Shown here: positions 1 through 64,000 of the stretch, in pieces
How positions within the stretch are numbered: position 1 is the stretch's first letter
How the letters are laid out: every line of letters starts with the position of its first letter
Origin: Elusimicrobiales bacterium
Lineage (GTDB): Bacteria > Elusimicrobiota > Elusimicrobia > Elusimicrobiales > UBA9959
Reading direction: 5' to 3'
Assembly (NCBI GenBank): GCA_028713125.1
Contig: JAQTOU010000005.1
Coordinates: 62,001 to 126,000, forward strand
Length of the DNA: 64,000 bases
Notes under the pieces: generated by a model
Seen by the model: the letters and a program-made list of their open reading frames with translations, nothing else
What the model was told of the DNA's origin: nothing
Databases searched by the model: none
Position numbers and translations under genes: made by a program

Positions 1-852
1 TATCTCGTCCCAGCGCTTCAGGGCGTCGCCGATAGGGGAAAGCGGTTTGAGAAAAACATAAGGCAGCTTGAGGCGGGCGTATTCGTCCACTATTTCCCGG
101 GCCCTGCCGAGAGAGGCCCGCGTGACCGTCAGCAGAGCGCTCGGCCCGCCCGGAGGCTCCACCCCGCGCCGCTCCTGGAAGTATTTTATCCATTTCACCG
201 CGGCCGCGTGCGAGTCCCCGCCGGAAAATTTCCTGTTGGCGTTATGCAGGTCCGCCGGCCCGTCCAGGGAAGTGCAGAGGGAAATATCGTTCCCGATAAT
301 AAAATCGGCCTTCGCCTTGTCCATCAGGCTGAAATTCGAAACCAGCGCCAGGGCCAGGTCCTTCCCCGTCTTCTCCGCCTTTTTCCGCGCGTAAACCGCG
401 GTTTCCTTCAGCGCCGCCCAGTTCACAAGCGGCTCCCCGCCCTGGAACTCTATCGTCAGGCCTTTCACCGGCGCGCTGAAAGCCAGGTCCACCGCGCGGC
501 GGGCCGTCGCCGGGCTCATATTTCTGCCCGCGCCCGAACCGGCCTGGCAATAAACGCAGCTATGATTGCATTTCTCGGTCAGGACCATTATATGCAGCCC
601 CGGGCCCATGCGAAGGTATTCGTTTGAATCCCGCCACTCCGTAAAAATAGAATCGAAATCAAGGCGCGAGCGCAAAAGCCCCGCCCTCTGCAGCCCTTCA
701 AAACCCGCTCCGCTCTTAAGCTTCCCCTCGGAGAAAAGCCTGAACTCGGCCGGCTTAAGCAGCGCCCAGCCTCCCAGATCGCCGGTAACCAGCACCCCCG
801 CCTTAAGGCGGCGCCAGTTAAAATAAGCCGGAAGATCGAGCTGTTTTTTCAT
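1..852 (-). CDS. HxsB-like radical SAM/SPASM maturase (partial, 3' end outside window)
   Basis: The ATG lies at 852 on the minus strand and the frame stays open to position 1, giving 284 residues of an unfinished protein. A radical SAM cluster motif CNHSCVYC is at residues 95-102, preceded by GPGLHIMV and followed by the EFQGGEPL motif. A short variable N-terminal domain (residues 1-80) comes first. The same order and motifs recur in the full-length gene at 21484-22947, so the two are paralogues. This arrangement is typical of HxsB, the His-Xaa-Ser system maturase, which modifies a peptide substrate by radical chemistry. The C-terminal SPASM cluster domain should lie to the left of the window. 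The substrate is not visible. Seen: motifs and paralogy. Inferred: HxsB assignment. Confidence 0.8.
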   Translation of the reverse strand, partial: MKKQLDLPAYFNWRRLKAGVLVTGDLGGWALLKPAEFRLFSEGKLKSGAGFEGLQRAGLLRSRLDFDSIFTEWRDSNEYLRMGPGLHIMVLTEKCNHSCVYCQAGSGAGRNMSPATARRAVDLAFSAPVKGLTIEFQGGEPLVNWAALKETAVYARKKAEKTGKDLALALVSNFSLMDKAKADFIIGNDISLCTSLDGPADLHNANRKFSGGDSHAAAVKWIKYFQERRGVEPPGGPSALLTVTRASLGRAREIVDEYARLKLPYVFLKPLSPIGDALKRWDEI

Positions 853-923
853 TTTTTGAGTCTTGATATCATATAAAAATACCAGCCGCCGGGAGAAACT
901 TGGCCGGCACGCTAAGCCCTGGA

Positions 924-1050
924 GGTCGCCTGGCTGACCGGGTTAGCAAAACCCTCGGAGAGCCCGCCGGTTGCATAGCCCGGCGGGCGAACACGGAGTG
1001 AGGCCACGGTGTGGCCGAACGCGTTTTGCGTTCCGGTCAGCCAGGCGACC
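924..1050 (+). repeat. Multi-hairpin intergenic repeat, copy 1 (forward)
   Basis: An 18-nt arm (924-941) is the perfect reverse complement of 1033-1050. Inside lie GTTAGCAAAAC and GTTTTGCGTT, which form a second short stem after a small asymmetric internal loop. The interior holds a hairpin built from CCCGCCGG/CCGGCGGG and a second hairpin with the invariant CACGGTGTG. The 91-nt core matches copy 3 at all but one base, yet the outer arms are unrelated in sequence. It sits between the divergent genes ending at 852 and starting at 1140. Confidence 0.9.
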
Positions 1051-1063
1051 GAACCCCCGCTTC

Positions 1064-1093
1064 TTGACAATAGGACGGGGAAAGACATTTAAT
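1064..1093 (+). promoter_or_regulatory. Sigma-70-type promoter of ygeW
   Basis: TTGACA at 1064-1069 and TTTAAT at 1088-1093 are 18 nt apart. The predicted leader is about 40 nt and contains a GGAGA ribosome binding site before the ATG at 1140. The -35 box begins 13 nt after the end of repeat copy 1. Apart from that repeat and this promoter nothing else is visible in 853-1139. Confidence 0.6.
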
Positions 1094-1139
1094 TGGATAT
1101 TGCCCCAAGCATACGATTGAAAACATCTGGAGACAAAAA

Positions 1140-2330
1140 ATGCCCATCAATATCGAAAAATCCTTAGCTGAACTCGAGAAGCTCGGTGCCGACCTTTACG
1201 GCAAAGATTTCCTGCTCACCTGGGAAAAATCCGACAAAGAACTCAAATCCGTTTTCATCATAGCCGAGCTCCTCAAAGAGCTCCACGCAAAGAACGTCCC
1301 CCTTGATATGTTCAAGACCGGCCTCGCCGTCTCCAACTTCCGCGACAATTCCACCCGCACCCGCTTCTCCTTCGCCAGCGCCTGCAACCTCCTCGGCCTC
1401 GCCGTCCAGGACCTCGACGAGGGCAAAAGCCAGATAGCCCACGGCGAGACCGTGCGCGAGACCGCGAACATGATCTCCTTCCTCACCGAAGCCGTCGGCA
1501 TCCGCGACGACATGTTCATCGGCAAAGGCCACACCTACATGCAGGAAGTCGCCGAAGCCCTCGACGACGGCTACAAGAACGGCGTCCTGAACCAGCGCCC
1601 CGCCGTAGTCAACCTCCAGTGCGACCTCGACCACCCCACGCAGTCGATGTCCGACATGCTCTTCATCAAGAACCATTTCGGCGGCTTCGACAAGCTGAAG
1701 GGCAAGAAAATAGCCATGACCTGGGCCTACTCGCCGAGCTACGGCAAACCCCTCTCCGTCCCGCAGGGCGTCATCTGCCTTATGACCCGCTATGGCATGA
1801 ACGTAGAGCTCGCCCATCCCGAGGGCTACGACCTGCTCCCCGAGACCATCAAGGTCGCCGGCAACAACGCCAAAAAATCCGGCGGCTCCTTCAAGGTCTC
1901 CAACAGCATGGAGAGCGCTTTCAAGGACGCCGACATCGTCTATCCGAAGAGCTGGGCTCCGTTCAAAGTGATGGAGCGGCGCACCGCGCTGTATGAAAAG
2001 AACGACCAGCCGGGCCTCAAGGACCTGGAGAAAGAGTGCCTGGTCAATAACGCCAAATTCAAGAGCTGGGAATGCGACGAGGCCAAAATGAGGCTGACCA
2101 AGGGCGGCAAGGCCGTCTACATGCACTGCCTGCCCGCCGACATCACCGACGTCAGCTGCAAGGCCGGCGAGGTGAGCGCGAGCGTGTTCGAAAAGGCCCG
2201 CATCGGCACCTATAAGGAAGCCGGCTACAAGCCCTTCATCATCGCGGCCATGATAGCCGCCTGCACCAAAAAGAACCCGGCCAAAGTAATACAGTCGCTC
2301 TACAAGTCCGGCCGGAAACGCGTCCTGTAA
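1140..2330 (+). CDS. ygeW: Knotted carbamoyltransferase, YgeW family
   Basis: The protein has 396 residues, the same as E. coli YgeW. It belongs to the aspartate/ornithine carbamoyltransferase fold: the carbamoyl-phosphate loop reads STRTRFSF near residue 70, and HCLPAD near residue 335 matches the HCLP motif of this superfamily. The YgeW subgroup is found with purine/selenium-linked catabolic genes in other bacteria, and its true substrate is not settled. Here a second member of that gene set, ygeY, lies at 11441-12631 on the far side of the nitrogenase-like operon. A GGAGA site precedes the ATG by 7 nt. A perfect bidirectional terminator follows at 2363-2402. Family assignment is firm; the reaction is not. 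Confidence 0.88.
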   Translation: MPINIEKSLAELEKLGADLYGKDFLLTWEKSDKELKSVFIIAELLKELHAKNVPLDMFKTGLAVSNFRDNSTRTRFSFASACNLLGLAVQDLDEGKSQIAHGETVRETANMISFLTEAVGIRDDMFIGKGHTYMQEVAEALDDGYKNGVLNQRPAVVNLQCDLDHPTQSMSDMLFIKNHFGGFDKLKGKKIAMTWAYSPSYGKPLSVPQGVICLMTRYGMNVELAHPEGYDLLPETIKVAGNNAKKSGGSFKVSNSMESAFKDADIVYPKSWAPFKVMERRTALYEKNDQPGLKDLEKECLVNNAKFKSWECDEAKMRLTKGGKAVYMHCLPADITDVSCKAGEVSASVFEKARIGTYKEAGYKPFIIAAMIAACTKKNPAKVIQSLYKSGRKRVL

Positions 2331-2362
2331 TTTTAAGGACAGCGCCGGAACTGCCGGGAAAA

Positions 2363-2402
2363 AACCGCTCCCATGCAAGCCTCGGCGTGCATGGGAGCGG
2401 TT
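2363..2402. terminator. Bidirectional terminator between ygeW and the asparagine-synthetase-like gene
   Basis: A 14-bp perfect stem (2363-2376 with 2389-2402) encloses a 12-nt loop. A-rich sequence precedes it and T/A-rich sequence follows, so it can serve both convergent genes. Confidence 0.85.
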
Positions 2403-2426
2403 ATTTATTACGCCGCGCTCAGGCTT

Positions 2427-4199
2427 TTACCGCAGGTGCTCCCTGAGCCAGAGCTCCAGGTTCACGAAGCGCCAGAGCGCGGAGATGTCGGTGGTTTCCG
2501 GCGCGACGGCTGCCCGGAAAAGAGCGTCGAAATTATCAAGAACGGCCTTCTGGTTTATAAACCCGGCCGAATAAAATTTACGGCCGCCCAATACCGCTTT
2601 CATTTTACCCTTGTTCCGCGTTAGAAAATTTTTCCAGACCGCGATGGGCGCGGTTCCGCCGACCTTGATCTTTCTCCAGCAGACCTCTTTCGGCAGGATC
2701 CCGCTCATCGCCTCCCTCAGCAGGTATTTCGTCCAGCCATTATGGATCTTGTAGCAGGCCGGCAGCGAGAAAACATATTCCGCCACCCGGTGGTCCAGGA
2801 AGGGCCGGCGGTAGTTCACGGCGCCCCAGGGATTATATTCTCCGCCGAGGTTAAGCGTGTCCCGGAAAAGCGCTTCCTGCAGGTTCAGAGGCGGCCCCGG
2901 CCGCGGCTGTCGGCGCAGCCCTGCGTATTTCTTCGAAAAAGCCGGGGCCAGGGTTTCCTCCGGCAAAAAAGCGGATAATTGCGGCGCGCTGCACTGCGTC
3001 CGCAAGAAAGTCTTATAGAATTCCGGGCCGGTCTCTTTCCCCACCCCGAATTCCCGCAGGCGGCCCGCGTAAAGGGTCCTAAATTCTTTCATGAACCGCG
3101 GGAGGTCCCCGGCGCGCACTATCTGGTTGAGGTAAACGTTGAAATATTTCTCGGGATAGCCGGCAAGCAGCTCGTCCCCGCCGCCGCCGTCCAGGATGAA
3201 CTTCACGTTTTCCTGGCCGACTTTTTTCAGGAGCGGTATCCCGCCGAAAAAGGTGGTCATGTTCAGCGGCCTCTCGGCGGCCGAGACGACTTTCTTCACG
3301 TCCGCCCAGGACGCCTTCCCGGCCTCCTCCGGCCGGATACTGCAGGCGCCGAACCCCGCCGCGCGGGAAACGCTTTTTATATATTTCGCTTCCGCTTTCC
3401 AGGCGATACTGAAAGTTTTCAGCTTCTTCCTGCCGGCTTTAGTCCCCCCGAGCAGGCCGTCGGCCAGGCAGACGAGAGTGGACGAATCCATCCCGCCGGA
3501 AAGCGTGCAGCCCACCGGGTAGGGCGGAAGCAGCCTCGCCCGCAGGGAACTTTTCAAAAGCGCCAGGAATTCAGCCGAATGTTTTTTGAGCGCTTCTTTA
3601 TCGAAGCTGCCGATCTCCGGATTATAGCGCGGGCTGTAATATTTCTTTTTTACCAGCCCCGCTTCCCGCGACAGGAACAGGCAGCAGCCCGGCTGCAGCT
3701 GCCTGACCCCGCTGAAAAAAGTTCCCTCCCCGGAGCCGGAACGGTTATTAACAAGGTAGTCGAAAACGGCTTCAGGGTCTGCCTCTTTTTTCACGAAAGG
3801 GAAGCGGAGCAGGGGTTTCAGCTTCGAACCGAAAGCGAAGATCCCGCCGTCGAAATGATAATACAAACGTCTCAGCCCGAACCGGTCCCTGGAGCAGAAC
3901 AGCCGCTGTTTTTCCGCGTCCCAGACGGCGAAAGCCCATTCCCCGTTGAACTTTTCCTGGCAGGCCGCGCCCCAGCGGGCGTAGGCGCGCAGGACCAGCT
4001 CGCTCTCGAGCCCGGATCTGAAACTAAAGCCCGCCTTTTCAAGTTCGGCCCTTAATTCCCCGTAGTTATAGATCTCCCCGCTGTAGGCGATGCCGTTCCT
4101 CCCGCCCGGGTCTTCGAAAAAACCGGGGTCGCCCCCGCGCCCCGGCGCGCGGCGCAGCCGCGGGCGGGAGCGGGAACTTAATTTAAAAACTCCGATCAT
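2427..4199 (-). CDS. Asparagine synthetase-like protein lacking the glutaminase cysteine
   Basis: The protein has 590 residues. The C-terminal two thirds is a typical asparagine synthetase domain, with the ATP-pyrophosphatase loop SGGMDSS and a conserved DGGGGDELLAGYPEKY segment. The N-terminal class II amidotransferase domain is degenerate. It starts MIGVFK instead of MCGIxG, so the Cys2 nucleophile is missing, and the RGPDG and GHRRL segments are absent, although GEIYNYGELR is present. The enzyme may therefore use free ammonia or another nucleophile, or join amide or lactam bonds as in the beta-lactam synthetase branch. The start is fixed by AGGAAA 10 nt upstream of the ATG at 4199. No frameshift restoring a normal N-terminus was found upstream. 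The gene diverges from the next one. Confidence 0.85.
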   Translation of the reverse strand: MIGVFKLSSRSRPRLRRAPGRGGDPGFFEDPGGRNGIAYSGEIYNYGELRAELEKAGFSFRSGLESELVLRAYARWGAACQEKFNGEWAFAVWDAEKQRLFCSRDRFGLRRLYYHFDGGIFAFGSKLKPLLRFPFVKKEADPEAVFDYLVNNRSGSGEGTFFSGVRQLQPGCCLFLSREAGLVKKKYYSPRYNPEIGSFDKEALKKHSAEFLALLKSSLRARLLPPYPVGCTLSGGMDSSTLVCLADGLLGGTKAGRKKLKTFSIAWKAEAKYIKSVSRAAGFGACSIRPEEAGKASWADVKKVVSAAERPLNMTTFFGGIPLLKKVGQENVKFILDGGGGDELLAGYPEKYFNVYLNQIVRAGDLPRFMKEFRTLYAGRLREFGVGKETGPEFYKTFLRTQCSAPQLSAFLPEETLAPAFSKKYAGLRRQPRPGPPLNLQEALFRDTLNLGGEYNPWGAVNYRRPFLDHRVAEYVFSLPACYKIHNGWTKYLLREAMSGILPKEVCWRKIKVGGTAPIAVWKNFLTRNKGKMKAVLGGRKFYSAGFINQKAVLDNFDALFRAAVAPETTDISALWRFVNLELWLREHLR

Positions 4200-4382
4200 A
4201 AGATAAATTTCCTGGCGCGGGCGGATTCAGAATTAAACAATAAAAGCGCGCGCCTCGGCAAAGCGGGACGCCCGGCAGGCGCGAAGTTGCCAGGGGCGCC
4301 GGAAACATATAAAATTACCCCGATCGGCCGGCCGGGAGACATGCGTCGCACCGGCCGCCCGGCGCCAGGGACATCTCTAATT

Positions 4383-6473
4383 ATGAAACATTTACCGCTC
4401 TTAATTCCTGCTTTTATTTCCGCGCTTCTTTCTCTTCCACGGGCTCTTCCGGCGGGCCAGGACGCCGGCATGGACGATTATTACTGCAATGAAGTCAAAA
4501 AGCCTTTCTTTGCCGAGAAGGCCGGCCAAAAAGGCAGGATCGCGCTTCAAAGGAAGGACGCCCAGCCCGACAGTTTCCTGATGCCCAAACCGGCGGGGAC
4601 GAAAAGGGTGTTCGTCGTAGGAGAATCGGTGGCCGCCCTGCTCGGGCCCGGAATGGCCCTCTCCGGTAATAAGAATACCGTTGAAACTTTCCTCAACAAA
4701 GCCCTCGGGAGAAGTTCCGCCGGCGATAATACCGGGATAGAGATCATAAACTGCGGCATGGGCGGCTATGAGAGCTACAGGATCTTAGGCGTCCTGGAAG
4801 AAGCGCTTAAATACAGCCCGGACCTGCTGGTGGTGCTCAGCGGCAACAATGACACCAAGGAAGAATCCTGCCCCGGCCTGGAATGCGAACTGCGCCGGCG
4901 CAAATTCCGCCTCTTCGAAAAATATTTTTCGCTGAATAACACTCCCCGGGAGGCCAGGAAAAAAGCGTCCTTGAAAATGCACAAAGCCAGGCTTCTGGAC
5001 ATGGCCTCCGCCGCCAAAAAAGCCGGGGTCCCCGTAGTGTTCTGCACCCTCCCCGCCGCGGTCAAGGATATGCCGCCCCGGCAGCCCGCGCCCCTCGAAA
5101 GCAGGGATTTCGCCGGCGGCTACAGGCTTTTTTACGCTAAAAAGCCGGCCGAGGCTTTCGAAAAATTCAAGCTCGCCCTTGCCGCCGACCCGCGCGAGCC
5201 TTTCGCGAACTTTTACGCGGCCAGGGCCCTCGAGCAGCTTGGCCGGGAAAAAGAGGCGGCCGTCTATTATTCAAACGCGCTTAATTTCGACTCCGCCATG
5301 TCGCGGGCCGGCTGGGAGCGCAATGACCTGATCCGCCGCGCGGCCGGAGAGAAAGGCGCCTGCGTCGCCGACCTGGAAAAGCTTTTCCAGGGTATTTCTC
5401 CCGGCGGGCTTCCCGGTTTCGCCGAGTTCACCGACGGGATGCATTGGAACTTTCCCCATAATAAAGAAGTCTGGGAGGAAATTTTCCGCTCCGCCGGCCG
5501 CTGCGGGATTAAAGGCTTCGAAAAATTCACCGCCGGCAGCCCCTCGCAGTGGGCCGAAACCGCCCGCGAGACCGCCCTCAAGCGGCTCGGCTACGCTTTC
5601 TCCTGGCTGGACGAGAGAGACTTCAACGAAGCGAGCCTTGCGGAGCTGGCGCGCATTAAAAAGGAGCAGCCAGAACTGCTGGAGAAGGCCGGGGCCTCGC
5701 CGGAGCAGCTTGAGAAACTGCTCATCAATAACCTTTGGTCAGCCGACAGGATCAAGCATCTGAAAGATATATATCCTTTCTTCCTGGCGCATTTGGCCGA
5801 GACGGAAAGACGCGCCGGCAATTACGCCCGGGCTCTTTCCCTGGCCGACAAAGCTCTCTCGCTTAAGCCGGGCCACCCCCTGCTGAGGCTGGGCCGGGTC
5901 CAGGTCGTAGCCGACATGGGAGGAAAATCGGAAGAAGAATTTCTCGCTCTCTCCCGGGAGCGCTCGCTCAGCAGCAAGGCCGCGGCTCTGGCGGCGGCCT
6001 ACGGTTTCATGAACGCCTCCGCCCCCGCGCCCGCCCGGGGCGCTTCTTCCGGCGCTGAGCCGGCCTCGAAGGAAAACGCCAAATTGTCAAAGAAACTATC
6101 TGACCAGGCGGTCGAGAAGATCTTCGCGAAGGATTTCAAAGCCGCTGAAGAACTTTCCGGAAAGGCCCTGGAAAAGAATCCCTTCAACGCCGAGGCCCTG
6201 ATGGGCTTGTGCTACCTCCGCCAGAAGGACGGCAGAACAGAATTGGCCCTCGAGGCCTGCCAAAGGGCCTCTTCCTCGGTTTACCAGGATCCGGCCAATA
6301 AGATCCCTTCTCTTGAAATGCTGTCCTGCGACGCGGCTTTCGAAAGCTACAAGATCCTTAAGGGCCTCAACCGCGGCCCAGAAGCGGCCGCGGTGCTTGA
6401 GCAGTGCGTAAAAAGGGCTCCCGCCTCCTGGCCGGGCCTGGACGCGGCCAAGGCCGCCTTAAAAGCGCGCTAA
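4383..6473 (+). CDS. Exported SGNH-hydrolase/TPR protein
   Basis: The protein has 696 residues from the ATG at 4383, which begins a clear signal peptide (MKHLPLLIPAFISALL). An upstream in-frame ATG at 4287 would bury this signal and was rejected. SGNH-family blocks are visible: GES at residues 80-82 in place of GDS, GNND at 154-157 and DGMHW with D351 and H354. Helical TPR-like repeats lie at about 245-305, inside the hydrolase fold, and from about 490 to the end. Such proteins hydrolyse esters, often acyl groups on exported polymers, in the periplasm. A -10-like TATAAA lies at 4308-4313. The next gene starts 38 nt after the stop but has its own -10 hexamer. The substrate is unknown. Confidence 0.7.
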   Translation: MKHLPLLIPAFISALLSLPRALPAGQDAGMDDYYCNEVKKPFFAEKAGQKGRIALQRKDAQPDSFLMPKPAGTKRVFVVGESVAALLGPGMALSGNKNTVETFLNKALGRSSAGDNTGIEIINCGMGGYESYRILGVLEEALKYSPDLLVVLSGNNDTKEESCPGLECELRRRKFRLFEKYFSLNNTPREARKKASLKMHKARLLDMASAAKKAGVPVVFCTLPAAVKDMPPRQPAPLESRDFAGGYRLFYAKKPAEAFEKFKLALAADPREPFANFYAARALEQLGREKEAAVYYSNALNFDSAMSRAGWERNDLIRRAAGEKGACVADLEKLFQGISPGGLPGFAEFTDGMHWNFPHNKEVWEEIFRSAGRCGIKGFEKFTAGSPSQWAETARETALKRLGYAFSWLDERDFNEASLAELARIKKEQPELLEKAGASPEQLEKLLINNLWSADRIKHLKDIYPFFLAHLAETERRAGNYARALSLADKALSLKPGHPLLRLGRVQVVADMGGKSEEEFLALSRERSLSSKAAALAAAYGFMNASAPAPARGASSGAEPASKENAKLSKKLSDQAVEKIFAKDFKAAEELSGKALEKNPFNAEALMGLCYLRQKDGRTELALEACQRASSSVYQDPANKIPSLEMLSCDAAFESYKILKGLNRGPEAAAVLEQCVKRAPASWPGLDAAKAALKAR

Positions 6474-6499
6474 GCCCGGGCCCCGCGGTCCAATTGTTA

Positions 6500-6505
6500 T
6501 ATAAT
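6500..6505 (+). promoter_or_regulatory. -10 hexamer for a leaderless nifHD-like transcript
   Basis: TATAAT lies exactly 6 nt upstream of the ATG at 6512 and no Shine-Dalgarno sequence is present. The same spacing occurs before several other genes in the window, so transcription probably starts at the A of the start codon. Confidence 0.55.
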
Positions 6506-6511
6506 TACCCA

Positions 6512-9037
6512 ATGGAAAGCATAGTCTTTTTCGGGAAAGGCGGCATAGGCAAGAGCACCATCGCCGCAAATATTTCCGTCCTTTTCGCCGCGAAGGGCAA
6601 AAAGGTCCTGCATGTCGGCTGCGACCCGAAGATGGATTCCACGCTTTCGCTCATGGGCCGCCGCATCCGGCCTTTCAACGACCAGGGCGGTTCGGACGGG
6701 GACGCGCTGCGCCGGTCCCTCCACCGCTCAATAAAAGGAATTGACTGCATCGAGGCCGGCGGCCCGCAGGCCGGGGTCGGCTGCGCCGGCGCCGGCATCG
6801 GCGCTATGCTCGACGCTATCAAGGACTCGTCGCTGATAGAGAAAGAAGGCTACGACACCGTGGTCTTCGACGTACTCGGCGACGTGGTCTGCGGCGGTTT
6901 CGCCGCGCCGCTGCGCCGGGGCTTCGCCAGCAAAGCGATCCTCGTCGTCTCCGAGGAACTTCTCTCCCTTTACGCGGCTAACAATCTTATCTCGATGGTC
7001 AATAATTACGCCAGGAACGGGGTGTTCCTGGCCGGTCTGGCGGTCAACGCCAAAGACAAGGCCGCCGTCAGGCTGGCGCACGATTTCGCGCGTGCCGCGA
7101 ATACCCGGGTGCTCGGCGTTATCCCGCGGGACGCCGCGGTCACCAGGGCGGAAAAAGCCCGCAAGCCGGTGGTCGCGCTCGAACCGCGCAGCGAAGCGGC
7201 CAGAAGCCTGGCGCGCCTCGCGAACGAGATAGCCTCGGCCCGCGTCCCCTCCTCGCCGCCCAGGATGCTTGGCCCGGCCGAGTTCGAAGCTTTCATGGAC
7301 GACAGACCGGTCAAACCTGCGACCAAGGGCGACAAGCCCGCCGCCGTACACGCCGCCAGGAAAAATTCCATCGCTCCCTCCGCCCTCCTCGAAAAATCCG
7401 GGTTCAGCATGACCGGCGTCACCGGGGGGCAGGTGGTCTGTTCCTGGAAAGGCGGCGGAACTACTTTCAGGCTTTTCATCGCCCCGGAGTCCGACGCCCG
7501 GCCGGGAATGTCCGCCGTGGGCAACTGGGCTTTCTGCTTCCTTCCGGGCGAAGAGCCCCCGCCCGACATTTCCCGCGAGGGCTTCAACGCCGCGCTGAAA
7601 GAGATCTCCGGCCTGCGCTTCGACGATTTCATCTCGGCCTTCAGCGGCAAGCTCGACTTTTACTCGAACGTCGACTCTTTCGGGAAGACCTCATCCCACC
7701 CGCTCCTGCCCGACAGCGACAAGCCGGAAGAGCCCTATATCGGCTTCGGCCAGTGGCAGCGCTTCCTCTTTTCCGACAGCTCCGGGATCTGCGTGCCCCC
7801 CGGCTCCGTGATGGTGGAGCACGGCGATAACGAGTGCCGCTTCAGCAGCTGCTCCCAGACCCCGCTGAGCACTTTCCAGAAGATAGCCGGGCTGGCCAAC
7901 GATTCCACCCCCTCCCTCGGGCCCCTACTGCCGAAAGAGGACCACATGATCGTCAACACCGATTTCCTGTACGAGGACGCGGTCAAAGGCGACGAGAAAA
8001 AGATAGCCGACACGCTGGCCGCGGCGGCCGCGCGCACCGGCGCCGGCGGCCTGGTGGAATTTTACAGCGGCTGCTCCCCCCTCATCCTTGCGAGCGACGT
8101 CTCCTCGTTCAGCGACAAGGCCGCCCGCGACCTGGGCGTGGAAGTGCTGCGGGAGAACTTCAACAGCTTTTATACACAGACGCCGGAGAAAGTGCGGGCC
8201 CGCTCCGCTTTCGTGGCCCGCAGGCTGAAGGCGCTCGGGCGCGTGAAGCCGGCGCAGGACGTGAACCTGATAAATTTCGGCAGCTCGCGCGAGCCGCTTA
8301 CCGCCCTGCTGGCCGCCAAAGGCCTGGCCGTGAAGGACTGGGACACGGAGTTCTACAAAGATATCGCCTCCTCGCGGCTGCAGGTCCTGTCTTCCGCCGA
8401 CCCGGTTCTGACCGGGGCTTTCGACAAATTGAAAATTAAATGGGTGGCGCCGGCGGCCCCCTACGGTTTCGTCGCCACCAACTCCTGGCTGCGAACCCTG
8501 TTCGCCGCCCTGGGCAGGAAAAGCCCTCCCGAAGGCTTCGGCCCCTCCGAAAAAGAGTCGGCCGCCCACGCCGCGGCGGCAAAAAAGCTTTCCCGCTTCG
8601 CCGCCGGCTTCGTGGCCTCGCCCGGTGAGTTCGGCATGCTGGAAGGAACCTGGGCCGTCTCCGGAGTTCCGCTTATCTCTTTTCTTTCCGAGGCCGGCCT
8701 GGCCCTCAGGCTTTTCGTCCACGCCGCGGGGCCCGAAGTAAAAGCCCTCGCTAAAACCGAGGCCGCCGCCCTGGCCGCCAAAACGGGGACGAAGCCGCGG
8801 CTGGCTTTCTTCGACAGCCCCGGCGCGCTTTTAAAGACGCTGGCCGACGACCGCGCCCTCCGCCTCGTCTACTCGGACATACCCCTCGACCCCCGGCTCT
8901 CGGCAGCCGGGAAGAACTCTTTTTCCGTGGCGGTCTGCGAGCCAGGCTACGAGGGCGCCCTGGAAACCCTGCGCAGGCTGGCGCAGCTTTGCGATTGGGA
9001 TTTCAATGAAAGATATTACCTCACAAAAAGCGTTTGA
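6512..9037 (+). CDS. Nitrogenase-like fusion: NifH-type iron protein joined to NifD-type component
   Basis: The protein has 841 residues. Residues 1-245 are a NifH/BchL-type ATPase with P-loop GKGGIGKST (8-16), VGCDPKMDST (35-44), and both 4Fe-4S cysteines, Cys91 in GVGCAGAG and Cys127 in DVVCGG. The residue matching NifH Arg100, the ADP-ribosylation site in CAGRG, is Ala. A linker and unrecognised segment (about 246-405) follows. Then comes a nitrogenase component 1-like region with Cys442, Cys447 and Cys521 (SGCSPLI, matching the P-cluster cysteine loop of NifD). Known relatives reduce N2, chlorophyll or F430 precursors, or thioethers; the substrate here cannot be read from sequence. H-D fusion is unusual because H must dock and release. 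The upstream in-frame ATG at 6404 lies inside the previous gene and was rejected. The gene overlaps the NifK-like gene by 32 nt. Confidence 0.85.
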   Translation: MESIVFFGKGGIGKSTIAANISVLFAAKGKKVLHVGCDPKMDSTLSLMGRRIRPFNDQGGSDGDALRRSLHRSIKGIDCIEAGGPQAGVGCAGAGIGAMLDAIKDSSLIEKEGYDTVVFDVLGDVVCGGFAAPLRRGFASKAILVVSEELLSLYAANNLISMVNNYARNGVFLAGLAVNAKDKAAVRLAHDFARAANTRVLGVIPRDAAVTRAEKARKPVVALEPRSEAARSLARLANEIASARVPSSPPRMLGPAEFEAFMDDRPVKPATKGDKPAAVHAARKNSIAPSALLEKSGFSMTGVTGGQVVCSWKGGGTTFRLFIAPESDARPGMSAVGNWAFCFLPGEEPPPDISREGFNAALKEISGLRFDDFISAFSGKLDFYSNVDSFGKTSSHPLLPDSDKPEEPYIGFGQWQRFLFSDSSGICVPPGSVMVEHGDNECRFSSCSQTPLSTFQKIAGLANDSTPSLGPLLPKEDHMIVNTDFLYEDAVKGDEKKIADTLAAAAARTGAGGLVEFYSGCSPLILASDVSSFSDKAARDLGVEVLRENFNSFYTQTPEKVRARSAFVARRLKALGRVKPAQDVNLINFGSSREPLTALLAAKGLAVKDWDTEFYKDIASSRLQVLSSADPVLTGAFDKLKIKWVAPAAPYGFVATNSWLRTLFAALGRKSPPEGFGPSEKESAAHAAAAKKLSRFAAGFVASPGEFGMLEGTWAVSGVPLISFLSEAGLALRLFVHAAGPEVKALAKTEAAALAAKTGTKPRLAFFDSPGALLKTLADDRALRLVYSDIPLDPRLSAAGKNSFSVAVCEPGYEGALETLRRLAQLCDWDFNERYYLTKSV

Positions 9038-10319
9038 AAAAACCTACCAGCTTCCATACCTGCTGGGCGTCTTCCTGGGCCTCAACGCCGTCAGCGACGC
9101 CTGCCTCATGGTGGACGGAGCGAACTGCGTCATGGTCAAAGCCGACCTGATAGCCGGCAACCACGACCTCTTCTCCACGCTTTTATCCGAATCCGGCCGC
9201 CACCGCATAATCTGCACGATGTGGACGCCAGTAAATCCCCCCAAGAACCCCGAGAAGAAGCTCGGCGCTATGCTTAACAGCGTGGCCGGCTCCGGGCAGT
9301 TCGGCGCGGTGCTCCTGACCGGCCTGCCTTACTGCTGGCTGGCCGGGATGGACTATGACGGAGTGGCGCGGGCCGTCTCTTCCAAGGCGCCGGTGGCCGC
9401 TATTCCGGCCAAGTCGATGGATTCGGACTGGCTGGAAGGCTATGACCTGACCCTGGAGGCGCTGGCGCGCGCCCTGCCGGAGAAGCGGCCCGGAAAACGC
9501 GCGAAAAACAAAGTCGCCCTGATCGGCTATATGTTCGACAGGAACGAAAGCGACCATGCGGCAAATTTGAAAGAACTTACAAGGCTGCTGAAAATTTCTG
9601 GCCTAGATGTTGTTTCCATCTGGCCTTCCGGCGGCGCCGTCGCGGAACTGGCGCGGGTGTCCGAAGCCTCCCTTATCGTTTCCCTGCCCTACGGCAGGAA
9701 AGCCGCCAAAACCCTGGCCCGTAAATACGGCTGCGAACTCCTCGAGACCGGCCTGCCTATGGGGCTGAAAGGGACCTCCTCGTGGCTGGCCGCCGTCCGC
9801 CGCGCCGCCGGCCTGCCCGGCGGCCTGCCTCAGGAAGTTTTACAGGAAGAGCGGGAAGCCGCAAAGGCCATAGCCCCGGCGCTTCGCGCAATACTCCACA
9901 AAAAGCTCATGTTCGCCGGGGACCCTTACCTTTATTCCGCTTTCGCTTCTTTCGCGGCCGAGCTGTGCGCGACCCTGCCCCTGGTTTTCCTGGATTCTTC
10001 CAGGCGCCCGCTCGGCGCCGGGGCCGCGGAGGGAACGGTTCTTTTCGCTCCGTCCACCGAGGACGCCAAAGCCGCCAGGAAAGACCTTTCGCGCTATCGC
10101 TCGCCGAACCTTGCCGTAGTTAATTCTTTCGCGCTTACCGAGGGTTTCGCCGACGGGCTCCCTTTCGTGGAATTCGGTTTCCCGTCTTACGGCCACCACT
10201 GCCTTCTCGACGAGCCGTATTTCGGGTTCAGCGGCGCCCGGTCCCTGGCCTCGCGCATGCTGAATTCCCTGCAGACAAGGAGCAAGGCCAGCTCTTCGGG
10301 AGCGGACCGCTCGGCGTAA
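9006..10319 (+). CDS. NifK/NifD-like nitrogenase component 1 subunit
   Basis: The protein has 437 residues. It resembles the second subunit of nitrogenase-like reductases. N-terminal Cys33 and Cys41 (DACLMVDGANC) and Cys110 (TGLPYCW) fall where bridging-cluster cysteines sit in NifK/BchB-type proteins. Rossmann-like segments follow, such as KNKVALIGYMFDRNE and the PYGRKAAKTLA region. The start overlaps the end of the HD fusion by 32 nt, so the two are translationally coupled and probably form one complex. Length is shorter than NifK (about 520) and close to the compact nitrogenase-like proteins. The ApbE gene follows after 27 nt. The family is fairly sure; the reaction is unknown. Confidence 0.75.
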   Translation: MKDITSQKAFEKTYQLPYLLGVFLGLNAVSDACLMVDGANCVMVKADLIAGNHDLFSTLLSESGRHRIICTMWTPVNPPKNPEKKLGAMLNSVAGSGQFGAVLLTGLPYCWLAGMDYDGVARAVSSKAPVAAIPAKSMDSDWLEGYDLTLEALARALPEKRPGKRAKNKVALIGYMFDRNESDHAANLKELTRLLKISGLDVVSIWPSGGAVAELARVSEASLIVSLPYGRKAAKTLARKYGCELLETGLPMGLKGTSSWLAAVRRAAGLPGGLPQEVLQEEREAAKAIAPALRAILHKKLMFAGDPYLYSAFASFAAELCATLPLVFLDSSRRPLGAGAAEGTVLFAPSTEDAKAARKDLSRYRSPNLAVVNSFALTEGFADGLPFVEFGFPSYGHHCLLDEPYFGFSGARSLASRMLNSLQTRSKASSSGADRSA

Positions 10320-10346
10320 GAAGTTCTGTTTCGGGAGGGGGTTACT

Positions 10347-11381
10347 TTGTCGATCAAAAAAACCATATTGCTGGTTTCCGCCCTGGCGCTGGCCGCCGGA
10401 GGCTGCTCAAGGCGCGGAAGCACCGCGACTTTCACTCAAAAAGCCTATATCATGAACGTGTCCGCGCAGTTCCGGGCCTACGGCCCTCACACGCCGGGGG
10501 CGAAGGAGCTTGCCGACGAGATCTTCGCAGAATGGGAGAGGATTTCCGGCGAGCTCAGCTATAGCGACGCTTACAGCCTTACTACGGTAGTGAACAAAAA
10601 GGCCGGAAAGGAGTGGGTTCCCGTCACGGACGAGTTCATGCGCCTGCTCCTGCTCGCCCTGGACTATAGCCGCCTTACCGAAGGGGCCTTCGACATAACT
10701 TTCGCGCCGCTCTGGCCGCTCTGGAAGGAAGCGGCTTCGAGCAAAACCCTGCCGGCAAAAGCTGATATAGAGAAGGCGCTGCAGAGCATAGGCTCCAAAT
10801 ACATCCAGGTCGACGCGGCAAAAAAACTGGTGAGGTTTTCCCGCCCCGTAGAAATAAACCTGGGCGGCTTGCTGCGCGGCTATTCTTTCGAGCGCGCCTA
10901 CCAGATCCTCAAAAAGCGGAACCCGCCATACCCGGTGCAGCTCAGGCTGGGCGGGAACATGCTGGTCTACGGGAAAAGGCCGTGGAAGTACCGGGTCCCG
11001 GACCCTATGAACAAAGGGAAGAACCTGGGCATGTTCGCCTTCGAGGACGGGATGATAATCTCCTCTTCCGGGCGCGACGTTTTCGTAGAGATAGAGGGAA
11101 AGCTTTATTCCCATATCCTGGACCTGCGGACCGGGTATCCGATAAAGGATTTCTCTACGCTTACCATCTATTACCCCGGCATCGAGGACGAGAATTTCCT
11201 GGCCTCCGCGGCGCTGGCCGTGATGGGCAGGGAAAAAGCTTTCAAACTTCTGAGCGGAGTAAAAGGCACGGCCGCCGTCTGGATAGACGGTGAAGGAAAG
11301 ATGCACCAGCAGTTCAATGAAACCAGCAAAGCGAAGTGGGAAGAGGACAGGAGTTCTTTCAACAGGATGCTGGGCAGATAA
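10347..11381 (+). CDS. apbE: FAD:protein FMN transferase-like lipoprotein (ApbE family)
   Basis: The protein has 344 residues starting at a TTG codon behind a strong GGGAGGGGG site. A lipoprotein signal ends in LAAGGC, so the protein should be anchored outside the cytoplasmic membrane. ApbE motifs are visible: INLGGLLRGYSFERA (usual form DLGGIAKGYA) and SHILDLRTGYP with SSSGRD upstream. ApbE enzymes attach FMN to a threonine or serine of exported redox proteins such as RnfG/NqrC, which feed electrons to nitrogenases in some bacteria. Its place directly after the NifK-like gene suggests a flavinylated electron-transfer partner. No Rnf genes are in the window. A perfect terminator follows at 11392-11432. 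Confidence 0.85.
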   Translation: MSIKKTILLVSALALAAGGCSRRGSTATFTQKAYIMNVSAQFRAYGPHTPGAKELADEIFAEWERISGELSYSDAYSLTTVVNKKAGKEWVPVTDEFMRLLLLALDYSRLTEGAFDITFAPLWPLWKEAASSKTLPAKADIEKALQSIGSKYIQVDAAKKLVRFSRPVEINLGGLLRGYSFERAYQILKKRNPPYPVQLRLGGNMLVYGKRPWKYRVPDPMNKGKNLGMFAFEDGMIISSSGRDVFVEIEGKLYSHILDLRTGYPIKDFSTLTIYYPGIEDENFLASAALAVMGREKAFKLLSGVKGTAAVWIDGEGKMHQQFNETSKAKWEEDRSSFNRMLGR

Positions 11382-11391
11382 CCGGGCAGCC

Positions 11392-11432
11392 AAATAAAAA
11401 GCCCCGCGGCGGCGCCGCGGGGCTTTTTATTT
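11392..11432. terminator. Bidirectional terminator between apbE and ygeY
   Basis: GCCCCGCGGC (11401-11410) pairs with GCCGCGGGGC (11414-11423) around a GGC loop. The stem is extended by complementary A-rich and T-rich flanks, serving both convergent genes. Confidence 0.9.
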
Positions 11433-11440
11433 ATCAGCTT

Positions 11441-12631
11441 TTACAGGTACTGGGGAATGGCGGCGTAGAAAGCCGCGGCTTTCACCAGGTCCTCGGCCGG
11501 CATGAACTCGTTCACGGTGTGGGCGTAAACTTCATTGCCGGGGCCGAAACCGATGGTCGGGATGCCAAGGCGGCCGGCGGTGGCCACGCCGTTGGTGGAG
11601 AATACCCATTTATCCACTACGGGCATTTTATTAAGGGCGACTTTGCCGGCCTCTACGCCGGCTTTCACCAGTTTATGCTCGGCGGGCAGGACCCAGGTAG
11701 GGAAGTATTTTTCCTGGTCCACTTTCGCGCCGGTCCAGGCGACGGCATTGTACCAGAGCACCTCGACCTTGGCTTTAGCCTTCTTTACGGAGGGCAGGCG
11801 CTGTATCTCGGCCACCGAGCTCTTCAGGGTCTCGCCAAGGGTCAGGCGGCGGTCGAGGTAGATGGTGCATTCGTCGGGCACGGCATTGTAGGACGGGGTC
11901 TTGCACTCGATGCAGGTCACGGCCACGGAGCCTTTGCCCAGGAACTTGTCGGTCTTCAGCTTTTTATTGATGGCGGTTATTTCTTTTACGATGTCGGACA
12001 TCTTTACCACGGCGTTATCGCCGCGCTCGGGGGCGGAGGCGTGGCAGGAGCGGCCCTTGGTGACGACCTTCATCTCCATCCGGCCGCGATGGCCGCGGTA
12101 GACCTTGAGGTCGGTGGGCTCGGTTATGACCACGAAGTCGGGGCGGAGCTTCTCTTTATTGATGAGGTGGAGCAGCGGCAGCCCGTCGCAGTCCTCTTCC
12201 ATCACGGAGCCGACCACCATAAGGGTGTAGTCGCCTTCGAGCTTCAAGTCCTTTATTATTTTGCCGGCGTAGACCATGGAGGCCATGGAGAGCTTCTGGT
12301 CGGTGGCGCCGCGGCCGTAGATGGTGTCGTTCTTGTAGATGCCGGCGAAGGGGTCGATCTTCCAGGCCTTGGGGTCTCCGATGCCGACGGTGTCGATGTG
12401 GGCGTCGAGCATGATCTTCTTCTTGCCGTGGCCGATGAAGCCGATGATATTGCCGATGGCGTCGATCCTTATCTTATCGAAGCCGACCTTGATCATCTCT
12501 TTCTTTATAAGTTCCACGAGCTTGCCTTCCTGGCAGGAAAAGCTGGGTGTGCGGATAATATTGCGCGCGAAAGCGACTATGTCCTTCTTATATTTATTTG
12601 CGGCCTGGCGAATCAATTCAGCGTTGTTCAT
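11441..12631 (-). CDS. ygeY: M20-family metallohydrolase, YgeY type
   Basis: The protein has 396 residues. It shows the zinc ligands of the M20 family: AHIDTVG, GATDQK, MEED (catalytic Glu plus ligand) and the late His in VYAHTVNEF. The overall pattern (RTPSFSCQEG near the start, then the IDPFAGIYKNDTIYGRGATDQ region) fits the YgeY subgroup, described as a putative selenium-metabolism or purine-linked hydrolase. ygeW lies about 10 kb away. GGAGGACAAA precedes the ATG. TTTACA and TAGAAT-like elements within 60 nt upstream look like its promoter. Substrate unknown. Confidence 0.75.
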   Translation of the reverse strand: MNNAELIRQAANKYKKDIVAFARNIIRTPSFSCQEGKLVELIKKEMIKVGFDKIRIDAIGNIIGFIGHGKKKIMLDAHIDTVGIGDPKAWKIDPFAGIYKNDTIYGRGATDQKLSMASMVYAGKIIKDLKLEGDYTLMVVGSVMEEDCDGLPLLHLINKEKLRPDFVVITEPTDLKVYRGHRGRMEMKVVTKGRSCHASAPERGDNAVVKMSDIVKEITAINKKLKTDKFLGKGSVAVTCIECKTPSYNAVPDECTIYLDRRLTLGETLKSSVAEIQRLPSVKKAKAKVEVLWYNAVAWTGAKVDQEKYFPTWVLPAEHKLVKAGVEAGKVALNKMPVVDKWVFSTNGVATAGRLGIPTIGFGPGNEVYAHTVNEFMPAEDLVKAAAFYAAIPQYL

Positions 12632-12763
12632 TTTGTCCTCCGTCGTCTGTCTTCCCTATATTCTATATCTATCGGGAGAATGTTGTAAATCCGATAATGG
12701 GGAGGTGGACCGCGGGTGGAGCGAAGCGACACAATTCAACTGTATCCAACAGGATGCCCAGTC

Positions 12764-12899
12764 GGGGCCTACCACAGGGGCCAGAACGCAAAACCGGCGT
12801 CGCGCACACCGTGCGCGCGCCTGCCGGTCTCGGCCTCCGCGCTTACGCAAGCGTCGGCCTCCGACGGGCTTTTGCTAACCTGGCCCCTGTGGTCTCCCC
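12764..12899 (-). repeat. Multi-hairpin intergenic repeat, copy 2 (reverse)
   Basis: Reading the minus strand: GGGG, loop AGA, CCACAGGGGCCAG, then the core with GTTAGCAAAA and GTTTTGCGTT, then CTGGCCCCTGTGG, loop TAGG and CCCC. All arm bases pair. It is about 90 percent identical to copy 5; differences in the interior hairpin are largely compensated on the other side of the stem. Together with copy 3 it fills most of the gene-free stretch 12632-13086, which otherwise holds only the ygeY promoter. Confidence 0.9.
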
Positions 12900-12947
12900 T
12901 CCAATCACTTTATTAGGATAGTTATTTTTCGTTTAAAACGGTTTACC

Positions 12948-13083
12948 AGGCGGAGACCGTACGGGCCGGGTTAGCAAAACCCTCGGAGAGCCCGCCGGTT
13001 GCATAGCCCGGCGGGCGAACACGGAGTGAGGCCACGGTGTAGCCGAACGCGTTTTGCGTTCCGGCCCGTACGGTAGGCCGCCT
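12948..13083 (+). repeat. Multi-hairpin intergenic repeat, copy 3 (forward)
   Basis: AGGCGG (12948-12953), loop AGA, CCGTACGGGCCGG (12957-12969), a 91-nt core matching copy 1 at all but one position, CCGGCCCGTACGG (13061-13073), loop TAGG and CCGCCT (13078-13083). It ends three bases before the stop codon of the SufS-like gene. Copies 2 and 3 are inverted relative to each other with a 48-nt spacer, and this pair is homologous to copies 4 and 5. Confidence 0.9.
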
Positions 13084-13086
13084 GCT

Positions 13087-14337
13087 CTACTTTAGCAATG
13101 AAAGGTATCTTTTTAGAGCTGAAATGAAGATCGCCGTATCTTGGGGGGTGTTGTAAGCAAAAAAGGAAATTCTTATTGTTTCGCGGTAGCCGGAGGCGAG
13201 GCAGGCTAGGTCGGCGCAGTGACGGCCGGTGCGCACGGCTATGAAGCGGCCTTTAAGCTGCTGGTTCAGGAAGATATTGAAATCGGGGACCGAGAAGCCT
13301 TTTTTAACGGGGACGATGGAGATGAGGGAACCCTCAAGAAGATCTTCCCGCGCGCCGAGGACGCGCACGCCTTTAACGCCGGCCAGGCTTTTAAGCGCAT
13401 CGCCCACTAAAGCTGAAACGTGGGCGCGGATATTTTCGAAGCCGCACTTTTCAAGCCGGGTAATAGCCGCCGCCAGGCCCGCCGCGCCGGAGCAGTTCTG
13501 CACCCCGGCTTCGAAGGCCTGGTAGTTGCCGAGGTATTTAACTTTATAGCGGCCGCCCGAAAGCGTAACGTCCGCCACCGTGCCGCCGCCCACCCGCCAG
13601 GGGCGGAGCTTGCCCAGCAGGTCCCTCTTAACGTACAGGGCGCCGGTAGAGTACGGGGCGCCCAGCTTGTGCCCGGAGAAAGCGCAGGCGTCGGCGCCGT
13701 AAATAGCGCCACTGCCGCCGTGGGTAGGCGCGTACTGCGCGTCGTCCGCGAAAAGATAAGCGCCGGCGGCATGCGCCAGCTCCGCGGCGGCGGCGATATC
13801 GGTCCGGCCGCCGAAAATATTAGAGGCGTGCGTAAAGCAGACCAGGGCGGTCTTTGAGCCCAGCATTTTGCGGCAGGCTTCCAGGTCCGGCTTGAAGTTC
13901 TTAAGCGGGATCATCCGCAGCTTTATCTTCCCGGCGGAAGCCAGCCTTTCGAAAGGCAGGAAAACGGCATTATGCTCAACGGGGGAGAGGATGACCTCGT
14001 TCCTTTCAGGCGTGAACGGGAAAGAATTGGCCAGCAGGTTCACCGCGTCCGTCACGCCGGCCGTGAAAATTATTTCCTCGGGCGAGCCCGCGCCCATGAA
14101 AGAGGCCACCCGGGAGCGCGCCGCGTAGAAATTCTCCTCCATGGCCGCGGCCAGGGCGTGCGAGGACCGCTTTCCGCCGCAGCCGCCCAGCTCCAGCATA
14201 TGGCGGCGCTGCTCGTCGGCGGCGCAGCGCAGCTTGAGCACGGTGCAGGCGCTGTCCAGGTAGACCAGTTTCCGGCCCTCGAAGCGCCCGCCCAGCGCGG
14301 GGAATTCCTTTTTCAGAGCGGCAATTTTTTCTTTCAT
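13087..14337 (-). CDS. SufS/CsdA-like cysteine desulfurase (class V aminotransferase)
   Basis: The protein has 416 residues. The PLP lysine is K224 in SGHKLGAPYSTG and the persulfide-carrying cysteine is C374 in RTGRHCADL, the typical SufS pattern. It would release sulfur from cysteine for iron-sulfur clusters or for direct sulfur insertion. It is the last gene of the radical SAM run and overlaps the preceding gene by 4 nt (ATGA). The nearby enzymes together would need many 4Fe-4S clusters, so a dedicated sulfur donor makes sense. A role as a C-S lyase acting on a modified product is possible. No SufE or SufBCD genes are adjacent. Confidence 0.82.
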   Translation of the reverse strand: MKEKIAALKKEFPALGGRFEGRKLVYLDSACTVLKLRCAADEQRRHMLELGGCGGKRSSHALAAAMEENFYAARSRVASFMGAGSPEEIIFTAGVTDAVNLLANSFPFTPERNEVILSPVEHNAVFLPFERLASAGKIKLRMIPLKNFKPDLEACRKMLGSKTALVCFTHASNIFGGRTDIAAAAELAHAAGAYLFADDAQYAPTHGGSGAIYGADACAFSGHKLGAPYSTGALYVKRDLLGKLRPWRVGGGTVADVTLSGGRYKVKYLGNYQAFEAGVQNCSGAAGLAAAITRLEKCGFENIRAHVSALVGDALKSLAGVKGVRVLGAREDLLEGSLISIVPVKKGFSVPDFNIFLNQQLKGRFIAVRTGRHCADLACLASGYRETIRISFFAYNTPQDTAIFISALKRYLSLLK

Positions 14338-15179
14338 AAGGCCTTGTGAACGGCGATATAATCTTTTCTCGGGCCCGGGCAGAGTTCAATGAACCGGCAG
14401 CCCCGGCAGGCCGGAACCTGCTTTTTCTCTTCCAGGTGCGGCCCTTTATGACCGTCCCTCATTTTTACCATATCCACGTTCAGCGCGTAAAATTCGCCGA
14501 GGAAGCAGGGCGGGATATGGTCCACTTCACAGCGTATTTCATTCTCGCGGCAGATCGAAAGCGCTTTTTCCAGGTAGGGCTTTACCGCCGCGTATTTGGG
14601 CAGGTATTTCGCCCCGCCGGCGCGGCCGAGGCCTTTTATATAGCTGAACTGCAGCCAGGCGACGCCCTTGAGGTTTTTCGCGGCATAAGCGGCGAAGGCG
14701 GGCAATTCTTTATAATTCAGCTCGCTGATGACATGCGTCAGCCTTACCGCGCCCCCGGCCCCGATAAGCCGCTTAACTCCGGCGAGCCTTTTTTCAAAGC
14801 CGCCGGCCGCGCGCGTTATCTTAAAGTCGAGGTCCGGGGTTGACGCCGGGAAATTCACATTAAAATAACCGTTCGCCGCGTTAAGGGCGCGGACGATGTT
14901 TTTTATTTCCCCGCCGGGCAGTTCAGCCGCGGCCAGCGCGTTCGTCTGCAGTTCCGCCCGCCTGCCGAGTTTCTTGACCGCCGCAAGCAGAAGACAGAGA
15001 TTCCTGGCCCCGGCCAGCAGCGGCTCGCCGCCCGAGATCTGCACCAGGCCGGGCGGCATGAGAGTTATTTCTTTCAGCCAGCCTTTAAGCGTAACCCCTT
15101 CGTCTCCTCCGTCTTCGGCCGGATAAGAGCAGAACACGCAGCGCTGGTTGCATTTGCGGAAAAGGTGTATTAAAGCCAT
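14334..15179 (-). CDS. Radical SAM protein (array member 5)
   Basis: The protein has 281 residues. It begins almost directly with the cluster motif CNQRCVFC (C10, C14, C17), followed by ISGGEPLL. It ends with an auxiliary cysteine motif CRGCRFIELCPGPRKDY, which is shared in form with its neighbours (CxxC-x5-C-G/P, then an aromatic residue). An isolated PPCFLGEFY segment lies before it. This fits a shortened SPASM/twitch domain carrying one extra cluster. It overlaps the genes on both sides (4 nt with SufS, 10 nt with 15170-16363), so it is part of a tightly coupled operon. Substrate unknown, probably a peptide or a small cofactor precursor. Confidence 0.8.
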   Translation of the reverse strand: MALIHLFRKCNQRCVFCSYPAEDGGDEGVTLKGWLKEITLMPPGLVQISGGEPLLAGARNLCLLLAAVKKLGRRAELQTNALAAAELPGGEIKNIVRALNAANGYFNVNFPASTPDLDFKITRAAGGFEKRLAGVKRLIGAGGAVRLTHVISELNYKELPAFAAYAAKNLKGVAWLQFSYIKGLGRAGGAKYLPKYAAVKPYLEKALSICRENEIRCEVDHIPPCFLGEFYALNVDMVKMRDGHKGPHLEEKKQVPACRGCRFIELCPGPRKDYIAVHKAL

Positions 15180-16363
15180 TTCTTAAGCTCCGCGTAGGGT
15201 TTGGCCAGGGACCAGCGGTAGATGCCGCGCTCGAAGCTGCTTTTTACCATACCCTTGGAAATTAGGCTGGCGGCCGAAGTCATTACGGCATTTCCGTCGG
15301 AACAGTCGCGGCACAGCACGATATTTCTGGAAAGAGAGAGCACTTCTTTGGTAGAGGCGCCATCTTTCAGGCGCAGGATCTCCACCAGGCATTTCTCATT
15401 GTCGGAAAGATACACGCGTCCGGAGGCCGGCGCTTTTTTAACTGCGCCGTTTTTCCCGACAGGCTTGAAGCCGCCCCAGCCGAAATTAGCTATATAATGC
15501 TCGTCCGCGCCGCGGCATTTTTTATTCAGCGCGCAGGCGCGGCAGGGCTTCCCCTTTACCTTGGCCGCGTCGGCGTTAGCGTCCAGGTCGGTCCTTCCCC
15601 CAAGCGGGTCCGTCACCAGCGTATTAAAATGGTCGAGGCCGATAGAAAGTTTTTCGCGGCCCTTAAGAAAGCAGGGCGGGGTGTTCAGAAAAAGTATCTC
15701 CCTCGGCAGGCCGGCGGCTTCCATGGTCCGCACGGCTTCCTCGAAATAAGGTTCGCAGTCGGAAAGGCTTATCCCCAGCTTTTTGGCGTTAAGAGCCATG
15801 GCCCCGTTATAGACCGGGTAAATTATCACGAAATTGGTGATGCCGCGCCCGAGGTAGAATTTTATTATCTCCGGCAGGCGCCTGTAGTTAAGCCGGTTCA
15901 CCAGGATATTGGTCCCAAGCCGTATCTTAAGTTTCCGCAGATTTTCCAGGCCCGCGAGCGCTTTCTTCAAAGCGCCGGGAACCCCTACCAGCCCGTCGTG
16001 GTCCGCCGCTTTATCGGTAGTGAAAGAGAATTTGCAGAAAGTCAGACCGGCTTTCACCAGCGCGCGGCAGAAAGCGGGGTCCGCCAGCTTTATCCCGTTG
16101 GTCTGCACGCGGATGAACCGGAAACCCACGGATCTGCCGAGCGCTATCGCCTTGAGGATATCCGGGCATATCAGCGGTTCCCCGCCGGTGAAGCCGAGGC
16201 GGCGGTAGCCGTTCTTATAGGCGGAATAGATATTGCGCGCGATAGCGTCGAAAGGGGCGTTAAGCGATTTGTCGAAATCGCCCTGGGAGCAAAAGCCGCA
16301 CTTCGCATTGCAGTTATAGTTGAGGATAAGCTCGTAACATTTGCCGGCGCCTTCTTCTTTCAT
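15170..16363 (-). CDS. Radical SAM protein with C-terminal winged-helix-like domain (array member 4)
   Basis: The protein has 397 residues. The cluster motif is CNAKCGFC (C18, C22, C25), followed by FTGGEPLI. An auxiliary motif CRACALNKKCRGADEHY lies near residue 275, then a GxxxFKPV tail like those of its neighbours. After this tail come about 85 extra residues (from about 310) that resemble a small winged-helix or peptide-recognition domain (LVEILRLKDGASTKEVLSL and following). This addition is missing from the paralogues. It overlaps the flanking genes by 10 and 4 nt. The extra domain may recognise a leader peptide; that is inference. Confidence 0.78.
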   Translation of the reverse strand: MKEEGAGKCYELILNYNCNAKCGFCSQGDFDKSLNAPFDAIARNIYSAYKNGYRRLGFTGGEPLICPDILKAIALGRSVGFRFIRVQTNGIKLADPAFCRALVKAGLTFCKFSFTTDKAADHDGLVGVPGALKKALAGLENLRKLKIRLGTNILVNRLNYRRLPEIIKFYLGRGITNFVIIYPVYNGAMALNAKKLGISLSDCEPYFEEAVRTMEAAGLPREILFLNTPPCFLKGREKLSIGLDHFNTLVTDPLGGRTDLDANADAAKVKGKPCRACALNKKCRGADEHYIANFGWGGFKPVGKNGAVKKAPASGRVYLSDNEKCLVEILRLKDGASTKEVLSLSRNIVLCRDCSDGNAVMTSAASLISKGMVKSSFERGIYRWSLAKPYAELKKWL

Positions 16364-17286
16364 TTTTTGACCGCCTTCAGCTCGGCGTCGCCGTATTGCC
16401 TGAGGTATTCCACCCAGAGCCCCTCGCAGGCGGAGTAAAGGCGGCAGCCGCGGCAGCGGGCCGTTTTTTTGCGGGCCACTTTGGAGCGCGAACCTGTAGC
16501 GTCTTTATTGAAAAAATCCGGGGCCCAGTGCTCGGTCAGGAAGATCTCGCGCTCGTTAATTTCGCTTATCTGGCCCAGGCAGTCCTTGAAATGGCAGAGC
16601 GGCACATAGCGGGCCTTCCATTGGTCCAGCCCGGCGGCCCGCCCGAGGGCAAGCGCCCGGCGCATATGCGGCGCGGCTTTGGAGATGCGCGGCACAAGTC
16701 CCTTAAAATCGTTCCTGGCCCCGCCGTAATTCGGGTCCACGAAGATATATTCCACGTTGCGTATCCGGTTCTTTATATAGAACCTGGCGAGCGCGGACAG
16801 GCCGGCCATGTTCTGCTTCACCACGGTAGTATTCCCGCTGATCCGCTCGAAACCGAGGGCGCGCAAATTCTTCAGGCCTTTTTTCAGCTGCGCGAAACTC
16901 CCCGGCGCGCGGGTGAGCGCGTCATGCGTACGGGCATCGGGACCGTGCACCGAGAAAATCAGGGAATCGATGCCGGAGCGGATTATCCGGCGCGCGGCCG
17001 CGGGGTCGGAGAAAACCCGGCCATTGGTGGCGCAGGTGACCTGGGATATGCCGAGCTTTTTCGCGGCGGCCACGACGCGGTTGAAGTCGGGGCGTATCGT
17101 CGCCTCGCCGCCTATGATCTCCAGTATATAAGCGCCCTTGGCTTTTGCCCGCAGGACCTCGCGCAGCAGCTCCGCCGTGGTCTTCTGCGGATAAGCGCGC
17201 TTATCCGCGTCGATGCAGAAAGCGCAGTTATTATTGCAGGCGTACCCCGTAAAGAGGACGATCTTAAGTTTTTTTTCTTCTTTCAT
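16360..17286 (-). CDS. Radical SAM protein (array member 3)
   Basis: The protein has 308 residues. The cluster motif is CNNNCAFC (C17, C21, C24). The GGE motif appears as IIGGEATI. The auxiliary motif CRGCRLYSACEGLWVEY precedes the tail GDAELKAVKK. It is a paralogue of the genes at 18441-19337 and 19337-20254, sharing length, auxiliary cysteines and tail. It overlaps the downstream gene by 4 nt and starts 6 nt after the A24-like gene ends. Substrate unknown. Confidence 0.8.
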   Translation of the reverse strand: MKEEKKLKIVLFTGYACNNNCAFCIDADKRAYPQKTTAELLREVLRAKAKGAYILEIIGGEATIRPDFNRVVAAAKKLGISQVTCATNGRVFSDPAAARRIIRSGIDSLIFSVHGPDARTHDALTRAPGSFAQLKKGLKNLRALGFERISGNTTVVKQNMAGLSALARFYIKNRIRNVEYIFVDPNYGGARNDFKGLVPRISKAAPHMRRALALGRAAGLDQWKARYVPLCHFKDCLGQISEINEREIFLTEHWAPDFFNKDATGSRSKVARKKTARCRGCRLYSACEGLWVEYLRQYGDAELKAVKK

Positions 17287-17292
17287 GCGATG

Positions 17293-18444
17293 CTATCTGA
17301 AAAAGCCCACTATATTCCTGTCCAGCACGAGCAGGAGGGCCGCGCCGGCGAAGATCCAGAGGGCGAAGGGGCGGCCTTTGATGATCTCCACCTTAGGGTC
17401 CGGAACCGTCAGTTTCTTCATCCACTCTTTGACCGCCGCCACCTGCTCTTCCGTCAGGCCGTCCTTGAAGCAATCCTCGAACAGCTCCGTATAATCCGGG
17501 TTGGCCTTGATAGAGCGGCAGGCCTTGGTGGAAAGCAGGAGGCCGGGCTCCAGTTCGGCGGCAGTCAGGTACTGGGTGTCCTTCCTTTCCATCAGGAATT
17601 CAAGCATGAACCGCCCGAAGAAAAGAAGCAGTCCGAGCTTCAGCAGATTGGTCCCGGCCGTGACGGCCATAAGCCAGAGCCGGTCGGGGAACATAAAATA
17701 GCCGGCGAAGAAATAAGCCAGGTAGCAGGCCGAGCTGATATAGGTCCAGTTACGGCTGCGGAACATTTCGCCCACTTTGTCCCAGAGTATGAACAAGAAG
17801 AAGAAAAGCAGGTCCGCCCGCGAAAAGAAATGGCTTATAAAACCGCGGGCCTCCATCGAGAGCACCTGCTGGAGCAGGAACAGGAAGCCGATATTCAGAG
17901 CCGCGGCGGCTATCGCGAACATATTCTTGCCGCCGGCCATGTCCGCAAGCCGCTTTTTCACGTCCTGCCACATCTCGGAGAAAAAGTCCGACGGGGAGGC
18001 CGAGGCGAAACCCGAGGCGATATGGCTGCCCACGGCCCAGAGAGCGGCCGAGACGAAAATATTTATCAGCAGGCTCAGGAAAAGGAAGGCCGGGAAATTT
18101 TTCAGGTAGGGGTTGGCCAGCGGCAGGGCCGCCGAGACCAGAATGAAGAACTTCGCGTCCCCGGCTGGCCAGACCTCGGCGTACCAGAGTATTATCCCGG
18201 CCAGCGCAGACCAGAAGAAATGCTGGCAGAAGAGCCAGTAAAAATTCCCGACCAGGAAACTCTGCGTGCGGCCGGCATAACCCATCCAGGTATAAAGCCC
18301 GAACACGGCCAGCCCCGCCGCAAGCAGCCTGAAACCGTCCACTATGCTCGCATTGGTGATCTTGCGCGTGGCCATATCCCTGCTTACCACCGAGACGGCC
18401 CAGGCGGTGAACCCGGCGAGGAAGACCATCGAGATATACTTCAT
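17293..18444 (-). CDS. Membrane protein resembling A24 prepilin peptidase, with C-terminal extension
   Basis: The protein has 383 residues with about eight hydrophobic segments. The first third resembles an A24 aspartic peptidase: D23 in SRDMATRKITN (usual form DxxxxxIPN) and D96 in PAGDAKFF (usual form GxGDxK), about 70 residues apart as in the family. These enzymes cleave prepilin-type leaders inside the cytoplasmic membrane. The remaining 230 residues form further membrane segments plus a soluble region near the C-terminus and are not recognised. It lies between radical SAM genes and overlaps the upstream one by 4 nt. It may process or export the modified product. The A24 call rests on two short motifs. 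Confidence 0.55.
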   Translation of the reverse strand: MKYISMVFLAGFTAWAVSVVSRDMATRKITNASIVDGFRLLAAGLAVFGLYTWMGYAGRTQSFLVGNFYWLFCQHFFWSALAGIILWYAEVWPAGDAKFFILVSAALPLANPYLKNFPAFLFLSLLINIFVSAALWAVGSHIASGFASASPSDFFSEMWQDVKKRLADMAGGKNMFAIAAAALNIGFLFLLQQVLSMEARGFISHFFSRADLLFFFLFILWDKVGEMFRSRNWTYISSACYLAYFFAGYFMFPDRLWLMAVTAGTNLLKLGLLLFFGRFMLEFLMERKDTQYLTAAELEPGLLLSTKACRSIKANPDYTELFEDCFKDGLTEEQVAAVKEWMKKLTVPDPKVEIIKGRPFALWIFAGAALLLVLDRNIVGFFR

Positions 18445-19337
18445 CTTTTCACCGGCTTCAGTTCGGCGTCACCGAACATTTTTTCATATTCAAGCATCAG
18501 CCCCAGGCATTTTTTCTTAAGGACGCAGCGCCCGCACTTTTTCGCGGGGTAAACCCTGTCTTCAGGGGGCAGCGTTATCCAGCAGAGCGGCCGCAGCTCC
18601 TTGCGGACCAGGCAAAGCGGGAAATGGTAAAGCCGGAAATCCTTGAAACGCCGGATAAGCGGGAGGCAGCCGCCCAATATCGCGGCCGATTCCGACAGTT
18701 TAAGGGCCAGTTTCCGGTGGTTCGCCAGCGACATCCCCTCTATCTCGTAATGTATAGCCGTCACGCTGTAGGCCGAGGTATCGGGGAAAGTCTTAAGCAG
18801 GAATTCAAGCGTTTTCGGAAGTGCCGCCGCGCTTTTTTTGTGGATAACGAGCCGTATCTCCACCCGGGGGCCTCCCGGCGCGGAAAGAAGGTTCTTCAGC
18901 CCTTTGACGGTCTGGGAGAAGCTGTTTTTTACGCCGGCGACAGCGTCGTGGATCCTGGCCGAAGGACCGTGCAGCGCTATCGCCACGGAAAAAGGCGGCT
19001 TGGCCACGGCGCGGAATTTTTCCGCGAACCCGGCATTGCCGAAGCGGCGGCCGTTAGAAAGCAGCGTTATCGGCACGCCGGGCAGGCGCGCCCTGAAATA
19101 GGAAAGAAGCTTGAAAAAATCCGGGTGCAGGGTCGGCTCGCCGCCGGTCAGGCTGACGAAGTCGGCGCTTCCGTCGTTCTTCAGGTAGACCGGCCCCAGC
19201 CCCTTGAGGTAGCGCTCAAGCTTCCCGATCTGGCCTTTAAGCGCGTAATGAGCTCCGGGCTGCCGCGCGAAAGCGGGCAGATTGGTGCACATCACGCATT
19301 TATTATTGCACTTGTTCCAGAAGGGGATATCGGGCAT
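18441..19337 (-). CDS. Radical SAM protein (array member 2)
   Basis: The protein has 298 residues. The cluster motif is CNNKCVMC (C10, C14, C17), followed by SLTGGEPTL. The auxiliary motif CGRCVLKKKCLGLMLEY and the tail GDAELKPVKR match its paralogues. It overlaps the upstream gene by 1 nt and the A24-like gene by 4 nt, so the order in the operon is fixed and expression is coupled. Substrate unknown. Confidence 0.8.
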   Translation of the reverse strand: MPDIPFWNKCNNKCVMCTNLPAFARQPGAHYALKGQIGKLERYLKGLGPVYLKNDGSADFVSLTGGEPTLHPDFFKLLSYFRARLPGVPITLLSNGRRFGNAGFAEKFRAVAKPPFSVAIALHGPSARIHDAVAGVKNSFSQTVKGLKNLLSAPGGPRVEIRLVIHKKSAAALPKTLEFLLKTFPDTSAYSVTAIHYEIEGMSLANHRKLALKLSESAAILGGCLPLIRRFKDFRLYHFPLCLVRKELRPLCWITLPPEDRVYPAKKCGRCVLKKKCLGLMLEYEKMFGDAELKPVKR

Positions 19338-20254
19338 CAGCGTTTAGCGGCGGGCGCCTTTCCTTTTACCGGCTTGAATTCGTCCCAGCCGTAGAGTCCC
19401 GGGTATTCGCGCCAGGGGCCTTCGCAAAGCTTGAACCAGCGGCAGGGGCGGCATTCTTTGCGCTTCGCCTTCCCCTCGTCGCGGCGGTAATCGCCGTAAC
19501 TCTCGATGTAAAAATCGGCGTCGGAGACCGGGCCTTCGGGAATAACGCGCTCGGCCACGCAGTCCTCGTAGCCCTTCATCAGGCAGAAGGGGATCGCCTC
19601 CGTATAGCCGGCCACTCCGCCTTCGCGGCCGACGTCCAGCGCTTTTTTCAAATAAGGCATCACCGCGGTTTTTTTGGGCGCGAGCGTCTTCCGGTTTTCC
19701 CAGGCGGAGCCGACCAGGTGGACGTAAGCGAACTGGAACTGGTTGACCTTGAGCCGCACCAGCAGCTTCGCCAGCCCGGGGAGGTCTTTATAGTTCACCG
19801 AAGTGATGACGGAATTGGTCAGCACGTACATGCCGAGCTTCTTGCAGTTAAGGATGCCGCTGACCACTTCTTTAAAGCTGCCTTTGGCCCGAGTAAGTTT
19901 TTCGTGGATCTCCGGCGTGGAGCCGTGCAGGGAGGGCCCCATCTCGGTCACGCCGGCGTTTTTGAGCTCGAGGCAGTAATCGTAATAGGCGAAGCGGCGC
20001 CCGTTGGTCTGCACCTGCACGCTTTCATAGCCCATCGCCCTGGCGGCCCGCACCGCGGCCGGGAGGTCCGGGTGCAGCGTGGGCTCTCCGCCGGTGAAGA
20101 CGGCGGCGCTTACGCCCTGCTTTTTAGCCCGGGCCAGGTCGGCTTTGATCTGCTTCAGGCTTTTCCCGCCCACGCGGCTGCGCTTGCCGCCCTGCGCGCA
20201 GAAATCGCACATATTGTTGCAGTTGAAGCCTATTTTTATGTCGATGCGTTTCAC
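19337..20254 (-). CDS. Radical SAM protein (array member 1)
   Basis: The protein has 305 residues. The cluster motif is CNNMCDFC (C12, C16, C19), followed by FTGGEPTLH. The auxiliary motif is CRPCRWFKLCEGPWREY and the tail is GWDEFKPVKG. The FTGGEPTLHPDL block and the overall length tie it closely to the gene at 18441-19337. The exported cysteine-rich protein ends 7 nt upstream. Substrate unknown. Confidence 0.8.
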   Translation of the reverse strand: MKRIDIKIGFNCNNMCDFCAQGGKRSRVGGKSLKQIKADLARAKKQGVSAAVFTGGEPTLHPDLPAAVRAARAMGYESVQVQTNGRRFAYYDYCLELKNAGVTEMGPSLHGSTPEIHEKLTRAKGSFKEVVSGILNCKKLGMYVLTNSVITSVNYKDLPGLAKLLVRLKVNQFQFAYVHLVGSAWENRKTLAPKKTAVMPYLKKALDVGREGGVAGYTEAIPFCLMKGYEDCVAERVIPEGPVSDADFYIESYGDYRRDEGKAKRKECRPCRWFKLCEGPWREYPGLYGWDEFKPVKGKAPAAKR

Positions 20255-20261
20255 GTGGAGT

Positions 20262-21113
20262 TTATTTGGGCGCGTCCGTCTTCCCCATCATCTTGCGGAC
20301 CCTGGTGTTTATCTCTTCAGTGATCTTTTCGTTCTCTTTCCGCCGCCTCTCCGCCTCGGCTTTTTCCTCTTCGGCTTTTTTGAAGACCGCCTTCACCTCT
20401 TCAGGAGAGTAGCCGGCGTAGCCGCCCGCCCTTTTCTGGGCCTTGGCCAGGTAGGCGCAGTACGAGGAGCCCAGTTTCGCGAGCAGGGCGGAGCAGGAAG
20501 CCTCCGACTTGGAGAGATAGGCGGAACAAAGCGCCTCCTGGCCGGTCGGGCAGCCGCCGGCGGCGCCGGCCGCGCTCGACACTCCCAGGTAATATTGCCC
20601 GCATTTATAATTAGGACTTTTCAGCAGCGGCACATCGGTCCTCCCGCCCCGGCTTTCACCAGGCAGGTAGTTGCAGAAGGACGGGTCGCGGCGCGCCAGC
20701 CCGACGCAGGAAAGATACTTCCCCAGCAGTTCGTAAGTATCCTCATTGTCGGTATTGGAGAAAGAGCCGTAAGGCGCGAGGTAGCCCCAGATCCGCCCGT
20801 GTGCGGAAAAGATCTCGTTCAGGGAACCGCCCTTGCAGGGGCCGCTTTCATAGAGCTTGTTCTTTATGGTCGGAAGCGCGCCGTAAGTGGAAGGAGCGCC
20901 GGACCTGGAAATTTCCGCCGAGAAATTCTCGGGTATGGAATAAAGAGTGGCGCCGGCCGGGAGGGGCGCGGGAACGGGAAGAGGGGCGCCGTCCGGCGCC
21001 GGCTGCGCGGCATGGAAACCGGCGCTCTCAAAGGAAGCTTTACGCTGCTGGTACTTGATTCCGGCGGCGAAAGCGAGCAGCAGCGCGGCGGCGAGGATCA
21101 ACCATTTTTTCAT
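20262..21113 (-). CDS. Exported cysteine-rich protein of unknown function
   Basis: The protein has 283 residues and is not recognised. An N-terminal hydrophobic segment (MKKWLILAAALLLAFAAGI) acts as signal or anchor. Eight cysteines are spread between about residues 90 and 225, with a repeated pattern of Cys-Xaa-Xaa-Tyr-Leu: FCNYL, LCSAYL, SCSALL and YCAYL. The last 50 residues are a highly charged, probably coiled-coil tail rich in Glu, Lys and Arg. It lies inside the radical SAM run, directly upstream of array member 1 and downstream of the HxsD-like gene. It is therefore a reasonable candidate substrate or partner of the maturases. No His-Xaa-Ser repeats are present. Confidence 0.55.
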   Translation of the reverse strand: MKKWLILAAALLLAFAAGIKYQQRKASFESAGFHAAQPAPDGAPLPVPAPLPAGATLYSIPENFSAEISRSGAPSTYGALPTIKNKLYESGPCKGGSLNEIFSAHGRIWGYLAPYGSFSNTDNEDTYELLGKYLSCVGLARRDPSFCNYLPGESRGGRTDVPLLKSPNYKCGQYYLGVSSAAGAAGGCPTGQEALCSAYLSKSEASCSALLAKLGSSYCAYLAKAQKRAGGYAGYSPEEVKAVFKKAEEEKAEAERRRKENEKITEEINTRVRKMMGKTDAPK

Positions 21114-21160
21114 TGCTTTGCACGCGCCGGCCGGGAACTGCGCCCGCCAGGCGGCCTTTT

Positions 21161-21487
21161 TTATCCGCGCTTGCCAGCTTTCTTTTTAGCCCCGGCGGCG
21201 GCGCTTTGCTCCACCCCCGCGGCTGAAAGCAGGGCTTTGGTGGCTATGATGGAAGCGATCTTGAAATTCCTGCGGCTGAGGTCTATCCGGCACTGCTGGT
21301 TCAGGACTTCATTGCAGAATTCGCCCGCGGCGTCGCCGCCCGCGGAAGCTTCAACGATGAACCCGCCGGCAGCTTTCGCGACGCGCAATCCGCGCCCCTC
21401 GAAAACCGCGGCCGCTAGGTCCACGGCTTCGGCGCAGTAGATCCCGCCGCTTAAAAAGATGTCACCGGCTTTTTTTACAGGCTTCAT
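21161..21487 (-). CDS. HxsD-like small protein (second copy)
   Basis: The protein has 108 residues from the ATG at 21487, which overlaps the stop of the HxsB-like gene by 4 nt (ATGA). A longer in-frame start at 21676 lies inside that gene and was rejected. The middle part (IYCAEAVDLAAAVFEG, then GEFCNEVLNQQCRID) resembles the pattern of HxsD, the small partner protein of His-Xaa-Ser maturation systems, with a helix, a short strand segment and an NE-x3-Q motif. The Lys-rich tail is not conserved. It may act as a recognition or chaperone subunit for the maturase. Assignment is tentative. Confidence 0.5.
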   Translation of the reverse strand: MKPVKKAGDIFLSGGIYCAEAVDLAAAVFEGRGLRVAKAAGGFIVEASAGGDAAGEFCNEVLNQQCRIDLSRRNFKIASIIATKALLSAAGVEQSAAAGAKKKAGKRG

Positions 21488-22947
21488 TTTTGCACCCACC
21501 CTTTCAGGATCTTTGCGCTGGCCGGCTTCTTGAGCAGGGCGAAAAGCGCGTCGAACATGCCCATGGAAAGAGCGCAGCGCCCGCTGGACGGCATATCGCC
21601 CCACAGGGAGCCCTGAGTCTCGTAGTTGTAGACGGGGCAGACGCCGCAGTAAGGTTTGTAGACGCAGCGGGAGCATTGCGGCTGGGACTCCAGGTTGGAG
21701 GCCGCGGCGCAGGCCCTCGAGGCCGGCGCAAGCATCACTTTGCGGTAGGAATCTTTCAGGACGTTCCCTATCTTGAAGAGGTCGTCCCCCTCCCAGCCCA
21801 CCATGCGGCCCTCGTCGCAGGAATAGAGGTCGCCGTTATAGTTGTAAGCCACCTGGCCTATGGCCGCGCCGCAGGGGCAGCGCATGTCCAGGTAGCCGGG
21901 GTCGCTGCCGTTGATTATCTTCTCTAGCATTATCACGGCGTGCCGCTCGCGGATCTTCTTTCCGGCGGCGTTCAGCTTCAGGATGTAATTCAGGGTATTG
22001 CGGTAGAAGACCGCGAACTCCCCGGCGGAATAGCCGATCTTCGGCCAGAGGTTCTTGGCGTAGCCTATCGGGGCCAGCGGCCGCGCGAAAATATCGGTAA
22101 GGCCGTTGCGCAGGTATTCGTCCACGATCTCTTTTTCCCGGCCGAGCGAATATTTCGACACGGTAAGCAGCGCGCTCGGGTTGAAAGTCTTGTACTCCGG
22201 GACCTGCTTGGCGGCGCGGCCGATGAAGTACTTAAGCCACTTCACGGTATCCGCGTGGGAATTCCCGCCGGTAAAGATCCTGTTCTTATTGTGCAGGTCG
22301 GCCGGGCCGTCCAGGGAAGTGCAGACCGAAACCTCGTTCTCCACCAGGAAGCGGGCTTTCTCTTCCGTCATCAGGCTGAAATTGGAGACCAGGGCCAGCC
22401 GGACCTCCCGGCCGAGCTCTTTGGCGCGGCGGCGGGCATAAAGCACGGAGTCTTTGAGCGTGTCCCAGTTAAGAAGCGGCTCGCCGCCCTGGAACTCTAT
22501 CGTGATGCCGGGATTGGTGCTCTTTAGGGCGAAATCAACGCTCTTGCGGGCCACAGCGCGGCTCATATCGGTGCGCCCGCCCGCGGCGCCAAGCGCCCCG
22601 GACTGGCAATAGAGGCATTTGTGGTTGCAGCGCAGCGTCATGACCAAAATGTGAAGGCCGGGGCCGGCGCCGAGGAAAGCGTTCTTTTTGGAGCAGGCGG
22701 CGGCGAAACCTTCGAAATCCGTCATCTCGCGCACGAAACCCTTGGCCGCAAGCTCGCCGTACAGCTTCTCGCCCGAGCCAAGGCGCCCTGCGGAGAAGCG
22801 GGCGAAATCGGCTTTGGAGACGGCGGCGGTGAAGCCGGCGTCGTTGGAAAGCAGGACGGAGCCGTCCGCCATCCGCCGAAAGGTGAAGTAAGGGAGACCT
22901 GCTATGCGCGGCTTACCGTTTTTTTTTGCGGCCGTTTTTGGAGTCAT
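21484..22947 (-). CDS. HxsB-like radical SAM/SPASM maturase
   Basis: The protein has 487 residues. An N-terminal recognition-like domain (1-90, with LLSNDAGF) is followed by GPGLHILVMTLRCNHKCLYC with cluster cysteines C107, C111 and C114. TIEFQGGEPLLNW and CTSLDGPADLHNKNR come next. A C-terminal SPASM-type motif (CSRCVYKPYCGVCPVYNY) binds further clusters. This order matches HxsB of the His-Xaa-Ser system, which acts on a ribosomal peptide. A small HxsD-like gene lies on each side, overlapping by 35 nt upstream and 4 nt downstream. HxsC and the repeat protein HxsA are not recognised nearby. A paralogue lies at 1-852. Confidence 0.8.
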   Translation of the reverse strand: MTPKTAAKKNGKPRIAGLPYFTFRRMADGSVLLSNDAGFTAAVSKADFARFSAGRLGSGEKLYGELAAKGFVREMTDFEGFAAACSKKNAFLGAGPGLHILVMTLRCNHKCLYCQSGALGAAGGRTDMSRAVARKSVDFALKSTNPGITIEFQGGEPLLNWDTLKDSVLYARRRAKELGREVRLALVSNFSLMTEEKARFLVENEVSVCTSLDGPADLHNKNRIFTGGNSHADTVKWLKYFIGRAAKQVPEYKTFNPSALLTVSKYSLGREKEIVDEYLRNGLTDIFARPLAPIGYAKNLWPKIGYSAGEFAVFYRNTLNYILKLNAAGKKIRERHAVIMLEKIINGSDPGYLDMRCPCGAAIGQVAYNYNGDLYSCDEGRMVGWEGDDLFKIGNVLKDSYRKVMLAPASRACAAASNLESQPQCSRCVYKPYCGVCPVYNYETQGSLWGDMPSSGRCALSMGMFDALFALLKKPASAKILKGWVQK

Positions 22948-23383
22948 ACTTTTCTTCCCATGTGCTGGTGATCCCCAGGGGGTCGGCCGAAGCGCCCTTG
23001 GCGGTCTCCGCCTTTATTTCGCCCTCTATCTGGTTTATCAGGTCGTTAAGTTCTTTTTCCTGCTGGGGCGTAAGGCCGGAATCGTCCTTTTCGGGAGGCT
23101 TGGGCTGGTAGTTCATGGCCTTGAGCAGCAGGAACTCCCGCAGCTCCCTGTTCTCGGAGGAAACGCGCTCGCGGAGCTTCTCGTCCTCGAGCTCGCCCTG
23201 GAAATGTTTCGCCAGGCCCGCCGCTTTAGCCCCGGGTTTAGGGGAGAGGTCCACCTGCACCTTGTCGCCGGGCAGCGGTTTAATAAAAGCGTAGGCCAGG
23301 CCGCCCAGGGAATGGGCGGCGTAGCGGATAGAATCAAGACTGTATTTTTTCAGGCTGACCTGGATAGAAATATTTTTTGGCAA
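22913..23383 (-). CDS. HxsD-like small protein (first copy)
   Basis: The protein has 156 residues. The first 90 (SLKKYSLDSIRYAAHSLGG, then VDLSPKPG and LEDEKLRERV) fit the HxsD pattern of an alpha/beta domain followed by an acidic-Leu-Arg motif. The last 60 residues are charged and low in complexity, ending in Lys/Arg. It overlaps the HxsB-like gene by 35 nt, so the products are made together. It differs clearly from the other HxsD-like protein in length and tail, which suggests two distinct partners for one maturase. Assignment is by pattern only. Confidence 0.5.
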   Translation of the reverse strand: MPKNISIQVSLKKYSLDSIRYAAHSLGGLAYAFIKPLPGDKVQVDLSPKPGAKAAGLAKHFQGELEDEKLRERVSSENRELREFLLLKAMNYQPKPPEKDDSGLTPQQEKELNDLINQIEGEIKAETAKGASADPLGITSTWEEKYDSKNGRKKKR

Positions 23384-23442
23384 ACGGAACTCCTTGGAGG
23401 CTTGGAAGCCGGCTTAGCGCGCCGGGTCTTGAAATTTTCAGG

Positions 23443-24165
23443 CTAGAATTTGCAGCAGACCATGGTTCCGCCCCAATCTTCGCCCAGCACTATGAACGTG
23501 CCCCAATTGCTGGTGGTGCTGCCGCCGGGCAGGAACCCCGTTACCCTGGCCACGCCGTCGCCCATGAACCCGACCACGCTTTTCCCGCCGGGGCAGTTAA
23601 CCGTGCCGCCGACCCCGTAGCCGACGCGGGTGCACACATTGGTGAAATTCCCCGTCACGTTAAGGTCGCCGTTCACGTCCAGGCGGTCCCAGATGCTGAC
23701 GGAACGGCCGCCGCCTATGCCGCCGGAGCGCCCGAGTATCATCAGGGTATTGAAATTGGAGGCGTTTTCGATGGCCGCATTGCCCCAGGCATTGCCGATG
23801 CCGGTGTGACTGTGCCCGGTATTGTTGAAGTAGAGGTCGGAGTTGGTAAGGTAAGTCTGCCCCTGGCTGGAGCTGCCGGCTACGATCGCATTGCCCGTAA
23901 CGTTGGAATTGCCGAATACATGAAGCTTGCTGGTTGCCGCCCCGTTGCCGACCGATAGATTGCCGCCATCACGGGTAAGAATAGTATTCTGTGTCGTCAG
24001 CAGGCTCACATAGCCGCCGTACGGGGCCGGGTAATAAGTAGTAAGAGTGAGGCTTTCAGAGCCGATAAAGCCGGGATGCCAGCAAATGAAGAACAGGACA
24101 AGCAGGGGAAGCGTGTTTTTTCTGCTGAATTTGATCTTTGCTTTGAGTTCTTCCATAGTTTCCAT
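23443..24165 (-). CDS. Exported structural protein of the SLTLTTYYPAPYG type
   Basis: The protein has 240 residues from the ATG at 24165, behind GGGGG at 5 nt. A longer start at 24276 was rejected because it lacks a ribosome site and displaces the signal sequence. A basic N-terminus and hydrophobic segment are followed by ESLTLTTYYPAPYGGY, a block I know from many exported repetitive proteins of Elusimicrobia-like genomes. Gly/Asn/Ser-rich beta-repeat sequence follows, and then a globular end with VCTRVGYG, VNCPGG and a terminal CCKF. It is probably a surface or pilus-associated protein. It lies 59 nt upstream of the HxsD/HxsB genes and could be a substrate. Function not established. Confidence 0.6.
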   Translation of the reverse strand: METMEELKAKIKFSRKNTLPLLVLFFICWHPGFIGSESLTLTTYYPAPYGGYVSLLTTQNTILTRDGGNLSVGNGAATSKLHVFGNSNVTGNAIVAGSSSQGQTYLTNSDLYFNNTGHSHTGIGNAWGNAAIENASNFNTLMILGRSGGIGGGRSVSIWDRLDVNGDLNVTGNFTNVCTRVGYGVGGTVNCPGGKSVVGFMGDGVARVTGFLPGGSTTSNWGTFIVLGEDWGGTMVCCKF

Positions 24166-24298
24166 AGAGCCCCCATGCGGACCGAACTCCGGACCTTCAA
24201 AACGGCCTGCTTCTCCCCGCCTGCATTTTAATAGATATCTACTATATAGCATAGCAGAAAAGTCCGGGTATTTCAATGCCGAAAGGGAGGCGGCGGAA

Positions 24299-24691
24299 TT
24301 AGAGGAGGATTACCACAAAAACTGCCTTAAACTTGTCTTCCAGGAAAGCCCTGGCCTCGCCGGCTATCTCGGCAAAGTCCTCGAGGTCCTTTGTGGAGGA
24401 GGAAAGAAAGGCCCCGGAGTCGCGCACGGCCAGGACATAGCCCTGGGCGGGGATCTCTCCCGGGAGGGAGCGGAGGCAGTCGAGCAGGGCGTCCCAGTTG
24501 CCTCCGAAATAGGCCGGGAATCTGAAGGCCGCGGCCAGGGCCGGCATCAGCCCGGCTTTATCCGCGATCTTCGCGCCGTCCACATAAGCGGTAAAAAAAG
24601 CCGGCGGAGGAAATAGTTTTCCTATTTCCTCCGCCGCCGTCCCGCGGGCCCTGAAGTCCAGGAAAAGTCCTTCCTTCCCGGGCAGGCCCAT
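24299..24691 (-). CDS. Barstar-family RNase inhibitor
   Basis: The protein has 130 residues. The motif YFGGNWDALLDCL (residues 61-73) is the barstar signature; D67 and D71 correspond to the acidic residues that plug the barnase active site. It starts 5 nt after the stop of the secreted RNase gene, so the pair is cotranscribed and probably coupled. It should remain in the cytoplasm and protect the cell from RNase that is not yet exported. The family is well recognised. Confidence 0.88.
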   Translation of the reverse strand: MGLPGKEGLFLDFRARGTAAEEIGKLFPPPAFFTAYVDGAKIADKAGLMPALAAAFRFPAYFGGNWDALLDCLRSLPGEIPAQGYVLAVRDSGAFLSSSTKDLEDFAEIAGEARAFLEDKFKAVFVVILL

Positions 24692-24696
24692 CGGTT

Positions 24697-25257
24697 CTAG
24701 TAAACCACCGTCAGCAGTATGAAATGCGCGTAATGGTCGGGCGTGTAATAGATCTTCTCGCCGCCGCCGATTATGATGCGCTCAGAGCCGCGGGCGCTCA
24801 GGTCCGGAGCCACCTGGTAGGTGGTCCCGCCGATCACGACCGTGTGAGGCGCGCTGCCGGTAAGCAGGGTATATTCCTTGTAAAAGCCCTTAGGCTGCAC
24901 GGGCAGGCGGCCTTCTTTATTGCTGAACACCGCGCCGTCCTGCGCATAAGGCAGGTGGACGCCGTTGTAGATGTCGGTAACCAGCTTCATTATCGATTTG
25001 ATGCGGGACGCGTCTTCGATCTTCGGCGTGAAGTCGCGGCCGGGCTTCGGAGAGAGGGCCGCGGCTTTAAAGATAACTTCTTCGGGAGCGGAAGCGGGAA
25101 CGGCGGGAAGCTCCACTAAATTCCTGAATTCGGCGCCGGAAACAAGTTCGCCGAGCGCGGCCGATCTTACGTCGGAGGCGGCATAGGAGGCTAAACCGGA
25201 GAAAGAGAGGACTAGAACGGCCGCAAGCTTCATCCAAAGGCTCTTGTTTTTAAGCAT
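24697..25257 (-). CDS. Secreted barnase-type (N1/T1 family) ribonuclease
   Basis: The protein has 186 residues. A signal peptide ends near ASYAAS. The C-terminal 80 residues match microbial guanyl-preferring RNases: VFSNKEGRLP, then E128 in FYKEYTLLT (general base), R160 with R156 nearby (phosphate binding), and H175 in TPDHYAHF (general acid). These match E73, R83/R87 and H102 of barnase. A spacer of about 75 residues separates signal and RNase. AAGGAA precedes the ATG. With the barstar gene directly downstream this is a toxin/inhibitor pair acting on competitors or scavenging RNA outside the cell. Confidence 0.85.
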   Translation of the reverse strand: MLKNKSLWMKLAAVLVLSFSGLASYAASDVRSAALGELVSGAEFRNLVELPAVPASAPEEVIFKAAALSPKPGRDFTPKIEDASRIKSIMKLVTDIYNGVHLPYAQDGAVFSNKEGRLPVQPKGFYKEYTLLTGSAPHTVVIGGTTYQVAPDLSARGSERIIIGGGEKIYYTPDHYAHFILLTVVY

Positions 25258-25300
25258 GCTGATTTTCCTTTTGCCGAATATTTATCCGCAGTAGTACAGC

Positions 25301-25441
25301 TATATTCTAATATATGAAAACTTTCTGCCGAGGGTCCAAGTACCCAGCCGCGTCTGGGCCAAAGGACCCACTCAGCAATGCGGATAGTTTAATGATAAAA
25401 TACAAGCGTGGCCGTCTGCCGGGCATGGCTCCCGACACGGC
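25301..25441 (+). promoter_or_regulatory. Structured leader with a possible pseudoknot, upstream of the radical SAM-U32 operon
   Basis: Between divergent genes, a -10-like TATATT/TATTCT (25301-25308) precedes a nested hairpin: GGGTCC (25332-25337) with GGACCC (25364-25369), and CCCAG (25343-25347) with CTGGG (25354-25358), separated by 5-nt internal loops on both sides. The apical CCGCGT (25348-25353) can pair with ATGCGG (25378-25383), giving a 6-bp pseudoknot. A second hairpin (GCCGT 25411-25415 with ACGGC 25437-25441) ends 10 nt before the ATG, where no Shine-Dalgarno is seen. This layout looks like a ligand- or protein-responsive leader. It matches no class I can name. Confidence 0.45.
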
Positions 25442-25451
25442 ACATACGGCA

Positions 25452-26372
25452 ATGAAAAAGAACGCGCCTAAAACCGGCTGGATAAGCGAGCAGCTCTGCG
25501 TGCAGACGGCGCGCACCTGCAACCTTTACTGCGTCTATTGCCAGAACCCTCCGACCGGCGTCTCCGCGCCGAAAGAAAAGACCGCCGCGCTGATCAGGAA
25601 GAAAGGGATCAAAGCGGTAAGCCTCGAAGGCGGCGGGGAACCGACGGCGGGCGCGGATTTCTTCGACTGGCTCAAGACCCTCAAAGCGGCCGGGGTAAAA
25701 AATTTCATGCTCTCCACCAATGCCGTGGCGCTCTCGGACCCGGAATTCTGCGGCAAGGCGGAAAAAGCCGTGGACTATTTCACTGTAAACTTCCCCGCCT
25801 CCGATCCCGAGACCTACCGGAAAGCCACCCGCAGCGTAAAATTCGACATGGCCGTAAGGGGCCTCGAGAACCTGAAAGCCCTGGGCGCCGAGAACAAGAT
25901 CCGCCTCTTCCACATAATATTCAGGGACAATTACCGCCGGCTCCCCGCCTTCGCCGACTGGGTCATAAAGAAATTTCCCGGCCTGGCTTTCGTCAACCTG
26001 ACCTTCGTGCGCAATGCCGGGCGCGTCGGAGACAGCGCGGACATAGTCCCACGCTACAGCGAAGTAGAACCTTTCTTAAAAGTTGCCCTCGCCAAACTGA
26101 AACTTAAAAAGATAAAAGCCGTGGTCCAGAACGTCCCGCTTTGCCGGCTTAAGAATTTCGAGGGCTTCTCTTTCGAATTCCAGCGCTGGCGCAGGGGCGA
26201 CCGGATCCTGGAAGCCGGCATCGCCGAAAAGGCGGGAAACCCGGCCTGCAAACGCTGCGCGCTGGAACAGGCCTGCTGCGGGGCGAGGAAGGATTACCTG
26301 CGGATACACGGGAACAAAGAGCTGGTCTCTTCGGACAAAGACCCCGAAAGCATCGCTCCCGAAGCGTTTTAA
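25452..26372 (+). CDS. Radical SAM protein next to the U32 pair
   Basis: The protein has 306 residues from the ATG at 25452. An in-frame ATG at 25314 would translate through the structured leader and was rejected. The cluster motif is CNLYCVYC (C23, C27, C30), followed by SLEGGGEPTA. The auxiliary motif CKRCALEQACCGARKDY has the same form as in the minus-strand array, so it is another paralogue. It heads a three-gene operon with 3-nt and zero-nt gaps to the two U32 genes. Substrate unknown. Confidence 0.8.
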   Translation: MKKNAPKTGWISEQLCVQTARTCNLYCVYCQNPPTGVSAPKEKTAALIRKKGIKAVSLEGGGEPTAGADFFDWLKTLKAAGVKNFMLSTNAVALSDPEFCGKAEKAVDYFTVNFPASDPETYRKATRSVKFDMAVRGLENLKALGAENKIRLFHIIFRDNYRRLPAFADWVIKKFPGLAFVNLTFVRNAGRVGDSADIVPRYSEVEPFLKVALAKLKLKKIKAVVQNVPLCRLKNFEGFSFEFQRWRRGDRILEAGIAEKAGNPACKRCALEQACCGARKDYLRIHGNKELVSSDKDPESIAPEAF

Positions 26373-26375
26373 CCG

Positions 26376-27323
26376 ATGAAAATAGTCTCATGTTTCTCCG
26401 ACCTCAAGGAACTGGAGCCGCTGGCCGGGGCCGGCGCCGACGAATTCTATACCGCCGTCGAGGGGCTGCCGGCCTTCAGCGTCGGGTTCCTGCCGGGCCG
26501 AGACCTGGCCCCGGCCATAAAGCAGGCCCACGCGCTCGGGAAGAAAATAGCGCTCGCGGTCAACGCCATCCACGCCGCGGCCACCGATAAAAGGCTCGCC
26601 GCCATAGAGAAGCGGATCAGGTCCCTGGACAAGCTCGGGATGGACGCTTTTATCATTTCCAACCCCTATTTGCTCGGCCTGTTCTCAGGCCGGGGGAAAC
26701 GCCTGCGGGCGGAGCTCCACCTGAGCTCGGTGCAGCCGGTCTTCAACAGCCTCAGCGCCGCTTTTTTCTCCCGCTTCGGCGTCTCCCGCCTCATCCTCCC
26801 GAACCAGCTCTCGCCGGTAGAGGCGCTGAAGACGCTCGCTTTCTGCCGCGAGCGCGGCATAGAGACCGAGATCTTCGATTACCGCTTTTTCGGCTGCGCC
26901 TATATCAACGGCCGCTGCCAGCTGCACAAGCCCGGCCACTACAATTTGAAGTCGGCCATCCTCGGCGGGAATCTCTGCCGCATAAACGCGAAAGCGGGCG
27001 GGCTGGTGAAACTCAGGACCCTGGACCTGCCCGGCCGCGCCAAAGAGCTCCCGGCGCTTGTAAAACGCCTCGAGGACAGGTTCACCTGCGGCGGCGCCCC
27101 CAGGCTCTCCAACGCCGCGGCTTTCTTCGATTTCTTCGCCTCGGGCGCTCACTACCTGAAGTACGGCACGCGCCACGACGCCCCGGAAGTGAAAGTCAAA
27201 AAGGTGGGCGAACTCCGCGCAATGCTCGGCCTGGCGGAAAGACTTTCGGCCTCGCTGCCCCCGGCTGAAGCCCGGCGGGACTTCATCAGGGAATTGTCGC
27301 GCTGGAACGGGGGCGGCTTTTAA
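26376..27323 (+). CDS. U32-family protein A
   Basis: The protein has 315 residues. It begins like U32 proteins (GADEFYTAVEGLPAF), has the family segment ELHLSSVQPVFNSLSAAFF and RLILPNQLS, and contains a cysteine set in GCAYINGRCQLHKPGHY and GGNLCR that could hold an iron-sulfur cluster. U32 proteins include collagenase-like peptidases and the UbiU/UbiV, TrhP and RlhA enzymes, which help oxygen-independent hydroxylation. The stop codon is followed at once by the ATG of the second U32 gene, so the pair may form a heterodimer as UbiU/UbiV do. The actual reaction is unknown. Confidence 0.72.
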   Translation: MKIVSCFSDLKELEPLAGAGADEFYTAVEGLPAFSVGFLPGRDLAPAIKQAHALGKKIALAVNAIHAAATDKRLAAIEKRIRSLDKLGMDAFIISNPYLLGLFSGRGKRLRAELHLSSVQPVFNSLSAAFFSRFGVSRLILPNQLSPVEALKTLAFCRERGIETEIFDYRFFGCAYINGRCQLHKPGHYNLKSAILGGNLCRINAKAGGLVKLRTLDLPGRAKELPALVKRLEDRFTCGGAPRLSNAAAFFDFFASGAHYLKYGTRHDAPEVKVKKVGELRAMLGLAERLSASLPPAEARRDFIRELSRWNGGGF

Positions 27324-28148
27324 ATGGCTCTGGAAAAAGGCATAAGGCTCGGGATAATGACGCTGGCCGCGCTGAAGAAATCCGGCGGGCTGGACGCCGC
27401 GCTGAAGGGCTTCGAGCGGTTCTACCTGGGCCCGGAATTCTGCGAGAACCTGATCGACGGCTCCGTCTGCGAGGAGGCCGCCTGGCTGCAGGGAAAGGGC
27501 AAAAAGATCTGCCTCCTGACGCCGCTCCTGAGCGAGAAAGGCGCCGGGCTCCTCGACAAAGTCTTTAAAAAACTTTTGAAGTTCGCGAAGAACGGCAGGC
27601 TGGACCCGGCGGGGCTGGAGATCACGGTGAACGATTTCGGGACCGTGGAACTGGCGAAAAGGAACGGCCTCCCGTTCACGCTGAACGCCGGGCGGCTCCT
27701 CCGCGACAATGTTTTCGACGATACCGGGAAGGCCATCACGGTCCACAGCGGGCTGGCCCTGAAATTTTTCCGGGAGCTCGGCATCAAGCGCTTCGAGCTT
27801 TCCACCCTTGGCCACCGCCCCGACGTGAATTTTGCCAAGGGCGCGCTCTTCGGTTTCGACCGGAGGGAGTTCAGGCTGACCCTTTATTACCCCTACCTCA
27901 ACCTCACCACCACGCGCACCTGCCTGGTCGGGATGCGCGACGTGCCGACCGAAGAATCGGTGCGCGGCGTGGAATGCTCGCGCGAGTGCCTCATCAGCTC
28001 CTTCGAGCTGGCGCACCCGTCGATAAAGGAAAAGCTGCTGGTCCGCGGCAACACCGTCTTCCTCGAGTTCCCGGACAAGTTCTACGCTTCGGAAAAAAGC
28101 CTCGCAAGAATGAACGTCGACCGCCTGGTCTACGCCCCCTTCCCCTGA
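27324..28148 (+). CDS. U32-family protein B
   Basis: The protein has 274 residues and is shorter and more divergent than its partner. Recognisable U32 features include EITVNDFGTVELAKRNGLPFT, FRELGIKRFELST and a late cysteine group TRTCLVGMRDV and VECSRECLISS. These four cysteines could bind a 4Fe-4S cluster as in UbiV. It starts directly after the stop of protein A (TAAATG), so translation is coupled. A strong terminator follows at 28148-28179. Likely partner of protein A; function unknown. Confidence 0.65.
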   Translation: MALEKGIRLGIMTLAALKKSGGLDAALKGFERFYLGPEFCENLIDGSVCEEAAWLQGKGKKICLLTPLLSEKGAGLLDKVFKKLLKFAKNGRLDPAGLEITVNDFGTVELAKRNGLPFTLNAGRLLRDNVFDDTGKAITVHSGLALKFFRELGIKRFELSTLGHRPDVNFAKGALFGFDRREFRLTLYYPYLNLTTTRTCLVGMRDVPTEESVRGVECSRECLISSFELAHPSIKEKLLVRGNTVFLEFPDKFYASEKSLARMNVDRLVYAPFP

Positions 28149-28179
28149 AAAAAGCCCCCGGGAGTTCCCGGGGGCTTTT
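28148..28179. terminator. Bidirectional terminator between U32 B and phoH-like gene
   Basis: A 10-bp stem, GCCCCCGGGA (28154-28163) with TCCCGGGGGC (28166-28175), has a two-base loop. An A-run stands before it and TTTTA after it. It lies between convergent genes. Confidence 0.88.
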
Positions 28180-28204
28180 ATATCCCGAACCTTTAACCGT
28201 GCGG

Positions 28205-29506
28205 CTACAGCAGCTCGGCCACCAGCGCGGCCAGCGGGCTGCGCTCGGTCTTGGTGAAGGTCAGGTGGCCGTAGATCTTCTGGCCGCGCATGCGGTCGAC
28301 GATATAAGTGAGGCCGTTCGACGCGATGTCCAGGTAGGGATTGTCTATCTGGTAGGGGTCCCCGGTCACTACGACCTTGGTGCCCTCGCCGGCGCGCGAC
28401 AGGATGGTCTTGATCTCGTGCGGCGTCAGGTTCTGCGCGTCGTCCACGATCATGTACTGCTTCGGCAGCGAGCGGCCGCGGATATGCGTCACCGAGGCGA
28501 TCTCGATCTTCTCGTTCTGCAGCAGGTACTCGAACTTCTCGACGGCGCTTTCCTGGTGGCGCTTGTCCATCACGAACTCTAAATTGTCGTAGATCGCGCC
28601 CATCCAGGTGGAGAGCTTCTCTTCTTTCGTGCCCGGGATGAAGCCGATATCCTTGCCCACCGGGACTATCGGGCGGCAGATGATAAGCTTGCGGTAGACG
28701 CTTTCCTCGACGGACTTCTGCAGGCCGCAGACCAGCGTCACCAGCGTCTTGCCGGTGCCGGCGGCGCCGAGCAGCGTCACCAGCTTCACGGAATCGTCAA
28801 GCAGCAGCTCCATCGCGCAGCGCTGCTCCTTGTTGAGCGGGCGGATGCCCCAGGGGGACGGCTCGGGGTTGAGCGCCCTTATCTTCAGGGTATCGTTAGG
28901 GTCGACGCGGCCGATGGCGGATTTTTTTGGATCGCCCTTGGCATGCAGCACCACGAACTCGTTGGGCGACAGGTCCTTGTCGGGGCTGTTTATGACATGG
29001 TCCTTGTAGAATTTATCCACGTCGGCGGCGGAAACCTCGAGGGAGATCAGGCCCGGATAAAGCTCGTCCACGTTAACTTTGCCGGCTTCATAATCCTCGG
29101 TGGTGAGGCCGACCGCCTCGCCTTTGAGCCGCAGGTTTATGTCCTTGGTGACCAAAATGGTATTGTTCTTTTTCTGCTGGTACCAGTAGGCGGTGTTGAG
29201 GATGCGGTTATCCATCTCCAGCAGCTTGAATTCCTTGGGCAGGACCTGCACGTGGTCCAGGTCGACTATCAGCGTGCCGCCGGCCTCGGTCTTCACGCCG
29301 GCGTTCAGCTTGCCTTTGGCCCTGAACTCGTCCAGCTTGCGGGACACGATGCGCGCGCTTTTGCCGCGCTCGTCGCCGGCGCGCTTGAAATTGTCGAGTT
29401 CCTCTATGACGGAGATCGGGATCACCACGGTATTATCTTCAAATTTGGTAAAGGAAAGAGGGTCGTGTATAAGGACGTTGGTGTCGAGTATATAGACTTT
29501 TTTCAT
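28205..29506 (-). CDS. PIN domain-PhoH ATPase fusion
   Basis: The protein has 433 residues. An N-terminal PIN nuclease domain (YILDTNVLIHDP, PISVIEELDNFK, TILVTKDINLRL) is joined to a PhoH-type ATPase with Walker A GAAGTGKT and Walker B MIVDDAQN. This arrangement (PhoH2/YlaK type) couples RNA unwinding to cleavage and acts in RNA turnover. GGGAGAAAAA precedes the ATG. The region 29507-29746 upstream contains only AT-rich stretches that may hold two divergent promoters. Confidence 0.9.
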   Translation of the reverse strand: MKKVYILDTNVLIHDPLSFTKFEDNTVVIPISVIEELDNFKRAGDERGKSARIVSRKLDEFRAKGKLNAGVKTEAGGTLIVDLDHVQVLPKEFKLLEMDNRILNTAYWYQQKKNNTILVTKDINLRLKGEAVGLTTEDYEAGKVNVDELYPGLISLEVSAADVDKFYKDHVINSPDKDLSPNEFVVLHAKGDPKKSAIGRVDPNDTLKIRALNPEPSPWGIRPLNKEQRCAMELLLDDSVKLVTLLGAAGTGKTLVTLVCGLQKSVEESVYRKLIICRPIVPVGKDIGFIPGTKEEKLSTWMGAIYDNLEFVMDKRHQESAVEKFEYLLQNEKIEIASVTHIRGRSLPKQYMIVDDAQNLTPHEIKTILSRAGEGTKVVVTGDPYQIDNPYLDIASNGLTYIVDRMRGQKIYGHLTFTKTERSPLAALVAELL

Positions 29507-29746
29507 TTTTTTCTCCCTTAAATCGGCCGTCTGCGCGGCGCATGAAACCCGCGGATCCGCCCGCCCGATGCAACCGTTTATAACCCCGGCCCGTAATATT
29601 ATTGTCGGCAGTTTCCGAGCTCCGCTAATTTTAGCATAAAAAACGGAAACGCCGGATTTATCTCGGCCGGTTAAAAAATAGTAAGATATCTATATTGTGG
29701 CCCGCTCCGGACACCCGCCGGGTCTGTATTCCCGATTTTCAAGGAT

Positions 29747-32233
29747 ATGATGAAAATAAATTTACTCCTGCTGCTTTTGCTCTCGGTCACGATACCTCCT
29801 GTTTCCGCGCAGCCTGCGCCCCAATCCCAGCCCGCGGCTTCGGTCGGCGAAGCCCCCTCCCCCGACCAGCTTAAAGAATGGATGGCGAGCCACGGGCTCG
29901 CCCAGCCCGCGCCGGAGGCCAAGGCCCTGCCCGGGATGTCGGCGGCGGAAGGTCTCCTGCCCGCGGCGGACGGACAGGGCGGCGGCCCCTGGGAAGTGGC
30001 CGAAACGGCGGCGAAGGGCCAGGTAAACCTCAAGGAAAAAGCGATCCTGAAGGCCGGGAAGGCTAAAAAAGGCCGCCTCTACCACAAAGATTTCGTCAAC
30101 CAGGATATAGAGGCGATACTCGCGCTGGGCAGCGTTGACAAGATCTCGGTGGATATCGAAGAGCTCCCCGGCCGCCCGCTGTCCCCGAAACTGGCCGAGG
30201 CCGCCGGCTCCTCCGTCCCGGTGCGCATCACCTACATCATCTCCGAAAAGCCCATGGTCAAGACCATAACGGTGACCGGGGCCAAGGGCCTGTCCAAATC
30301 GGCCGTCAAAGACGAGATGACGCTGAAGGAAAAAGATTTCTTCGACGAGCTGAAGATCCGCGAGGACCTGATAAAAATAACCGATAAATACCACGAGAAA
30401 GGCTATATAGACGCCAGGGCGGACTACGAAGTGCGCTACGACACCGCCGCCTCGCTGGCCTTCCTGACCGTCTCCGTAACGGAGGGCAAAAAGGCGCGGG
30501 TGGCCGCGGTGGAATTCACGGGCGCGGCCGCCTTCAAGCAGAAAAAGCTGCTGAAGAAGATGAAGAACAGGCCGAAGAAGATCTATTCCCCGCAGGACCT
30601 CGACGAGGATTACAAGGCGCTGACGGACTTCTACAAGAACAACGGCTACGCCGACTTCAGCATCACGGACACCTCCACCACCTTCAACGAAGAGCGCTCA
30701 AGCGTGACCATCAGGATCACGGTCTCCGAGGGGAACAAGCAGAAATTCGGCGCCACCTTCTTCGCCGGCAATACGGTTTATATGCCCAGCGAGCTGCTGC
30801 CGGCCGTGGAATACCGCCGCGGCAAGCTTTTCAACCAGGAGCGCTTTAACGACACGGTCCGCGGCATCCAGGACAAGTACGCGGACAAAGGCTACCTGAA
30901 GGCCGTGCTGGTCCCCGACCGGGTCTACAACGAGAAGACCGGCGAGACCGACGTTACGTTCAACATCACCGAGAACAACCAGATCTTCGTCGACCACGTG
31001 GACGTTGAAGGCAACAAGGCGACCAAGTCCTACGTGCTGACGCGCGAAGTCACGCAGAAAGAAGGTACGGTGTTCAGCTCCTCCAAGATCCGCCGCAGCC
31101 AGGAAAGGATCTTCAACCTGGGCTTCATCGACGACGTCAGCCCGGTGATAAACCCCACCGCCGACCCGGACAAGGTGGACCTGGTGTTCGACATCGTGGA
31201 AGGCAAGCCCGGCATGCTCACCGCCGGCGCCGGCATCTCCTCCAACGACGGGCTGGTCGGCACGCTCTCGCTCTCGCACCTGAACCTTTTCGGCCGGGCC
31301 TATAAGACCTCGCTGTCGTGGAACTTCGGCAAGCGGGTGCAGGACTACTACCTCAGCTGGTCAACTCCCTGGGTAGGGTCCCACCCCACCTCGCTGGGCG
31401 TGGACATCTTCAACACGCGCCACTACAAACCCTTCCAGAGCACCCTCTCGGCCTATACCGAGCGCCGCACCGGCGGCAAGATAACGCTCGGCCCCCGCTT
31501 CGAGGAGGATAAATACCACCTCACCACCGCCTACACTTTCGAGAAGGTGCGCATCTCTGAGATAGACCAGCTTTACAAGTCCGAGCTGGCCGCCGGGACC
31601 AGCGTCACCTCCTCCATCTACGTCGAGTTCGCGAGGGACACGCGCGACAATGTCTGGGACCCGACGCGCGGGACCAAGCTCTCCATCGGCGTGGATTACG
31701 CCGGCGGCCCGCTGCAGGGCGACGTCAACTATTACAAGCCGACCTTCTCCTCCAGCTATAACCTGAAGCTGTTCTCCATAGACGACTATCCTTTCGTCAT
31801 GGCTGTCGGGAACAGGTTCGGGTTCGTGGGACGCTTTGGCGAGACGAAAAAAGTCCCGGTCTACGAGCGCTATTTCATCGGCGGGGCCGAGACGGTGCGC
31901 GGCTACTCCAATAACGGCCAGATAGGCCCCCCCAACGGCGGCCGGGTCTACGACGTCGCCAACATAGAGTTCAAATTCCCGCTGGCCCGCGAGCGCCGCC
32001 GCACCATCGTGCAGTTCGCTTTCTTCTTCGACATAGGCAATTCCTGGGACGGCTTCGACAAGATCAGCGGCCGCTTCGGCACCGGGACTACGGATATGAA
32101 GGCCGGCGCGGGGTTCGGGATACGCTTCACCACCCCCGCCTTCCCGATACGGCTGGACTGGGGCTACGGCTTCAACCACAAGCCCGGGGAACAGCGCGCG
32201 GATATATACTTCACGCTGGGGAACCTCTTTTAG
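29747..32233 (+). CDS. bamA: Outer membrane assembly factor BamA
   Basis: The protein has about 828 residues. A signal peptide ends near VSA. POTRA domains follow (for example KTITVTGAKGLSKSAVKDEM, VAAVEFTGAAAFKQKKL and VDHVDVEGNKATKSYVL). The C-terminal 16-strand barrel has FARDTRDNVWDPTRG, FIGGAETVRGYSNNG with the conserved RGY lock motif, and a terminal Phe. It inserts outer membrane proteins. AAGGA lies only 1 nt before the first ATG but 4 nt before the second ATG at 29750, which may be the real start. A Pro/Gln/Ala-rich segment (20-90) before POTRA 1 is unusual. It heads the envelope operon. Confidence 0.93.
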   Translation: MMKINLLLLLLLSVTIPPVSAQPAPQSQPAASVGEAPSPDQLKEWMASHGLAQPAPEAKALPGMSAAEGLLPAADGQGGGPWEVAETAAKGQVNLKEKAILKAGKAKKGRLYHKDFVNQDIEAILALGSVDKISVDIEELPGRPLSPKLAEAAGSSVPVRITYIISEKPMVKTITVTGAKGLSKSAVKDEMTLKEKDFFDELKIREDLIKITDKYHEKGYIDARADYEVRYDTAASLAFLTVSVTEGKKARVAAVEFTGAAAFKQKKLLKKMKNRPKKIYSPQDLDEDYKALTDFYKNNGYADFSITDTSTTFNEERSSVTIRITVSEGNKQKFGATFFAGNTVYMPSELLPAVEYRRGKLFNQERFNDTVRGIQDKYADKGYLKAVLVPDRVYNEKTGETDVTFNITENNQIFVDHVDVEGNKATKSYVLTREVTQKEGTVFSSSKIRRSQERIFNLGFIDDVSPVINPTADPDKVDLVFDIVEGKPGMLTAGAGISSNDGLVGTLSLSHLNLFGRAYKTSLSWNFGKRVQDYYLSWSTPWVGSHPTSLGVDIFNTRHYKPFQSTLSAYTERRTGGKITLGPRFEEDKYHLTTAYTFEKVRISEIDQLYKSELAAGTSVTSSIYVEFARDTRDNVWDPTRGTKLSIGVDYAGGPLQGDVNYYKPTFSSSYNLKLFSIDDYPFVMAVGNRFGFVGRFGETKKVPVYERYFIGGAETVRGYSNNGQIGPPNGGRVYDVANIEFKFPLARERRRTIVQFAFFFDIGNSWDGFDKISGRFGTGTTDMKAGAGFGIRFTTPAFPIRLDWGYGFNHKPGEQRADIYFTLGNLF

Positions 32234-32281
32234 AGGATCGGAAAACTGGAGGATAGGCCGGGAGTTCCGGGCCCTTTATTT

Positions 32282-33148
32282 ATGAAAAAACTTTTTTTCA
32301 TCGTTCTTTTGGCTTTGCCCGCGCCTAAAGCCGGCGCGCTGGAACTGCTGCTGGAGGAAAACCGCGGCGAGTCCGGGACCATCGGCTACGTCGACATCGA
32401 CCGCGTCTTCAAGGAATACTCCGGCACCACCGGCGCCCGCGAGGAATTCATAGCCGAGATAAAGAAAAAAGAAGACGCCTTGAACGCAAAAAAGATCCCC
32501 ATCTTCACGCTGAAGGCCGAAATAGCCAAGCTGCGCCAGGAGCGGGAGTTCGCCCTGACCCTTCCCTCGCTTCTCGAAACGCAGCGCAGCGTGGCGGACG
32601 CCGCGGCAGCGACGGCCGCGCAGGCAGCCGCCCAGGCCGCGCAGGCGGCCGCCCTGGCCGTACAGGCCTCCACCGAAGCGGTGCAGGTTTCCACCGGCAG
32701 CCCGCAGACTTCAAGCGGAACCGTCCAGGCGCCTGAAGCGGCGCCCCAGCCGGCGCCGCAGGCCGCGCCTCAGCCAGCCATGGCCCTGCTTCCCGGCATG
32801 GACGGAATAGACATGCCGGGCATAACCAAGGTCCCGGTTTCTCATTTTAAATTTTCGGTTTCCACCTCGGTAGCGGAGATAGACGCCGTCCTGGCCAAAA
32901 AGCAGGCGGAATTGTCTTCCAAAGAAGAGGAACTGCGCCTCTTCCAGCGCCAGACCGAGAAGGAGCTGCTGGAGCAGGAAAGCCGCAGGAGCGAAATGCT
33001 GCTGGGCCGCATCTACGTAGCGCTGAAAGAGCTGGCTATAAAAGAGGAAGTCAGCGTGATCATCGACAAGCGCAATATCCTGTTCGGCCAGAAAGCTGTG
33101 GACCTCACGGCCAAGCTGCTTAAGAAGCTAGAGGAAAACGGTTTATGA
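32282..33148 (+). CDS. skp: Skp/OmpH-like periplasmic chaperone with Ala/Gln-rich insertion
   Basis: The protein has 288 residues, against about 160 for typical Skp. A signal peptide is followed by IGYVDIDRVFKEYSG, the first coiled-coil arm, then a low-complexity segment (about 98-165) rich in Ala, Gln, Pro and Val. The second arm and the end VSVIIDKRNILFGQKAVDLT are usual for the family. The insertion falls at the tip of the tentacles. Its position between bamA and lpxD is the common order in Gram-negative bacteria. It overlaps lpxD by 4 nt. Confidence 0.82.
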   Translation: MKKLFFIVLLALPAPKAGALELLLEENRGESGTIGYVDIDRVFKEYSGTTGAREEFIAEIKKKEDALNAKKIPIFTLKAEIAKLRQEREFALTLPSLLETQRSVADAAAATAAQAAAQAAQAAALAVQASTEAVQVSTGSPQTSSGTVQAPEAAPQPAPQAAPQPAMALLPGMDGIDMPGITKVPVSHFKFSVSTSVAEIDAVLAKKQAELSSKEEELRLFQRQTEKELLEQESRRSEMLLGRIYVALKELAIKEEVSVIIDKRNILFGQKAVDLTAKLLKKLEENGL

Positions 33149-34173
33149 AGCTTAACGCCAACGACATAGCCAAGCTGGCCGAGGGCGACCTGGTCGGCGA
33201 CGGCGCGCGGCCCGTCTCCGGCGCTGCCCCGCTCGATAAAGCCGGCCCTTCCGACCTTTCCTTCCTCGCCGACCCGGCCCATGCGGCCGCCGCGATGCTG
33301 TCAAAAGCGGGCTGTCTACTGGCCCCGCGCGGTTCGGAAGAAGCTTTCAAAGGGTTCCCGGGCGTCCTGGTCTTCACGAAAAACCCGAAATACGCTTTCA
33401 TGCTCGCGCTGCGCCTGATAGAGAAAGAAGTCCGCCCGCTGCCCGCGCCCGGTATACACCCCTCGGCTTTCGTCTCCTCTTCGGCCAGCCTCGGCAAGGA
33501 CGTCCACGTCGGCCCTATGGCGGTTATCGAGGAAGGAGCGGCCGTCGCCGACGGGGCGGTCATAGGCGCCCAGTGCTATATAGGCCGGAACGCTAAAGTC
33601 GGGCGCGCGACCAGGCTCTATCCCGGCGTTAAGATCATGGACGCCTGCGAGATAGGGGCGGAAGTCATAATCCACGCCGGCGCTGTCATAGGCTCGGACG
33701 GCTACGGCTATATTTCTCCGCGAGGGACCCATGAAAAGATCCCCCAGATCGGCAAAGTCATCGTCGAAGGCAGGGTGGAGATCGGCGCGAACACCACGAT
33801 AGACCGCGCCGCCCTCGAGACCACCGTGATAGGCGGCGGGACCAAGATAGACAATTTAGTCCACATCGCCCATAACGTCAAAGTCGGCAAGCACTGCCTG
33901 ATAATGGCCGAGGCCGGCATAGCGGGCTCCGTGGTCCTCGGCGACAATGTCATCATCGGCGGGCAAAGCGCGATCTCCGACCACGTGACGGTCGGCGATA
34001 ATTCCGTAGTGATGGGCAAGACCGGCGTCATGACCAATCTGCCGCCGAACCAGATAGTCTTCGGCCACCTCGCGCGCCCCCGCCTCCTGGCCATGAAAAT
34101 AGAAGCCCTCCTCGGCAAGCTCCCCGAGATGCACAAGGCGATCCACAAACTGCAGAAGAAGCTGGGGATTTAA
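33145..34173 (+). CDS. lpxD: UDP-3-O-acylglucosamine N-acyltransferase LpxD
   Basis: The protein has 342 residues. An N-terminal uridine-binding domain (1-100) is followed by the left-handed beta-helix of hexapeptide repeats (GVKIMDACEIGAEVIIHAG and similar) with the catalytic His in NLVHIAHNVKVG. A C-terminal helical part trimerises the enzyme. It adds the second acyl chain in lipid A synthesis. It overlaps skp by 4 nt. The lpxC gene follows, but only after a 388-nt gap filled with two repeat copies. Confidence 0.95.
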   Translation: MKLNANDIAKLAEGDLVGDGARPVSGAAPLDKAGPSDLSFLADPAHAAAAMLSKAGCLLAPRGSEEAFKGFPGVLVFTKNPKYAFMLALRLIEKEVRPLPAPGIHPSAFVSSSASLGKDVHVGPMAVIEEGAAVADGAVIGAQCYIGRNAKVGRATRLYPGVKIMDACEIGAEVIIHAGAVIGSDGYGYISPRGTHEKIPQIGKVIVEGRVEIGANTTIDRAALETTVIGGGTKIDNLVHIAHNVKVGKHCLIMAEAGIAGSVVLGDNVIIGGQSAISDHVTVGDNSVVMGKTGVMTNLPPNQIVFGHLARPRLLAMKIEALLGKLPEMHKAIHKLQKKLGI

Positions 34174-34204
34174 GACAGGTCTTTTTAAATTAAGCATAGA
34201 GCGG

Positions 34205-34348
34205 CTGGGCGGCCTACCGTGCCGACCGGAACGCAAAAACGTTGTCTCGCACACCGTGCTCGCAACTCCCGCTCTCGCCCTCCGCGCTTACGCAAGCGTC
34301 GGGCTCCGAGAGGGTTTTGCTTATCCGATCGTCACGGTCTCCGCCCAG
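34205..34348 (-). repeat. Multi-hairpin intergenic repeat, copy 4 (reverse)
   Basis: Outer arms CTGGGCGG (34205-34212) and CCGCCCAG (34341-34348) pair perfectly. Inner 13-nt arms (34217-34229 and 34325-34337) pair with one mismatch and one G-T. The loops CCTA and TCT, the core GCAAAA/TTTTGC elements and the CACGGTGTG hairpin are retained. It is the most divergent copy. It and copy 5 fill the gene-free stretch 34174-34561. Confidence 0.85.
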
Positions 34349-34395
34349 GTTACTCGATTTAACGGAAAACGTGCCGTCTGACAAAGCAGATCGGA

Positions 34396-34531
34396 GGGGA
34401 GACCACAGGGGCCAGGTTAGCAAAAGCCCGTCGGAGAGCGAGGCTTGCGTAAGCGCCGAGCTCGAGACCGGCAGGCGCGCGCACGGTGTGCGCGACGCCG
34501 GTTTTGCGTTCTGGCCCCTGTGGTAGGCCCC
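34396..34531 (+). repeat. Multi-hairpin intergenic repeat, copy 5 (forward)
   Basis: GGGG, loop AGA, CCACAGGGGCCAG (34403-34415), core, CTGGCCCCTGTGG (34511-34523), loop TAGG, CCCC. It is near-identical to copy 2 in the opposite orientation. Together with copy 4 and the 47-nt spacer it forms the reverse complement of the copy 2-copy 3 composite. Beyond it, a TTAAAT hexamer 5 nt before the lpxC ATG may be a -10 box. Confidence 0.9.
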
Positions 34532-34561
34532 GACTAGGCATCTCGCGGTATTAAATTCAAA

Positions 34562-35389
34562 ATGCGCACAACGATTAAAGTTCCTGCAACCATTGAAGGC
34601 ATCGGCCTGCATAAGGGGAAGGCTGCGCGCGTCACTTTTCTGCCGGCGGACGGGGCTACGGGGTTCAGGTTTATCAGCGCCGCTTTCGGGGAGCCGCTGC
34701 CGGCCCGGCTGGATAAGGTCGCGGGGACGGCGCGCGGGACCAATATCAGCGACGGGAAGAGCACGATTTACACAGTAGAGCATCTGCTTTCGGCCGCGGC
34801 CGGGCTCGGGATCGACGACCTCGATATCGAGATAAGCGGAGAAGAGCCGCCCGCCGCCGACGGGTCGGCGCTGCCCTTCGCCGACGCGCTCCTTAAGGCC
34901 GGCCTGCTCGAAAAGCCCGGACAGGAGCGCAGAGAGCTCAAGCTCTCCGCCAGGGTCGAAATGACCAAAGGCGACATCAGCTATTCGGCCCGCCCCTCCC
35001 AGGGCGTATCTTTCAAGCTGACCTACGATTACCCGCACGCGCTGGTGGGCAGGCAAGAAGTGGAATTCACGCTGACCCCCGAAGCCTACCTCGAACTCGT
35101 GGCGCCGGCAAGGACCTTCGGCTTCACCCACGAGATCGAGGCCCTGAAGGCCGCCGGCCTCGCCCTGGGCGGCTCGCTCGAGAACGCGGTAGTTATAGGC
35201 GAAAAAGAGATAATAGCCAAAGACGGCCTGCGCTTCCCCGACGAATTCGCCCGCCATAAACTGCTGGACCTCATAGGGGACCTGGCCCTGGCCGGACTGC
35301 CGCTGAAAGACATCCATATAGAAGCCGAACGGCCCGGGCACGCCGCCAATGTCAATTTTGCTAAACTATTATCAGAAAAGGCGCTTTAA
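34562..35389 (+). CDS. lpxC: UDP-3-O-acyl-N-acetylglucosamine deacetylase LpxC
   Basis: The protein has 275 residues, somewhat short of the usual 300. LpxC motifs are visible: EGIGLHKG near the start, VEHLLSAAAGLGIDDL with a zinc-binding His, AADGSALPFADAL, and HKLLDLIGDLALAG near the C-terminus with the second His-Asp set. It carries out the committed zinc-dependent step of lipid A synthesis. It has no Shine-Dalgarno sequence; TTAAAT lies 5 nt before the ATG. fabZ follows after 2 nt. Confidence 0.94.
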   Translation: MRTTIKVPATIEGIGLHKGKAARVTFLPADGATGFRFISAAFGEPLPARLDKVAGTARGTNISDGKSTIYTVEHLLSAAAGLGIDDLDIEISGEEPPAADGSALPFADALLKAGLLEKPGQERRELKLSARVEMTKGDISYSARPSQGVSFKLTYDYPHALVGRQEVEFTLTPEAYLELVAPARTFGFTHEIEALKAAGLALGGSLENAVVIGEKEIIAKDGLRFPDEFARHKLLDLIGDLALAGLPLKDIHIEAERPGHAANVNFAKLLSEKAL

Positions 35390-35391
35390 CC

Positions 35392-35853
35392 ATGACCGAA
35401 ACTAAACCCCGCCATTACAAGCCCGTCCGCGTCATTCCCTGCGAGGAAATACTCCGCATCATCCCCCACCGCTACCCTTTCATGATGGTCGACCGCGTGG
35501 AAGTAGTGGAGGAAGGCAAGTACTGCGTCGGCGTAAAATGCGTAAGCGCCAATGAGCTCTATTTCCACGGCCATTTCCCCGAAAAGCCCATAATGCCCGG
35601 CGTCCTGATACTCGAAGGCATGGCCCAGACCGCGGCGGCCATGATGATGGACCTCCCCGAGACGAAAGGCCGACTCGGCTTTTTCGCCGGGATCAGCAAG
35701 GCCAGGTTCCGCCGCCAGGTAGTGCCCGGGGACGTGCTCAAGATGCACGTGGAGATACTCCGCATAAAGAGCCATATCGGCAAGGTCAGGGCCGAAGCCT
35801 GGGTAGGCGACGAGTCCGCGGCGGAAGCCGACCTTACCTTCGCGATAGGTTAA
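35392..35853 (+). CDS. fabZ: 3-hydroxyacyl-ACP dehydratase FabZ
   Basis: The protein has 153 residues. It shows the hot-dog fold motifs IPHRYPFMMVDRV, FHGHFPEKPIMPGVLILEGMAQ (catalytic His and Glu) and FFAGISKARFRRQVVPGD. It dehydrates 3-hydroxyacyl-ACP in fatty acid synthesis and balances lipid A and phospholipid supply. Its place between lpxC and lpxA is typical. Confidence 0.95.
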   Translation: MTETKPRHYKPVRVIPCEEILRIIPHRYPFMMVDRVEVVEEGKYCVGVKCVSANELYFHGHFPEKPIMPGVLILEGMAQTAAAMMMDLPETKGRLGFFAGISKARFRRQVVPGDVLKMHVEILRIKSHIGKVRAEAWVGDESAAEADLTFAIG

Positions 35854-35881
35854 AATTTGAGACAACTTCCTGGAGGAGACC

Positions 35882-36694
35882 ATGCCCACTAAGATACACC
35901 CTACAGCGGTAATCCACCCCAAAGCCCAGATCGACGCCGACGTGGAGATAGGACCTCTCACCGTGATAGGCGAGGACGTCCAGATAGGCGCCGGGACCAA
36001 GATAGGCCCCCACTGCATCTTCGAATTCTGCACCGTCGGGAAGAACAATCTGTTCACCGGCGCCGCTTATGTCGGCATGCCGCCGCAGGACTGGTCCTAC
36101 AAGGGCGAGCACACCCGCTTCACCATGGGCGACAGCAATGTCATCCGCGAAGGCGTCTCTCTCCACCGCGGCTCCCACGCCACCAACCTCACCTCCATGG
36201 GCTCCAACTGCATGCTGATGGCCAATTCCCACCTCGGTCATGACTGCCGCGTGGGCGACAATGTGATCATGGTCAATTCCTCCGCCGCGGCCGGCCACGT
36301 GCACATCGGCGACCGGGCCACCATCTCCGGCCTCGTCGGCATCCACCAGTTCACCCGCATAGGCAAGTTCGCGATGATCTCCGGCGGCGGCATGGCCAAC
36401 CAGGACATCATCCCTTACGTCATCGCACAGGGCGACCGCGCCAAGCCAGTCAGCCTGAACCTTGTCGGCCTGAAGCGCAACGGCTTCTCCCGCGAGACCA
36501 TAAAGATCATCAAGCACACCTTCAAGACCCTCTTCTTCCACGGCCTTACCCTGAAGGACGCCATAGCCAAGCTGCGCGGCGAGAACCTCCCGCCGGAAGC
36601 CGCCCTGATCCTGGACTTCTGCGAAGGGACCAAGCGCGGCATAGCCCGCCCCCGCAGGAACGCCGTAGCGCTCGAGACGGCGGTAAACGACTGA
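35882..36694 (+). CDS. lpxA: UDP-N-acetylglucosamine acyltransferase LpxA
   Basis: The protein has 270 residues. It is a hexapeptide-repeat beta-helix beginning HPTAVIHPKAQIDADVEIGP, with the catalytic His in NSHLGHDCRVGDN and the conserved segment IQFTR-like GIHQFTRIGKFAMISGG. The first enzyme of lipid A synthesis. GGAGGAGACC precedes the ATG. The stop overlaps the lpxI start by one base. Confidence 0.95.
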   Translation: MPTKIHPTAVIHPKAQIDADVEIGPLTVIGEDVQIGAGTKIGPHCIFEFCTVGKNNLFTGAAYVGMPPQDWSYKGEHTRFTMGDSNVIREGVSLHRGSHATNLTSMGSNCMLMANSHLGHDCRVGDNVIMVNSSAAAGHVHIGDRATISGLVGIHQFTRIGKFAMISGGGMANQDIIPYVIAQGDRAKPVSLNLVGLKRNGFSRETIKIIKHTFKTLFFHGLTLKDAIAKLRGENLPPEAALILDFCEGTKRGIARPRRNAVALETAVND

Positions 36695-37533
36695 TGGGCG
36701 AAAAAATAGGACTTGTAGCCGGCGGAGGAAGCTTCCCGCTGCTTTTCGCGGCCGAAGCTAAGAAAGCCGGCCGCGAAGTCTATATCGTCGGCCTTGAAGG
36801 CATCACGCCCAAAGAGATAGAGACTTACGCCGTAGAGACGCAATATTTCAAGCTCGGCAATATCGGCGGCCCGCTGACCTACCTCCGCGAGCGCGGCGTC
36901 AAAAAAGCGATGATGGTGGGCAATATCCCCCACGTCAATATTTTCGGCGGCATCATGCCGGACATGCGCGCCGCCAAACTCCTTTTCAAGCTGCGCGACA
37001 AAAAAGCCAATTCGATCTTCAGCGCCGTCTCGGAAGAGTTCGCCAAGGACGGCATAGAGATAGTCAGCTCCGCCACCCTCCTCGAACACCTTCTGATAAA
37101 GCCCGGTCTCATAGCCGGGAAGAAGCCGGACGCCGACACTTTAAAAACGGCCGCTTTCGGGTGGAAAGCCGCTAAAGCCCTTTCTTCTTTCGACATAGGG
37201 CTGACCGTGGTGCTCCGCGACCAGACCGTCCTGGCCGTGGAAGGGATGGAAGGGACCGACGAATGCATAAAGCGCGCCGGGAGCATCCTGAAAAAACTCG
37301 GCAAAGGCCCGACGATGACGGTGGTTAAAGTCGCCCGCCCGAACCAGGATATGCGCTTCGACCTCCCCGTCGCCGGCGCAAGCACCCTGCGGACCATGGC
37401 CGAGGCCGGCGCCACTACGCTGTTTATCGAAGCCGGGAAAACCCTGATCCTGGGCATGGAAGAGTTCCTCGCCGCCGCCAAAGAAACCCGCGTCACCGTC
37501 TTCGGCGCGGAGAACGAAAATTCTTTCCTGTAG
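36694..37533 (+). CDS. lpxI: UDP-2,3-diacylglucosamine pyrophosphatase LpxI
   Basis: The protein has 279 residues of the DUF1009/LpxI family, beginning GLVAGGGSFPLLFA and containing DIGLTVVLRDQTVLAVEGMEGTDE and a C-terminal TLRTMAEAGATTLFIEAGKTLIL. It hydrolyses UDP-diacylglucosamine to lipid X, the role played by LpxH in enterobacteria. Its direct overlap with lpxA supports this. Confidence 0.93.
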   Translation: MGEKIGLVAGGGSFPLLFAAEAKKAGREVYIVGLEGITPKEIETYAVETQYFKLGNIGGPLTYLRERGVKKAMMVGNIPHVNIFGGIMPDMRAAKLLFKLRDKKANSIFSAVSEEFAKDGIEIVSSATLLEHLLIKPGLIAGKKPDADTLKTAAFGWKAAKALSSFDIGLTVVLRDQTVLAVEGMEGTDECIKRAGSILKKLGKGPTMTVVKVARPNQDMRFDLPVAGASTLRTMAEAGATTLFIEAGKTLILGMEEFLAAAKETRVTVFGAENENSFL

Positions 37534-37544
37534 TTTTCATAAAA

Positions 37545-38180
37545 ATGAACGAACTGCTTTATAAGAACTCGCTCCCCCATTCGGCGCTCTCCGCCCTCGC
37601 CTGGCTCTATGTCCGTTTCATGGCCCTCACCTCGAGAATTTCAATAAAGGGCGACGGAACCCCGCCCGGCATCTACACTATCTGGCACCGGCAGGAAGTC
37701 ATCATGATCTACGCCCAGCGCGGCCGCGGGCTGGTGGGCCTGGTCAGCAAAAGCAAGGACGGGGAATACATGGCCCGCATCCTCAAGCGCTTCGGCTTCT
37801 GCTTCGTGCGCGGCTCCACCTCTTCCGGCGGCTTCCTTTCCCTCCGCTCGCTCATCAAAGCCGCGCGCGGAGGTTTCTCCCTGGCCATTACTCCGGACGG
37901 GCCGAAAGGGCCGGTCTTCAAAGTTCAGCCTGGAGCTATCTACCTCGCACAGAAGGCGGGCATCCCCGTCATCCCCTGCGCCAGCGCCTATTCAAGGAAA
38001 AAGATACTCCGCAGCTGGGACAAGTACCAGTTCCCCCTCCCCTTCGGCCGGGTCCAGGTGGTTTACGGGGCGCCGTTCCCGGTGACCGAGACCGACGACG
38101 TCGCCGCCAAGGCCGTGGAACTTGAAAACGTTCTCAACGCCCTCACCGCCGAAGCCGAGCGCCTGGTGGCCGGCGCCTGA
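37545..38180 (+). CDS. DUF374 lysophospholipid-type acyltransferase
   Basis: The protein has 211 residues. It shows the family pattern IWHRQEVIMIY, LVSKSKDGEYMARIL, FVRGSTSSGGFLSLR and ITPDGPKGPVFKVQPG. These small membrane-associated enzymes are thought to acylate lipid A or its precursors. The 11-nt gap to lpxI places it in the lipid A operon. The exact acceptor is unknown. Confidence 0.85.
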   Translation: MNELLYKNSLPHSALSALAWLYVRFMALTSRISIKGDGTPPGIYTIWHRQEVIMIYAQRGRGLVGLVSKSKDGEYMARILKRFGFCFVRGSTSSGGFLSLRSLIKAARGGFSLAITPDGPKGPVFKVQPGAIYLAQKAGIPVIPCASAYSRKKILRSWDKYQFPLPFGRVQVVYGAPFPVTETDDVAAKAVELENVLNALTAEAERLVAGA

Positions 38181-38195
38181 GCCCCGGGATCCCGG

Positions 38196-40199
38196 ATGCG
38201 ACAAACCGTTCCCAAACCGCCCGCAGCTCTCTCCGGCCCGCTCTTCAGCTCCGCTGCTTTCCTCGGCTCTTTCCTTCTCTTCCAGCTCGAGCTCCTGGCC
38301 GGCCAGACCGTGCTGCCGCACTATGGCGGGAGCTATTATGTGTGGACCGTCTGCCTGCTCTTCTACCAGCTCGTCCTGGTGGCCGGCTACGCTTACGCGC
38401 TTCTCCTGTCGGAGCGCCTGCCCCCGAAGACCCTCCTACTCGTCCATCTCGCTTTGCTCGCGGCAGCGCTGTCACTCATGCCCGCTTCATTCCCGGAGCA
38501 AACTTTCGCCAGCCCGGTCCCGGACCTGCTCTGGCGGCTGGCCCGGTTCATAGCTTTCCCTTTCCTGCTTCTCTCCGCCTCCACAACTCTTTGCCACAAA
38601 CTTCTTTCCGACGCTTCCGGCCGCAGCTCTTTCAGCGTCTTCGCCTGGTCCAATGCCGGCTCGCTGGCCGGGATGCTTTCTTATTCGCTGCTCGTAGAGC
38701 CAGCCCTGCCCCTGTCTTCCGCCGCCTTGCTCTGGCGCGCTCTTTTTATTTTTTACGCGCTGCTCTTCGCGGCCGCCCTGCGCTTCGGATTTAAGAACGC
38801 CCCGGCTCCGGCGGAAACAGGGGCGGCCGGAGAGAAGCCGCGGTATTTCCTCTGGTTCGTCCTGCCCGCCGGGACGGCGGCGCTGCTTACGGCCGTGACC
38901 AGTTATCAAAGCTCCGCCACGGCCTCCATGCCGCTGACCTGGATGATACCGCTCTGCGTCTACCTTCTTTCCTATGCCGTACTTTTTGCGGGCGGGGACA
39001 TCAAGGTTAACACGCTTAGGGCCAGCCTCTTCTCTCTTCTGATAATCCTGGCCGGCCTGCTTTGGCGCCTTCAGAGCCCGCTTACCACGGTGCTGCTTGC
39101 GCTGCTGAACTGGGCCCTGTTCTTCGCCTGTATCGTGGCCCATCGCGAGCTCTACCTCGCCCGGCCGCGCTCGGCGGCGCTTGCTCCGCGCTATTACCTT
39201 ATGATGGGTCTTGGCGGCGTGGCCGGAACCGCGCTTGTGACGCCCGTAGGGGCGCTGCGCCTCTCTTTCGGTTTCGCCGACCTGTATATGGCCCTTTTAG
39301 TTTTCGTCGGGGCCCTGGTCTACGCTATCAACCGCGAGAGAGGCCTGGGGCTGCGCGCGATGGGCCTGGCGACGGCCCTGCTGGGCGGCCTGATAATGCT
39401 CGGGATGAAGCTATCGGGCGAGACGCAGGTTTACGGGCTGCGGAATTTTTACGGGATCTACCGCGTCGAGGACGACAGGGCGCAGGGCCTGCGGCGCTTT
39501 ATCCACGGCTCGACGGTGCACGGGATACAGCATCTGGCCGCGGGGGAAGAGCTTAAGACGACGGTCTACTACTCAGCCGGCTCGCCCATAAACGAGGTGC
39601 TGCGCGATTTTCCCGCGGCTCATGTCGGGGCCGTGGGGCTGGGGGTGGGGGTTTCCTGCGCTGACGCGCGGAAGGGAACGGAGTGGACTTTTTACGAGCT
39701 GGACCCGGACGTGGTGGAGATCGCGCGGAAATATTTCACTTTCCTGGGGAAGTGCAAGGCTGAGGTGAGGGTGGTCACGGGCGACGCGCGGATCAATCTG
39801 CGGAAGGAGCCGCCGGGGCGCTTCGACCTGCTTTATCTTGACGCTTTTACGGGGGGCTCGGTTCCTTTCCACCTTATTACGCAGGAGGCGCTGGAGCTTT
39901 ACCGGTCCAGGCTGAAGCCGGGGGGGCTGATGGTCTTCCATGTCTCGGCGAATTTCCTGGACGTTATTCCGGTGATCCGGCTTTCGGCGGCGGCGGCGGG
40001 GCTGCAGAGTCTTGAGAAGTCTATTTCTTTCGATCCGGACGATCCCGCGCGGCTTAGTTCGGAGTGGCTGGCGGTTACGGACAATCCCGCCCATCTGCGA
40101 AAGCTGGCGAATAGCGGCTGGATGGCGCCCGAGGCTCCCGCCGGCTGGCGTGTCTGGACCGACGATTACAGGAACGTCCTCAAAGCAATAAAGTGGTAG
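38196..40199 (+). CDS. Membrane protein fused to spermidine synthase-like domain
   Basis: The protein has 667 residues. About 10 hydrophobic segments occupy residues 10-410. The C-terminal 220 residues are a spermidine-synthase/methyltransferase fold: VGAVGLGVGVSCADARKGTEWTFYELDPDV, then DLLYLDAFTGGSVPFHLITQEALELYRSRL. Such fused proteins are widespread, but whether they make polyamines is unclear. The YYSAGSPINE stretch before the fold resembles the substrate side of spermidine synthase. The codon use of the last 600 nt shifts to more G at third positions. It ends at a convergent junction with repeat copy 6. Confidence 0.8.
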   Translation: MRQTVPKPPAALSGPLFSSAAFLGSFLLFQLELLAGQTVLPHYGGSYYVWTVCLLFYQLVLVAGYAYALLLSERLPPKTLLLVHLALLAAALSLMPASFPEQTFASPVPDLLWRLARFIAFPFLLLSASTTLCHKLLSDASGRSSFSVFAWSNAGSLAGMLSYSLLVEPALPLSSAALLWRALFIFYALLFAAALRFGFKNAPAPAETGAAGEKPRYFLWFVLPAGTAALLTAVTSYQSSATASMPLTWMIPLCVYLLSYAVLFAGGDIKVNTLRASLFSLLIILAGLLWRLQSPLTTVLLALLNWALFFACIVAHRELYLARPRSAALAPRYYLMMGLGGVAGTALVTPVGALRLSFGFADLYMALLVFVGALVYAINRERGLGLRAMGLATALLGGLIMLGMKLSGETQVYGLRNFYGIYRVEDDRAQGLRRFIHGSTVHGIQHLAAGEELKTTVYYSAGSPINEVLRDFPAAHVGAVGLGVGVSCADARKGTEWTFYELDPDVVEIARKYFTFLGKCKAEVRVVTGDARINLRKEPPGRFDLLYLDAFTGGSVPFHLITQEALELYRSRLKPGGLMVFHVSANFLDVIPVIRLSAAAAGLQSLEKSISFDPDDPARLSSEWLAVTDNPAHLRKLANSGWMAPEAPAGWRVWTDDYRNVLKAIKW

Positions 40200-40223
40200 G
40201 CCGCACACAACCGCTACCGGCTG

Positions 40224-40359
40224 CGGGTGGGCGCCGCGGGGGCCGGTACGCAAAACGCGTTCGGCCACACCGTGGCCTCACTCCTCCTCAGGCCTCGGCG
40301 CTACGCAAGCCTCGGCCTTCGGAAGGTTTTGCTTAACCGGTCCCCGCGTCACCCACCCG
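40224..40359 (-). repeat. Multi-hairpin intergenic repeat, copy 6 (reverse)
   Basis: Arms 40224-40246 and 40337-40359 form a stem of about 23 bp with a few mismatches or wobbles. The core keeps GCAAAACGCGTTCGGCCAC, the CACGGTGTG hairpin (as its complement) and GGTTTTGCTTAAC. It lies between two convergent genes and takes up most of the 188-nt gap. Confidence 0.88.
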
Positions 40360-40387
40360 GTTAACACACCAGGGGGCAAATTTTTTT

Positions 40388-41077
40388 TTACTTTACTGCG
40401 GGGACGAGGATGGTCGAGACGAGGTCGGCTTTGGGGAAGGCGGTTTTGAATTTTGAGACGGTGGTTTTCAGCAGGCGGCCCAAATCGTTTTCAATGGTGG
40501 GGCAATTAATGATGGTTACGGGGTGTTTAGCCGGGTAGTTTTCTTCGAGGCCTTTGAGGAAAGCGGCCCGGTATTTTTCATTGCCTTTCAGGTTCAGGTC
40601 GCCTACGACGAAGAACAGGGTGTCCATGGCGGGGGTGAATTTCATCTGCTCCATGGCGGCGGCGGTGTCCACCAGTCTCAGGCCGGCCAGGGAAAATTTA
40701 TTGAGGTCCAGCAGGTTCACGATGGAGTCGAAGGAGGAGACGGCGGGCAGGACGGTGACGGCGATGCCGGCGGCGGCCATTTCTTTGTTTATGAGGGCGG
40801 TGGTGGCGTTCAGGAAGAAAGGGTTGCCGTAGGTGATGAACCCGACGGTATCGTGGGCGGAAAAGGCTTTTTTAACTTTGGCGGCGGTTTCGGCGAGGGA
40901 GAGGCCGCGCAGTGGTTCGAACCTGGCGCAGGAGCGGGCGAGCAGGTCTTTGCCGCCCTTGTCGAGGCAGTGCGAAAATACTATTTCGCATTTTTTCAGG
41001 ACGGCCAGGGTCTCCAGGGTGACGTGTTTCGGCTGAAGGCCATAGGAAGCGATTATAAGCGACTTAATTTTTTTCAC
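40388..41077 (-). CDS. Stand-alone tetrapyrrole-methylase-fold SAM methyltransferase
   Basis: The protein has 229 residues from a GTG at 41077. TATAAT stands 7 nt before it and no Shine-Dalgarno is present. Longer in-frame starts run through the terminator of the upstream gene and were rejected. The fold is suggested by SLIIASYGLQPKHVTLETLAVLKKCEI (an opening strand and helix), then GFITYGNPFFLNATTALI (matching the GDP/YGHP loop that binds SAM) and VLPAVSSFDSIVNLL. The YGNPFF form is closer to the methylase domain of peptide N-methyltransferases and similar outliers than to CobA. The substrate is unknown; no cobalamin genes are nearby. Confidence 0.6.
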   Translation of the reverse strand: MKKIKSLIIASYGLQPKHVTLETLAVLKKCEIVFSHCLDKGGKDLLARSCARFEPLRGLSLAETAAKVKKAFSAHDTVGFITYGNPFFLNATTALINKEMAAAGIAVTVLPAVSSFDSIVNLLDLNKFSLAGLRLVDTAAAMEQMKFTPAMDTLFFVVGDLNLKGNEKYRAAFLKGLEENYPAKHPVTIINCPTIENDLGRLLKTTVSKFKTAFPKADLVSTILVPAVK

Positions 41078-41084
41078 TGGAGTA

Positions 41085-41090
41085 ATTATA
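41085..41090 (-). promoter_or_regulatory. -10 hexamer 7 nt before a GTG start
   Basis: TATAAT on the minus strand ends 7 nt before the GTG at 41077. No ribosome binding site is seen, which is consistent with a leaderless mRNA. Confidence 0.5.
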
Positions 41091-41101
41091 ATAAAATAAG
41101 C

Positions 41102-41137
41102 GCCCCGCACTTCGGCCCTTCCGGGAAAGTGCGGGGC
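41102..41137 (-). terminator. Terminator of the outer membrane protein gene
   Basis: GCCCCGCACTT (41102-41112) pairs with AAGTGCGGGGC (41127-41137). On the minus strand it is followed by a T-rich stretch that also carries the -10 box of the next gene. Confidence 0.8.
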
Positions 41138-41159
41138 GGTGCCGTGAACTGGCGCTGTT

Positions 41160-41954
41160 TTACTTGAAGTAAACGCGCAGGCCCACATTTGCGCGCAGGC
41201 CGGAGTAGTCATATTTATACTTCAGGTCATTGGCCCCCAGGCTGCTCCTGAGATTGAGCTTCATCCCGTCCGTGGTGTCCTGCATGACCATTCTCTTTTT
41301 TCCGATGGAGACGCCGTCGCGCTTAAGGTCCCCTGTCATATTGTCGAGCACCGCGCCGAACATAGCTTTGGCTCCCACATTGATGGAAAGCCATTTAGCC
41401 AGGAAGAACTCGAAACCGGCCTGGGCGTGGGGCACTATTTTTTTCTGGGTCAGGGTGGCCCTGTCTACCTGGGGCGTGTTGGTATTAATAACCTCGTACT
41501 TATTGCTAACCATGATGTAATCAGCGCCGCCGCCGCCGAAAAAGCTGAACCCGCCGCTCTTGGAAGTGAACTTAAGGTACAGGTCAGCCGGAATATACAT
41601 GGTTTTAGCCCGGACGCTCGTGTTTTTATAAGTGGCGTTGGCGAACACCTGGTGAAGCTCGGCGTACACTTCGGGCATGGCGCCGAAGCCTAAACCGAAC
41701 CCAAGGCGGACCCTTGAATTGCCCTCCACGAAGAAACCGGCCGAGCCGCCGACTTTGCGCCGCTCGACATATCCTTCGAACCTGCTTCCGGCATTGTTAG
41801 AGGCCCAGGTCTTGTAGGTGGCCTCGCTCCTCTCCAGGCCCTGCCCGTCCATCTGCCAGGCCGCGCCGGCAAATTCGGTGCCCCAGCGGGCGTGAGAGAC
41901 CGAAGCGGTGAATATCAGGACCAGTAAAGCGAGAACGGCCGTTTTATTTTTCAT
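41160..41954 (-). CDS. Outer membrane beta-barrel protein of unknown function
   Basis: The protein has 264 residues. The start at 41954 is preferred over 41969 because GGGGG lies 5 nt upstream and the signal peptide (MKNKTAVLALLVLIFTASVSHA) then begins correctly. The remainder alternates polar and hydrophobic residues with Gly and aromatic residues and ends ANVGLRVYFK, typical of a small barrel of the OmpA-barrel or OMP_b-brl type. A TATAAT on the minus strand at 42006-42011 may be its -10 box. No specific function can be given. Confidence 0.7.
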   Translation of the reverse strand: MKNKTAVLALLVLIFTASVSHARWGTEFAGAAWQMDGQGLERSEATYKTWASNNAGSRFEGYVERRKVGGSAGFFVEGNSRVRLGFGLGFGAMPEVYAELHQVFANATYKNTSVRAKTMYIPADLYLKFTSKSGGFSFFGGGGADYIMVSNKYEVINTNTPQVDRATLTQKKIVPHAQAGFEFFLAKWLSINVGAKAMFGAVLDNMTGDLKRDGVSIGKKRMVMQDTTDGMKLNLRSSLGANDLKYKYDYSGLRANVGLRVYFK

Positions 41955-42034
41955 TTTTCCCCCGTACATTTATCTTTGGATGGCTTTAATCAAGCGATGC
42001 ATTGTATTATAGCATCTTTTATATATGCCCTGTT

Positions 42035-42065
42035 TTGACCACCAAACCACCTTATTTAGTAGAAT
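42035..42065 (+). promoter_or_regulatory. Possible promoter of the Gfo/Idh/MocA-lpxB-msbA operon
   Basis: TTGACC (42035-42040) and TAGAAT (42060-42065) are 19 nt apart, upstream of an AGAGGAATAT ribosome site and the ATG at 42126. The spacing is slightly long. Confidence 0.4.
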
Positions 42066-42125
42066 AATAAGATTGGCGGCCCCATAAAGGCCCGTTTTTA
42101 CCGCTTTTTCGTTTTAGAGGAATAT

Positions 42126-43196
42126 ATGCCTGAAAAAGAAAAAAAACTGCGTTTCGGCGTGATAGGAGCCGGCAAACTGGGCGGCTTCCACACAAATACC
42201 CTTTCCAAGATGCCCGAAGTGGAGCTGGTAGGCGTCTCCGACCCCGACCTGATGCGGGCCCAGGTCCTGGCCTGGCGCCACAACTGCGTGGCCTACAAGA
42301 CCGAGGAAGAGCTCCTTGGCCAGGTGGACGCTATCGTAGTAGCCGCCCCTACAGAATACCACGCCGAAATAGGCGTAAAAGCTCTGAAAGCCGGGGTGCA
42401 CGTCCTGATGGAGAAGCCCATCGCCAATTCCGAAGAAGGCGCCCGCAAGCTTCTCGAGCTTTCCGAAAAGAACAAGGTCGTCCTCCAGGTGGGGCATTCC
42501 GAGCGCTTCAACTCCGCGGTAGTGGAGACGATGAAGCACGTTAAGAACCCCCGCTATATCACCATAGAGCGGCTGGGCCCCTATGACCCGCGCGTGGCCG
42601 CCACCGGCGTCACGCTGGACCTGATGATCCACGACCTGGACATCCTGCTTACGATGATAGACTCCGAGATAGTGAGCTTCGAGGCGATCGGCGCCAGCCT
42701 CCTGTCCAACCACGAGGACATCTGCAATGTGCGGATAAAGTTCAAGAACGGCTGCCTGGCCGACGTCACCGCCAGCCGCGCCACCATGGAAGCCTCCCGC
42801 CGCATGCGCATCTACCAGCAGGATTCCTACCTCTCGGTGGATTATGTGAGCGCCCGCCTGAAGATCTACACGAAGAAGAACCCGGTGGTCAAATCCCTGA
42901 AGGACATCGAGATCACCTACCCGAAACTGGAACCGAAGCAGCCGATAAGGGAAGAGCTTTACCACTTCATAGACTGCATCAAGACCGCCAAGACGCCCAC
43001 CCCCAGCGGCGAGAAAGGCCTGAAGGCCCTGCGTCTGGCCCTCGAGATCACCGAGCGGATGCGGCGTTTCGAGGTTTCCGGCTCCAAAGCGGAGGAAGCG
43101 CAGGAATCGCTGTCCCGCTCCCTGTCGGACATCGGCAAAGCGACCAAGATACTCGTTGAAGAAGGTCTCAAGAACGCCGGGATCGACAAGCATTAG
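42126..43196 (+). CDS. Gfo/Idh/MocA-family oxidoreductase
   Basis: The protein has 356 residues. An N-terminal Rossmann fold with GAGKLGGFH and the family motif EKPIA (lysine in the active site) is followed by QVGHSERFNSAV and TLDLMIHDLDILL, which holds the catalytic His. These are NAD(P)-dependent sugar or amino-sugar dehydrogenases. Its place before lpxB suggests a role with UDP-sugars of lipid A, for example a GnnA-like step to 3-amino glucosamine. No GnnB aminotransferase is adjacent, so this is inference. Confidence 0.85.
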   Translation: MPEKEKKLRFGVIGAGKLGGFHTNTLSKMPEVELVGVSDPDLMRAQVLAWRHNCVAYKTEEELLGQVDAIVVAAPTEYHAEIGVKALKAGVHVLMEKPIANSEEGARKLLELSEKNKVVLQVGHSERFNSAVVETMKHVKNPRYITIERLGPYDPRVAATGVTLDLMIHDLDILLTMIDSEIVSFEAIGASLLSNHEDICNVRIKFKNGCLADVTASRATMEASRRMRIYQQDSYLSVDYVSARLKIYTKKNPVVKSLKDIEITYPKLEPKQPIREELYHFIDCIKTAKTPTPSGEKGLKALRLALEITERMRRFEVSGSKAEEAQESLSRSLSDIGKATKILVEEGLKNAGIDKH

Positions 43197-43201
43197 AAGA
43201 A

Positions 43202-43276
43202 TCGAGAGTCGAGGGTCGGGAGTCCGGAGAGAAGAGATTTCCTCCCCATCCCAGACTCCCGACTCCTGACTCCCGA
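43202..43276. repeat. Inverted repeat built from iterated GAGTCGG-type units (A)
   Basis: The left arm (43202-43224) carries several copies of a GRGTCGRG-like unit. The right arm (43254-43276) is its reverse complement with about four mismatches. It fills the gap between the oxidoreductase and lpxB. A related element lies at 48531-48632. Confidence 0.75.
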
Positions 43277-43285
43277 TTATTTTTT

Positions 43286-44434
43286 ATGGCTACAATAGCA
43301 CCGACAAATAAAAATATTTTAGTGGTGGCCGGCGACCCTTCGGGCGATCTGCACGCCGCCAATCTGATAAAAGCCCTCCGCGCCAAGGACCCCGAGATCT
43401 CCGTCACCGCAATGGGCGGGGTGCGGATGCAGGAAGTTTCGAACCACTTCATCTACAATTTGGTCTCGGTCGGGGCGGTCGGCTTCGCCGAGCCCTTCAA
43501 GAATTTTTTCCTCTGGCTCAAGCTGATCAAGCTGGTCCGCCGCTTCCTGGAAGACAGGCGCCCGGCCTGCGTGATAGCCGTGGACTTCTACGGTTTCAAC
43601 AACCAGGTCCTCGGCCTGGCCGCGCACCGGAAGATCCCGGCTTTCTACTATATCAGCCCGCAGGTCTGGGCCTCCCGCCCCGGCCGCGCCGCGCGCATCG
43701 CCAAGCTCACTAAAGAGATCTTCGTGATCTTCCCTTTCGAGGAAGCGCTTTACAAGAAGGTCGGCGGCAGCGCCACTTTCGTCGGCCACCCGCTTCTGGA
43801 CCTGATGCCGGAGCCGGTAGCCAAGGACTTCCCGCCGGCCGGCGGCGAGTGGAAGATAGGAATTTTGCCAGGCTCCAGGAAAGCGGAGATCTCCCGGCAC
43901 CTTCCGCTCTTCATGAAAGCTTTTTACCGGATAAAAGAGCAGCACCCCAAGGCCAAGGCTTATTTATTCGCCGTGCCCGAATTCCCCGACGACCGGATAG
44001 TCCCGGCGCTGGAGGAAGTGGAGAAATACTGGTCCAAGGACATAGAGATAGTGCGCGAGAAGGACTACAAGGTCCGCGCCCGCCTCGATTTCGCCTTCAC
44101 CTGCTCCGGAACCGCCACGCTCGAGAACGCCCTCCTCGGCGTCCCCATGGCCGTGGCCTACAAGATGGCCTGGTTCACCTATGAAGTGGCCAAGCGCGTG
44201 GCCAAGACGCCCTATATCTCTTTGGTCAATATCCTCCTGAAGCGGCCCGCCGTGAAAGAGCTGATACAGGAGAAGGCCACGGTGGACAATCTGGCGCAGG
44301 AAGCTTTCTCCCTCATCAATAACCCGCCCCGCATGCAGGCCGCACGCAAAGAGCTGATCGGCCTGCGCGACATGCTGGGCTCCCACGGGGCGGCCGAGCG
44401 CGCCGCGGAGAAGATCCTCCCCCACCTGAGCTGA
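43286..44434 (+). CDS. lpxB: Lipid A disaccharide synthase LpxB
   Basis: The protein has 382 residues. It begins LVVAGDPSGDLHAANL and contains VDFYGFNNQVLGLA, YYISPQVWASRPGRA and VGHPLLDL, then GILPGSRKAEISRHLPL and TCSGTATLENALLGVPMAVAYK. It is a GT-B glycosyltransferase that joins two acylated glucosamines. The ATG has no Shine-Dalgarno; the inverted repeat stops 9 nt before it. The msbA-like gene follows after 1 nt. Confidence 0.95.
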   Translation: MATIAPTNKNILVVAGDPSGDLHAANLIKALRAKDPEISVTAMGGVRMQEVSNHFIYNLVSVGAVGFAEPFKNFFLWLKLIKLVRRFLEDRRPACVIAVDFYGFNNQVLGLAAHRKIPAFYYISPQVWASRPGRAARIAKLTKEIFVIFPFEEALYKKVGGSATFVGHPLLDLMPEPVAKDFPPAGGEWKIGILPGSRKAEISRHLPLFMKAFYRIKEQHPKAKAYLFAVPEFPDDRIVPALEEVEKYWSKDIEIVREKDYKVRARLDFAFTCSGTATLENALLGVPMAVAYKMAWFTYEVAKRVAKTPYISLVNILLKRPAVKELIQEKATVDNLAQEAFSLINNPPRMQAARKELIGLRDMLGSHGAAERAAEKILPHLS

Positions 44435-44435
44435 T

Positions 44436-46199
44436 ATGACAGATCCCGCCGCAAGCGCAGTCCACGACAAAGCCAGGTTCAGGCTCCTGGCCAGGGAGCT
44501 GATAGCCTATCTGAAGCCGCACAAGGTCCGCCTGGCCCAGGCGGCCGTCTCCATGATCATACTCGCCGCGATCAAGAACGCGGTGATCTACATCTCCGGC
44601 CCGGTCGTGAAGGGCGTGTTCATGGATAAGAACATGGAGATGCTGCAGCTGATCGTCATCTCCCTGCCTTTCCTTTTCGTCCTGCGCATGGCGGTGGAAT
44701 ACACCAACGGCTACCTGATGAGCTGGCTGGGCCAGCGCGTGGTGCAGAAGATCCGCGAGGACCTGTTCGAACACATCCACCGGCTCTCGCTCGAATTCTA
44801 CTGGCGCAAGCGCTCCTCGGACGTGATGAGCCGCGTCATCAATGACCTGAACAATGTGCAGAACACGGTGCAGTTCATCCCCCTTTACGGCATCCGCGAC
44901 GTAGTTACCGTGGTGACCTGCGTCGGCCTGCTCTTCTACATCAACTGGCGCCTGGCGCTGATGGCCGTGGTGGTCCTGCCGCTGATAGCCGCGCTCCTGG
45001 GCGTGCTGGGCAAAAAGATGCGCAAGGCCTCGGCGGAAAGCAATGTGATCGTGGGCGAGATCTCGCATAAATTCCAGGAGAGCCTGCAGGGCATCACCGT
45101 GGTGAAAGCCTTCAACTACGAGGATCAGGCGATAGCCAATTTCAAGGTCTCGAACGACGCTTATTTCAGCAAGATGATGCGCTACCTGCGGGCCACCGCG
45201 ATGAGCGGCCCGATCATGGAATTCATCAGCGGGATGGTGATGGTGGCCATCATACAGATGAGCGGCCAGGCTATCTTCCACGGTACCATGACCGTGGAAC
45301 ATTTCGTCTCTTTCGCGATAGCCTACGTGACCGCCTATGTCCCGCTCAAGAACATCGGCAACCTGAACTCGAAGCTCCAGCAGGGCATGGCGGCCTGGGA
45401 ACGGATCTACCAGATCCTCGAAGAGAAGCCCACCGTCATCATCAAGGCCAGCACCAAGAACATAGAAAAGCTGGACGGGAAAATAGAATTCAAGGGCGTG
45501 AGCTATAAATACCCCTCGCGCGAAACCCAGGTGCTCGACAGCCTCTCTTTCACGATAAACCCCGGCGAGGTGGCGGCTTTCGTCGGCCCGTCCGGCTCGG
45601 GCAAGACCACTATCGTCCACCTTCTGCTCCGCTTCTTCGACCCTGTTTCGGGCCGCGTGGAAGTGGACGGCCACGACATGCTTGACCTGGACACCACCGA
45701 CCTGCGGGCCCATATGGGCCTGGTGACGCAGGACACTATCCTTTTCGACGATACGGTTTACAAGAACGTCACTATCGGGATGCCGGGCGCGAGCATGGAC
45801 GAGGTCATAGACGCCGCCAAGGCCGCCGACGCCCACGCTTTCATCTCCGCGATGCCCCAGGGCTACGACACGGTGCTTGGCGAGCGCGGCGTTAAGCTTT
45901 CTGGCGGCCAGCGCCAGCGCCTGGCCATAGCCCGAGCCATCATCAAGAAGCCCAAGATCCTGCTCCTGGACGAAGCCACCTCCAACCTGGACACGGCGAG
46001 CGAGCAGGCCGTGCAGGGCGCCATCGAGCGCATCCTCGGCGGCCGGACCGTGATCATGGTGGCGCACAGGCTTTCGACGGTGCGCAACGCCGACAAAATT
46101 TTCGTGCTAAAGAAAGGCGAACTGGCCGAGACCGGAACCCACGAAGAGCTGCTGAAGCTCGGAGGCGTATATAAGGGCCTCTATGAGGCACAGACTTAG
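44436..46199 (+). CDS. msbA: MsbA-type ABC transporter
   Basis: The protein has 587 residues. An N-terminal membrane domain with six segments (about 20-330) is followed by an ATPase with Walker A GPSGSGKTT, signature LSGGQRQRLAIARA, Walker B ILLLDEATSNLD and the His of VAHRLST. Being directly behind lpxB it most likely flips lipid A across the inner membrane. Confidence 0.88.
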   Translation: MTDPAASAVHDKARFRLLARELIAYLKPHKVRLAQAAVSMIILAAIKNAVIYISGPVVKGVFMDKNMEMLQLIVISLPFLFVLRMAVEYTNGYLMSWLGQRVVQKIREDLFEHIHRLSLEFYWRKRSSDVMSRVINDLNNVQNTVQFIPLYGIRDVVTVVTCVGLLFYINWRLALMAVVVLPLIAALLGVLGKKMRKASAESNVIVGEISHKFQESLQGITVVKAFNYEDQAIANFKVSNDAYFSKMMRYLRATAMSGPIMEFISGMVMVAIIQMSGQAIFHGTMTVEHFVSFAIAYVTAYVPLKNIGNLNSKLQQGMAAWERIYQILEEKPTVIIKASTKNIEKLDGKIEFKGVSYKYPSRETQVLDSLSFTINPGEVAAFVGPSGSGKTTIVHLLLRFFDPVSGRVEVDGHDMLDLDTTDLRAHMGLVTQDTILFDDTVYKNVTIGMPGASMDEVIDAAKAADAHAFISAMPQGYDTVLGERGVKLSGGQRQRLAIARAIIKKPKILLLDEATSNLDTASEQAVQGAIERILGGRTVIMVAHRLSTVRNADKIFVLKKGELAETGTHEELLKLGGVYKGLYEAQT

Positions 46200-46211
46200 C
46201 AGCTTGCATTC

Positions 46212-46339
46212 GGCCGCGCGGTGACCGGAACGCAAAACCGGCGTCGCGCACACCGTGCGCGCGCCTGCCGCCCTCAGGCTCGGCGCTACGCAAGCCTCGC
46301 CTTCCGGGGGGCTTTTGCTAACCCGGTCACCGTGCGGCC
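46212..46339 (-). repeat. Multi-hairpin intergenic repeat, copy 7 (reverse)
   Basis: The 17-nt arms (46212-46228 and 46323-46339) pair with a single mismatch. The core follows the copy 2/5 type, with GCGCAC-GGT-GTGCGC in one interior hairpin. It occupies most of the 161-nt gap between msbA and the ZIP gene. Confidence 0.9.
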
Positions 46340-46360
46340 TTAGTCACTCTTAAGATTTTT

Positions 46361-47080
46361 ATGGTCATACTTTTCAGCATATTAGCGGTCGTCTTTACCC
46401 TGACCGGGGCAGGGACCGTGCTTAAATTCGGCGGGTTCAGCAAGAAAGTTCTGGCCCGCGCTTTGGCCTATGCCGCCGGCGTGCTTATCTCCGCCGCGCT
46501 TCTGGATATCATCCCGGCCGGCTTCAGCCTTAATCCGGCGGCGCTTTCCTACGGCGCCCTTACCGCGCTTCTGGCGCTTTTCACCATCGAGAATTTCGCC
46601 GCTTACAGCTCCTGCAGCGAATACATGGAGGACTGCGAAGTCCACTCCCTCGGGGCCGTCGCGCTGGTAGCCATGGGTCTGCATTCGCTCCTGGACGGTT
46701 TCAACATAGCCGTAGGGTTCGCCCCCGGGACCATCGCCGGCATCAACGTCGCCCTCGGCGTGATCCTGCACAAGTTCGCCGACGGCGTCACGCTGGTCTC
46801 CCTTCTTCTGCACGCCGGCAAAACGCCGCGCCAGACCGTCAAGTTCAGCCTGTGGCTGGCCGCGGCCACCCCGGCCGGAGCGCTTCTGGCCGCCCCCCTG
46901 CTTAAAGACCTGCCCCCCGGCGCGGAGGCTTTCATGCTCGGGCTCAGCGGCGGCTCTTTCCTCTACATAGCCATGGCCGACATCCTGCCGCGCCTGCACA
47001 AAGCTTACGACCGCCTGACCCCGGTGATCTTCCCGCTAGGTTTCGCCACGGTGCTTCTGATACGCGCCCTCGGAGACTAA
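46361..47080 (+). CDS. ZIP-family metal transporter
   Basis: The protein has 239 residues with about eight membrane segments. The metal-site helices carry HSLLDGFNIAVGF and ILHKFADGVTL, the usual His-rich pairs of ZIP proteins. It would import zinc or another divalent metal. It has no evident ribosome site; TAAGAT lies 4 nt before the ATG. The rel gene follows after 6 nt. Confidence 0.85.
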   Translation: MVILFSILAVVFTLTGAGTVLKFGGFSKKVLARALAYAAGVLISAALLDIIPAGFSLNPAALSYGALTALLALFTIENFAAYSSCSEYMEDCEVHSLGAVALVAMGLHSLLDGFNIAVGFAPGTIAGINVALGVILHKFADGVTLVSLLLHAGKTPRQTVKFSLWLAAATPAGALLAAPLLKDLPPGAEAFMLGLSGGSFLYIAMADILPRLHKAYDRLTPVIFPLGFATVLLIRALGD

Positions 47081-47086
47081 ACAACT

Positions 47087-48529
47087 ATGGAACTGGACGA
47101 ACTGCTTAAAAAATTCCGCGAATATTCCCAGCAGGATACCACCGTGCTGGAATACGCCTGGAACTATTCCTGCGAAGCCCACCACGAACAGAAGCGCGCC
47201 TCCGGCGAGATGTACTTCGTGCACTGCTCGGCGGTGGCCGAGATCCTGGTGGATTACAAGATGGACCTGGAGACCGTGGCGGCGGGCCTGATGCACGACG
47301 TCCTCGAGGATACCAAGATCCCCCACGAGACTTTCAAGAAAGAATTCGGCGAGGAGATCTACGCCCTGGTGGCCGGAGTCACCAAGATAGAGACGCTTAA
47401 ATTCTCGTCTCGCGACGAGGCCCAGGCCGAGAACTGGCGCAAGATGATCCTGGCCACGGCCAAGGACATCCGCGTCATCATGATCAAGCTGGCCGACCGC
47501 CTGCACAATATGCGCACGCTGAACTTCCTCTCGCGCGAAAAGCAGCTGGAGATCAGCCACGAGACCCTTTCTCTTTACGCACCGCTGGCCCAGCGCCTGG
47601 GGATCTTCCAGCTGAAGTCCCAGCTCGAGGACCTGTCCTTCAAATACCTCCACCCCGACGAGTACCAGAGCCTGCTGGCCAAGGTCCAGCTGCGCTACGT
47701 CACCAGGGACAAGCTGCTCGAGGACTTCAGGGTAAATTTGGAGAAGCACCTTACCGGAACGCAGATCCCCTGCCGGGTGCTCTCGCGCGCGAAGAACATT
47801 TACTCCATCTACAGGAAGATGCTGCGCCAGGAGAAGCCCTTCGAGGAGATCCAGGACGCGCTCGGAGTCCGGATCATCACCGACAGCATCATCAATTGCT
47901 ACGCCCTGCTCGGCACGGTGCACTCCGTGTTCAAGCCGGTGGCCGGCTCCTTCACCGACTATATCGCCGTCCCCAAGATGAACCTCTACCAGAGCCTGCA
48001 CACCAGCGTGATGGCCGGCACCGGCGAGATCATAGAGATCCAGATCCGCACCGAGGAGATGCACCGCACCTCGGAGTACGGCATCGCCGCGCACTGGCGC
48101 TACAAGCTGGGCGAAAGCGGCGCCGACCGGCACCTGGACGAGAAAATGAACTGGCTGCGCCAGTGGATCGAGTGGCTGCAGGACCTCTCCAGCCCGCGCG
48201 AATTCATAGAAAGCTTCAAGACGGACCTCGAGCTGGACCAGATTTTCATCTTCACGCCCAAAGGCGAGGTGAAGCCTCTGCCCGTGGACGCGACGCCGCT
48301 CGATTTCGCCTATACCATCCACACCGACATCGGCAATACCTGCATCGGCGCCAAGGTCAATAACAAGATGGTCCGCCTGGACCAGCCGCTCAAGAGCGGC
48401 GACGTCGTTGAAATAATAACCCGGAGGAACTCCGTCCCCAAGAAGGACTGGCTCACTTCCGTGAAGACGGCCGGCGCCCGCTCCCATATCCGCAAATTCC
48501 TGCGCGAGCACGGCCAGCCGGAAGACTGA
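47087..48529 (+). CDS. RelA/SpoT-family (p)ppGpp enzyme without the C-terminal regulatory domains
   Basis: The protein has 480 residues, against about 720 for full-length Rel/SpoT. The HD hydrolase domain is present (YFVHCSAVAEIL, GLMHDVLEDT), followed by the synthetase domain (ALGVRIITDS, DYIAVPKMNLYQSLHTSV, EIQIRTEEMH) and a TGS domain (IFIFTPKGEVKPLP). It ends just into the helical region (GARSHIRKFLREHGQ); the zinc-finger and ACT domains are missing. It may therefore be regulated differently on the ribosome. The stop is clear and no continuation is found in other frames downstream. Confidence 0.9.
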   Translation: MELDELLKKFREYSQQDTTVLEYAWNYSCEAHHEQKRASGEMYFVHCSAVAEILVDYKMDLETVAAGLMHDVLEDTKIPHETFKKEFGEEIYALVAGVTKIETLKFSSRDEAQAENWRKMILATAKDIRVIMIKLADRLHNMRTLNFLSREKQLEISHETLSLYAPLAQRLGIFQLKSQLEDLSFKYLHPDEYQSLLAKVQLRYVTRDKLLEDFRVNLEKHLTGTQIPCRVLSRAKNIYSIYRKMLRQEKPFEEIQDALGVRIITDSIINCYALLGTVHSVFKPVAGSFTDYIAVPKMNLYQSLHTSVMAGTGEIIEIQIRTEEMHRTSEYGIAAHWRYKLGESGADRHLDEKMNWLRQWIEWLQDLSSPREFIESFKTDLELDQIFIFTPKGEVKPLPVDATPLDFAYTIHTDIGNTCIGAKVNNKMVRLDQPLKSGDVVEIITRRNSVPKKDWLTSVKTAGARSHIRKFLREHGQPED

Positions 48530-48530
48530 A

Positions 48531-48632
48531 GAGTCGGGAATCGGGAATCAAGAATCGGGAGTCGGCGAAAAAGAGGTGAACCGATTTATTCCGTTCCTTA
48601 TTGATTCTCGATCCTCGATTCCCGATTCTCGA
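48531..48632. repeat. Inverted repeat built from iterated GAATCGGG-type units (B)
   Basis: The left arm (about 48531-48564) has four units of GAATCGGGA or GAGTCGGGA. The right arm (about 48600-48632) has the complementary TCCCGATTC/CTCGATCC units. Between them lie 35 unrelated bases. It fills the gap between the rel-like gene and the release-factor-like gene and is related to the element at 43202-43276. Confidence 0.75.
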
Positions 48633-48641
48633 TTTATTTTT

Positions 48642-49037
48642 ATGAATTTTCATGAGTTTTCGGAGATCTCCCCCGCCAAGGTCGAAGCGCTGAAGGCGCG
48701 GATAGCTCGCCTGGCTATCGACCTGCGGCTCATTGAGGAACAATTTATCAGGGGCTCCGGCAATGGCGGCCAGAAGATAAACAAGACTTCGAACGCCGTT
48801 CTGCTTAAATACCCGGCCCTTGGTCTTATCGTCCGCTGCCAGCGCGAGCGCAAGCGCTCCCTCAACCGCTTCATAGCCCTGCGGGAAATGGTGGATGAAA
48901 TAGAGCTCAGGATCTCGCCCGGGACCTCCGAGCGCCTTAAAGAAATAGAAAAGATACGCCGAAGGAAAGCGCGGAAGCGCCGCAAAGGCGCCGGCGGGAC
49001 CTCCGCCGACACGCAAAATGAAAACGGCCCGGTTTAA
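48642..49037 (+). CDS. GGQ release-factor-like peptidyl-tRNA hydrolase
   Basis: The protein has 131 residues from the ATG at 48642. A start at 48576 would include repeat B and was rejected. The class I release factor catalytic motif is RGSGNGGQKINK, followed by VLLKYPALGLIVRCQRERKRSLNR and a basic tail with KIRRRKARKRRK. It lacks codon-recognition domains, like ArfB/YaeJ-type rescue factors, so it probably frees stalled ribosomes. The last 24 nt of the coding region, including the stop, lie inside the terminator palindrome. Confidence 0.82.
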   Translation: MNFHEFSEISPAKVEALKARIARLAIDLRLIEEQFIRGSGNGGQKINKTSNAVLLKYPALGLIVRCQRERKRSLNRFIALREMVDEIELRISPGTSERLKEIEKIRRRKARKRRKGAGGTSADTQNENGPV

Positions 49038-49057
49038 ACCGGGCCGTTTTCATTTTG
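49014..49057. terminator. Perfect 44-nt palindromic terminator
   Basis: The sequence is fully self-complementary: CAAAATGAAAACGGCCCGG on the left mirrors CCGGGCCGTTTTCATTTTG on the right around TTTAAA. It serves the release-factor-like gene and the convergent CBS gene, and includes the coding end of the former. Confidence 0.9.
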
Positions 49058-49065
49058 CCGGGAGC

Positions 49066-49500
49066 TTATCTTCCGCCTGAGATATAATTTTCCAGCTGCG
49101 CGATTATGAATTTCTGCTTCGAGATCACTATCCGCACCACGTCGCCGATCGAAATGATGCCCAGGATCTGGCCTTTGTCTATCACGGGAAGGTGGCGGAA
49201 ATGTTTTTCCGTCATCAGCGCCATGCAGTCCTCTATCGATTCGTCGGGGCGGACATAGAGCACCCTTTCCGTCATGATCTCGCCCACGGTGGTGTCCTTC
49301 GATACTTTCCCCTTAAGGGCGACCTTGCGGGCATAGTCGCGCTCGGAGAGGATACCCACCAGTTTGCCGTCGTCTATCACCAGCAGCGCGCCGATATTCT
49401 TCTCGGCCATCGTCTGCAGGGCGGCCATCACGAAAGACTTGCTGGTGACGGACCAGATCTCCCCGCCTTTATGCTGTAAAAACTGTTTCAGCGATATCAT
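49066..49500 (-). CDS. Two-CBS-domain protein
   Basis: The protein has 144 residues, almost entirely two CBS motifs: VMAALQTMAEKNIGALLVID with GILSERDYARKV, and DCMALMTEKHFRHLPVIDKG with GIISIGDVVR. Such stand-alone pairs bind adenine nucleotides and regulate partner proteins. It stands alone on the minus strand; AGGAGAGAAGA precedes the ATG. The partner is unknown. Confidence 0.9.
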   Translation of the reverse strand: MISLKQFLQHKGGEIWSVTSKSFVMAALQTMAEKNIGALLVIDDGKLVGILSERDYARKVALKGKVSKDTTVGEIMTERVLYVRPDESIEDCMALMTEKHFRHLPVIDKGQILGIISIGDVVRIVISKQKFIIAQLENYISGGR

Positions 49501-49599
49501 TCTTCTCTCCTTGAACCCGCCCGCTCTTTATAGTATTCGCGGCGCGGCCAAAAACTTAAGATGCGACTATTGTGCCATATTTTCGCGCGGTGTTGAACG

Positions 49600-51432
49600 T
49601 TACTTGTAAAATCTTTTCGCTTCTTTCTGGAAGGTCAGGATCATGGGCGTAAAAGCGGCGGCGCCCTTGCGGACCTCGCGGTATTCGGGGTCGAAAGCTT
49701 TCAGCCCGCCTTTATAAGCCTCGAGCGGCATCTCAAGCACGCCCTTTTCAGTTATTATGCCGGCGCTGTCCCAGGAGGCCGAAGCCGCGAAAGGATGCGC
49801 CGAGGGGTCGAAAAGGCCGCGCCCGTTAGAATAATCCTCGGCTGGATTCTTTACCCCGGCCAGCGGCATGATCGTAGGGATAATATCCAGGTGGTCCGTA
49901 AGCGTCTTCATTCGCCCGGGGGGGCGGCCGGGGGCGTAGAACACGAGCGGGACATGCACTTCTTCGGGGCTGTAGCCCTGGTTATGCCCGGCGCGGCCCC
50001 GCTCCAGGAAAGCTTCGCCGTGGTCGCCCATCACCAGGACCACGGTATCCTTCAGGCCGCCGGCGCTCCCAAGCGCTTTTATAATGCTCCCCACCAGGCT
50101 GTCGTCGTAATAGACGGAATTCTTGTATTTATTAAAAAGACCGGCGACATTGCTTTTATCGAGAGCCAGCTTGCTCACGCTGAGCGAAGGTTCGAATTTA
50201 TTGAAGCCCGGCGGGTAATCATAGTTCCCGTGCGTCGCGTCGTAGAAGATAAAGGCGAAATACGGCTTCCCAGGCTTTCTCGCCTTAAGATATGAAATGA
50301 ACCTCCCGGAGATGTCCCTGTCGCGCTCCGCGCCATTGGTCCCGGCCGGCTCGTCGTAGATCCCCTCGCGCGGGACGTTCACGAAGCAGGTCTTGTTGAA
50401 CTCGGGAAAGCTAAGCTTCGCGCTTGCGTAAAGGCGCAGGTCATAGCCCTGCTTTTTCAGCACGTCTATCAGGAGCGGACCGCGCTGCTCTCCAAGCATC
50501 GGGAACCAGTAATTCCCGTAAAGGCCGTAGATAGCCGAGAAGATGCCGAAGCGCGTGCAGTTTCCGCCGCTGTAATGGTTCTCGAAGACCACGGATTTTT
50601 TTCCGAAAGCCCAGGTTTCCGGCATTATTTCCGGGGTGAGCATGTCGGAGCGGAGCGAATCCACGAAGATGAAGACGAAATTAAGTGGCTTCGCCGGCGG
50701 GACCACCTCGAGCGGCTTCTTCGGATAAGCCAGCCCGGAATATTTCAGGTCTATCCCGCCCTTCACCTCCCTGTCCAGCTTCACGCCCAGGTATTTGCTC
50801 GCGAAGCTGCGTATCCTGAGCGGCTGGTAGAGCGGGAACAGCTGAGCGTTCCTGGTAATATAAGTGGAATCGAAGAGCGTGCCCCAGGCGAAAAGACCTT
50901 TATCGACAAAAACGAACAGCAGTAGAAAGCCGGCCAGCGCCGCCGCTTTCCGGCCGCGCAGAAAGTCCCGGCCGGCCAGGCCCTCAGACAGCTTCCAGAA
51001 CTTCCATTCGGCGAAACCTATGAGCGAGCAGAGAAAAACGAAAAGCGCCTGCGTTTCCAGACCCTGGCCGAGGGTTTCGAAGCCGCCGGGGGTCAGAAGC
51101 AAATTTAGAACCATCGAATTAAGGTGGAATTTGAAGATCTTATAGACGGCGACGTCGGTGACCAGGAACATCTGGAACATCCCGGTAAGCACGGCCAGGA
51201 CGCCGCGCCCCGTCCTGAACAGGAAGAGCGGGACGAGAAAGAGCGACAGCGCGGCGTAAAGCATCACCGTATTCGAGACCAGCGCGGCGCTTACATAAGC
51301 CAGCTCGAGCGGGTGCCCGCCGGCATAGAACAAGAAGCCGGCGCAGATAAGCAGAGAAAGACAGAAATTCAGGCCCAGGAAAGCGGCCAGGCGTTTAAAA
51401 TCCGGTTTTTTTAAAGTCATAGGAGCAGCCAT
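49600..51432 (-). CDS. YejM/LtaS-like inner membrane sulfatase-fold protein
   Basis: The protein has 610 residues from the ATG at 51432. The longer ORF start at 51480 has no support. Five N-terminal membrane segments (about 15-200) precede a periplasmic alkaline-phosphatase-fold domain with FIFVDSLRSDMLTPEIMP, ENHYSGGNCTRFGIFS, THGNYDYP and VMGDHGEAF. The NHYSGGN block is typical of YejM/LapC (PbgA), which controls LpxC stability and lipid A supply in enterobacteria; phosphoglycerol transferases have a similar layout. TAAAAT lies 14 nt before the ATG. The specific role is uncertain. Confidence 0.75.
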   Translation of the reverse strand: MAAPMTLKKPDFKRLAAFLGLNFCLSLLICAGFLFYAGGHPLELAYVSAALVSNTVMLYAALSLFLVPLFLFRTGRGVLAVLTGMFQMFLVTDVAVYKIFKFHLNSMVLNLLLTPGGFETLGQGLETQALFVFLCSLIGFAEWKFWKLSEGLAGRDFLRGRKAAALAGFLLLFVFVDKGLFAWGTLFDSTYITRNAQLFPLYQPLRIRSFASKYLGVKLDREVKGGIDLKYSGLAYPKKPLEVVPPAKPLNFVFIFVDSLRSDMLTPEIMPETWAFGKKSVVFENHYSGGNCTRFGIFSAIYGLYGNYWFPMLGEQRGPLLIDVLKKQGYDLRLYASAKLSFPEFNKTCFVNVPREGIYDEPAGTNGAERDRDISGRFISYLKARKPGKPYFAFIFYDATHGNYDYPPGFNKFEPSLSVSKLALDKSNVAGLFNKYKNSVYYDDSLVGSIIKALGSAGGLKDTVVLVMGDHGEAFLERGRAGHNQGYSPEEVHVPLVFYAPGRPPGRMKTLTDHLDIIPTIMPLAGVKNPAEDYSNGRGLFDPSAHPFAASASWDSAGIITEKGVLEMPLEAYKGGLKAFDPEYREVRKGAAAFTPMILTFQKEAKRFYK

Positions 51433-51513
51433 TATTAAGCAGTCATATTTTACTATTTCTGGGTTCCGCGCACCCCTCACGGCGGGCTTTTTTCATTGGG
51501 ACGGCATATTTGC

Positions 51514-51519
51514 GATAAT
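51514..51519 (+). promoter_or_regulatory. -10 hexamer of a leaderless rlmN transcript
   Basis: GATAAT ends 6 nt before the ATG at 51526. No Shine-Dalgarno is present. Confidence 0.5.
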
Positions 51520-51525
51520 ATACCT

Positions 51526-52548
51526 ATGGACCTGAAAAAGCTTTCTATTTTCCTTAAAGAGAACGGCATCCCCGCGTTCCGCCTCAACCAGGTGCGCGAC
51601 GCCGTTTACAAGAATTTCGCCGCCTCCTGGGACGAGATCCCCGTTCTTCCCGCCGCGCTCCGCGACCGCCTGAAGTACGGCATCCACATCCATTCAGTGG
51701 AAGTCCTCGAGACCCTTATCTCAAAGAAGCGCGACGCGATAAAATTCAGCTTCCTGCTTAAAGACGGCCTTAAGATAGAGACCGTGCTGCTCAAGCTCCT
51801 CTCCGACAAATGGAGCCTCTGCGTTTCCACCCAGGTAGGCTGCCCCGTGCGCTGCCCTTTCTGCGCCACCGGGAAGAAAGGCCTAAAGCGCAATCTTTCT
51901 CCCGATGAAATTACCGACCAGTTCCTGGCCGCCGCCCATTATCTAAAGACCAAGGGCGAGCAGAAGATCGGAAGCGTGATCTTCATGGGCATGGGCGAGC
52001 CTTTCCTGAATTACGATTCCGTGGCCGAAGCCGTGCGGACCATGGCCGACCCGGAGCTCATAGCCCTGGGCCAGCGCCATATCTCGGTCTCGACCGCGGG
52101 CCACGTGCCCGGCATACGCCGCTTCGCGAAGGATTTCCCGCAGTGCAACCTCGCGATCTCGCTCCACGCCGCCGAGGACGCGCTGCGGTCGGACCTGGTC
52201 CCGCTCAATACTACTTACCCGCTCAGCCAGCTGGCCAAGGCGCTTAAGGATTATATTTCCTCCACCAAGCGCCGCGTTTTCATCGAATACGTCCTGTTCG
52301 AAGGCGTGAACAATAGCCGGAGCCAGGTGGCCCGGCTGAACGCCTGGCTGCGCACGGTGGCCGCGCCCAAGTATTTCGTAGTGAACATCATCCCCTATAA
52401 CCGCACCGGCGGGCCTTACAAAGCCCCGACCCGCGACCGGATCAAGCTTTTCGCCGAGCTGCTTGAAGCGGCCGGCATCGAAGTGACCATCCGCAAAGGG
52501 ATGGGCGAGGACATAGAAGGCGCCTGCGGCCAGCTCGCCGGCAAGTAA
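51526..52548 (+). CDS. rlmN: 23S rRNA/tRNA adenine C2-methyltransferase RlmN
   Basis: The protein has 340 residues from the ATG at 51526. An upstream ATG at 51496 would place the -10 box inside the gene. RlmN/Cfr features: CVSTQVGCPVRCPFCATG with the CxxxCxxC cluster, FMGMGEPFLNYD, ISLHA, and ACGQLAG near the end with the mechanistic cysteine. It methylates A2503 of 23S rRNA and some tRNAs. It is unrelated to the maturase array. Confidence 0.95.
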   Translation: MDLKKLSIFLKENGIPAFRLNQVRDAVYKNFAASWDEIPVLPAALRDRLKYGIHIHSVEVLETLISKKRDAIKFSFLLKDGLKIETVLLKLLSDKWSLCVSTQVGCPVRCPFCATGKKGLKRNLSPDEITDQFLAAAHYLKTKGEQKIGSVIFMGMGEPFLNYDSVAEAVRTMADPELIALGQRHISVSTAGHVPGIRRFAKDFPQCNLAISLHAAEDALRSDLVPLNTTYPLSQLAKALKDYISSTKRRVFIEYVLFEGVNNSRSQVARLNAWLRTVAAPKYFVVNIIPYNRTGGPYKAPTRDRIKLFAELLEAAGIEVTIRKGMGEDIEGACGQLAGK

Positions 52549-52565
52549 GTCCATACCCACAAATT

Positions 52566-52591
52566 AAAGAGCCCCGGAGTCGGGGCTCTTT
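52566..52591. terminator. Bidirectional terminator between rlmN and thiolase gene
   Basis: AAAGAGCCCCG (52566-52576) pairs with CGGGGCTCTTT (52581-52591) around a GAGT loop and is followed by more T residues. Confidence 0.9.
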
Positions 52592-52609
52592 TTTTATTTC
52601 TTATTTCCC

Positions 52610-53788
52610 TTATCGCTGTACGCACATCGCGATGCCCATGCCGCCGCCTATGCAGAGGGTGGCGAGGCCTTTTTTCACGTTGCGCTTTTTCATTTCGTGA
52701 AGCAGGGTTACGAGGATGCGCGCGCCGGAGGCGCCGACGGGGTGGCCGAGGGCCACTGCGCCGCCGTTCACGTTCACTATGTCTTTATTGAAGCCGAGCT
52801 CTTTGGCCACGGAAAGAGACTGGGCGGCGAAAGCTTCATTGGCCTCTATCAGCTCTACGTCTTTCAGCTCCCAGCCGGCTTTCTTCAGGGCGAGGCGCAC
52901 TGCTTCCACGGGGCCGACGCCCATTATGGAGGGATCCACGCCGGCCCAGGCATAAGAGACTATCTCCGCCAGCGGAGTGAGGTTATGTTTCTTCACGGCA
53001 TCTTCGGAGGCGACCAGCACGCAGGCGGCGCCGTCATTGATGCCGGAGGCGTTCCCGGCCGTGACCGAGCCGTCTTTTTTAAAAGCGCCGCGCAGTTTGC
53101 CCAGGCCCTCGGCGGTGACGCCGGCCTTGGGATATTCGTCTTTCGCGAACATTACGGGGTCGCCTTTGCGCTGGGGGATGGCCACGGGCGCTATTTCATC
53201 GGCGAAGCGGTTCTCTTTCTGCGCCCGCTCGGTCTTGTTCTGGGATTCGGCGGCGAATTTATCCTGCTCCTCGCGGGTCAGGTTGTATTTCGCGACCAGA
53301 TTCTCGGCGGTCACGCCCATGTGGTAATTGTTGAAAATGTCCCAGAGCCCGTCGTTTATCATGGAGTCTATCAGCTCGCCGTTGCCCATCTTGTAGCCGT
53401 AGCGCGCTTTTTTAAGGAGGTAGGGAGCATTGGTCATGCTTTCCGCGCCGCCGGCGATTATCAGCTCGGCGTCGCCGCATTTTATCTGCTGCGCCGCCAT
53501 GGCCACGGTGCGCAGACCGGAGCCGCAAAGCATGTTCACGGTCATCGCCGTCTTCCCGTTCGGCACGCCGGCTCCTATAGCGATCTGCCGGGCCATATTC
53601 TGCCCTACGCCGGCCTGGTAAATGCTGCCCATCAGCACCTCGTCGATGTCCGCCGGGCTCACTTTCGCGCGCTCAAGCGCCGCTTTCACTACCACCTTGC
53701 CGAGCTCGACCGAGCTGAAATCAGCCAGCCCGCCGCCGAAGCTGCCTATCGCCGTCCGCACGCCTTCCGCTATAAATACTTTTTTCAT
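52610..53788 (-). CDS. Acetyl-CoA C-acetyltransferase (thiolase)
   Basis: The protein has 392 residues. The nucleophile is C88 in MLCGSGLRTV. NVNGGAVALGHPVGASGAR holds the catalytic His and LCIGGGMGIAMCVQR the second Cys. It condenses or cleaves acetoacetyl-CoA. GGAGGAAAG precedes the ATG. It is the last gene of the TetR-CoA transferase-thiolase operon, 17 nt after the CoA transferase stop. This suggests short-chain acid activation and breakdown or butyrate-type metabolism. Confidence 0.92.
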   Translation of the reverse strand: MKKVFIAEGVRTAIGSFGGGLADFSSVELGKVVVKAALERAKVSPADIDEVLMGSIYQAGVGQNMARQIAIGAGVPNGKTAMTVNMLCGSGLRTVAMAAQQIKCGDAELIIAGGAESMTNAPYLLKKARYGYKMGNGELIDSMINDGLWDIFNNYHMGVTAENLVAKYNLTREEQDKFAAESQNKTERAQKENRFADEIAPVAIPQRKGDPVMFAKDEYPKAGVTAEGLGKLRGAFKKDGSVTAGNASGINDGAACVLVASEDAVKKHNLTPLAEIVSYAWAGVDPSIMGVGPVEAVRLALKKAGWELKDVELIEANEAFAAQSLSVAKELGFNKDIVNVNGGAVALGHPVGASGARILVTLLHEMKKRNVKKGLATLCIGGGMGIAMCVQR

Positions 53789-53805
53789 CTTTCCTCCGTG
53801 ATTTT

Positions 53806-55137
53806 TTAAATGTAGCCCAATTTCTCCGCCTGCTTCACCAGCCCCGCCCTGAAATCCGGATGCGCCACCGCCGCGAGGGCTTTCACCCTTTCGCGCACCG
53901 TGCGCCCGCGCAGGCGGGCTATCCCGTACTCGGTCACGATGATGTCGGTATTCGCCCGGTGCAGGGTGACGGCCGTGCCGGCAGCCAGCGTCGGCACAAT
54001 AGCCGAAATAGTCCCGTTCTTTGCGGTAGAGCGGCAGGCTATTATGGATTTACCCAGCCCGTCATAGGCCTCTTTAGCCCCTACGGCCGTGTCGGTCTGT
54101 CCGCCGGTGCCGGAATACTGGGCGTGACCGATCGATTCGCTTGCCACCTGGCCGGTCAGGTCCACGTTCAGGCAGGTGTTGATGGAAACCATCCGCGAAT
54201 TCTGCCTGATGACGCAAGGGTCGTTCACCCAGGCGCCTCTTTTGAATTCCACGGCCATATTATCGTTCAGCCAATCGTAGAGCTTCCGGGAGCCCATAGC
54301 GAAAGTGCAGATGAACTTGTCCTTGCAGAGCGACTTCCTCTTATTCGTGATGACGCCGGCTTCATAAAGCTCCATCATCGAATCCACCATCATCTCGGTG
54401 TGCACGCCCAGGTCTTTCTTCCCTTTCAGGGCCAGGGCCGCGGCGTTCGGGATTCCGCCGATGCCAAGCTGTATGGTCGAGCCGTCGTCCACGAGTTCGG
54501 CTATATAGTTGCCGATGGTCTTCTCCACCTCATCCGGGTTGGGTGAAGGCAGCGAGGGGACTTCCTGGTCGTTCTCGACGAACCAGTCCACGTCGCTCAC
54601 ATGCAGGTGGGAATCGCCGAAGGTGCGCGGCAAATTCCTGTTAACCTCGAGTATCACGGTCGTCGCCGCCTCGAGTATGTCTTTTTCGTAAGTGATGCCC
54701 AGCGAAAGCGAGACGAACCCTTTCGAATCGGGCGGAGTGCAGGTCCCGAAGAAAATATCCGGCTTGCGCGCCTGCAGCCTGTCCAGCGCGGCGCGGTGCA
54801 GCATGTTAGGGGCGTAGGTAACGGTCCCGGTTCCCGCCGCCAGGGCTTTCCGCGAGCCGGCCGCGTGGAACCAGCTCGCAAGCTCGAAATGCCCTTTCAT
54901 CCCGGGCTTCATGTAAAAATCGTAGGGCTTGAGCGTCAGCACCGAGAAAACGCGCACGTCTTTCACCAGCGGCGCCACAGTATGGAAGCGGCTCATGCAG
55001 CCCTGCGGCTCCGAGGCGCACTGCGCCACTATCACGTCATCCCCGCTCTTTATCTTCGCCGCGGCCTCGTCCGCGCCGATCAATTTATCGGCGTACGCGC
55101 TTTTACGGTTCACCCCGGTTCTTTCGGCTATCATCAT
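53806..55137 (-). CDS. Acetyl-CoA hydrolase/4-hydroxybutyrate CoA-transferase family protein
   Basis: The protein has 443 residues from the ATG at 55137, which overlaps the tetR stop by one base (TAATG), behind GGGGG. A longer frame that runs back through tetR was rejected. Family features: IGADEAAAKIKSGDDVIV near the start, IQLGIGGIPNAAA, the QYSGTGGQTDTAVGA region and the end TEYGIARLRGRTVRER. The Glu that forms the CoA thioester in this family should be near the TEMMVDSMMELYEAG stretch. It probably moves CoA between acetyl-CoA and a short-chain acid feeding the thiolase. Confidence 0.85.
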   Translation of the reverse strand: MMIAERTGVNRKSAYADKLIGADEAAAKIKSGDDVIVAQCASEPQGCMSRFHTVAPLVKDVRVFSVLTLKPYDFYMKPGMKGHFELASWFHAAGSRKALAAGTGTVTYAPNMLHRAALDRLQARKPDIFFGTCTPPDSKGFVSLSLGITYEKDILEAATTVILEVNRNLPRTFGDSHLHVSDVDWFVENDQEVPSLPSPNPDEVEKTIGNYIAELVDDGSTIQLGIGGIPNAAALALKGKKDLGVHTEMMVDSMMELYEAGVITNKRKSLCKDKFICTFAMGSRKLYDWLNDNMAVEFKRGAWVNDPCVIRQNSRMVSINTCLNVDLTGQVASESIGHAQYSGTGGQTDTAVGAKEAYDGLGKSIIACRSTAKNGTISAIVPTLAAGTAVTLHRANTDIIVTEYGIARLRGRTVRERVKALAAVAHPDFRAGLVKQAEKLGYI

Positions 55138-55766
55138 TATTTCCCCCCTGCGAGTATGCCCCTCTTGAAAACACGCGCGAAAAGCTTTACCGCCTCGGCG
55201 TCGCCAAGGCCGTAATGCCCCTTCACCTTGAAGATCTTTTCCATCGTGAAATAATTGAAATAGTTCCAGCTTACCATCATCAGCGCGGCCACCGGGTCTA
55301 TGTCCGGGGCTATCCGCCCGAGCGCTTTCCCGCCGCCCGCTTTCAGCGCCGCCGCGTAGCCCTGCCGCATCCGGGCGAACATCTTGTTCACGTGCTTCGC
55401 CTCGAATTCCACCACGTCCACATAGATAAGGAGGATATAGGCGGAGTATTTCTCCACCATTTCCCTGGAAGCGAAGCCCAGGCCCTCTATATTGTCCGGG
55501 AAAGCCGTAGTGCGCAGCGCTTTTATGAGCGGCTGGTCGGGGCTGAAATATTCTTTCTCGTATTTTTCCAGGAGCGAGACGAAGACCTCTTCCTTGGTCC
55601 CGAAATAATTGTAGATATTGCCGAGGGAAACCCCGGCCTGCGCCGCGATGTCGCGGGTGGACGTCCCGTGGAAGCCCTGCCGCGTGAAAAGATCCGTCGC
55701 CGCCGCCAGGATCCTGTCCAGGTTCGCAGCGGGCGCCGCCTTCTTGGTCTTGTTTTTTTTGGTCAT
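55137..55766 (-). CDS. TetR-family regulator of the CoA transferase operon
   Basis: The protein has 209 residues. The N-terminal helix-turn-helix reads ILAAATDLFTRQGFHGTSTRDIAAQAGVSLGNIYNYFGTKEE. The C-terminal ligand domain is not specific; FadR-like or YsiA-like regulators bind acyl-CoA. The start abuts a near-perfect operator at 55769-55788, so the gene likely represses itself and the two metabolic genes downstream. Ligand unknown, by context an acyl-CoA. Confidence 0.88.
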   Translation of the reverse strand: MTKKNKTKKAAPAANLDRILAAATDLFTRQGFHGTSTRDIAAQAGVSLGNIYNYFGTKEEVFVSLLEKYEKEYFSPDQPLIKALRTTAFPDNIEGLGFASREMVEKYSAYILLIYVDVVEFEAKHVNKMFARMRQGYAAALKAGGGKALGRIAPDIDPVAALMMVSWNYFNYFTMEKIFKVKGHYGLGDAEAVKLFARVFKRGILAGGK

Positions 55767-55768
55767 AT

Positions 55769-55788
55769 ATGAACGTACGTTCGTTCAT
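55769..55788. promoter_or_regulatory. TetR-type operator
   Basis: ATGAACG and CGTTCAT are mirrored around TACGTT; an inner AACGTACGTT palindrome lies within it. The operator starts 3 nt upstream of the tetR start codon, so a bound repressor would block transcription initiation. Confidence 0.85.
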
Positions 55789-55836
55789 AACAATAGTACA
55801 AAAACCTCCCGGGGAAGTCAATGCGCTTTTTATGGC

Positions 55837-56511
55837 TCAGGGAAGGGCGGCTTTGGCGGCGCGCCGGTGCCTCAGATACTCTATCAGGCCCGGCAGCATG
55901 GAGACGAAGATGATGGCGAGGATCACCGCGGTGAAATTATTCTTTACCACCGGTATATTCCCGAAGAAATAGCCGGCGAGCGTGACCGAGAAGACCCAAA
56001 GCAGGCCCCCGGCCACATTGTAAGCGAGGAACTTCCCGTAGGTCATAGCGCCGACCCCGGCCACGAAAGGCGCGAAAGTGCGGACTATCGGGACGAAGCG
56101 CGCCATGATTATGGTCTTCCCGCCGTATTTTTCGTAGAAAGCGTGGGTCTTCTGGAGATATTCTTTCTTGAAGATCCTGGAGTTCTCGTAATGAAAGACT
56201 TTGGGGCCGATGAACTTGCCTATGCCGTAGTTCACGGTATCCCCGAGTATGGCCGCGAGCGAAAGAAGCGCCAGGGTCAGTTTAAGGTCCAGCGCGCCCA
56301 GGCCGCAAAAAACCCCGATCGCGAACAGGAGCGAGTCCCCCGGCAGGATAGGCGTCACCACCAAGCCGGTCTCGCAGAAAATTATCAGGAAAAGTATCAG
56401 GTAGGTCCAGGTCCCGTAGTCCTGTATCACCCCGCCGAGATATTTATCCAGGTGAAGCAGGACATTGAAAGCATGAACCAGGTAGCCGAAAAGAGTAGAG
56501 AGTATTTCCAC
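55837..56511 (-). CDS. DedA-family membrane protein
   Basis: The protein has 224 residues from a GTG at 56511. DedA features: [35 protein letters not shown], and [18 protein letters not shown] in the form [23 protein letters not shown]. These proteins act as phospholipid or undecaprenyl-phosphate flippases. TAAAAT lies exactly 6 nt before the GTG. It runs on the minus strand upstream of tetR but is separated from the tetR operator. Confidence 0.9.
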
Positions 56512-56517
56512 ACAGGT

Positions 56518-56523
56518 ATTTTA
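56518..56523 (-). promoter_or_regulatory. -10 hexamer 6 nt before the dedA GTG
   Basis: TAAAAT on the minus strand is separated by ACCTGT from the GTG start. No Shine-Dalgarno is seen. Confidence 0.5.
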
Positions 56524-56585
56524 CTTAATTAAGGCGACACAGAACTTAATTGCAGATAAGTTGTGTGCCGCCTTATTTTTTGGGC

Positions 56586-56591
56586 TATAAT
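56586..56591 (+). promoter_or_regulatory. -10 hexamer 6 nt before the pseudouridine synthase ATG
   Basis: TATAAT is separated by TTAACT from the ATG at 56598. No Shine-Dalgarno is seen, consistent with a leaderless mRNA. Confidence 0.55.
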
Positions 56592-56597
56592 TTAACT

Positions 56598-57422
56598 ATG
56601 GAAAGAGATTACGGGAAAGTTCCGCTCGAGCGCGCGCTCTCCAAGCTCGGCGCCGCTTCGCGCAGCCAGACGCGGGAATGGATACAGAAAGGCCGCCTGC
56701 AGGTGAACGGCCGGACGGTCATGGACACCCAGTACATGGTCTCGCCCGAAAAAGACAAATTTACGGTGGACGGAAAGCCGATGCAGAAAGACTCCTGGCA
56801 GGCCATTTTGCTGAACAAGCCCAAGGGCGTGGTAACCACGGCAAGCGACGAGAAAGGCCGCCGCACCGTCTTCGACCTGCTCCCCATCGAGCTGCGCAAT
56901 CTGCACCCCGTCGGCCGCCTGGACATGGCCACCACCGGCCTTTTGATCCTTACCAATGATACGCGCCTCTCTTCTTTCCTGACCGACCCCGACAATTCCG
57001 TGCCGCGCACCTATCTCGTCACGGTCACAGGCGAAATGACCGAAGCCGAACTGGCCAAAGCTTCGGCCGGGATCCTGGACGAAGGCGAACTCCTCAAGCC
57101 CTCCAAAATAGCGCTGCGCAAAGGAAGCGGCCGGGAATCCCATTTGACCGTGGAGCTCACCGAAGGAAAGAACCGCGAGATCCGCCGCCTCTTCGAAGCC
57201 CTCGGCCATGAAGTAACCAGCCTGAAACGCGTCGCTTTCGGCCCGCTGCAGCTCGGCGCCCTGGAGCCCGGCCAGTTCCGCCGCCTGACCAAGCAGGAGC
57301 TGAACGTAAAAGAAACCGCCCCCGCCCCGGCCGTGAAAAGGCCGCTCCCCCCCTGGCACAATAAACCCAAAGACAATAAACGCTTCAAAAGAAAAATGCC
57401 GCCAAAGCGGCGGCGTTTTTAA
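56598..57422 (+). CDS. rRNA pseudouridine synthase (RsuA/RluB family)
   Basis: The protein has 274 residues from the ATG at 56598; the upstream ATG at 56550 lies before the -10 box. An N-terminal S4 RNA-binding domain (PLERALSKLGAASRSQTREWI) precedes the catalytic domain with GRLDMATTGLLILTND, which contains the catalytic Asp, and the family end LTEGKNREIRRLFEALGHEV. The basic tail is rich in Lys and Arg. It modifies 23S or 16S rRNA; RluB is the closer fit by length. Confidence 0.93.
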   Translation: MERDYGKVPLERALSKLGAASRSQTREWIQKGRLQVNGRTVMDTQYMVSPEKDKFTVDGKPMQKDSWQAILLNKPKGVVTTASDEKGRRTVFDLLPIELRNLHPVGRLDMATTGLLILTNDTRLSSFLTDPDNSVPRTYLVTVTGEMTEAELAKASAGILDEGELLKPSKIALRKGSGRESHLTVELTEGKNREIRRLFEALGHEVTSLKRVAFGPLQLGALEPGQFRRLTKQELNVKETAPAPAVKRPLPPWHNKPKDNKRFKRKMPPKRRRF

Positions 57423-57424
57423 AT

Positions 57425-57467
57425 AAAAGGGACAGGCTGCTTTTAGAAAAAGCAGCCTGTCCCTTTT
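57425..57467. terminator. Bidirectional terminator between pseudouridine synthase and glmS
   Basis: AAAAGGGACAGGCTGC TTT pairs with AAA GCAGCCTGTCCCTTTT over 19 bp with a five-base loop. The T-run overlaps the glmS 3' end. Confidence 0.92.
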
Positions 57468-57468
57468 T

Positions 57469-60036
57469 TTAATCCACGGTGATCGATTTGCTTACGTTCT
57501 TCGGCGAATCCGGGTGGACGCCGTGGTCGGCGATCTCGAGGCGGTTCAGGAAGTGCATCTTCCGCACGCTCATCTCCAGGGCGAGAAGCTGCAGCGCCAC
57601 CGAGCTGGTGAAGAAGACCAGCAGGTCGTCGTCGGTCTTCGGCAAAACTACATAGCCGTTCTTATAGGCCTTCGAATACATCGGGGCCACGCCCTTCTCG
57701 GCCGCGTCGCGCAGGACCCTGTTCTCCTCGGCGATCACGTAAATATTCGCGCCGCGTATCTTGTGGGTGTTTATCTGCGAGATGGTCAGGTTGATATCCC
57801 GGGAATTCGGCCCGGTCACGAAGACCAGCGGGTAATTGGTGTACATGCTCTCGAAGAAATTATGCTCCTTGAGAATGCCGGCCACTATTTCCGACTCGTC
57901 GGCTGAAAGCCCGGCGGCCTTCAGATCGAAGAAAGCGTAATCCGATACGGCGTGGAAGATCCTGGCCAGGCTTTCGGCCGTGAAATTCTTCCCGGCTTTT
58001 TTCCTTATAGCGTACTTTATAGTGTCCGAAAGCTTGTTCACCAGCCCGCCGACGCTCTCCATGCCGAAGATAGTATTCACGCCGAGGATAGTATTCGGGC
58101 CGTGCTTGAACTCGGGGGCCTCGAAGCCCTCTGTGTGGTTCAGGACCACCTCGCGCACTTTCAGCGCGCCTTCGCGGGCTATGCCCTGCATGCCAGTAGC
58201 GAGAATATGGAGGCTGGGCTCGAGGTACAGGTCTATGCCCGCCTGCTCCACCGCGTCCCGAGCGTTCTTTATAACCTCGCCGATCAGCTCCGGCACAAGA
58301 TAAAGGTTCTCCCGCGCTCTTTCAAGAGTTTCTTTTGAAACCGCTTTGATCTTCTTCGCGGAGAAATGCCCAGCCAGGTAAACGGCCAGCACGTACAGGA
58401 CCAGAAGCTGGTTGATGAAGCTTTTAGTCGCCGGAACCGCTATCTCCGGGCCGCAATGAAGCGGGATGAAAATATCAGATTTCTCAAGCGCTATCGTCGA
58501 ATTCACATTGTTCAGGATATTTATATTTACGACTTTCTTCCCGGCCTCTTTCACCTGGTTGAAAACGTCTATCAGGTCCTTGGTCTCGCCGCTCTGGCTT
58601 ATGCCTATGATGATATCGCCGTCCTCCACCGATTCCAGGCACTGGGCGCGGAAATCCCCGGGCAAATAAGCGGTGATATTTATACCGGCTATCTTATTGA
58701 AAAATACCGAGGCGCACTTGGCCGCATTATAGGAAGTCCCGCAAGCCACGAAATAAGCCGTATTCCCGCTCTTATAGCAGGCGGCCATCTTCTTCACGAA
58801 GCCGGCTACCCGCTCGTTAATATCTTCTATTTCCTCAAGCATGAACAGAGCGTCCATGAATTTCAAAGCCGGGTTATTCCTGGCCGAGCCGCAAGCGGAG
58901 CGCAGCTCGCCGAAGAATTCGGCGAGGTAGGACTCGAAAGGAAGAGTGTTCAGGGAAGGGCGGAAGTCCTTGATATAAGGGAGGGCCTTTTCGGCCGCCG
59001 CCTCAAGGAAAGCGCCGGAAGCCGCTTTAAGCTCGGCCGCCCGCGTCAGGGAAGCGAGCTTGAGCGCTTCGCTCTTCAGCCCGCCCGCCAGCCGCGGATT
59101 TTTGGCAGTAATTTTCCTGGCCAGGTCCACCAGCGGCGATCTGTCGGCGAAATAATTAAGAACCCTTCTTGAAGCTTCCACTTCGCTGAAGATCTCCTGC
59201 TCCATGAAATACTTGAAAGGCTTTTTAAGTTCAGTCTCTTCCACTTTCAGGTGGCTGCGGACCGCGGCTTTTTTTATCTGCGCGCCGGTCTTCACATTGA
59301 AGAAATCGGCCTTCGAATCGGTATAGAGCGCGAATTCGTCCTCTTTGATCGGGTAAATTATTTTCGTCAAAGAAAGAACGCTTGCGAGGTCGGAGGAGGC
59401 TATTATAAATTTCCCGTGCTCGTCCGCGCCTTCGCCCATGTAAAGACTGCTGCCGGCCTTTACGCAGGCCATCAGCTGCGTGACCGGGTCCACGACCACG
59501 GCGGCGAAAGAACCCACGGTCTTTTTTGAAGCTTCTATGATCGCGGTTTTGAGCGCGGCGTATCTCTGCTCTCTGGTCCCGCCCTTCTTCAGCTTCTTAA
59601 GCGCGATAGCGAAGAAATGCTCGATAGTGTGGACCAGCATTTCCCCGTCATTGTCGCTCTTAACGTCATGCCCGCGGCTGACAAGCCACTCTTTGAGCTG
59701 GTCGCAGTTGGTGATATTCCCGTTATGGGCGCCGTAAAGGTGGGTGTGGCAATGGACGTCGTGGGGCTGGGCGTTCTCTTTGGTGACGGCGCCGAAAGTG
59801 GCCCAGCGCACCTGGCCGCAGAATAATTTGCCCGCCAGTTTGTCGATGCCCAGTTTTTTGGTGATTATAGTGGGGGCGCCTACGTCCTTCTTCAGGTTTA
59901 TCTCCCCGCCGGCTTTCTGGAGCAGCGCGCCCGTGGAATCATAGCCGCGGTATTCGAGCATCCGCAGCAGCCTGGAAGCCACCGCCCCGAGATCTTCCCT
60001 GTCTTTTTCGCACCGCAGGCCTATAACTCCGCACAT
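57469..60036 (-). CDS. glmS: Enlarged glutamine-fructose-6-phosphate aminotransferase (GlmS-like)
   Basis: The protein has 855 residues, against about 610 for GlmS. Cys2 starts the glutaminase domain (MCGVIGLR, GQVRWATFG, GAHNGNI). Two SIS domains follow: ACGTSYNAAK with ISQSGETKD near 430-490, and LATGMQGIAREGALKVREV with EFKHGP near 610-650. Two insertions are evident: about 115 residues at 300-415 before the first SIS domain, and about 80 residues at 655-735 inside the second. The end DSPKNVSKSITVD matches the GlmS tail. GAGGTGATACC precedes the ATG. It makes glucosamine-6-phosphate for wall and lipid A. The insertions may be regulatory. Confidence 0.88.
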   Translation of the reverse strand: MCGVIGLRCEKDREDLGAVASRLLRMLEYRGYDSTGALLQKAGGEINLKKDVGAPTIITKKLGIDKLAGKLFCGQVRWATFGAVTKENAQPHDVHCHTHLYGAHNGNITNCDQLKEWLVSRGHDVKSDNDGEMLVHTIEHFFAIALKKLKKGGTREQRYAALKTAIIEASKKTVGSFAAVVVDPVTQLMACVKAGSSLYMGEGADEHGKFIIASSDLASVLSLTKIIYPIKEDEFALYTDSKADFFNVKTGAQIKKAAVRSHLKVEETELKKPFKYFMEQEIFSEVEASRRVLNYFADRSPLVDLARKITAKNPRLAGGLKSEALKLASLTRAAELKAASGAFLEAAAEKALPYIKDFRPSLNTLPFESYLAEFFGELRSACGSARNNPALKFMDALFMLEEIEDINERVAGFVKKMAACYKSGNTAYFVACGTSYNAAKCASVFFNKIAGINITAYLPGDFRAQCLESVEDGDIIIGISQSGETKDLIDVFNQVKEAGKKVVNINILNNVNSTIALEKSDIFIPLHCGPEIAVPATKSFINQLLVLYVLAVYLAGHFSAKKIKAVSKETLERARENLYLVPELIGEVIKNARDAVEQAGIDLYLEPSLHILATGMQGIAREGALKVREVVLNHTEGFEAPEFKHGPNTILGVNTIFGMESVGGLVNKLSDTIKYAIRKKAGKNFTAESLARIFHAVSDYAFFDLKAAGLSADESEIVAGILKEHNFFESMYTNYPLVFVTGPNSRDINLTISQINTHKIRGANIYVIAEENRVLRDAAEKGVAPMYSKAYKNGYVVLPKTDDDLLVFFTSSVALQLLALEMSVRKMHFLNRLEIADHGVHPDSPKNVSKSITVD

Positions 60037-60117
60037 GGTATCACCTCGTTGAATTAGCGAGCCGCTGACATTATTATATTACTTTCGCGAAGCCCGGCAG
60101 GGCCGGCCTGGAAAGAA

Positions 60118-60142
60118 AAATGCCGCCAGCGAGGCGGCATTT
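60118..60142 (-). terminator. Terminator of the zinc-ribbon membrane protein gene
   Basis: AAATGCCGCC (60118-60127) pairs with GGCGGCATTT (60133-60142). On the minus strand a TTTTTC run follows. Confidence 0.85.
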
Positions 60143-60162
60143 AACGGCGCGGGCGCGCGGGC

Positions 60163-60684
60163 TCAGATCACAAGTTCGGAGACGATCTTCTCGGTTCCGT
60201 ATTCCATTATCCTGACCGCGGTGGAGTCTTTCTTTATAGCTTCCTGCCACTCCCCGGCCACGATGATCAGAAGCTGCTTCTGCTGCAGCTCCGTGAGGTC
60301 GGAGAAACGCTGATCCACGTAGACCAGCAAAGTGTCGTCCTTATAGTTGACGTCTTTCACGCCAACGGCGCCGAGGTTGGCCGCCCCTTTTTCCTTGATC
60401 TTCTGTATCGCGGCGTCTTTGACGGAGAGAGACTCCCTCGTCACCTCAACGGGCGCGGCCGCTTTATTGGCGGTAGCGGCATTGAGCCGGTCGGTATAGC
60501 CGGTCATTTTAACGCCTGCGCCGAGGGCGGCGAGCACGAGGAATAATTTAATATACGGAAAACCCGGTTTTTCGGCCAGGCCGGAGTGCAGCCTGCGGCC
60601 GAGCTTGGCTTCGCATTTCGGACACACCTTGGCATGCCCGTCCACTTCCATCATGCAGTTATAACACTTTTTATCTTTGCCCAT
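60163..60684 (-). CDS. Zinc-ribbon membrane-anchored protein of unknown function
   Basis: The protein has 173 residues from the ATG at 60684, behind GGGGTGA at 5 nt. A longer frame extending through the tRNA gene was rejected. A zinc ribbon (CYNCMMEVDGHAKVCPKC) is followed by one membrane segment (IKLFLVLAALGAGVKM) and a soluble domain of about 110 residues. Its order SVKDAAIQKIKEKG, then VNYKDDTLLVYVDQRFSDLTELQQKQ, fits a small alpha/beta fold. It is not recognised. It sits between tRNA-Val and glmS. Confidence 0.7.
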   Translation of the reverse strand: MGKDKKCYNCMMEVDGHAKVCPKCEAKLGRRLHSGLAEKPGFPYIKLFLVLAALGAGVKMTGYTDRLNAATANKAAAPVEVTRESLSVKDAAIQKIKEKGAANLGAVGVKDVNYKDDTLLVYVDQRFSDLTELQQKQLLIIVAGEWQEAIKKDSTAVRIMEYGTEKIVSELVI

Positions 60685-60723
60685 AGCGATCACCCCGTGC
60701 CGGCTTCCCCTGCGCCGGATATA

Positions 60724-60750
60724 AAAATGCCGCCGTGGAGGCGACATTTT
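60724..60750 (-). terminator. Terminator of tRNA-Val
   Basis: AAAATG-C-CGCC and GGCG-A-CATTTT form a stem with one mismatch around GTGGA. On the minus strand a T-run follows. It lies 12 nt after the encoded CCA end. Confidence 0.75.
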
Positions 60751-60762
60751 CAGCCTGAAATT

Positions 60763-60837
60763 TGGTGGGTGGTACAGGATTTGAACCTGTGGCATCTGTC
60801 GTGTGAGGACAGCGCTCTACCGCTGAGCTAACCACCC
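60763..60837 (-). tRNA. tRNA-Val (anticodon CAC)
   Basis: The acceptor stem GGGTGGT (60837-60831) pairs with ACCACCC (60773-60767). A D arm GCTC/GAGC, an anticodon arm CTGTC/GACAG with loop CTCACAC, and a T arm ACAGG/CCTGT with loop TTCAAAT are all perfect. The anticodon is CAC. The CCA end is encoded (60765-60763). Confidence 0.97.
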
Positions 60838-60891
60838 GGAAAACAACTTATTACCTATATTCTACAAAATTTAGGGCTTTTTTCCGTTTAT

Positions 60892-61689
60892 CTATTTGCC
60901 GGGGCGGAAGCGCCAGAAATGCGCCACGTCCATATCCGCGGGGCTGTCGTCCCCATGGGTTCCAAGGCCGGTAGCCGGGTCCGTATGCGCTCCATGGTCG
61001 GGGGCAAACAGGGCCGCGCGCGGCTGGTCTTCCCATTTTTTCTCGAAAGCTCCGCTCAGCTGCTCGAAAGCGAGAACATGGCCCTTTACCGCCTCCAGGG
61101 CGGCGCTGTTCCACGGGTCGGTATCGTGAAGGATATCGTCATATTCCTGGTGATAGACCAAAATGAAGTCATGCTCTCCCGCCGCGATAAGCTCCAGCGC
61201 CCTGTCCGTAACGTCCGGGTCGCTGGCCTCCGAGAAATAATCGACTCCGCGGCCCCTGAAGATCAGGTCTATGCTCGAATCTTTCACCGCGACTATAGCC
61301 GAGCGTATACCTTGCGCCGGAAGAGCGTCGAAGATCGTTTTGCAGGAAAGAACCGGCTTTTCATATTTTCTTATCCCATGCCCTTCCGGAGCAAGACCGG
61401 AGAACATAGAAGCGAAACAGACCGGGGTTTTAGACGGAAAAACGCTTTGTACCGGGAATTTCCGGAAACCGGCCGTTTCAAGCTTTTTAAAAACTTCCGG
61501 AAGTTTCCCCACCATCTTAAGGCCGATAGCGTCCGGGGCGAAGATAAGCATTTTTTTCACCCCGCCCGGGGGAACCAGCTCAAGAACGCGGGGATCGGCT
61601 GGCGCCGCCCCGGCCTCGAGACAGAGGTCCGGAGTCCTGAAAGCGGTGAGGACGGTACCGGCCACTGAAGTTATGCAAAATTCGCTCAT
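60892..61689 (-). CDS. Alkaline phosphatase superfamily phosphodiesterase
   Basis: The protein has 265 residues from the ATG at 61689, overlapping the stop of the previous gene by 4 nt (ATGA). The metal site begins in MLIFAPDAIG, the nucleophile region is PSKTPVCFASMFSGLAPEGHGI and the distal metal ligands are in LFAPDHGAHTDPATGLGTHGDD. This is the order in type I phosphodiesterases and nucleotide pyrophosphatases. No signal peptide is seen, so it may be cytoplasmic. Substrate unknown. Confidence 0.78.
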   Translation of the reverse strand: MSEFCITSVAGTVLTAFRTPDLCLEAGAAPADPRVLELVPPGGVKKMLIFAPDAIGLKMVGKLPEVFKKLETAGFRKFPVQSVFPSKTPVCFASMFSGLAPEGHGIRKYEKPVLSCKTIFDALPAQGIRSAIVAVKDSSIDLIFRGRGVDYFSEASDPDVTDRALELIAAGEHDFILVYHQEYDDILHDTDPWNSAALEAVKGHVLAFEQLSGAFEKKWEDQPRAALFAPDHGAHTDPATGLGTHGDDSPADMDVAHFWRFRPGK

Positions 61690-62030
61690 TTTTTTCGCCC
61701 AGGAACGCGGCAATCGCAATTCTTTCCCGCGAGCAGCTTAAGCTGCCGCCGCGGCGAATCTATATACTGGTCCTGGATAGAACTGCCCAAAGCAATTTTT
61801 TTATCCAGCGGGCTTTTGTGGTTATAGCCCCTGCTTTCCATTTCGGAGACCAGTTTTTCATGCCGCAGATAAAGAGCTTTCAGGCGCCCGACCCAGCGCA
61901 AGGTCTCCGGATGCCGAGAATAGCCTTTCTTACCCTGCGTGATAACGGTCCAGATGCAATGAAGCTCCCTGTGCTCACCGAGCAAATGGCTGCGGCAAAG
62001 CAAAGCCGGCTCAAGGTCCCAGATCCTCAT
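61686..62030 (-). CDS. Pyrimidine dimer DNA glycosylase-like protein
   Basis: The protein has 114 residues. It begins MRIWDLEPALLCRSHLLGEHRELHCIW and continues GYSRHPETLRWVGRL and MESRGYNHKSPL, which fits the family related to T4 endonuclease V (PF03013). The phage enzyme uses its N-terminal residue to cut at UV photoproducts; the conserved Met-Arg start leaves no short Thr N-terminus here, so the exact activity is open. The C-terminal 30 residues are basic. Overlaps the next gene by 4 nt. Confidence 0.75.
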   Translation of the reverse strand: MRIWDLEPALLCRSHLLGEHRELHCIWTVITQGKKGYSRHPETLRWVGRLKALYLRHEKLVSEMESRGYNHKSPLDKKIALGSSIQDQYIDSPRRQLKLLAGKNCDCRVPGRKK

Positions 62031-62061
62031 AATATTTTACGGCTCCACGGCGCGGCTGACA

Positions 62062-62589
62062 TCACTTTCCTTCCGGCACGGGGCCGGGGTAGATAAGTTT
62101 GTCGGTATCGAAACCGAGCTCTTTGGCCTTGCCCGTCAGGCGCTTAAGGATCTCCGGGGAAAGCTCCGGCTTCCGGGCCAGTATCCACAAATAAGAAGTT
62201 GAAGGCCCGGCTACGAGCGCATAGCCGTAAGCCTCGCGGTCCAGCTCTATTATGTTATAGCCGCCGTAAAAAGGCCGGAAGAAAGAAACTTTAAGCTGCC
62301 CGACCGATTTGTCGCCCGTAAAATAAGCGCGCCCCTCGGCCTCTTTCCATTTCCCGTCCGCGGCTTTATAGCCGCGGTTCAAGACCTTAACGCCCCCGTC
62401 CTCCCGCATTGAGTATTCGGCGGTCACGCCCGTCAGCCCGCGCTCGAAAGAATGGTCCAGCCTGGCGATCTCGTGCCAGGTCCCGAGGTAGCGCTGAACT
62501 TCGAAACCGCTTACCGGGACCAGCCCTTTCGGGGCTGTGGCGCAGCCGCCCAGGAAAGCCGCGAATAAAGCGCAAAGGTATTTTTTCAT
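62062..62589 (-). CDS. blc: Bacterial lipocalin (Blc family) lipoprotein
   Basis: The protein has 175 residues. A lipobox FLGGC at the signal end is followed by the lipocalin motif YLGTWHEIARLDHSFERGL, then TAEYSMREDGGVKVLNRG and the late YLWILARKPELS. Blc proteins sit on the outer membrane and carry lysophospholipids or fatty acids. AAAGGG precedes the ATG. Confidence 0.93.
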   Translation of the reverse strand: MKKYLCALFAAFLGGCATAPKGLVPVSGFEVQRYLGTWHEIARLDHSFERGLTGVTAEYSMREDGGVKVLNRGYKAADGKWKEAEGRAYFTGDKSVGQLKVSFFRPFYGGYNIIELDREAYGYALVAGPSTSYLWILARKPELSPEILKRLTGKAKELGFDTDKLIYPGPVPEGK

Positions 62590-62597
62590 TATGCCCT

Positions 62598-63623
62598 TTA
62601 TTTAAGCGCGCGGACCGGCTTGGCGGCGCAGATCACTGAATCCATCATCTGGCCGCGGCGGAGATACTCGACCTCCCCGAAGCCGGCCTTCACCAGGTCC
62701 TCGCGGAGCTCTTCGAAAGTGAAAGTGTCCCCGCCCTCGGTACCGACCAGCATATTTACGGCGAAAAGAGCGCCGCCCACGGGCCGAGTGCGGGTTGAGT
62801 CCACTATGATATCGCGGATCAGTATCCTCCCGCCCGGCTCGAGCGCTTTAAAGACCTTTTCGAACATCGCCCTGTTCTGGGCGCGGGAATTCTGGTGAAC
62901 GATAGCGCTAACCCAGGCCAGGTCCGCGCCCTTGGGCATCTCGCCTTTATGATAGCTGCCGCCAACGAACTTTATCCTCTCGGCGAAGCCGGTTTTCTTC
63001 ATTTTCAGGCGGGCCATCGGGACCACCTCGGGCAGGTCGAAGATAGTGGCCCGCGCTTCCGGGTTCAGCCGCAGGAAAGGAATGGTCCAGGTGCCGGAGG
63101 CCCCGCCCAGGTCGAGCAAATGGCTGAATTTCAGCGGCCCGAGGCTGCTTATAAGCGGCTCCGACATCGGCTGCGACACTTCATGCATAGCCCGGATGAA
63201 AGAGTCCAGGTCGCCTTCCGCCCCGCGCACGCTCGGCCGGCGCGCGGCCGGCTTCCCGCTCAGGACTACGCCGGCCAGGTCGCCCCACCTGCGGAGGCAG
63301 GTACCGAGGTGGCGCAGCATGCCTAGCACGCAATGCGGCCCTTTCTCGGTAAGAAAACCCGCGGCTTCGCGCGGAACCCTGTAAACAGGCTTCTTTTCCT
63401 TGCCTTTGTTCAGCAGCCCCAAAGCGGCCAGAGCGTCAAGCAGGACCCTGGTCGCGCGCAAGTCGCCCTTTATCTTAGCGGCCAGCTGCCCGGCATTCAT
63501 AGGCCTCGCGTGCAAGATCGAAAATACGTCCAGGTCCGCCCCGGCTATCACTACGCAGGCGGGCTGGAAGCCGCGCACCATTTCAAGAATAGTTTTAGCG
63601 CTGAGTTTTTCTTTGGTCGCCAT
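62598..63623 (-). CDS. SAM-dependent methyltransferase of the O-methyltransferase 2 type
   Basis: The protein has 341 residues from the ATG at 63623, behind AGGGAGAAAT. A longer start at 63704 was rejected. An N-terminal winged-helix dimerisation domain (ILHARPMNAGQLAAKI and following) precedes the SAM domain with HLLDLGGASGTWTIPFL, TIFDLPEVVPMA, and LEPGGRILIRDIIVDSTRT. Enzymes of this group methylate hydroxyls on small aromatic or quinone-type molecules. Substrate unknown. Confidence 0.85.
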   Translation of the reverse strand: MATKEKLSAKTILEMVRGFQPACVVIAGADLDVFSILHARPMNAGQLAAKIKGDLRATRVLLDALAALGLLNKGKEKKPVYRVPREAAGFLTEKGPHCVLGMLRHLGTCLRRWGDLAGVVLSGKPAARRPSVRGAEGDLDSFIRAMHEVSQPMSEPLISSLGPLKFSHLLDLGGASGTWTIPFLRLNPEARATIFDLPEVVPMARLKMKKTGFAERIKFVGGSYHKGEMPKGADLAWVSAIVHQNSRAQNRAMFEKVFKALEPGGRILIRDIIVDSTRTRPVGGALFAVNMLVGTEGGDTFTFEELREDLVKAGFGEVEYLRRGQMMDSVICAAKPVRALK

Positions 63624-63738
63624 ATTTCTCCCTGATAAAGTATTAAAAGCGTTCTTTTGGTTTTTCATAGCCTCAGAACAAATTATATATATTCCGCCCG
63701 GCAATTCAACCGGGAAAGGCTTCGCCCGCCTTTTTTGC

Positions 63739-63744
63739 TAAAAT
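63739..63744 (+). promoter_or_regulatory. -10 hexamer 6 nt before the zinc-ribbon ATG
   Basis: TAAAAT is separated by TGAAAT from the ATG at 63751. No Shine-Dalgarno is seen. Confidence 0.5.
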
Positions 63745-63750
63745 TGAAAT

Positions 63751-63975
63751 ATGGTCATATTACCTAAACTGCGCTGCCCTTCCTGCGGCAGGGCTATGGG
63801 CCCGGTAGAAGTGAACGAGGTCCCGCCCGCGAACACTTACGACGAGTGCCTGCGCCGCTGCCCGAGATGCGGAGTAGGGGCGACGAACGCGAAGAACCCG
63901 GCCAAAGTTAAATATATCCAGTCCGACCGGCCGCGGGACATCCCCCCCGAAAAACCGGGGCAGACCCCGGATTAA
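63751..63975 (+). CDS. Small zinc-ribbon protein
   Basis: The protein has 74 residues. Two knuckles, CPSCG (residues 9-13) and CPRCG (37-41), form one zinc ribbon with an extra cysteine between them. A Lys- and Pro-rich tail follows. It is not recognised further. The gene appears monocistronic at the right edge of the window. Confidence 0.65.
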   Translation: MVILPKLRCPSCGRAMGPVEVNEVPPANTYDECLRRCPRCGVGATNAKNPAKVKYIQSDRPRDIPPEKPGQTPD

Positions 63976-64000
63976 GCCGTCCGACCTTAACCGGCGCCGA

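Follow-up and report, generated by a model that had tools for sequence, protein, structure and literature searches.

Nitrogenase-type enzymes catalyze reductions that rank among the hardest in biology and, to our knowledge, the ATPase stays a separate, cycling protein in all those characterized to date. The window analyzed here (the whole 64-kb stretch of DNA; coordinates are positions in it unless given on contig C7) comes from the genome of an uncultured member of the Elusimicrobia and encodes an ATPase of this type in a single frame with a NifD-type domain, followed by a NifK-type gene. This raises the questions of whether such a fusion is real and what an enzyme built in this way (hereafter HD-K) might reduce. 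The genes and modules concerned are:

6512..9037, + strand: fused H-D protein, 841 aa, a single open frame
6512..7246, + strand: H module (residues 1-245), with P-loop GKGGIGKST and Fe-S ligands C91 and C127
7364..7666, + strand: linker domain (residues 285-385), predicted alpha/beta, no Pfam match
7709..9034, + strand: D module (residues 400-841), invariant cysteines only C442 and C521
9006..10319, + strand: K-like subunit, 437 aa, Oxidored_nitro (E 3e-38), near-invariant cysteine only C41
10347..11381, + strand: ApbE-type lipoprotein flavin transferase (E 2e-47), outside the conserved unit

The open reading frames were as described in an earlier, sequence-only reading, which had also proposed the covalent H-D fusion with both cluster cysteines. 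The frame encodes, in order, a NifH-type ATPase (residues 3-260, Pfam Fer4_NifH, E 2e-65), the linker domain, and a NifD-type domain (residues 432-689, Pfam Oxidored_nitro, 30.2 bits against a cut-off of 28.6). C91, C127, and the P-loop are invariant in 46/46 aligned fused homologues, which share 30-93% identity. Among the solved structures listed as matches to the AlphaFold2 model of the fused protein (pLDDT 80.6), all of them accounted for by the H module, are Fe proteins (Z 36, rmsd 2.0 over 263 residues). An assembly error can be rejected as the source of the fusion, which is carried by 22 family genomes as well as by more distantly related Elusimicrobiota, across many independent assemblies; in the Myxococcota relatives, H and D are unfused. 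Of 49 fused proteins, 30 contain the linker domain, and its derivation from an unfused D ancestor was considered and rejected, since a search of unfused D proteins returned no match to it.

The NifK-like gene that had been recognized downstream is likewise present and overlaps the fusion gene by 32 bp. Its predicted structure (pLDDT 92.4) has BchB as the best solved match (Z 36.7), with NifK and AnfK at about 35 and BchB/NifK matches together spanning Z 33-37. With a NifH-type ATPase carrying two cluster cysteines, and with D and K both scoring over the Pfam Oxidored_nitro cut-off, HD-K falls within the nitrogenase superfamily; the two proteins are the sole Oxidored_nitro matches in the 3.48 Mb window genome (100% complete). 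The earlier proposal of an operon comprising the H-D fusion, the K-like gene, and ApbE stands for the nitrogenase-like pair and for the identity of the ApbE gene. The membership of ApbE in that unit was rejected because it adjoins HD-K solely in the window genome and its closest relative, G143; it was not found beside HD-K in relatives that are 81-85% identical.

The predicted metal ligands of the D/K core are conserved across the family. C442 and C521 of D are present in 88/88 aligned D domains and align with NifD C88 and C154 and with BchN C51 and C112, while the same alignment holds no equivalent of NifD C62 and the column of the FeMo-co cysteine is not Cys. C41 of K, conserved in 64/64 and 78/82 sequences in two alignments, is placed next to NifK C95 and BchB D36. 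The P-cluster set of six cysteines is thus matched at three positions only (the C88, C154, and C95 equivalents). The conservation of these three residues leads to the prediction of one three-Cys Fe-S cluster, of a type that would be neither a P-cluster nor FeMo-co.

In trees that included MarH for the H module and the phylum's group IV genes for D and K, each of the three fell outside the NifH, Mar, and Bch clades tested, and the possibility that both halves belong to a characterized clade thus finds no support among these, the comparison with CfbCD being one of HMM score only. CfbC gave the top NCBIfam score of the H module, at 219.7 bits, well under its cut-off of 402, and the NifH profile gave 213.9 bits against 394.35. 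All BchLNB profiles (BchL 168.5/345, BchN 65/420, BchB 48.6/490 bits) and BchXYZ profiles (BchX 152/331, BchZ 31.9/529, BchY 20.1/425 bits) scored under their equivalog cut-offs. The divergent Elusimicrobia paralogues that the sequence-only reading mentioned have been published (Meheust et al., 2020, ISME J 14:2907) and are cited in two later papers as nitrogenase "group VI", with tetrapyrrole modification as the proposed role (PMC9391474, PMC11257099). The named relatives GWF2_62_30 and GWD2_63_28 were found in the present analysis. Group VI reportedly has radical SAM surroundings and relatives in Myxococcota, and it is the group to which HD-K most likely belongs, judging from phylum, context, and the named relatives.

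On balance, HD-K is probably an ATP-driven reductase of the nitrogenase superfamily that acts on an organic substrate by way of a three-Cys cluster, the substrate possibly being tied to Hxs peptide maturation. In such an enzyme, two H modules would pair about one [4Fe-4S] cluster held by C91 and C127 and bind ATP, and electrons would flow from this pair to the single predicted cluster at the D/K interface. That cluster would be held by C442 and C521 of D and C41 of K, with a fourth position that is non-cysteine or open, and would reduce an organic substrate lodged between D and K. The expected stoichiometry also differs from the usual one: the fusion fixes H:D at 1:1, so that a D2K2 core would bear one H2 pair instead of two. 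The best current lead is that the substrate could be made by the Hxs radical SAM peptide system, whose locus often houses HD-K. The neighboring genes are:

1..828, - strand, running past the window edge (contig C7:61458-62828): HxsB radical SAM maturase, 431.5 bits, cut-off 370
C7:59841-60167, about 2 kb left of the window: HxsA4 peptide gene, 70.6 bits, cut-off 55
14334..20254, - strand: five HxsC/HxsC4-like radical SAM genes (14334-15179, 15170-16363, 16360-17286, 18441-19337, 19337-20254), best matches HxsC or HxsC4, all below curated cut-offs
17293-18444, - strand: membrane protein within the HxsC-like array
21161..23383, - strand: HxsD-like (21161-21487), HxsB (21484-22947; 480 bits, cut-off 370), and HxsD-like (22913-23383) genes, HxsD below cut-off
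25314..28148, + strand: HxsC-like radical SAM gene with a pair of U32-type genes, one UbiU/TrhP-like and the other its partner

The HD-K locus of the window genome therefore holds HxsA, HxsB, and HxsC-like genes, the latter below cut-off; HxsA4, a repeat peptide, scores over its own. The HxsC-like array recurs near HD-K in other genomes, and HxsA repeats occur in the stretches beside HD-K in G000, G143, G124, G119, G132, G144, G156, and G200. HxsB is encoded by 22/22 family genomes with HD-K, by 20/23 f15 genomes with H-D-K (p 9e-4 within f15), and, in a count over carriers only, by 3/4 Myxococcota genomes with H-D-K, the fourth being split over two contigs; these counts are not phylogenetically independent. 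In 11 of the 22 family genomes, HxsB lies <=50 kb from HD-K. We know of no nitrogenase-like gene in the Hxs system. HD-K could be the first member of the nitrogenase superfamily to act in ribosomal peptide maturation, using ATP-gated low-potential electrons and a site-differentiated three-Cys cluster to reduce either an HxsA peptide already modified by radical SAM chemistry or a redox cofactor excised from it, a more specific proposal that we regard as doubtful. A strict dependence of Hxs on HD-K was rejected: many genomes of the family encode HxsA and HxsB but not HD-K, showing that Hxs does not need it. In Myxococcota, a search around HxsB turned up no HxsA repeat, and the H-D-K genes have an ECF transporter and a TonB receptor as neighbors, an arrangement that fits an imported cofactor; both points speak against the Hxs reading. 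A 721-aa protein with no Pfam or NCBIfam match also lies beside the Myxococcota H-D-K genes and is common to one f15 locus.

It is possible, if unlikely, that HD-K is an ATP-driven reductase of another small molecule, such as a quinone precursor, unrelated to Hxs peptides or tetrapyrroles. In four genomes, HD-K stands alone beside the housekeeping genes infC-rpmI-rplT-pheST (gene names assigned by eye from sequence), with no adjoining radical SAM gene. Moreover, the trio of an HxsC-like gene and two U32 genes found in the window locus also adjoins HD-K in G124, G120, and G132, and the nearby U32 proteins are of the UbiU/UbiV kind. Against this, members of two Elusimicrobiota families repeatedly have HD-K sited in Hxs loci.

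The role published for group VI (PMC9391474, PMC11257099) would have HD-K reduce one double bond in the ring of a tetrapyrrole of the haem or corrin type, in the manner of DPOR, COR, or CfbCD, to give a new cofactor. BchB is the nearest solved fold of K, the ligand pattern is nearest to that of COR (in BchZ, too, Cys is confined to the C95 position and Pro stands at C153), the window genome itself encodes HemB, HemC, and SUMT, and the TonB receptor, with weak similarity to B12/haem receptors, and ECF transporter in Myxococcota make tetrapyrrole salvage possible. However, HemB and HemC were absent from 16 of the 22 genomes in the family that carry HD-K, among them G119, G120, G121 (100% complete), G152 (99%), G156 (98%), and G124 (96%), and SUMT was present in only 4/22 and absent from 18/22; nor did SUMT exceed its cut-off in either of the two f15 genomes searched. 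A self-made tetrapyrrole is therefore not the general substrate, and the absence of the pathway from most carriers counts against ring reduction as a general answer. The radical SAM neighbors also score higher to HxsC than to NirJ, AhbC, or AhbD, and no chelatase or tetrapyrrole-pathway genes were seen beside HD-K. Taken together, a tetrapyrrole reductase appears unlikely.

A divergent N2-fixing or methylthio-alkane (MarHDK/group IV) type enzyme is highly improbable despite the identity of the H module to MarH (39-40%) and NifH (38-39%), given the absence of NifB, NifE, and NifN, the incomplete P-cluster set, the missing cofactor cysteine, and the separate clades of H, D, and K. The earlier observation that the window lacks maturation genes extends to the whole genome: no NifB match over cut-off was obtained in 35 genomes (25 bits at best in G000), and with HD and K the only Oxidored_nitro matches, NifE/NifN-type genes are lacking as well. 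Without NifB, the P-cluster ligand set, and the cofactor cysteine, HD-K almost certainly does not fix N2.

That a whole bacterial family has kept an H-D fusion calls into question the need for free dissociation of the Fe protein in every cycle, and the covalent protein offers a fixed-stoichiometry system for studies of gated electron transfer. With tetrapyrrole synthesis missing from most carriers, the leading proposal no longer serves as a general answer; the context indicated in its place is one of peptide maturation, and the question of the substrate becomes a testable one.

Among known systems, NifHDK and MarHDK share the overall architecture of HD-K, which differs in lacking the P-cluster set, the cofactor ligand, and NifB. 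CfbD is a homodimer without K (PMC11423573), whereas D and K are two separate subunits in HD-K. DPOR (BchLNB) resembles HD-K in the fold of BchB and in the BchN cysteines matched by D, but HD-K lacks an equivalent of BchN C26, has Cys in place of BchB D36, has its H protein fused, and forms distinct clades. COR (BchXYZ) is alike in having an ATP-driven H2 and a D/K core with a single cluster and a K-type subunit with Cys only at the C95 position; it differs in that BchY has a C62-equivalent Cys that D of HD-K lacks, its H protein is separate, and the clades are distinct. The Hxs system shares HxsB, HxsD-like, HxsC-like, and HxsA4 genes with the neighborhood of HD-K but also occurs without it. 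With group VI, HD-K has its phylum in common, and the fusion noted in the present analysis may already figure in Meheust et al. (2020). New here are the family-wide ligand set predicted from alignments (D C442 and C521; K C41), the missing tetrapyrrole pathway in HD-K carriers, and the Hxs identity, as assigned from profile scores, of the radical SAM genes around HD-K.

The fused NifH-NifD-type protein HD and its NifK-type partner K most likely form an ATP-gated reductase, a chemistry class that is well supported. HD is an uninterrupted frame in which a NifH-type ATPase (H) is followed by an Oxidored_nitro domain (D):

6512-9037, forward strand, HD (841 aa)
9006-10319, forward strand, K (32 bp overlap with HD)

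Open frames and domain matches agree with the sequence-only reading for all three genes, HD, K and ApbE. That reading had found no NifB in the window, an absence that extends to the entire 3.48 Mb genome (100% complete, 1.6% contamination); no Oxidored_nitro genes other than HD and K were found there either. Across 341 genomes searched in the phylum, many assemblies from the window genome's own family, f1, carry the fused protein at full length (41-93% identity), and families f12, f14 and f15 have open frames joining H to D. With 46 distinct fused proteins aligned, the fusion is real and conserved. Several paralogous H-D-K sets per genome are common in f15, some with a stand-alone H, and in Myxococcota relatives D, K, and H are separate genes. 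Four genomes (G328, G301, G300, G164; loci L144, L143, L038, L039) carry high-scoring, conventional nif-like Oxidored_nitro genes distinct from the fused family.

In the H tree, where the root is arbitrary and the deepest joins are weakly supported, the H domains of Elusimicrobiota, fused and stand-alone intermingled, group together (63 rows, support 95/97) and are separate from NifH/VnfH, MarH and group IV, BchL, and BchX. In a tree of D and K proteins, each of the two families is a clade of its own (100/100 for D, 100/98 for K), and neither falls with BchN/B/Y/Z, group IV, or the NifDK found in this phylum. Both halves of HD lie outside the characterised clades sampled in these trees, a placement that the earlier reading had left to be checked; against the CfbC profile, the H module scores 219.7 bits, below the cut-off of 402. 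This family seems to correspond to group VI of the Elusimicrobia nitrogenase paralogues, which has been reported before. As far as could be checked, its ligand signature, missing tetrapyrrole pathway, and Hxs (His-Xaa-Ser radical SAM peptide system) identification are new.

C91 and C127 of the H module are kept in every fused protein. C442 and C521 are the sole invariant cysteines of D (88/88 domains, fused and unfused, both phyla) and align with NifD C88 and C154 and with BchN C51 and C112; no member has a counterpart of the third cysteine that nitrogenase, DPOR, and COR carry on the D side (NifD C62/BchN C26). Nor is there a cysteine at the position aligned with the one that binds FeMo-co in NifD. 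In K, C41 is the single near-invariant cysteine (64/64 in the K alignment, 78/82 in a wider set), aligning at, or one column off, NifK C95, BchZ's cysteine, and BchB D36. These alignments predict a single D/K-interface cluster bound by three cysteines, its fourth site being open or held by a non-cysteine ligand. BchB (Z 36.7) is the nearest structural match of the K model (pLDDT 92.4), nitrogenase beta subunits scoring slightly lower, and the HD model (pLDDT 80.6) comprises an Fe-protein fold (Z 36), a small linker domain, and the D domain.

Radical SAM genes around HD-K best match HxsC and HxsC4, below cut-offs, and further Hxs genes lie nearby:

some 2 kb beyond the left window edge, HxsA4 gene (16 His-Xaa-Ser repeats)
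spanning the left window edge, reverse strand, second HxsB (profile match)
21161-21487 and 22913-23383, reverse strand, HxsD-like genes (profile matches below cut-off)
21484-22947, reverse strand, HxsB (480 bits, cut-off 370)

By hand tallies from search results, HxsB occurs in 22/22 f1 carriers of HD-K, within 50 kb of it in 11 of them, a proximity assessed against random placement. In f15, it occurs in 20/23 H-D-K carriers versus 8/21 non-carriers (p 9e-4), and all 11 carrier genera fall among the 25 genera with HxsB (p 3e-8, ignoring relatedness). In Myxococcota, HxsB exceeds the cut-off in three of the four carriers and is split across contigs in the fourth. In the stretches retrieved around H-D-K, HxsA repeats are present for eight genomes, of which one belongs to f15. 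Against a tight link, most f1 genomes without HD-K also have Hxs, and in four genomes HD-K stands alone by infC-rpmI-rplT-pheST. An Hxs-derived peptide or cofactor is a tentative candidate substrate of fairly low probability, and the larger share of the probability falls to something other than an Hxs product or a tetrapyrrole.

Other neighbours are as follows:

1140-2330, forward strand, YgeW, knotted carbamoyltransferase (675 bits, over cut-off), flanking the operon
2427-4199, reverse strand, asparagine-synthase family amidotransferase (274.6 bits, cut-off 267.1) resembling lasso-peptide cyclases, adjoining the Hxs/HD-K region
11441-12631, reverse strand, YgeY, selenium-linked hydrolase (567 bits, over cut-off), flanking the operon
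17293-18444, reverse strand, membrane protein without Pfam match, by eye resembling a prepilin (A24-type) peptidase
26376-28148, forward strand, U32-type gene pair, one UbiU/TrhP-like (below cut-off), immediately following an HxsC-like radical SAM gene

The YgeW/YgeY pair is also near HD-K in G138 and G143, with YgeW and M20 labels in the G119 and G120 loci; the HxsC-like and two U32-type genes adjoin HD-K in G124, G120, and G132. A protein cluster similar to that of the membrane protein recurs in f15 H-D-K loci L075, L083, L085, L126, L131, L133, and L134. A protein of ~700 aa, without Pfam or NCBIfam match, adjoins H-D-K in Myxococcota and one f15 locus (L118 10810-12975, L119 13517-15646, L132 1268-5325). 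Whether or not HD-K is present, His-Xaa-Ser repeat sequences are almost universal (74/80 genomes searched, from f1 and related Elusimicrobiota).

Tetrapyrrole modification has been proposed for the group VI paralogues (Meheust et al., 2020, as relayed in PMC9391474 and PMC11257099). HemB and HemC are both absent from 16/22 f1 genomes with HD-K, including G119, G120, and G121 (100% complete), G152 (99%), G156 (98%), G136 and G149 (97%), and G124 (96%); the HemC match in G136 is only a 38-position fragment. In HemB-less G120, HD is 65% identical to the window's HD, with every ligand retained. SUMT opens the route to sirohydrochlorin, F430, and corrins; among the 22 it exceeds the cut-off only in the window genome, G138, G143, and G151, and it does so in neither of two f15 genomes tested. 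A tetrapyrrole of the cell's own making is not the general substrate of HD-K. Because the window genome itself has HemB, HemC, and SUMT, a tetrapyrrole is possible there and not required by the family; HemB-less carriers could possibly salvage one, and Myxococcota H-D-K genes adjoin a TonB-dependent receptor and an ECF-type transporter. A tetrapyrrole substrate is, on this evidence, rather unlikely.

In the favoured reductase, electrons would pass from an H pair through the three-cysteine D/K cluster to an organic substrate held in the cavity between D and K, as happens in DPOR and COR. The predicted ligands differ from those of DPOR (three cysteines of N and an aspartate of B) and from the COR set. 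The fusion puts H and D on the same chain and so sets their ratio at 1:1, whereas fully loaded nitrogenase has 2:1; a single H pair would thus have to engage only one core half at any moment, or pairing would take place between H modules of neighbouring complexes.

Follow-up and report, generated by a model that had tools for sequence, protein, structure and literature searches.

Haft and Basu are said to have described the Hxs system of RiPP biosynthesis, to which the family models TIGR03976 to TIGR03979 belong. The name His-Xaa-Ser (Hxs) also appears in PMC9062424, which mentions the system in passing, and the literature searched yielded no paper characterising an Hxs product or HxsD. NCBI models further delineate an HxsA4/HxsC4/HxsD_rel variant (NF038313, NF038332 and NF038315). 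The triceptide synthases YhhB, HaaB and MscB offer a chemical parallel. These are SPASM radical SAM enzymes that join residues i and i+2, the first being aromatic or His; according to PMC11002830, YhhB and HaaB link the C2 of His to the Cbeta at i+2, and MscB links Phe to the Cbeta of Ser.

The locus analyzed here lies within a window of 64,000 nucleotides (positions 62001-126000 of contig C7) in a 3.48-Mb Elusimicrobiales genome. It shares with the Hxs system an HxsB above the curated cut-off, an HxsA-type peptide with HxS repeats, an HxsC homologue, and an HxsD homologue immediately preceding HxsB, an arrangement known from annotated plasmid loci. Unlike that system, it has another full-length HxsD following HxsB, separates the substrate from the HxsDs by a split, and includes the proteins TYYP and AccP together with several extra HxsC-like enzymes, while its HxsC and HxsD homologues fall below the curated cut-offs. 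The HxsA4/HxsC4/HxsD_rel variant provides a second point of comparison: HxsA4 exceeds its cut-off, radical SAM proteins of the locus match HxsC4 best, and pairs of HxsD-like proteins per HxsB are found in other phyla too, there as one long HxsD plus one short HxsD_rel. Here, however, both HxsDs are longer and flank HxsB, and the HxsC4-like proteins remain far below the cut-off of 500. In contrast to the triceptide synthases, HxsB constitutes its own family and is associated with long tandem repeats rather than single motifs and with helper HxsDs. We consider the locus to be a variant Hxs RiPP system with a split operon, in which both halves likely build one exported, His-x-Ser crosslinked peptide, and assign this reading a probability of roughly 0.7.

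The central maturase, HxsB2 (21484..22947, minus strand), is a radical SAM/SPASM protein that scores 480.1 bits against TIGR03978, above the NCBI cut-off of 370. The first-pass annotation had placed a second HxsB at the window edge, and this gene proved complete. Its 5' part occupies positions 1..852 (minus strand), it extends 554 bases left of position 1, and the whole gene (HxsB1, C7:61446-62852) reaches 431.8 bits in a profile search against the same cut-off of 370. Inspection of the genes left of position 1 revealed the rest of HxsB1, then AccP1 (C7:60184-61149), then HxsA4. The radical SAM and SPASM cysteines are invariant across 14 aligned HxsBs. Among 79 loci of a genome collection, the nearest HxsB2 relatives occur in bacterium isolate SKS1.bin115 (98% identity), Elusimicrobia bacterium NC_groundwater_1302 (91%) and GWC2_64_44 (82%), and the closest named relatives come mostly from Elusimicrobia MAGs. 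The best PDB relative of HxsB by sequence is 5wgg (E 6e-37), which we take to be the SCIFF maturase CteB carrying its own RRE; weak matches to models of YhhB and FxsB were also obtained.

HxsB2 is flanked by HxsD1 upstream and HxsD2 downstream, so that the arrangement initially described, a single HxsB between two distinct HxsD-like proteins, is borne out. HxsD1 (22913..23383, minus strand, 156 aa) is a divergent HxsD with a C-terminal tail and matches TIGR03976 at E 5.5e-7 (29.9 bits). HxsD2 (21161..21487, minus strand, 108 aa) matches the same profile at E 0.0011 (19.3 bits). Both scores lie below the curated cut-off of 50, and the two window proteins are for this reason termed homologues. 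The existence of HxsD2 stood, whereas its originally proposed span of 21161-21676 did not: the first 63 codons of that frame overlap HxsB in a different frame, and the probable start lies near 21487, as in close relatives. With these boundaries, HxsD1 overlaps HxsB2 by 35 nt and HxsB2 overlaps HxsD2 by 4 nt. No protein of the genome other than these two, which both adjoin HxsB2, matches TIGR03976 at E<=1. Relatives were sought in the 79 genome-collection loci and 60 fetched regions, and the profile was matched at E<=0.01 by 46 of 47 aligned HxsD1 relatives and by 29 of 33 aligned HxsD2 relatives. Profile-to-profile comparison aligned HxsD1 with HxsD2 over 94 columns (probability 99.4, E 2e-21). 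Judged from these sequence comparisons, the assignment of both proteins as HxsD homologues is firm at the family level. The HxsD_rel model NF038315 was matched at E<=0.01 by 16 of the 33 HxsD2 relatives; the longer HxsD2 frame scored 13.7 bits, below the cut-off of 41, and the model was not among the matches of the 108-aa form at E<=0.01.

Structural models of HxsD1 and HxsD2 share a predicted beta-alpha-beta-beta-alpha-alpha topology. The extra tail of HxsD1 carries a DPLGIxxTWEEKY motif, in which Trp142 is invariant in 47/47 relatives, and may serve as a docking peptide. The W motif of this tail, DPLGI..(T/P)WEEKY, is absent from four annotated plasmid HxsDs. Structural searches with both models returned weak matches and no clear fold. 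Foldseek pointed to an Rpb11/AC19 type fold (E 0.01) and a VIA search to Pcc1 (Z 7.2, 68 residues, 2.4 A rmsd); these resemblances to dimer-forming folds may reflect merely a common arrangement. A PqqD-like winged helix, or RRE, was considered as well, and none appeared among the structural matches listed, which does not exclude an RRE. The HxsD1 profile found no match among PDB sequences (best E 0.11).

The candidate substrate, HxsA4 (C7:59841-60167), contains an (S-H-G)n repeat and scores 70.6 bits against NF038313, above the cut-off of 55. Its gene is located 1.8 kb to the left of position 1, in a region invisible to the first-pass annotation, which had reported no recognisable HxsA and had suggested that the substrate might be something else. 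That suggestion is not supported: this repeat protein clears its cut-off and is encoded next to HxsB1, and in most sampled relatives of the family it adjoins the HxsD1-HxsB-HxsD2 (D-B-D) unit. An alternative substrate was considered and rejected, since HxsA4 is the sole HxS-repeat protein of the genome above the NF038313 cut-off; the one other match is weak (16.6 bits, contig C15).

HxsA4 comprises a charged N-terminus, the sequence FLSSEEGK, a hydrophobic stretch, and in-phase HxS units that continue almost to the end. In a set of 62 distinct HxsA4s (E<1e-15, de-duplicated by the last 60 residues), the longest in-phase HxS run ranges from 3 to 36 units, with a median of 14, and the central residue is Gly at 720 positions, Ala at 77 and Ser at 55, others being fewer. 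Repeat-end tails across these proteins fall into RGGWC (26), GQW/GSW/GAW (19), GSY (11) and other forms (6). A strict signal-peptidase I pattern occurs in 39/62 HxsA4s compared with 21/62 reversed control segments, and a loose pattern matched 62/62 and hence offers little proof; export via signal peptidase is weakly supported. Export is also plausible because annotated HxsA and HxsA2 peptides likewise start with a hydrophobic stretch, as judged by eye. A Flp-type pilin leader was considered and not adopted, as 10 leaders gave no such Pfam match.

The first-pass annotation had likewise recognised no HxsC, and in this it was mistaken. The protein at 18441..19337 (minus strand), in the same gene run as HxsB2, matches TIGR03977 at E 4.7e-44 and covers profile positions 33-288 of 292; its 150 bits do not reach the cut-off of 267.9. 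BLAST comparison with five annotated HxsCs gave 23-30% identity (E 6e-22 to 1e-29), and the annotated HxsCs are matched better by this protein than by the five other radical SAM proteins compared. An HxsC4/HxsC-like radical SAM protein precedes it (19337..20254, minus strand; NF038332 144 bits against a cut-off of 500, TIGR03977 94 bits), and three further radical SAM proteins, weakly HxsC/HxsC4-like and each with a CxxxCxxC motif, are encoded on the minus strand at 14334-15179, 15170-16363 and 16360-17286. The final gene of the run encodes a SufS-type cysteine desulfurase (13087..14337, minus strand; TIGR01979 270 bits, cut-off 475; gap of -4 nt). From TYYP (24156) to SufS (13087), the run looks like a single transcription unit, since its twelve genes all point the same way and are spaced by -35 to 59 nt.

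The same run encodes a membrane protein (17293..18444, minus strand) that is possibly related to A24 prepilin peptidases. Its Asp23 and GlyAsp (95-96) are invariant among 16 proteins, and at E<=1 a match to PF01478 was obtained for 7 of 16 family members (best 2.9e-6) but not for the protein of the window, which has no PDB match either. The protein also bears an AGDAKF motif. The literature searched contained no paper joining Elusimicrobia, radical SAM and pilin.

Relatives clarify how the locus may have acquired its layout. In the family of this bacterium (f1), the usual gene order is TYYP-HxsD1-HxsB-HxsD2-AccP-HxsA4, as at loci L093, L100, L102 and L104, and HxsA4 lies just downstream of D-B-D in most sampled f1 genomes. 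D-B-D was found in 27/28 sampled genomes after correction and in 25/28 by script: two script misses (G107 and G114) were cut at region edges, whereas loci L135 and L172, whose contigs have matching lengths, show D-B-D, and one genome, G156, truly lacks HxsD2. These 28 genomes were drawn from the 55 f1 genomes with HxsB, mostly for an HxsB on a long contig. Possession of two HxsDs is a genuine, almost fixed trait of f1. In the HxsB tree, the HxsB1 clade (support 1.00), whose members have no adjoining HxsD and mostly accompany HxsA4, is nested inside the D-B-D HxsB clade (0.99). In the AccP tree, the AccP1 clade (1.00) is sister to the group containing AccP2 (0.95). Because the two trees agree, the HxsB-AccP-HxsA4 part was apparently duplicated in the lineage of the window, and the HxsD-bearing copy apparently lost HxsA4 later. 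One genome (G140) combines a complete operon with an additional HxsB1-AccP1-HxsA4 copy, as would be expected of an intermediate. The HxsDs may have been copied along and lost again, or may have been left out of the duplication. The unusual layout would thus arise because the duplicated copies kept different pieces, HxsA4 in one and both HxsDs in the other.

Under the split-operon interpretation, the ancestral unit would have been TYYP-HxsD1-HxsB-HxsD2-AccP-HxsA4, as relatives show. The substrate-keeping half would be HxsB1-AccP1-HxsA4 at the left edge of the window, and the HxsD-keeping half TYYP-HxsD1-HxsB2-HxsD2-AccP2, followed by the run of HxsC-like radical SAM genes. We infer that HxsB1 and HxsB2 both act on the single HxsA4; complementary halves predict two HxsBs acting on one peptide. 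HxsB, together with the HxsC-like enzymes, would crosslink each His of the repeat with the Ser at i+2, and the products would most likely be three-residue cyclophanes like those of triceptides. One His-Ser link per H-x-S is the simplest expectation because triceptide enzymes join residues i and i+2. HxsD1 and HxsD2 would be small partner subunits of HxsB, perhaps forming a heterodimer, and an HxsB bracketed by two nearly fixed HxsD paralogues provides a handle on the role of HxsD. A point against this reading is that the HxsB1 clade exists without an adjoining HxsD, so that HxsD may be unneeded in cis. The peptide would then be exported and its leader cut by signal peptidase or, as a lead only, by the A24-like membrane protein of the run. 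Counting against the split-Hxs explanation, HxsD1, HxsD2 and the HxsC homologue of the window all score below the NCBI curated cut-offs.

The distance of about 22 kb between HxsA4 and HxsD1-HxsB2-HxsD2 means that HxsB2 could also have another target. The HxsB2/HxsD1/HxsD2 half might have been re-targeted to neighboring TYYP or AccP2, leaving HxsB1 alone to handle HxsA4, a scenario we consider unlikely. TYYP (23443..24156, minus strand; start codon chosen from relatives and coding score) has the look of an exported protein; it contains a YYPAPYGGY motif and, at the C-terminus, CysCys. It is single in the window genome and precedes HxsD1 in most sampled f1 loci. A YYPxPxGxY motif near the N-terminus and four invariant Cys are common to 16 aligned relatives, and CysCys falls within the last 20 residues in 57/57 distinct TYYPs. 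AccP2 (20262..21113, minus strand), an uncharacterised Cys-rich paralogue of AccP1 with a hydrophobic N-terminus and no match in Pfam or NCBIfam, sits directly downstream of HxsD2. These positions would suit a new substrate, as would the absence of HxsA4 from the HxsB2 locus here and in other split genomes. However, TYYP relatives occur in 118/340 genomes of the phylum, sometimes in several copies and sometimes without HxsB, so TYYP is not Hxs-specific and its candidacy as a dedicated substrate is weakened. Genomes with a single operon carry TYYP and AccP beside HxsA4, which makes them partners there rather than replacements, and neither protein contains an HxS repeat. No paper on the YYPAPYG motif was found in the literature searched.

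The proposal that HxsD2 is vestigial or serves some other purpose, leaving the system with one HxsD as usual, receives little credence from us. HxsD2 lacks an HxsD1-type tail, has the lower TIGR03976 score, and is missing from G156, yet it is kept in the other 27 of the 28 sampled f1 genomes, retains the 4-nt overlap with HxsB and preserves a conserved core, EFxNEALNQQCR. That the D-B-D half of the window is a decaying, functionless leftover is hardly credible: no substrate gene of its own adjoins it, but none of its genes is disrupted, their packing is tight, the catalytic Cys are conserved, and the seven further genomes in the sample that show this split all retain D-B-D.

Across the phylum, HxsB is present in 92/340 genomes (E<=1e-60) and HxsA4 in 91/340 (E<=1e-4); comparison of the lists by hand placed both in 87, that is, in 87/92 of the HxsB genomes. 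Outside f1, D-B-D occurs in 4/15 sampled genomes. Among 94 HxsB ORFs (loci L113-L191), 32 show D-B-D; the upstream side alone carries two HxsD-like genes in 11 cases and one in 21, and the remaining 30 ORFs, many of them extra HxsB paralogues, lack a nearby HxsD. The two-upstream form pairs a long HxsD with a short HxsD_rel, the latter exceeding the NF038315 cut-off in 9/10 cases, and is found in MAGs labeled Spirochaetes, Deltaproteobacteria and Oligoflexales, among others. Since this form occurs in other phyla, the pairing of two HxsD-like proteins with HxsB is wider than f1, and longer HxsDs flanking HxsB are the special form of f1.

Between the two Hxs halves lies a pair of nitrogenase-like genes on the plus strand. 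The first (6512-9037) encodes an 841-aa protein in which a NifH-type domain is fused to a component-1-like domain (PF00142, PF00148 and NCBIfam matches), and the second (9006-10319) a NifD/K-like, second component-1-like protein (PF00148 and NCBIfam). A 2020 study of nitrogenase paralogues reportedly found nitrogenase-like genes in groundwater Elusimicrobia alongside many radical SAM genes, and the pair presumably corresponds to that paralogue. In a comparison by hand, 45/46 genomes with a NifD-like relative (E<=1e-40) also carried HxsB. The NifD-like relative shared the HxsB contig in at least 22/45 genomes and lay within 20 kb in at least 19/45, against a roughly estimated chance expectation of about 2; G224, which has no HxsB, was left out, distance in G230 was measured to HxsA4, NifD-like matches were incomplete for some genomes, and some HxsBs are missing from the distances. 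On this rough reckoning, nitrogenase-like genes near Hxs are commoner than chance, with a co-occurrence count inflated by shared ancestry, and their proximity to HxsB offers a lead on their role. A unified pathway that joins the nitrogenase-like pair to both Hxs halves and the five HxsC-like radical SAM enzymes is a long shot; in it, an HxsD1/HxsD2 heterodimer would present the long HxS-repeat peptide to several radical SAM enzymes, and the nitrogenase-like reductase would take part in maturation or in metal or cofactor loading. We know of no nitrogenase-like enzyme in any RiPP pathway. An ApbE gene follows the nitrogenase-like pair.

Further genes surround the two halves. To the left of the window, C7 17-59 kb, with genes labeled by eye from their sequences, is dense in additional radical SAM genes, of which some begin with a B12-binding-like region, and also contains sugar-epimerase-like and polysaccharide deacetylase-like genes. 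Directly upstream of TYYP, a secreted ribonuclease (PF00545) and a barstar (PF01337) form a pair at 24299-25257 on the minus strand, and many of the f1 relatives sampled likewise have this pair next to their Hxs genes.
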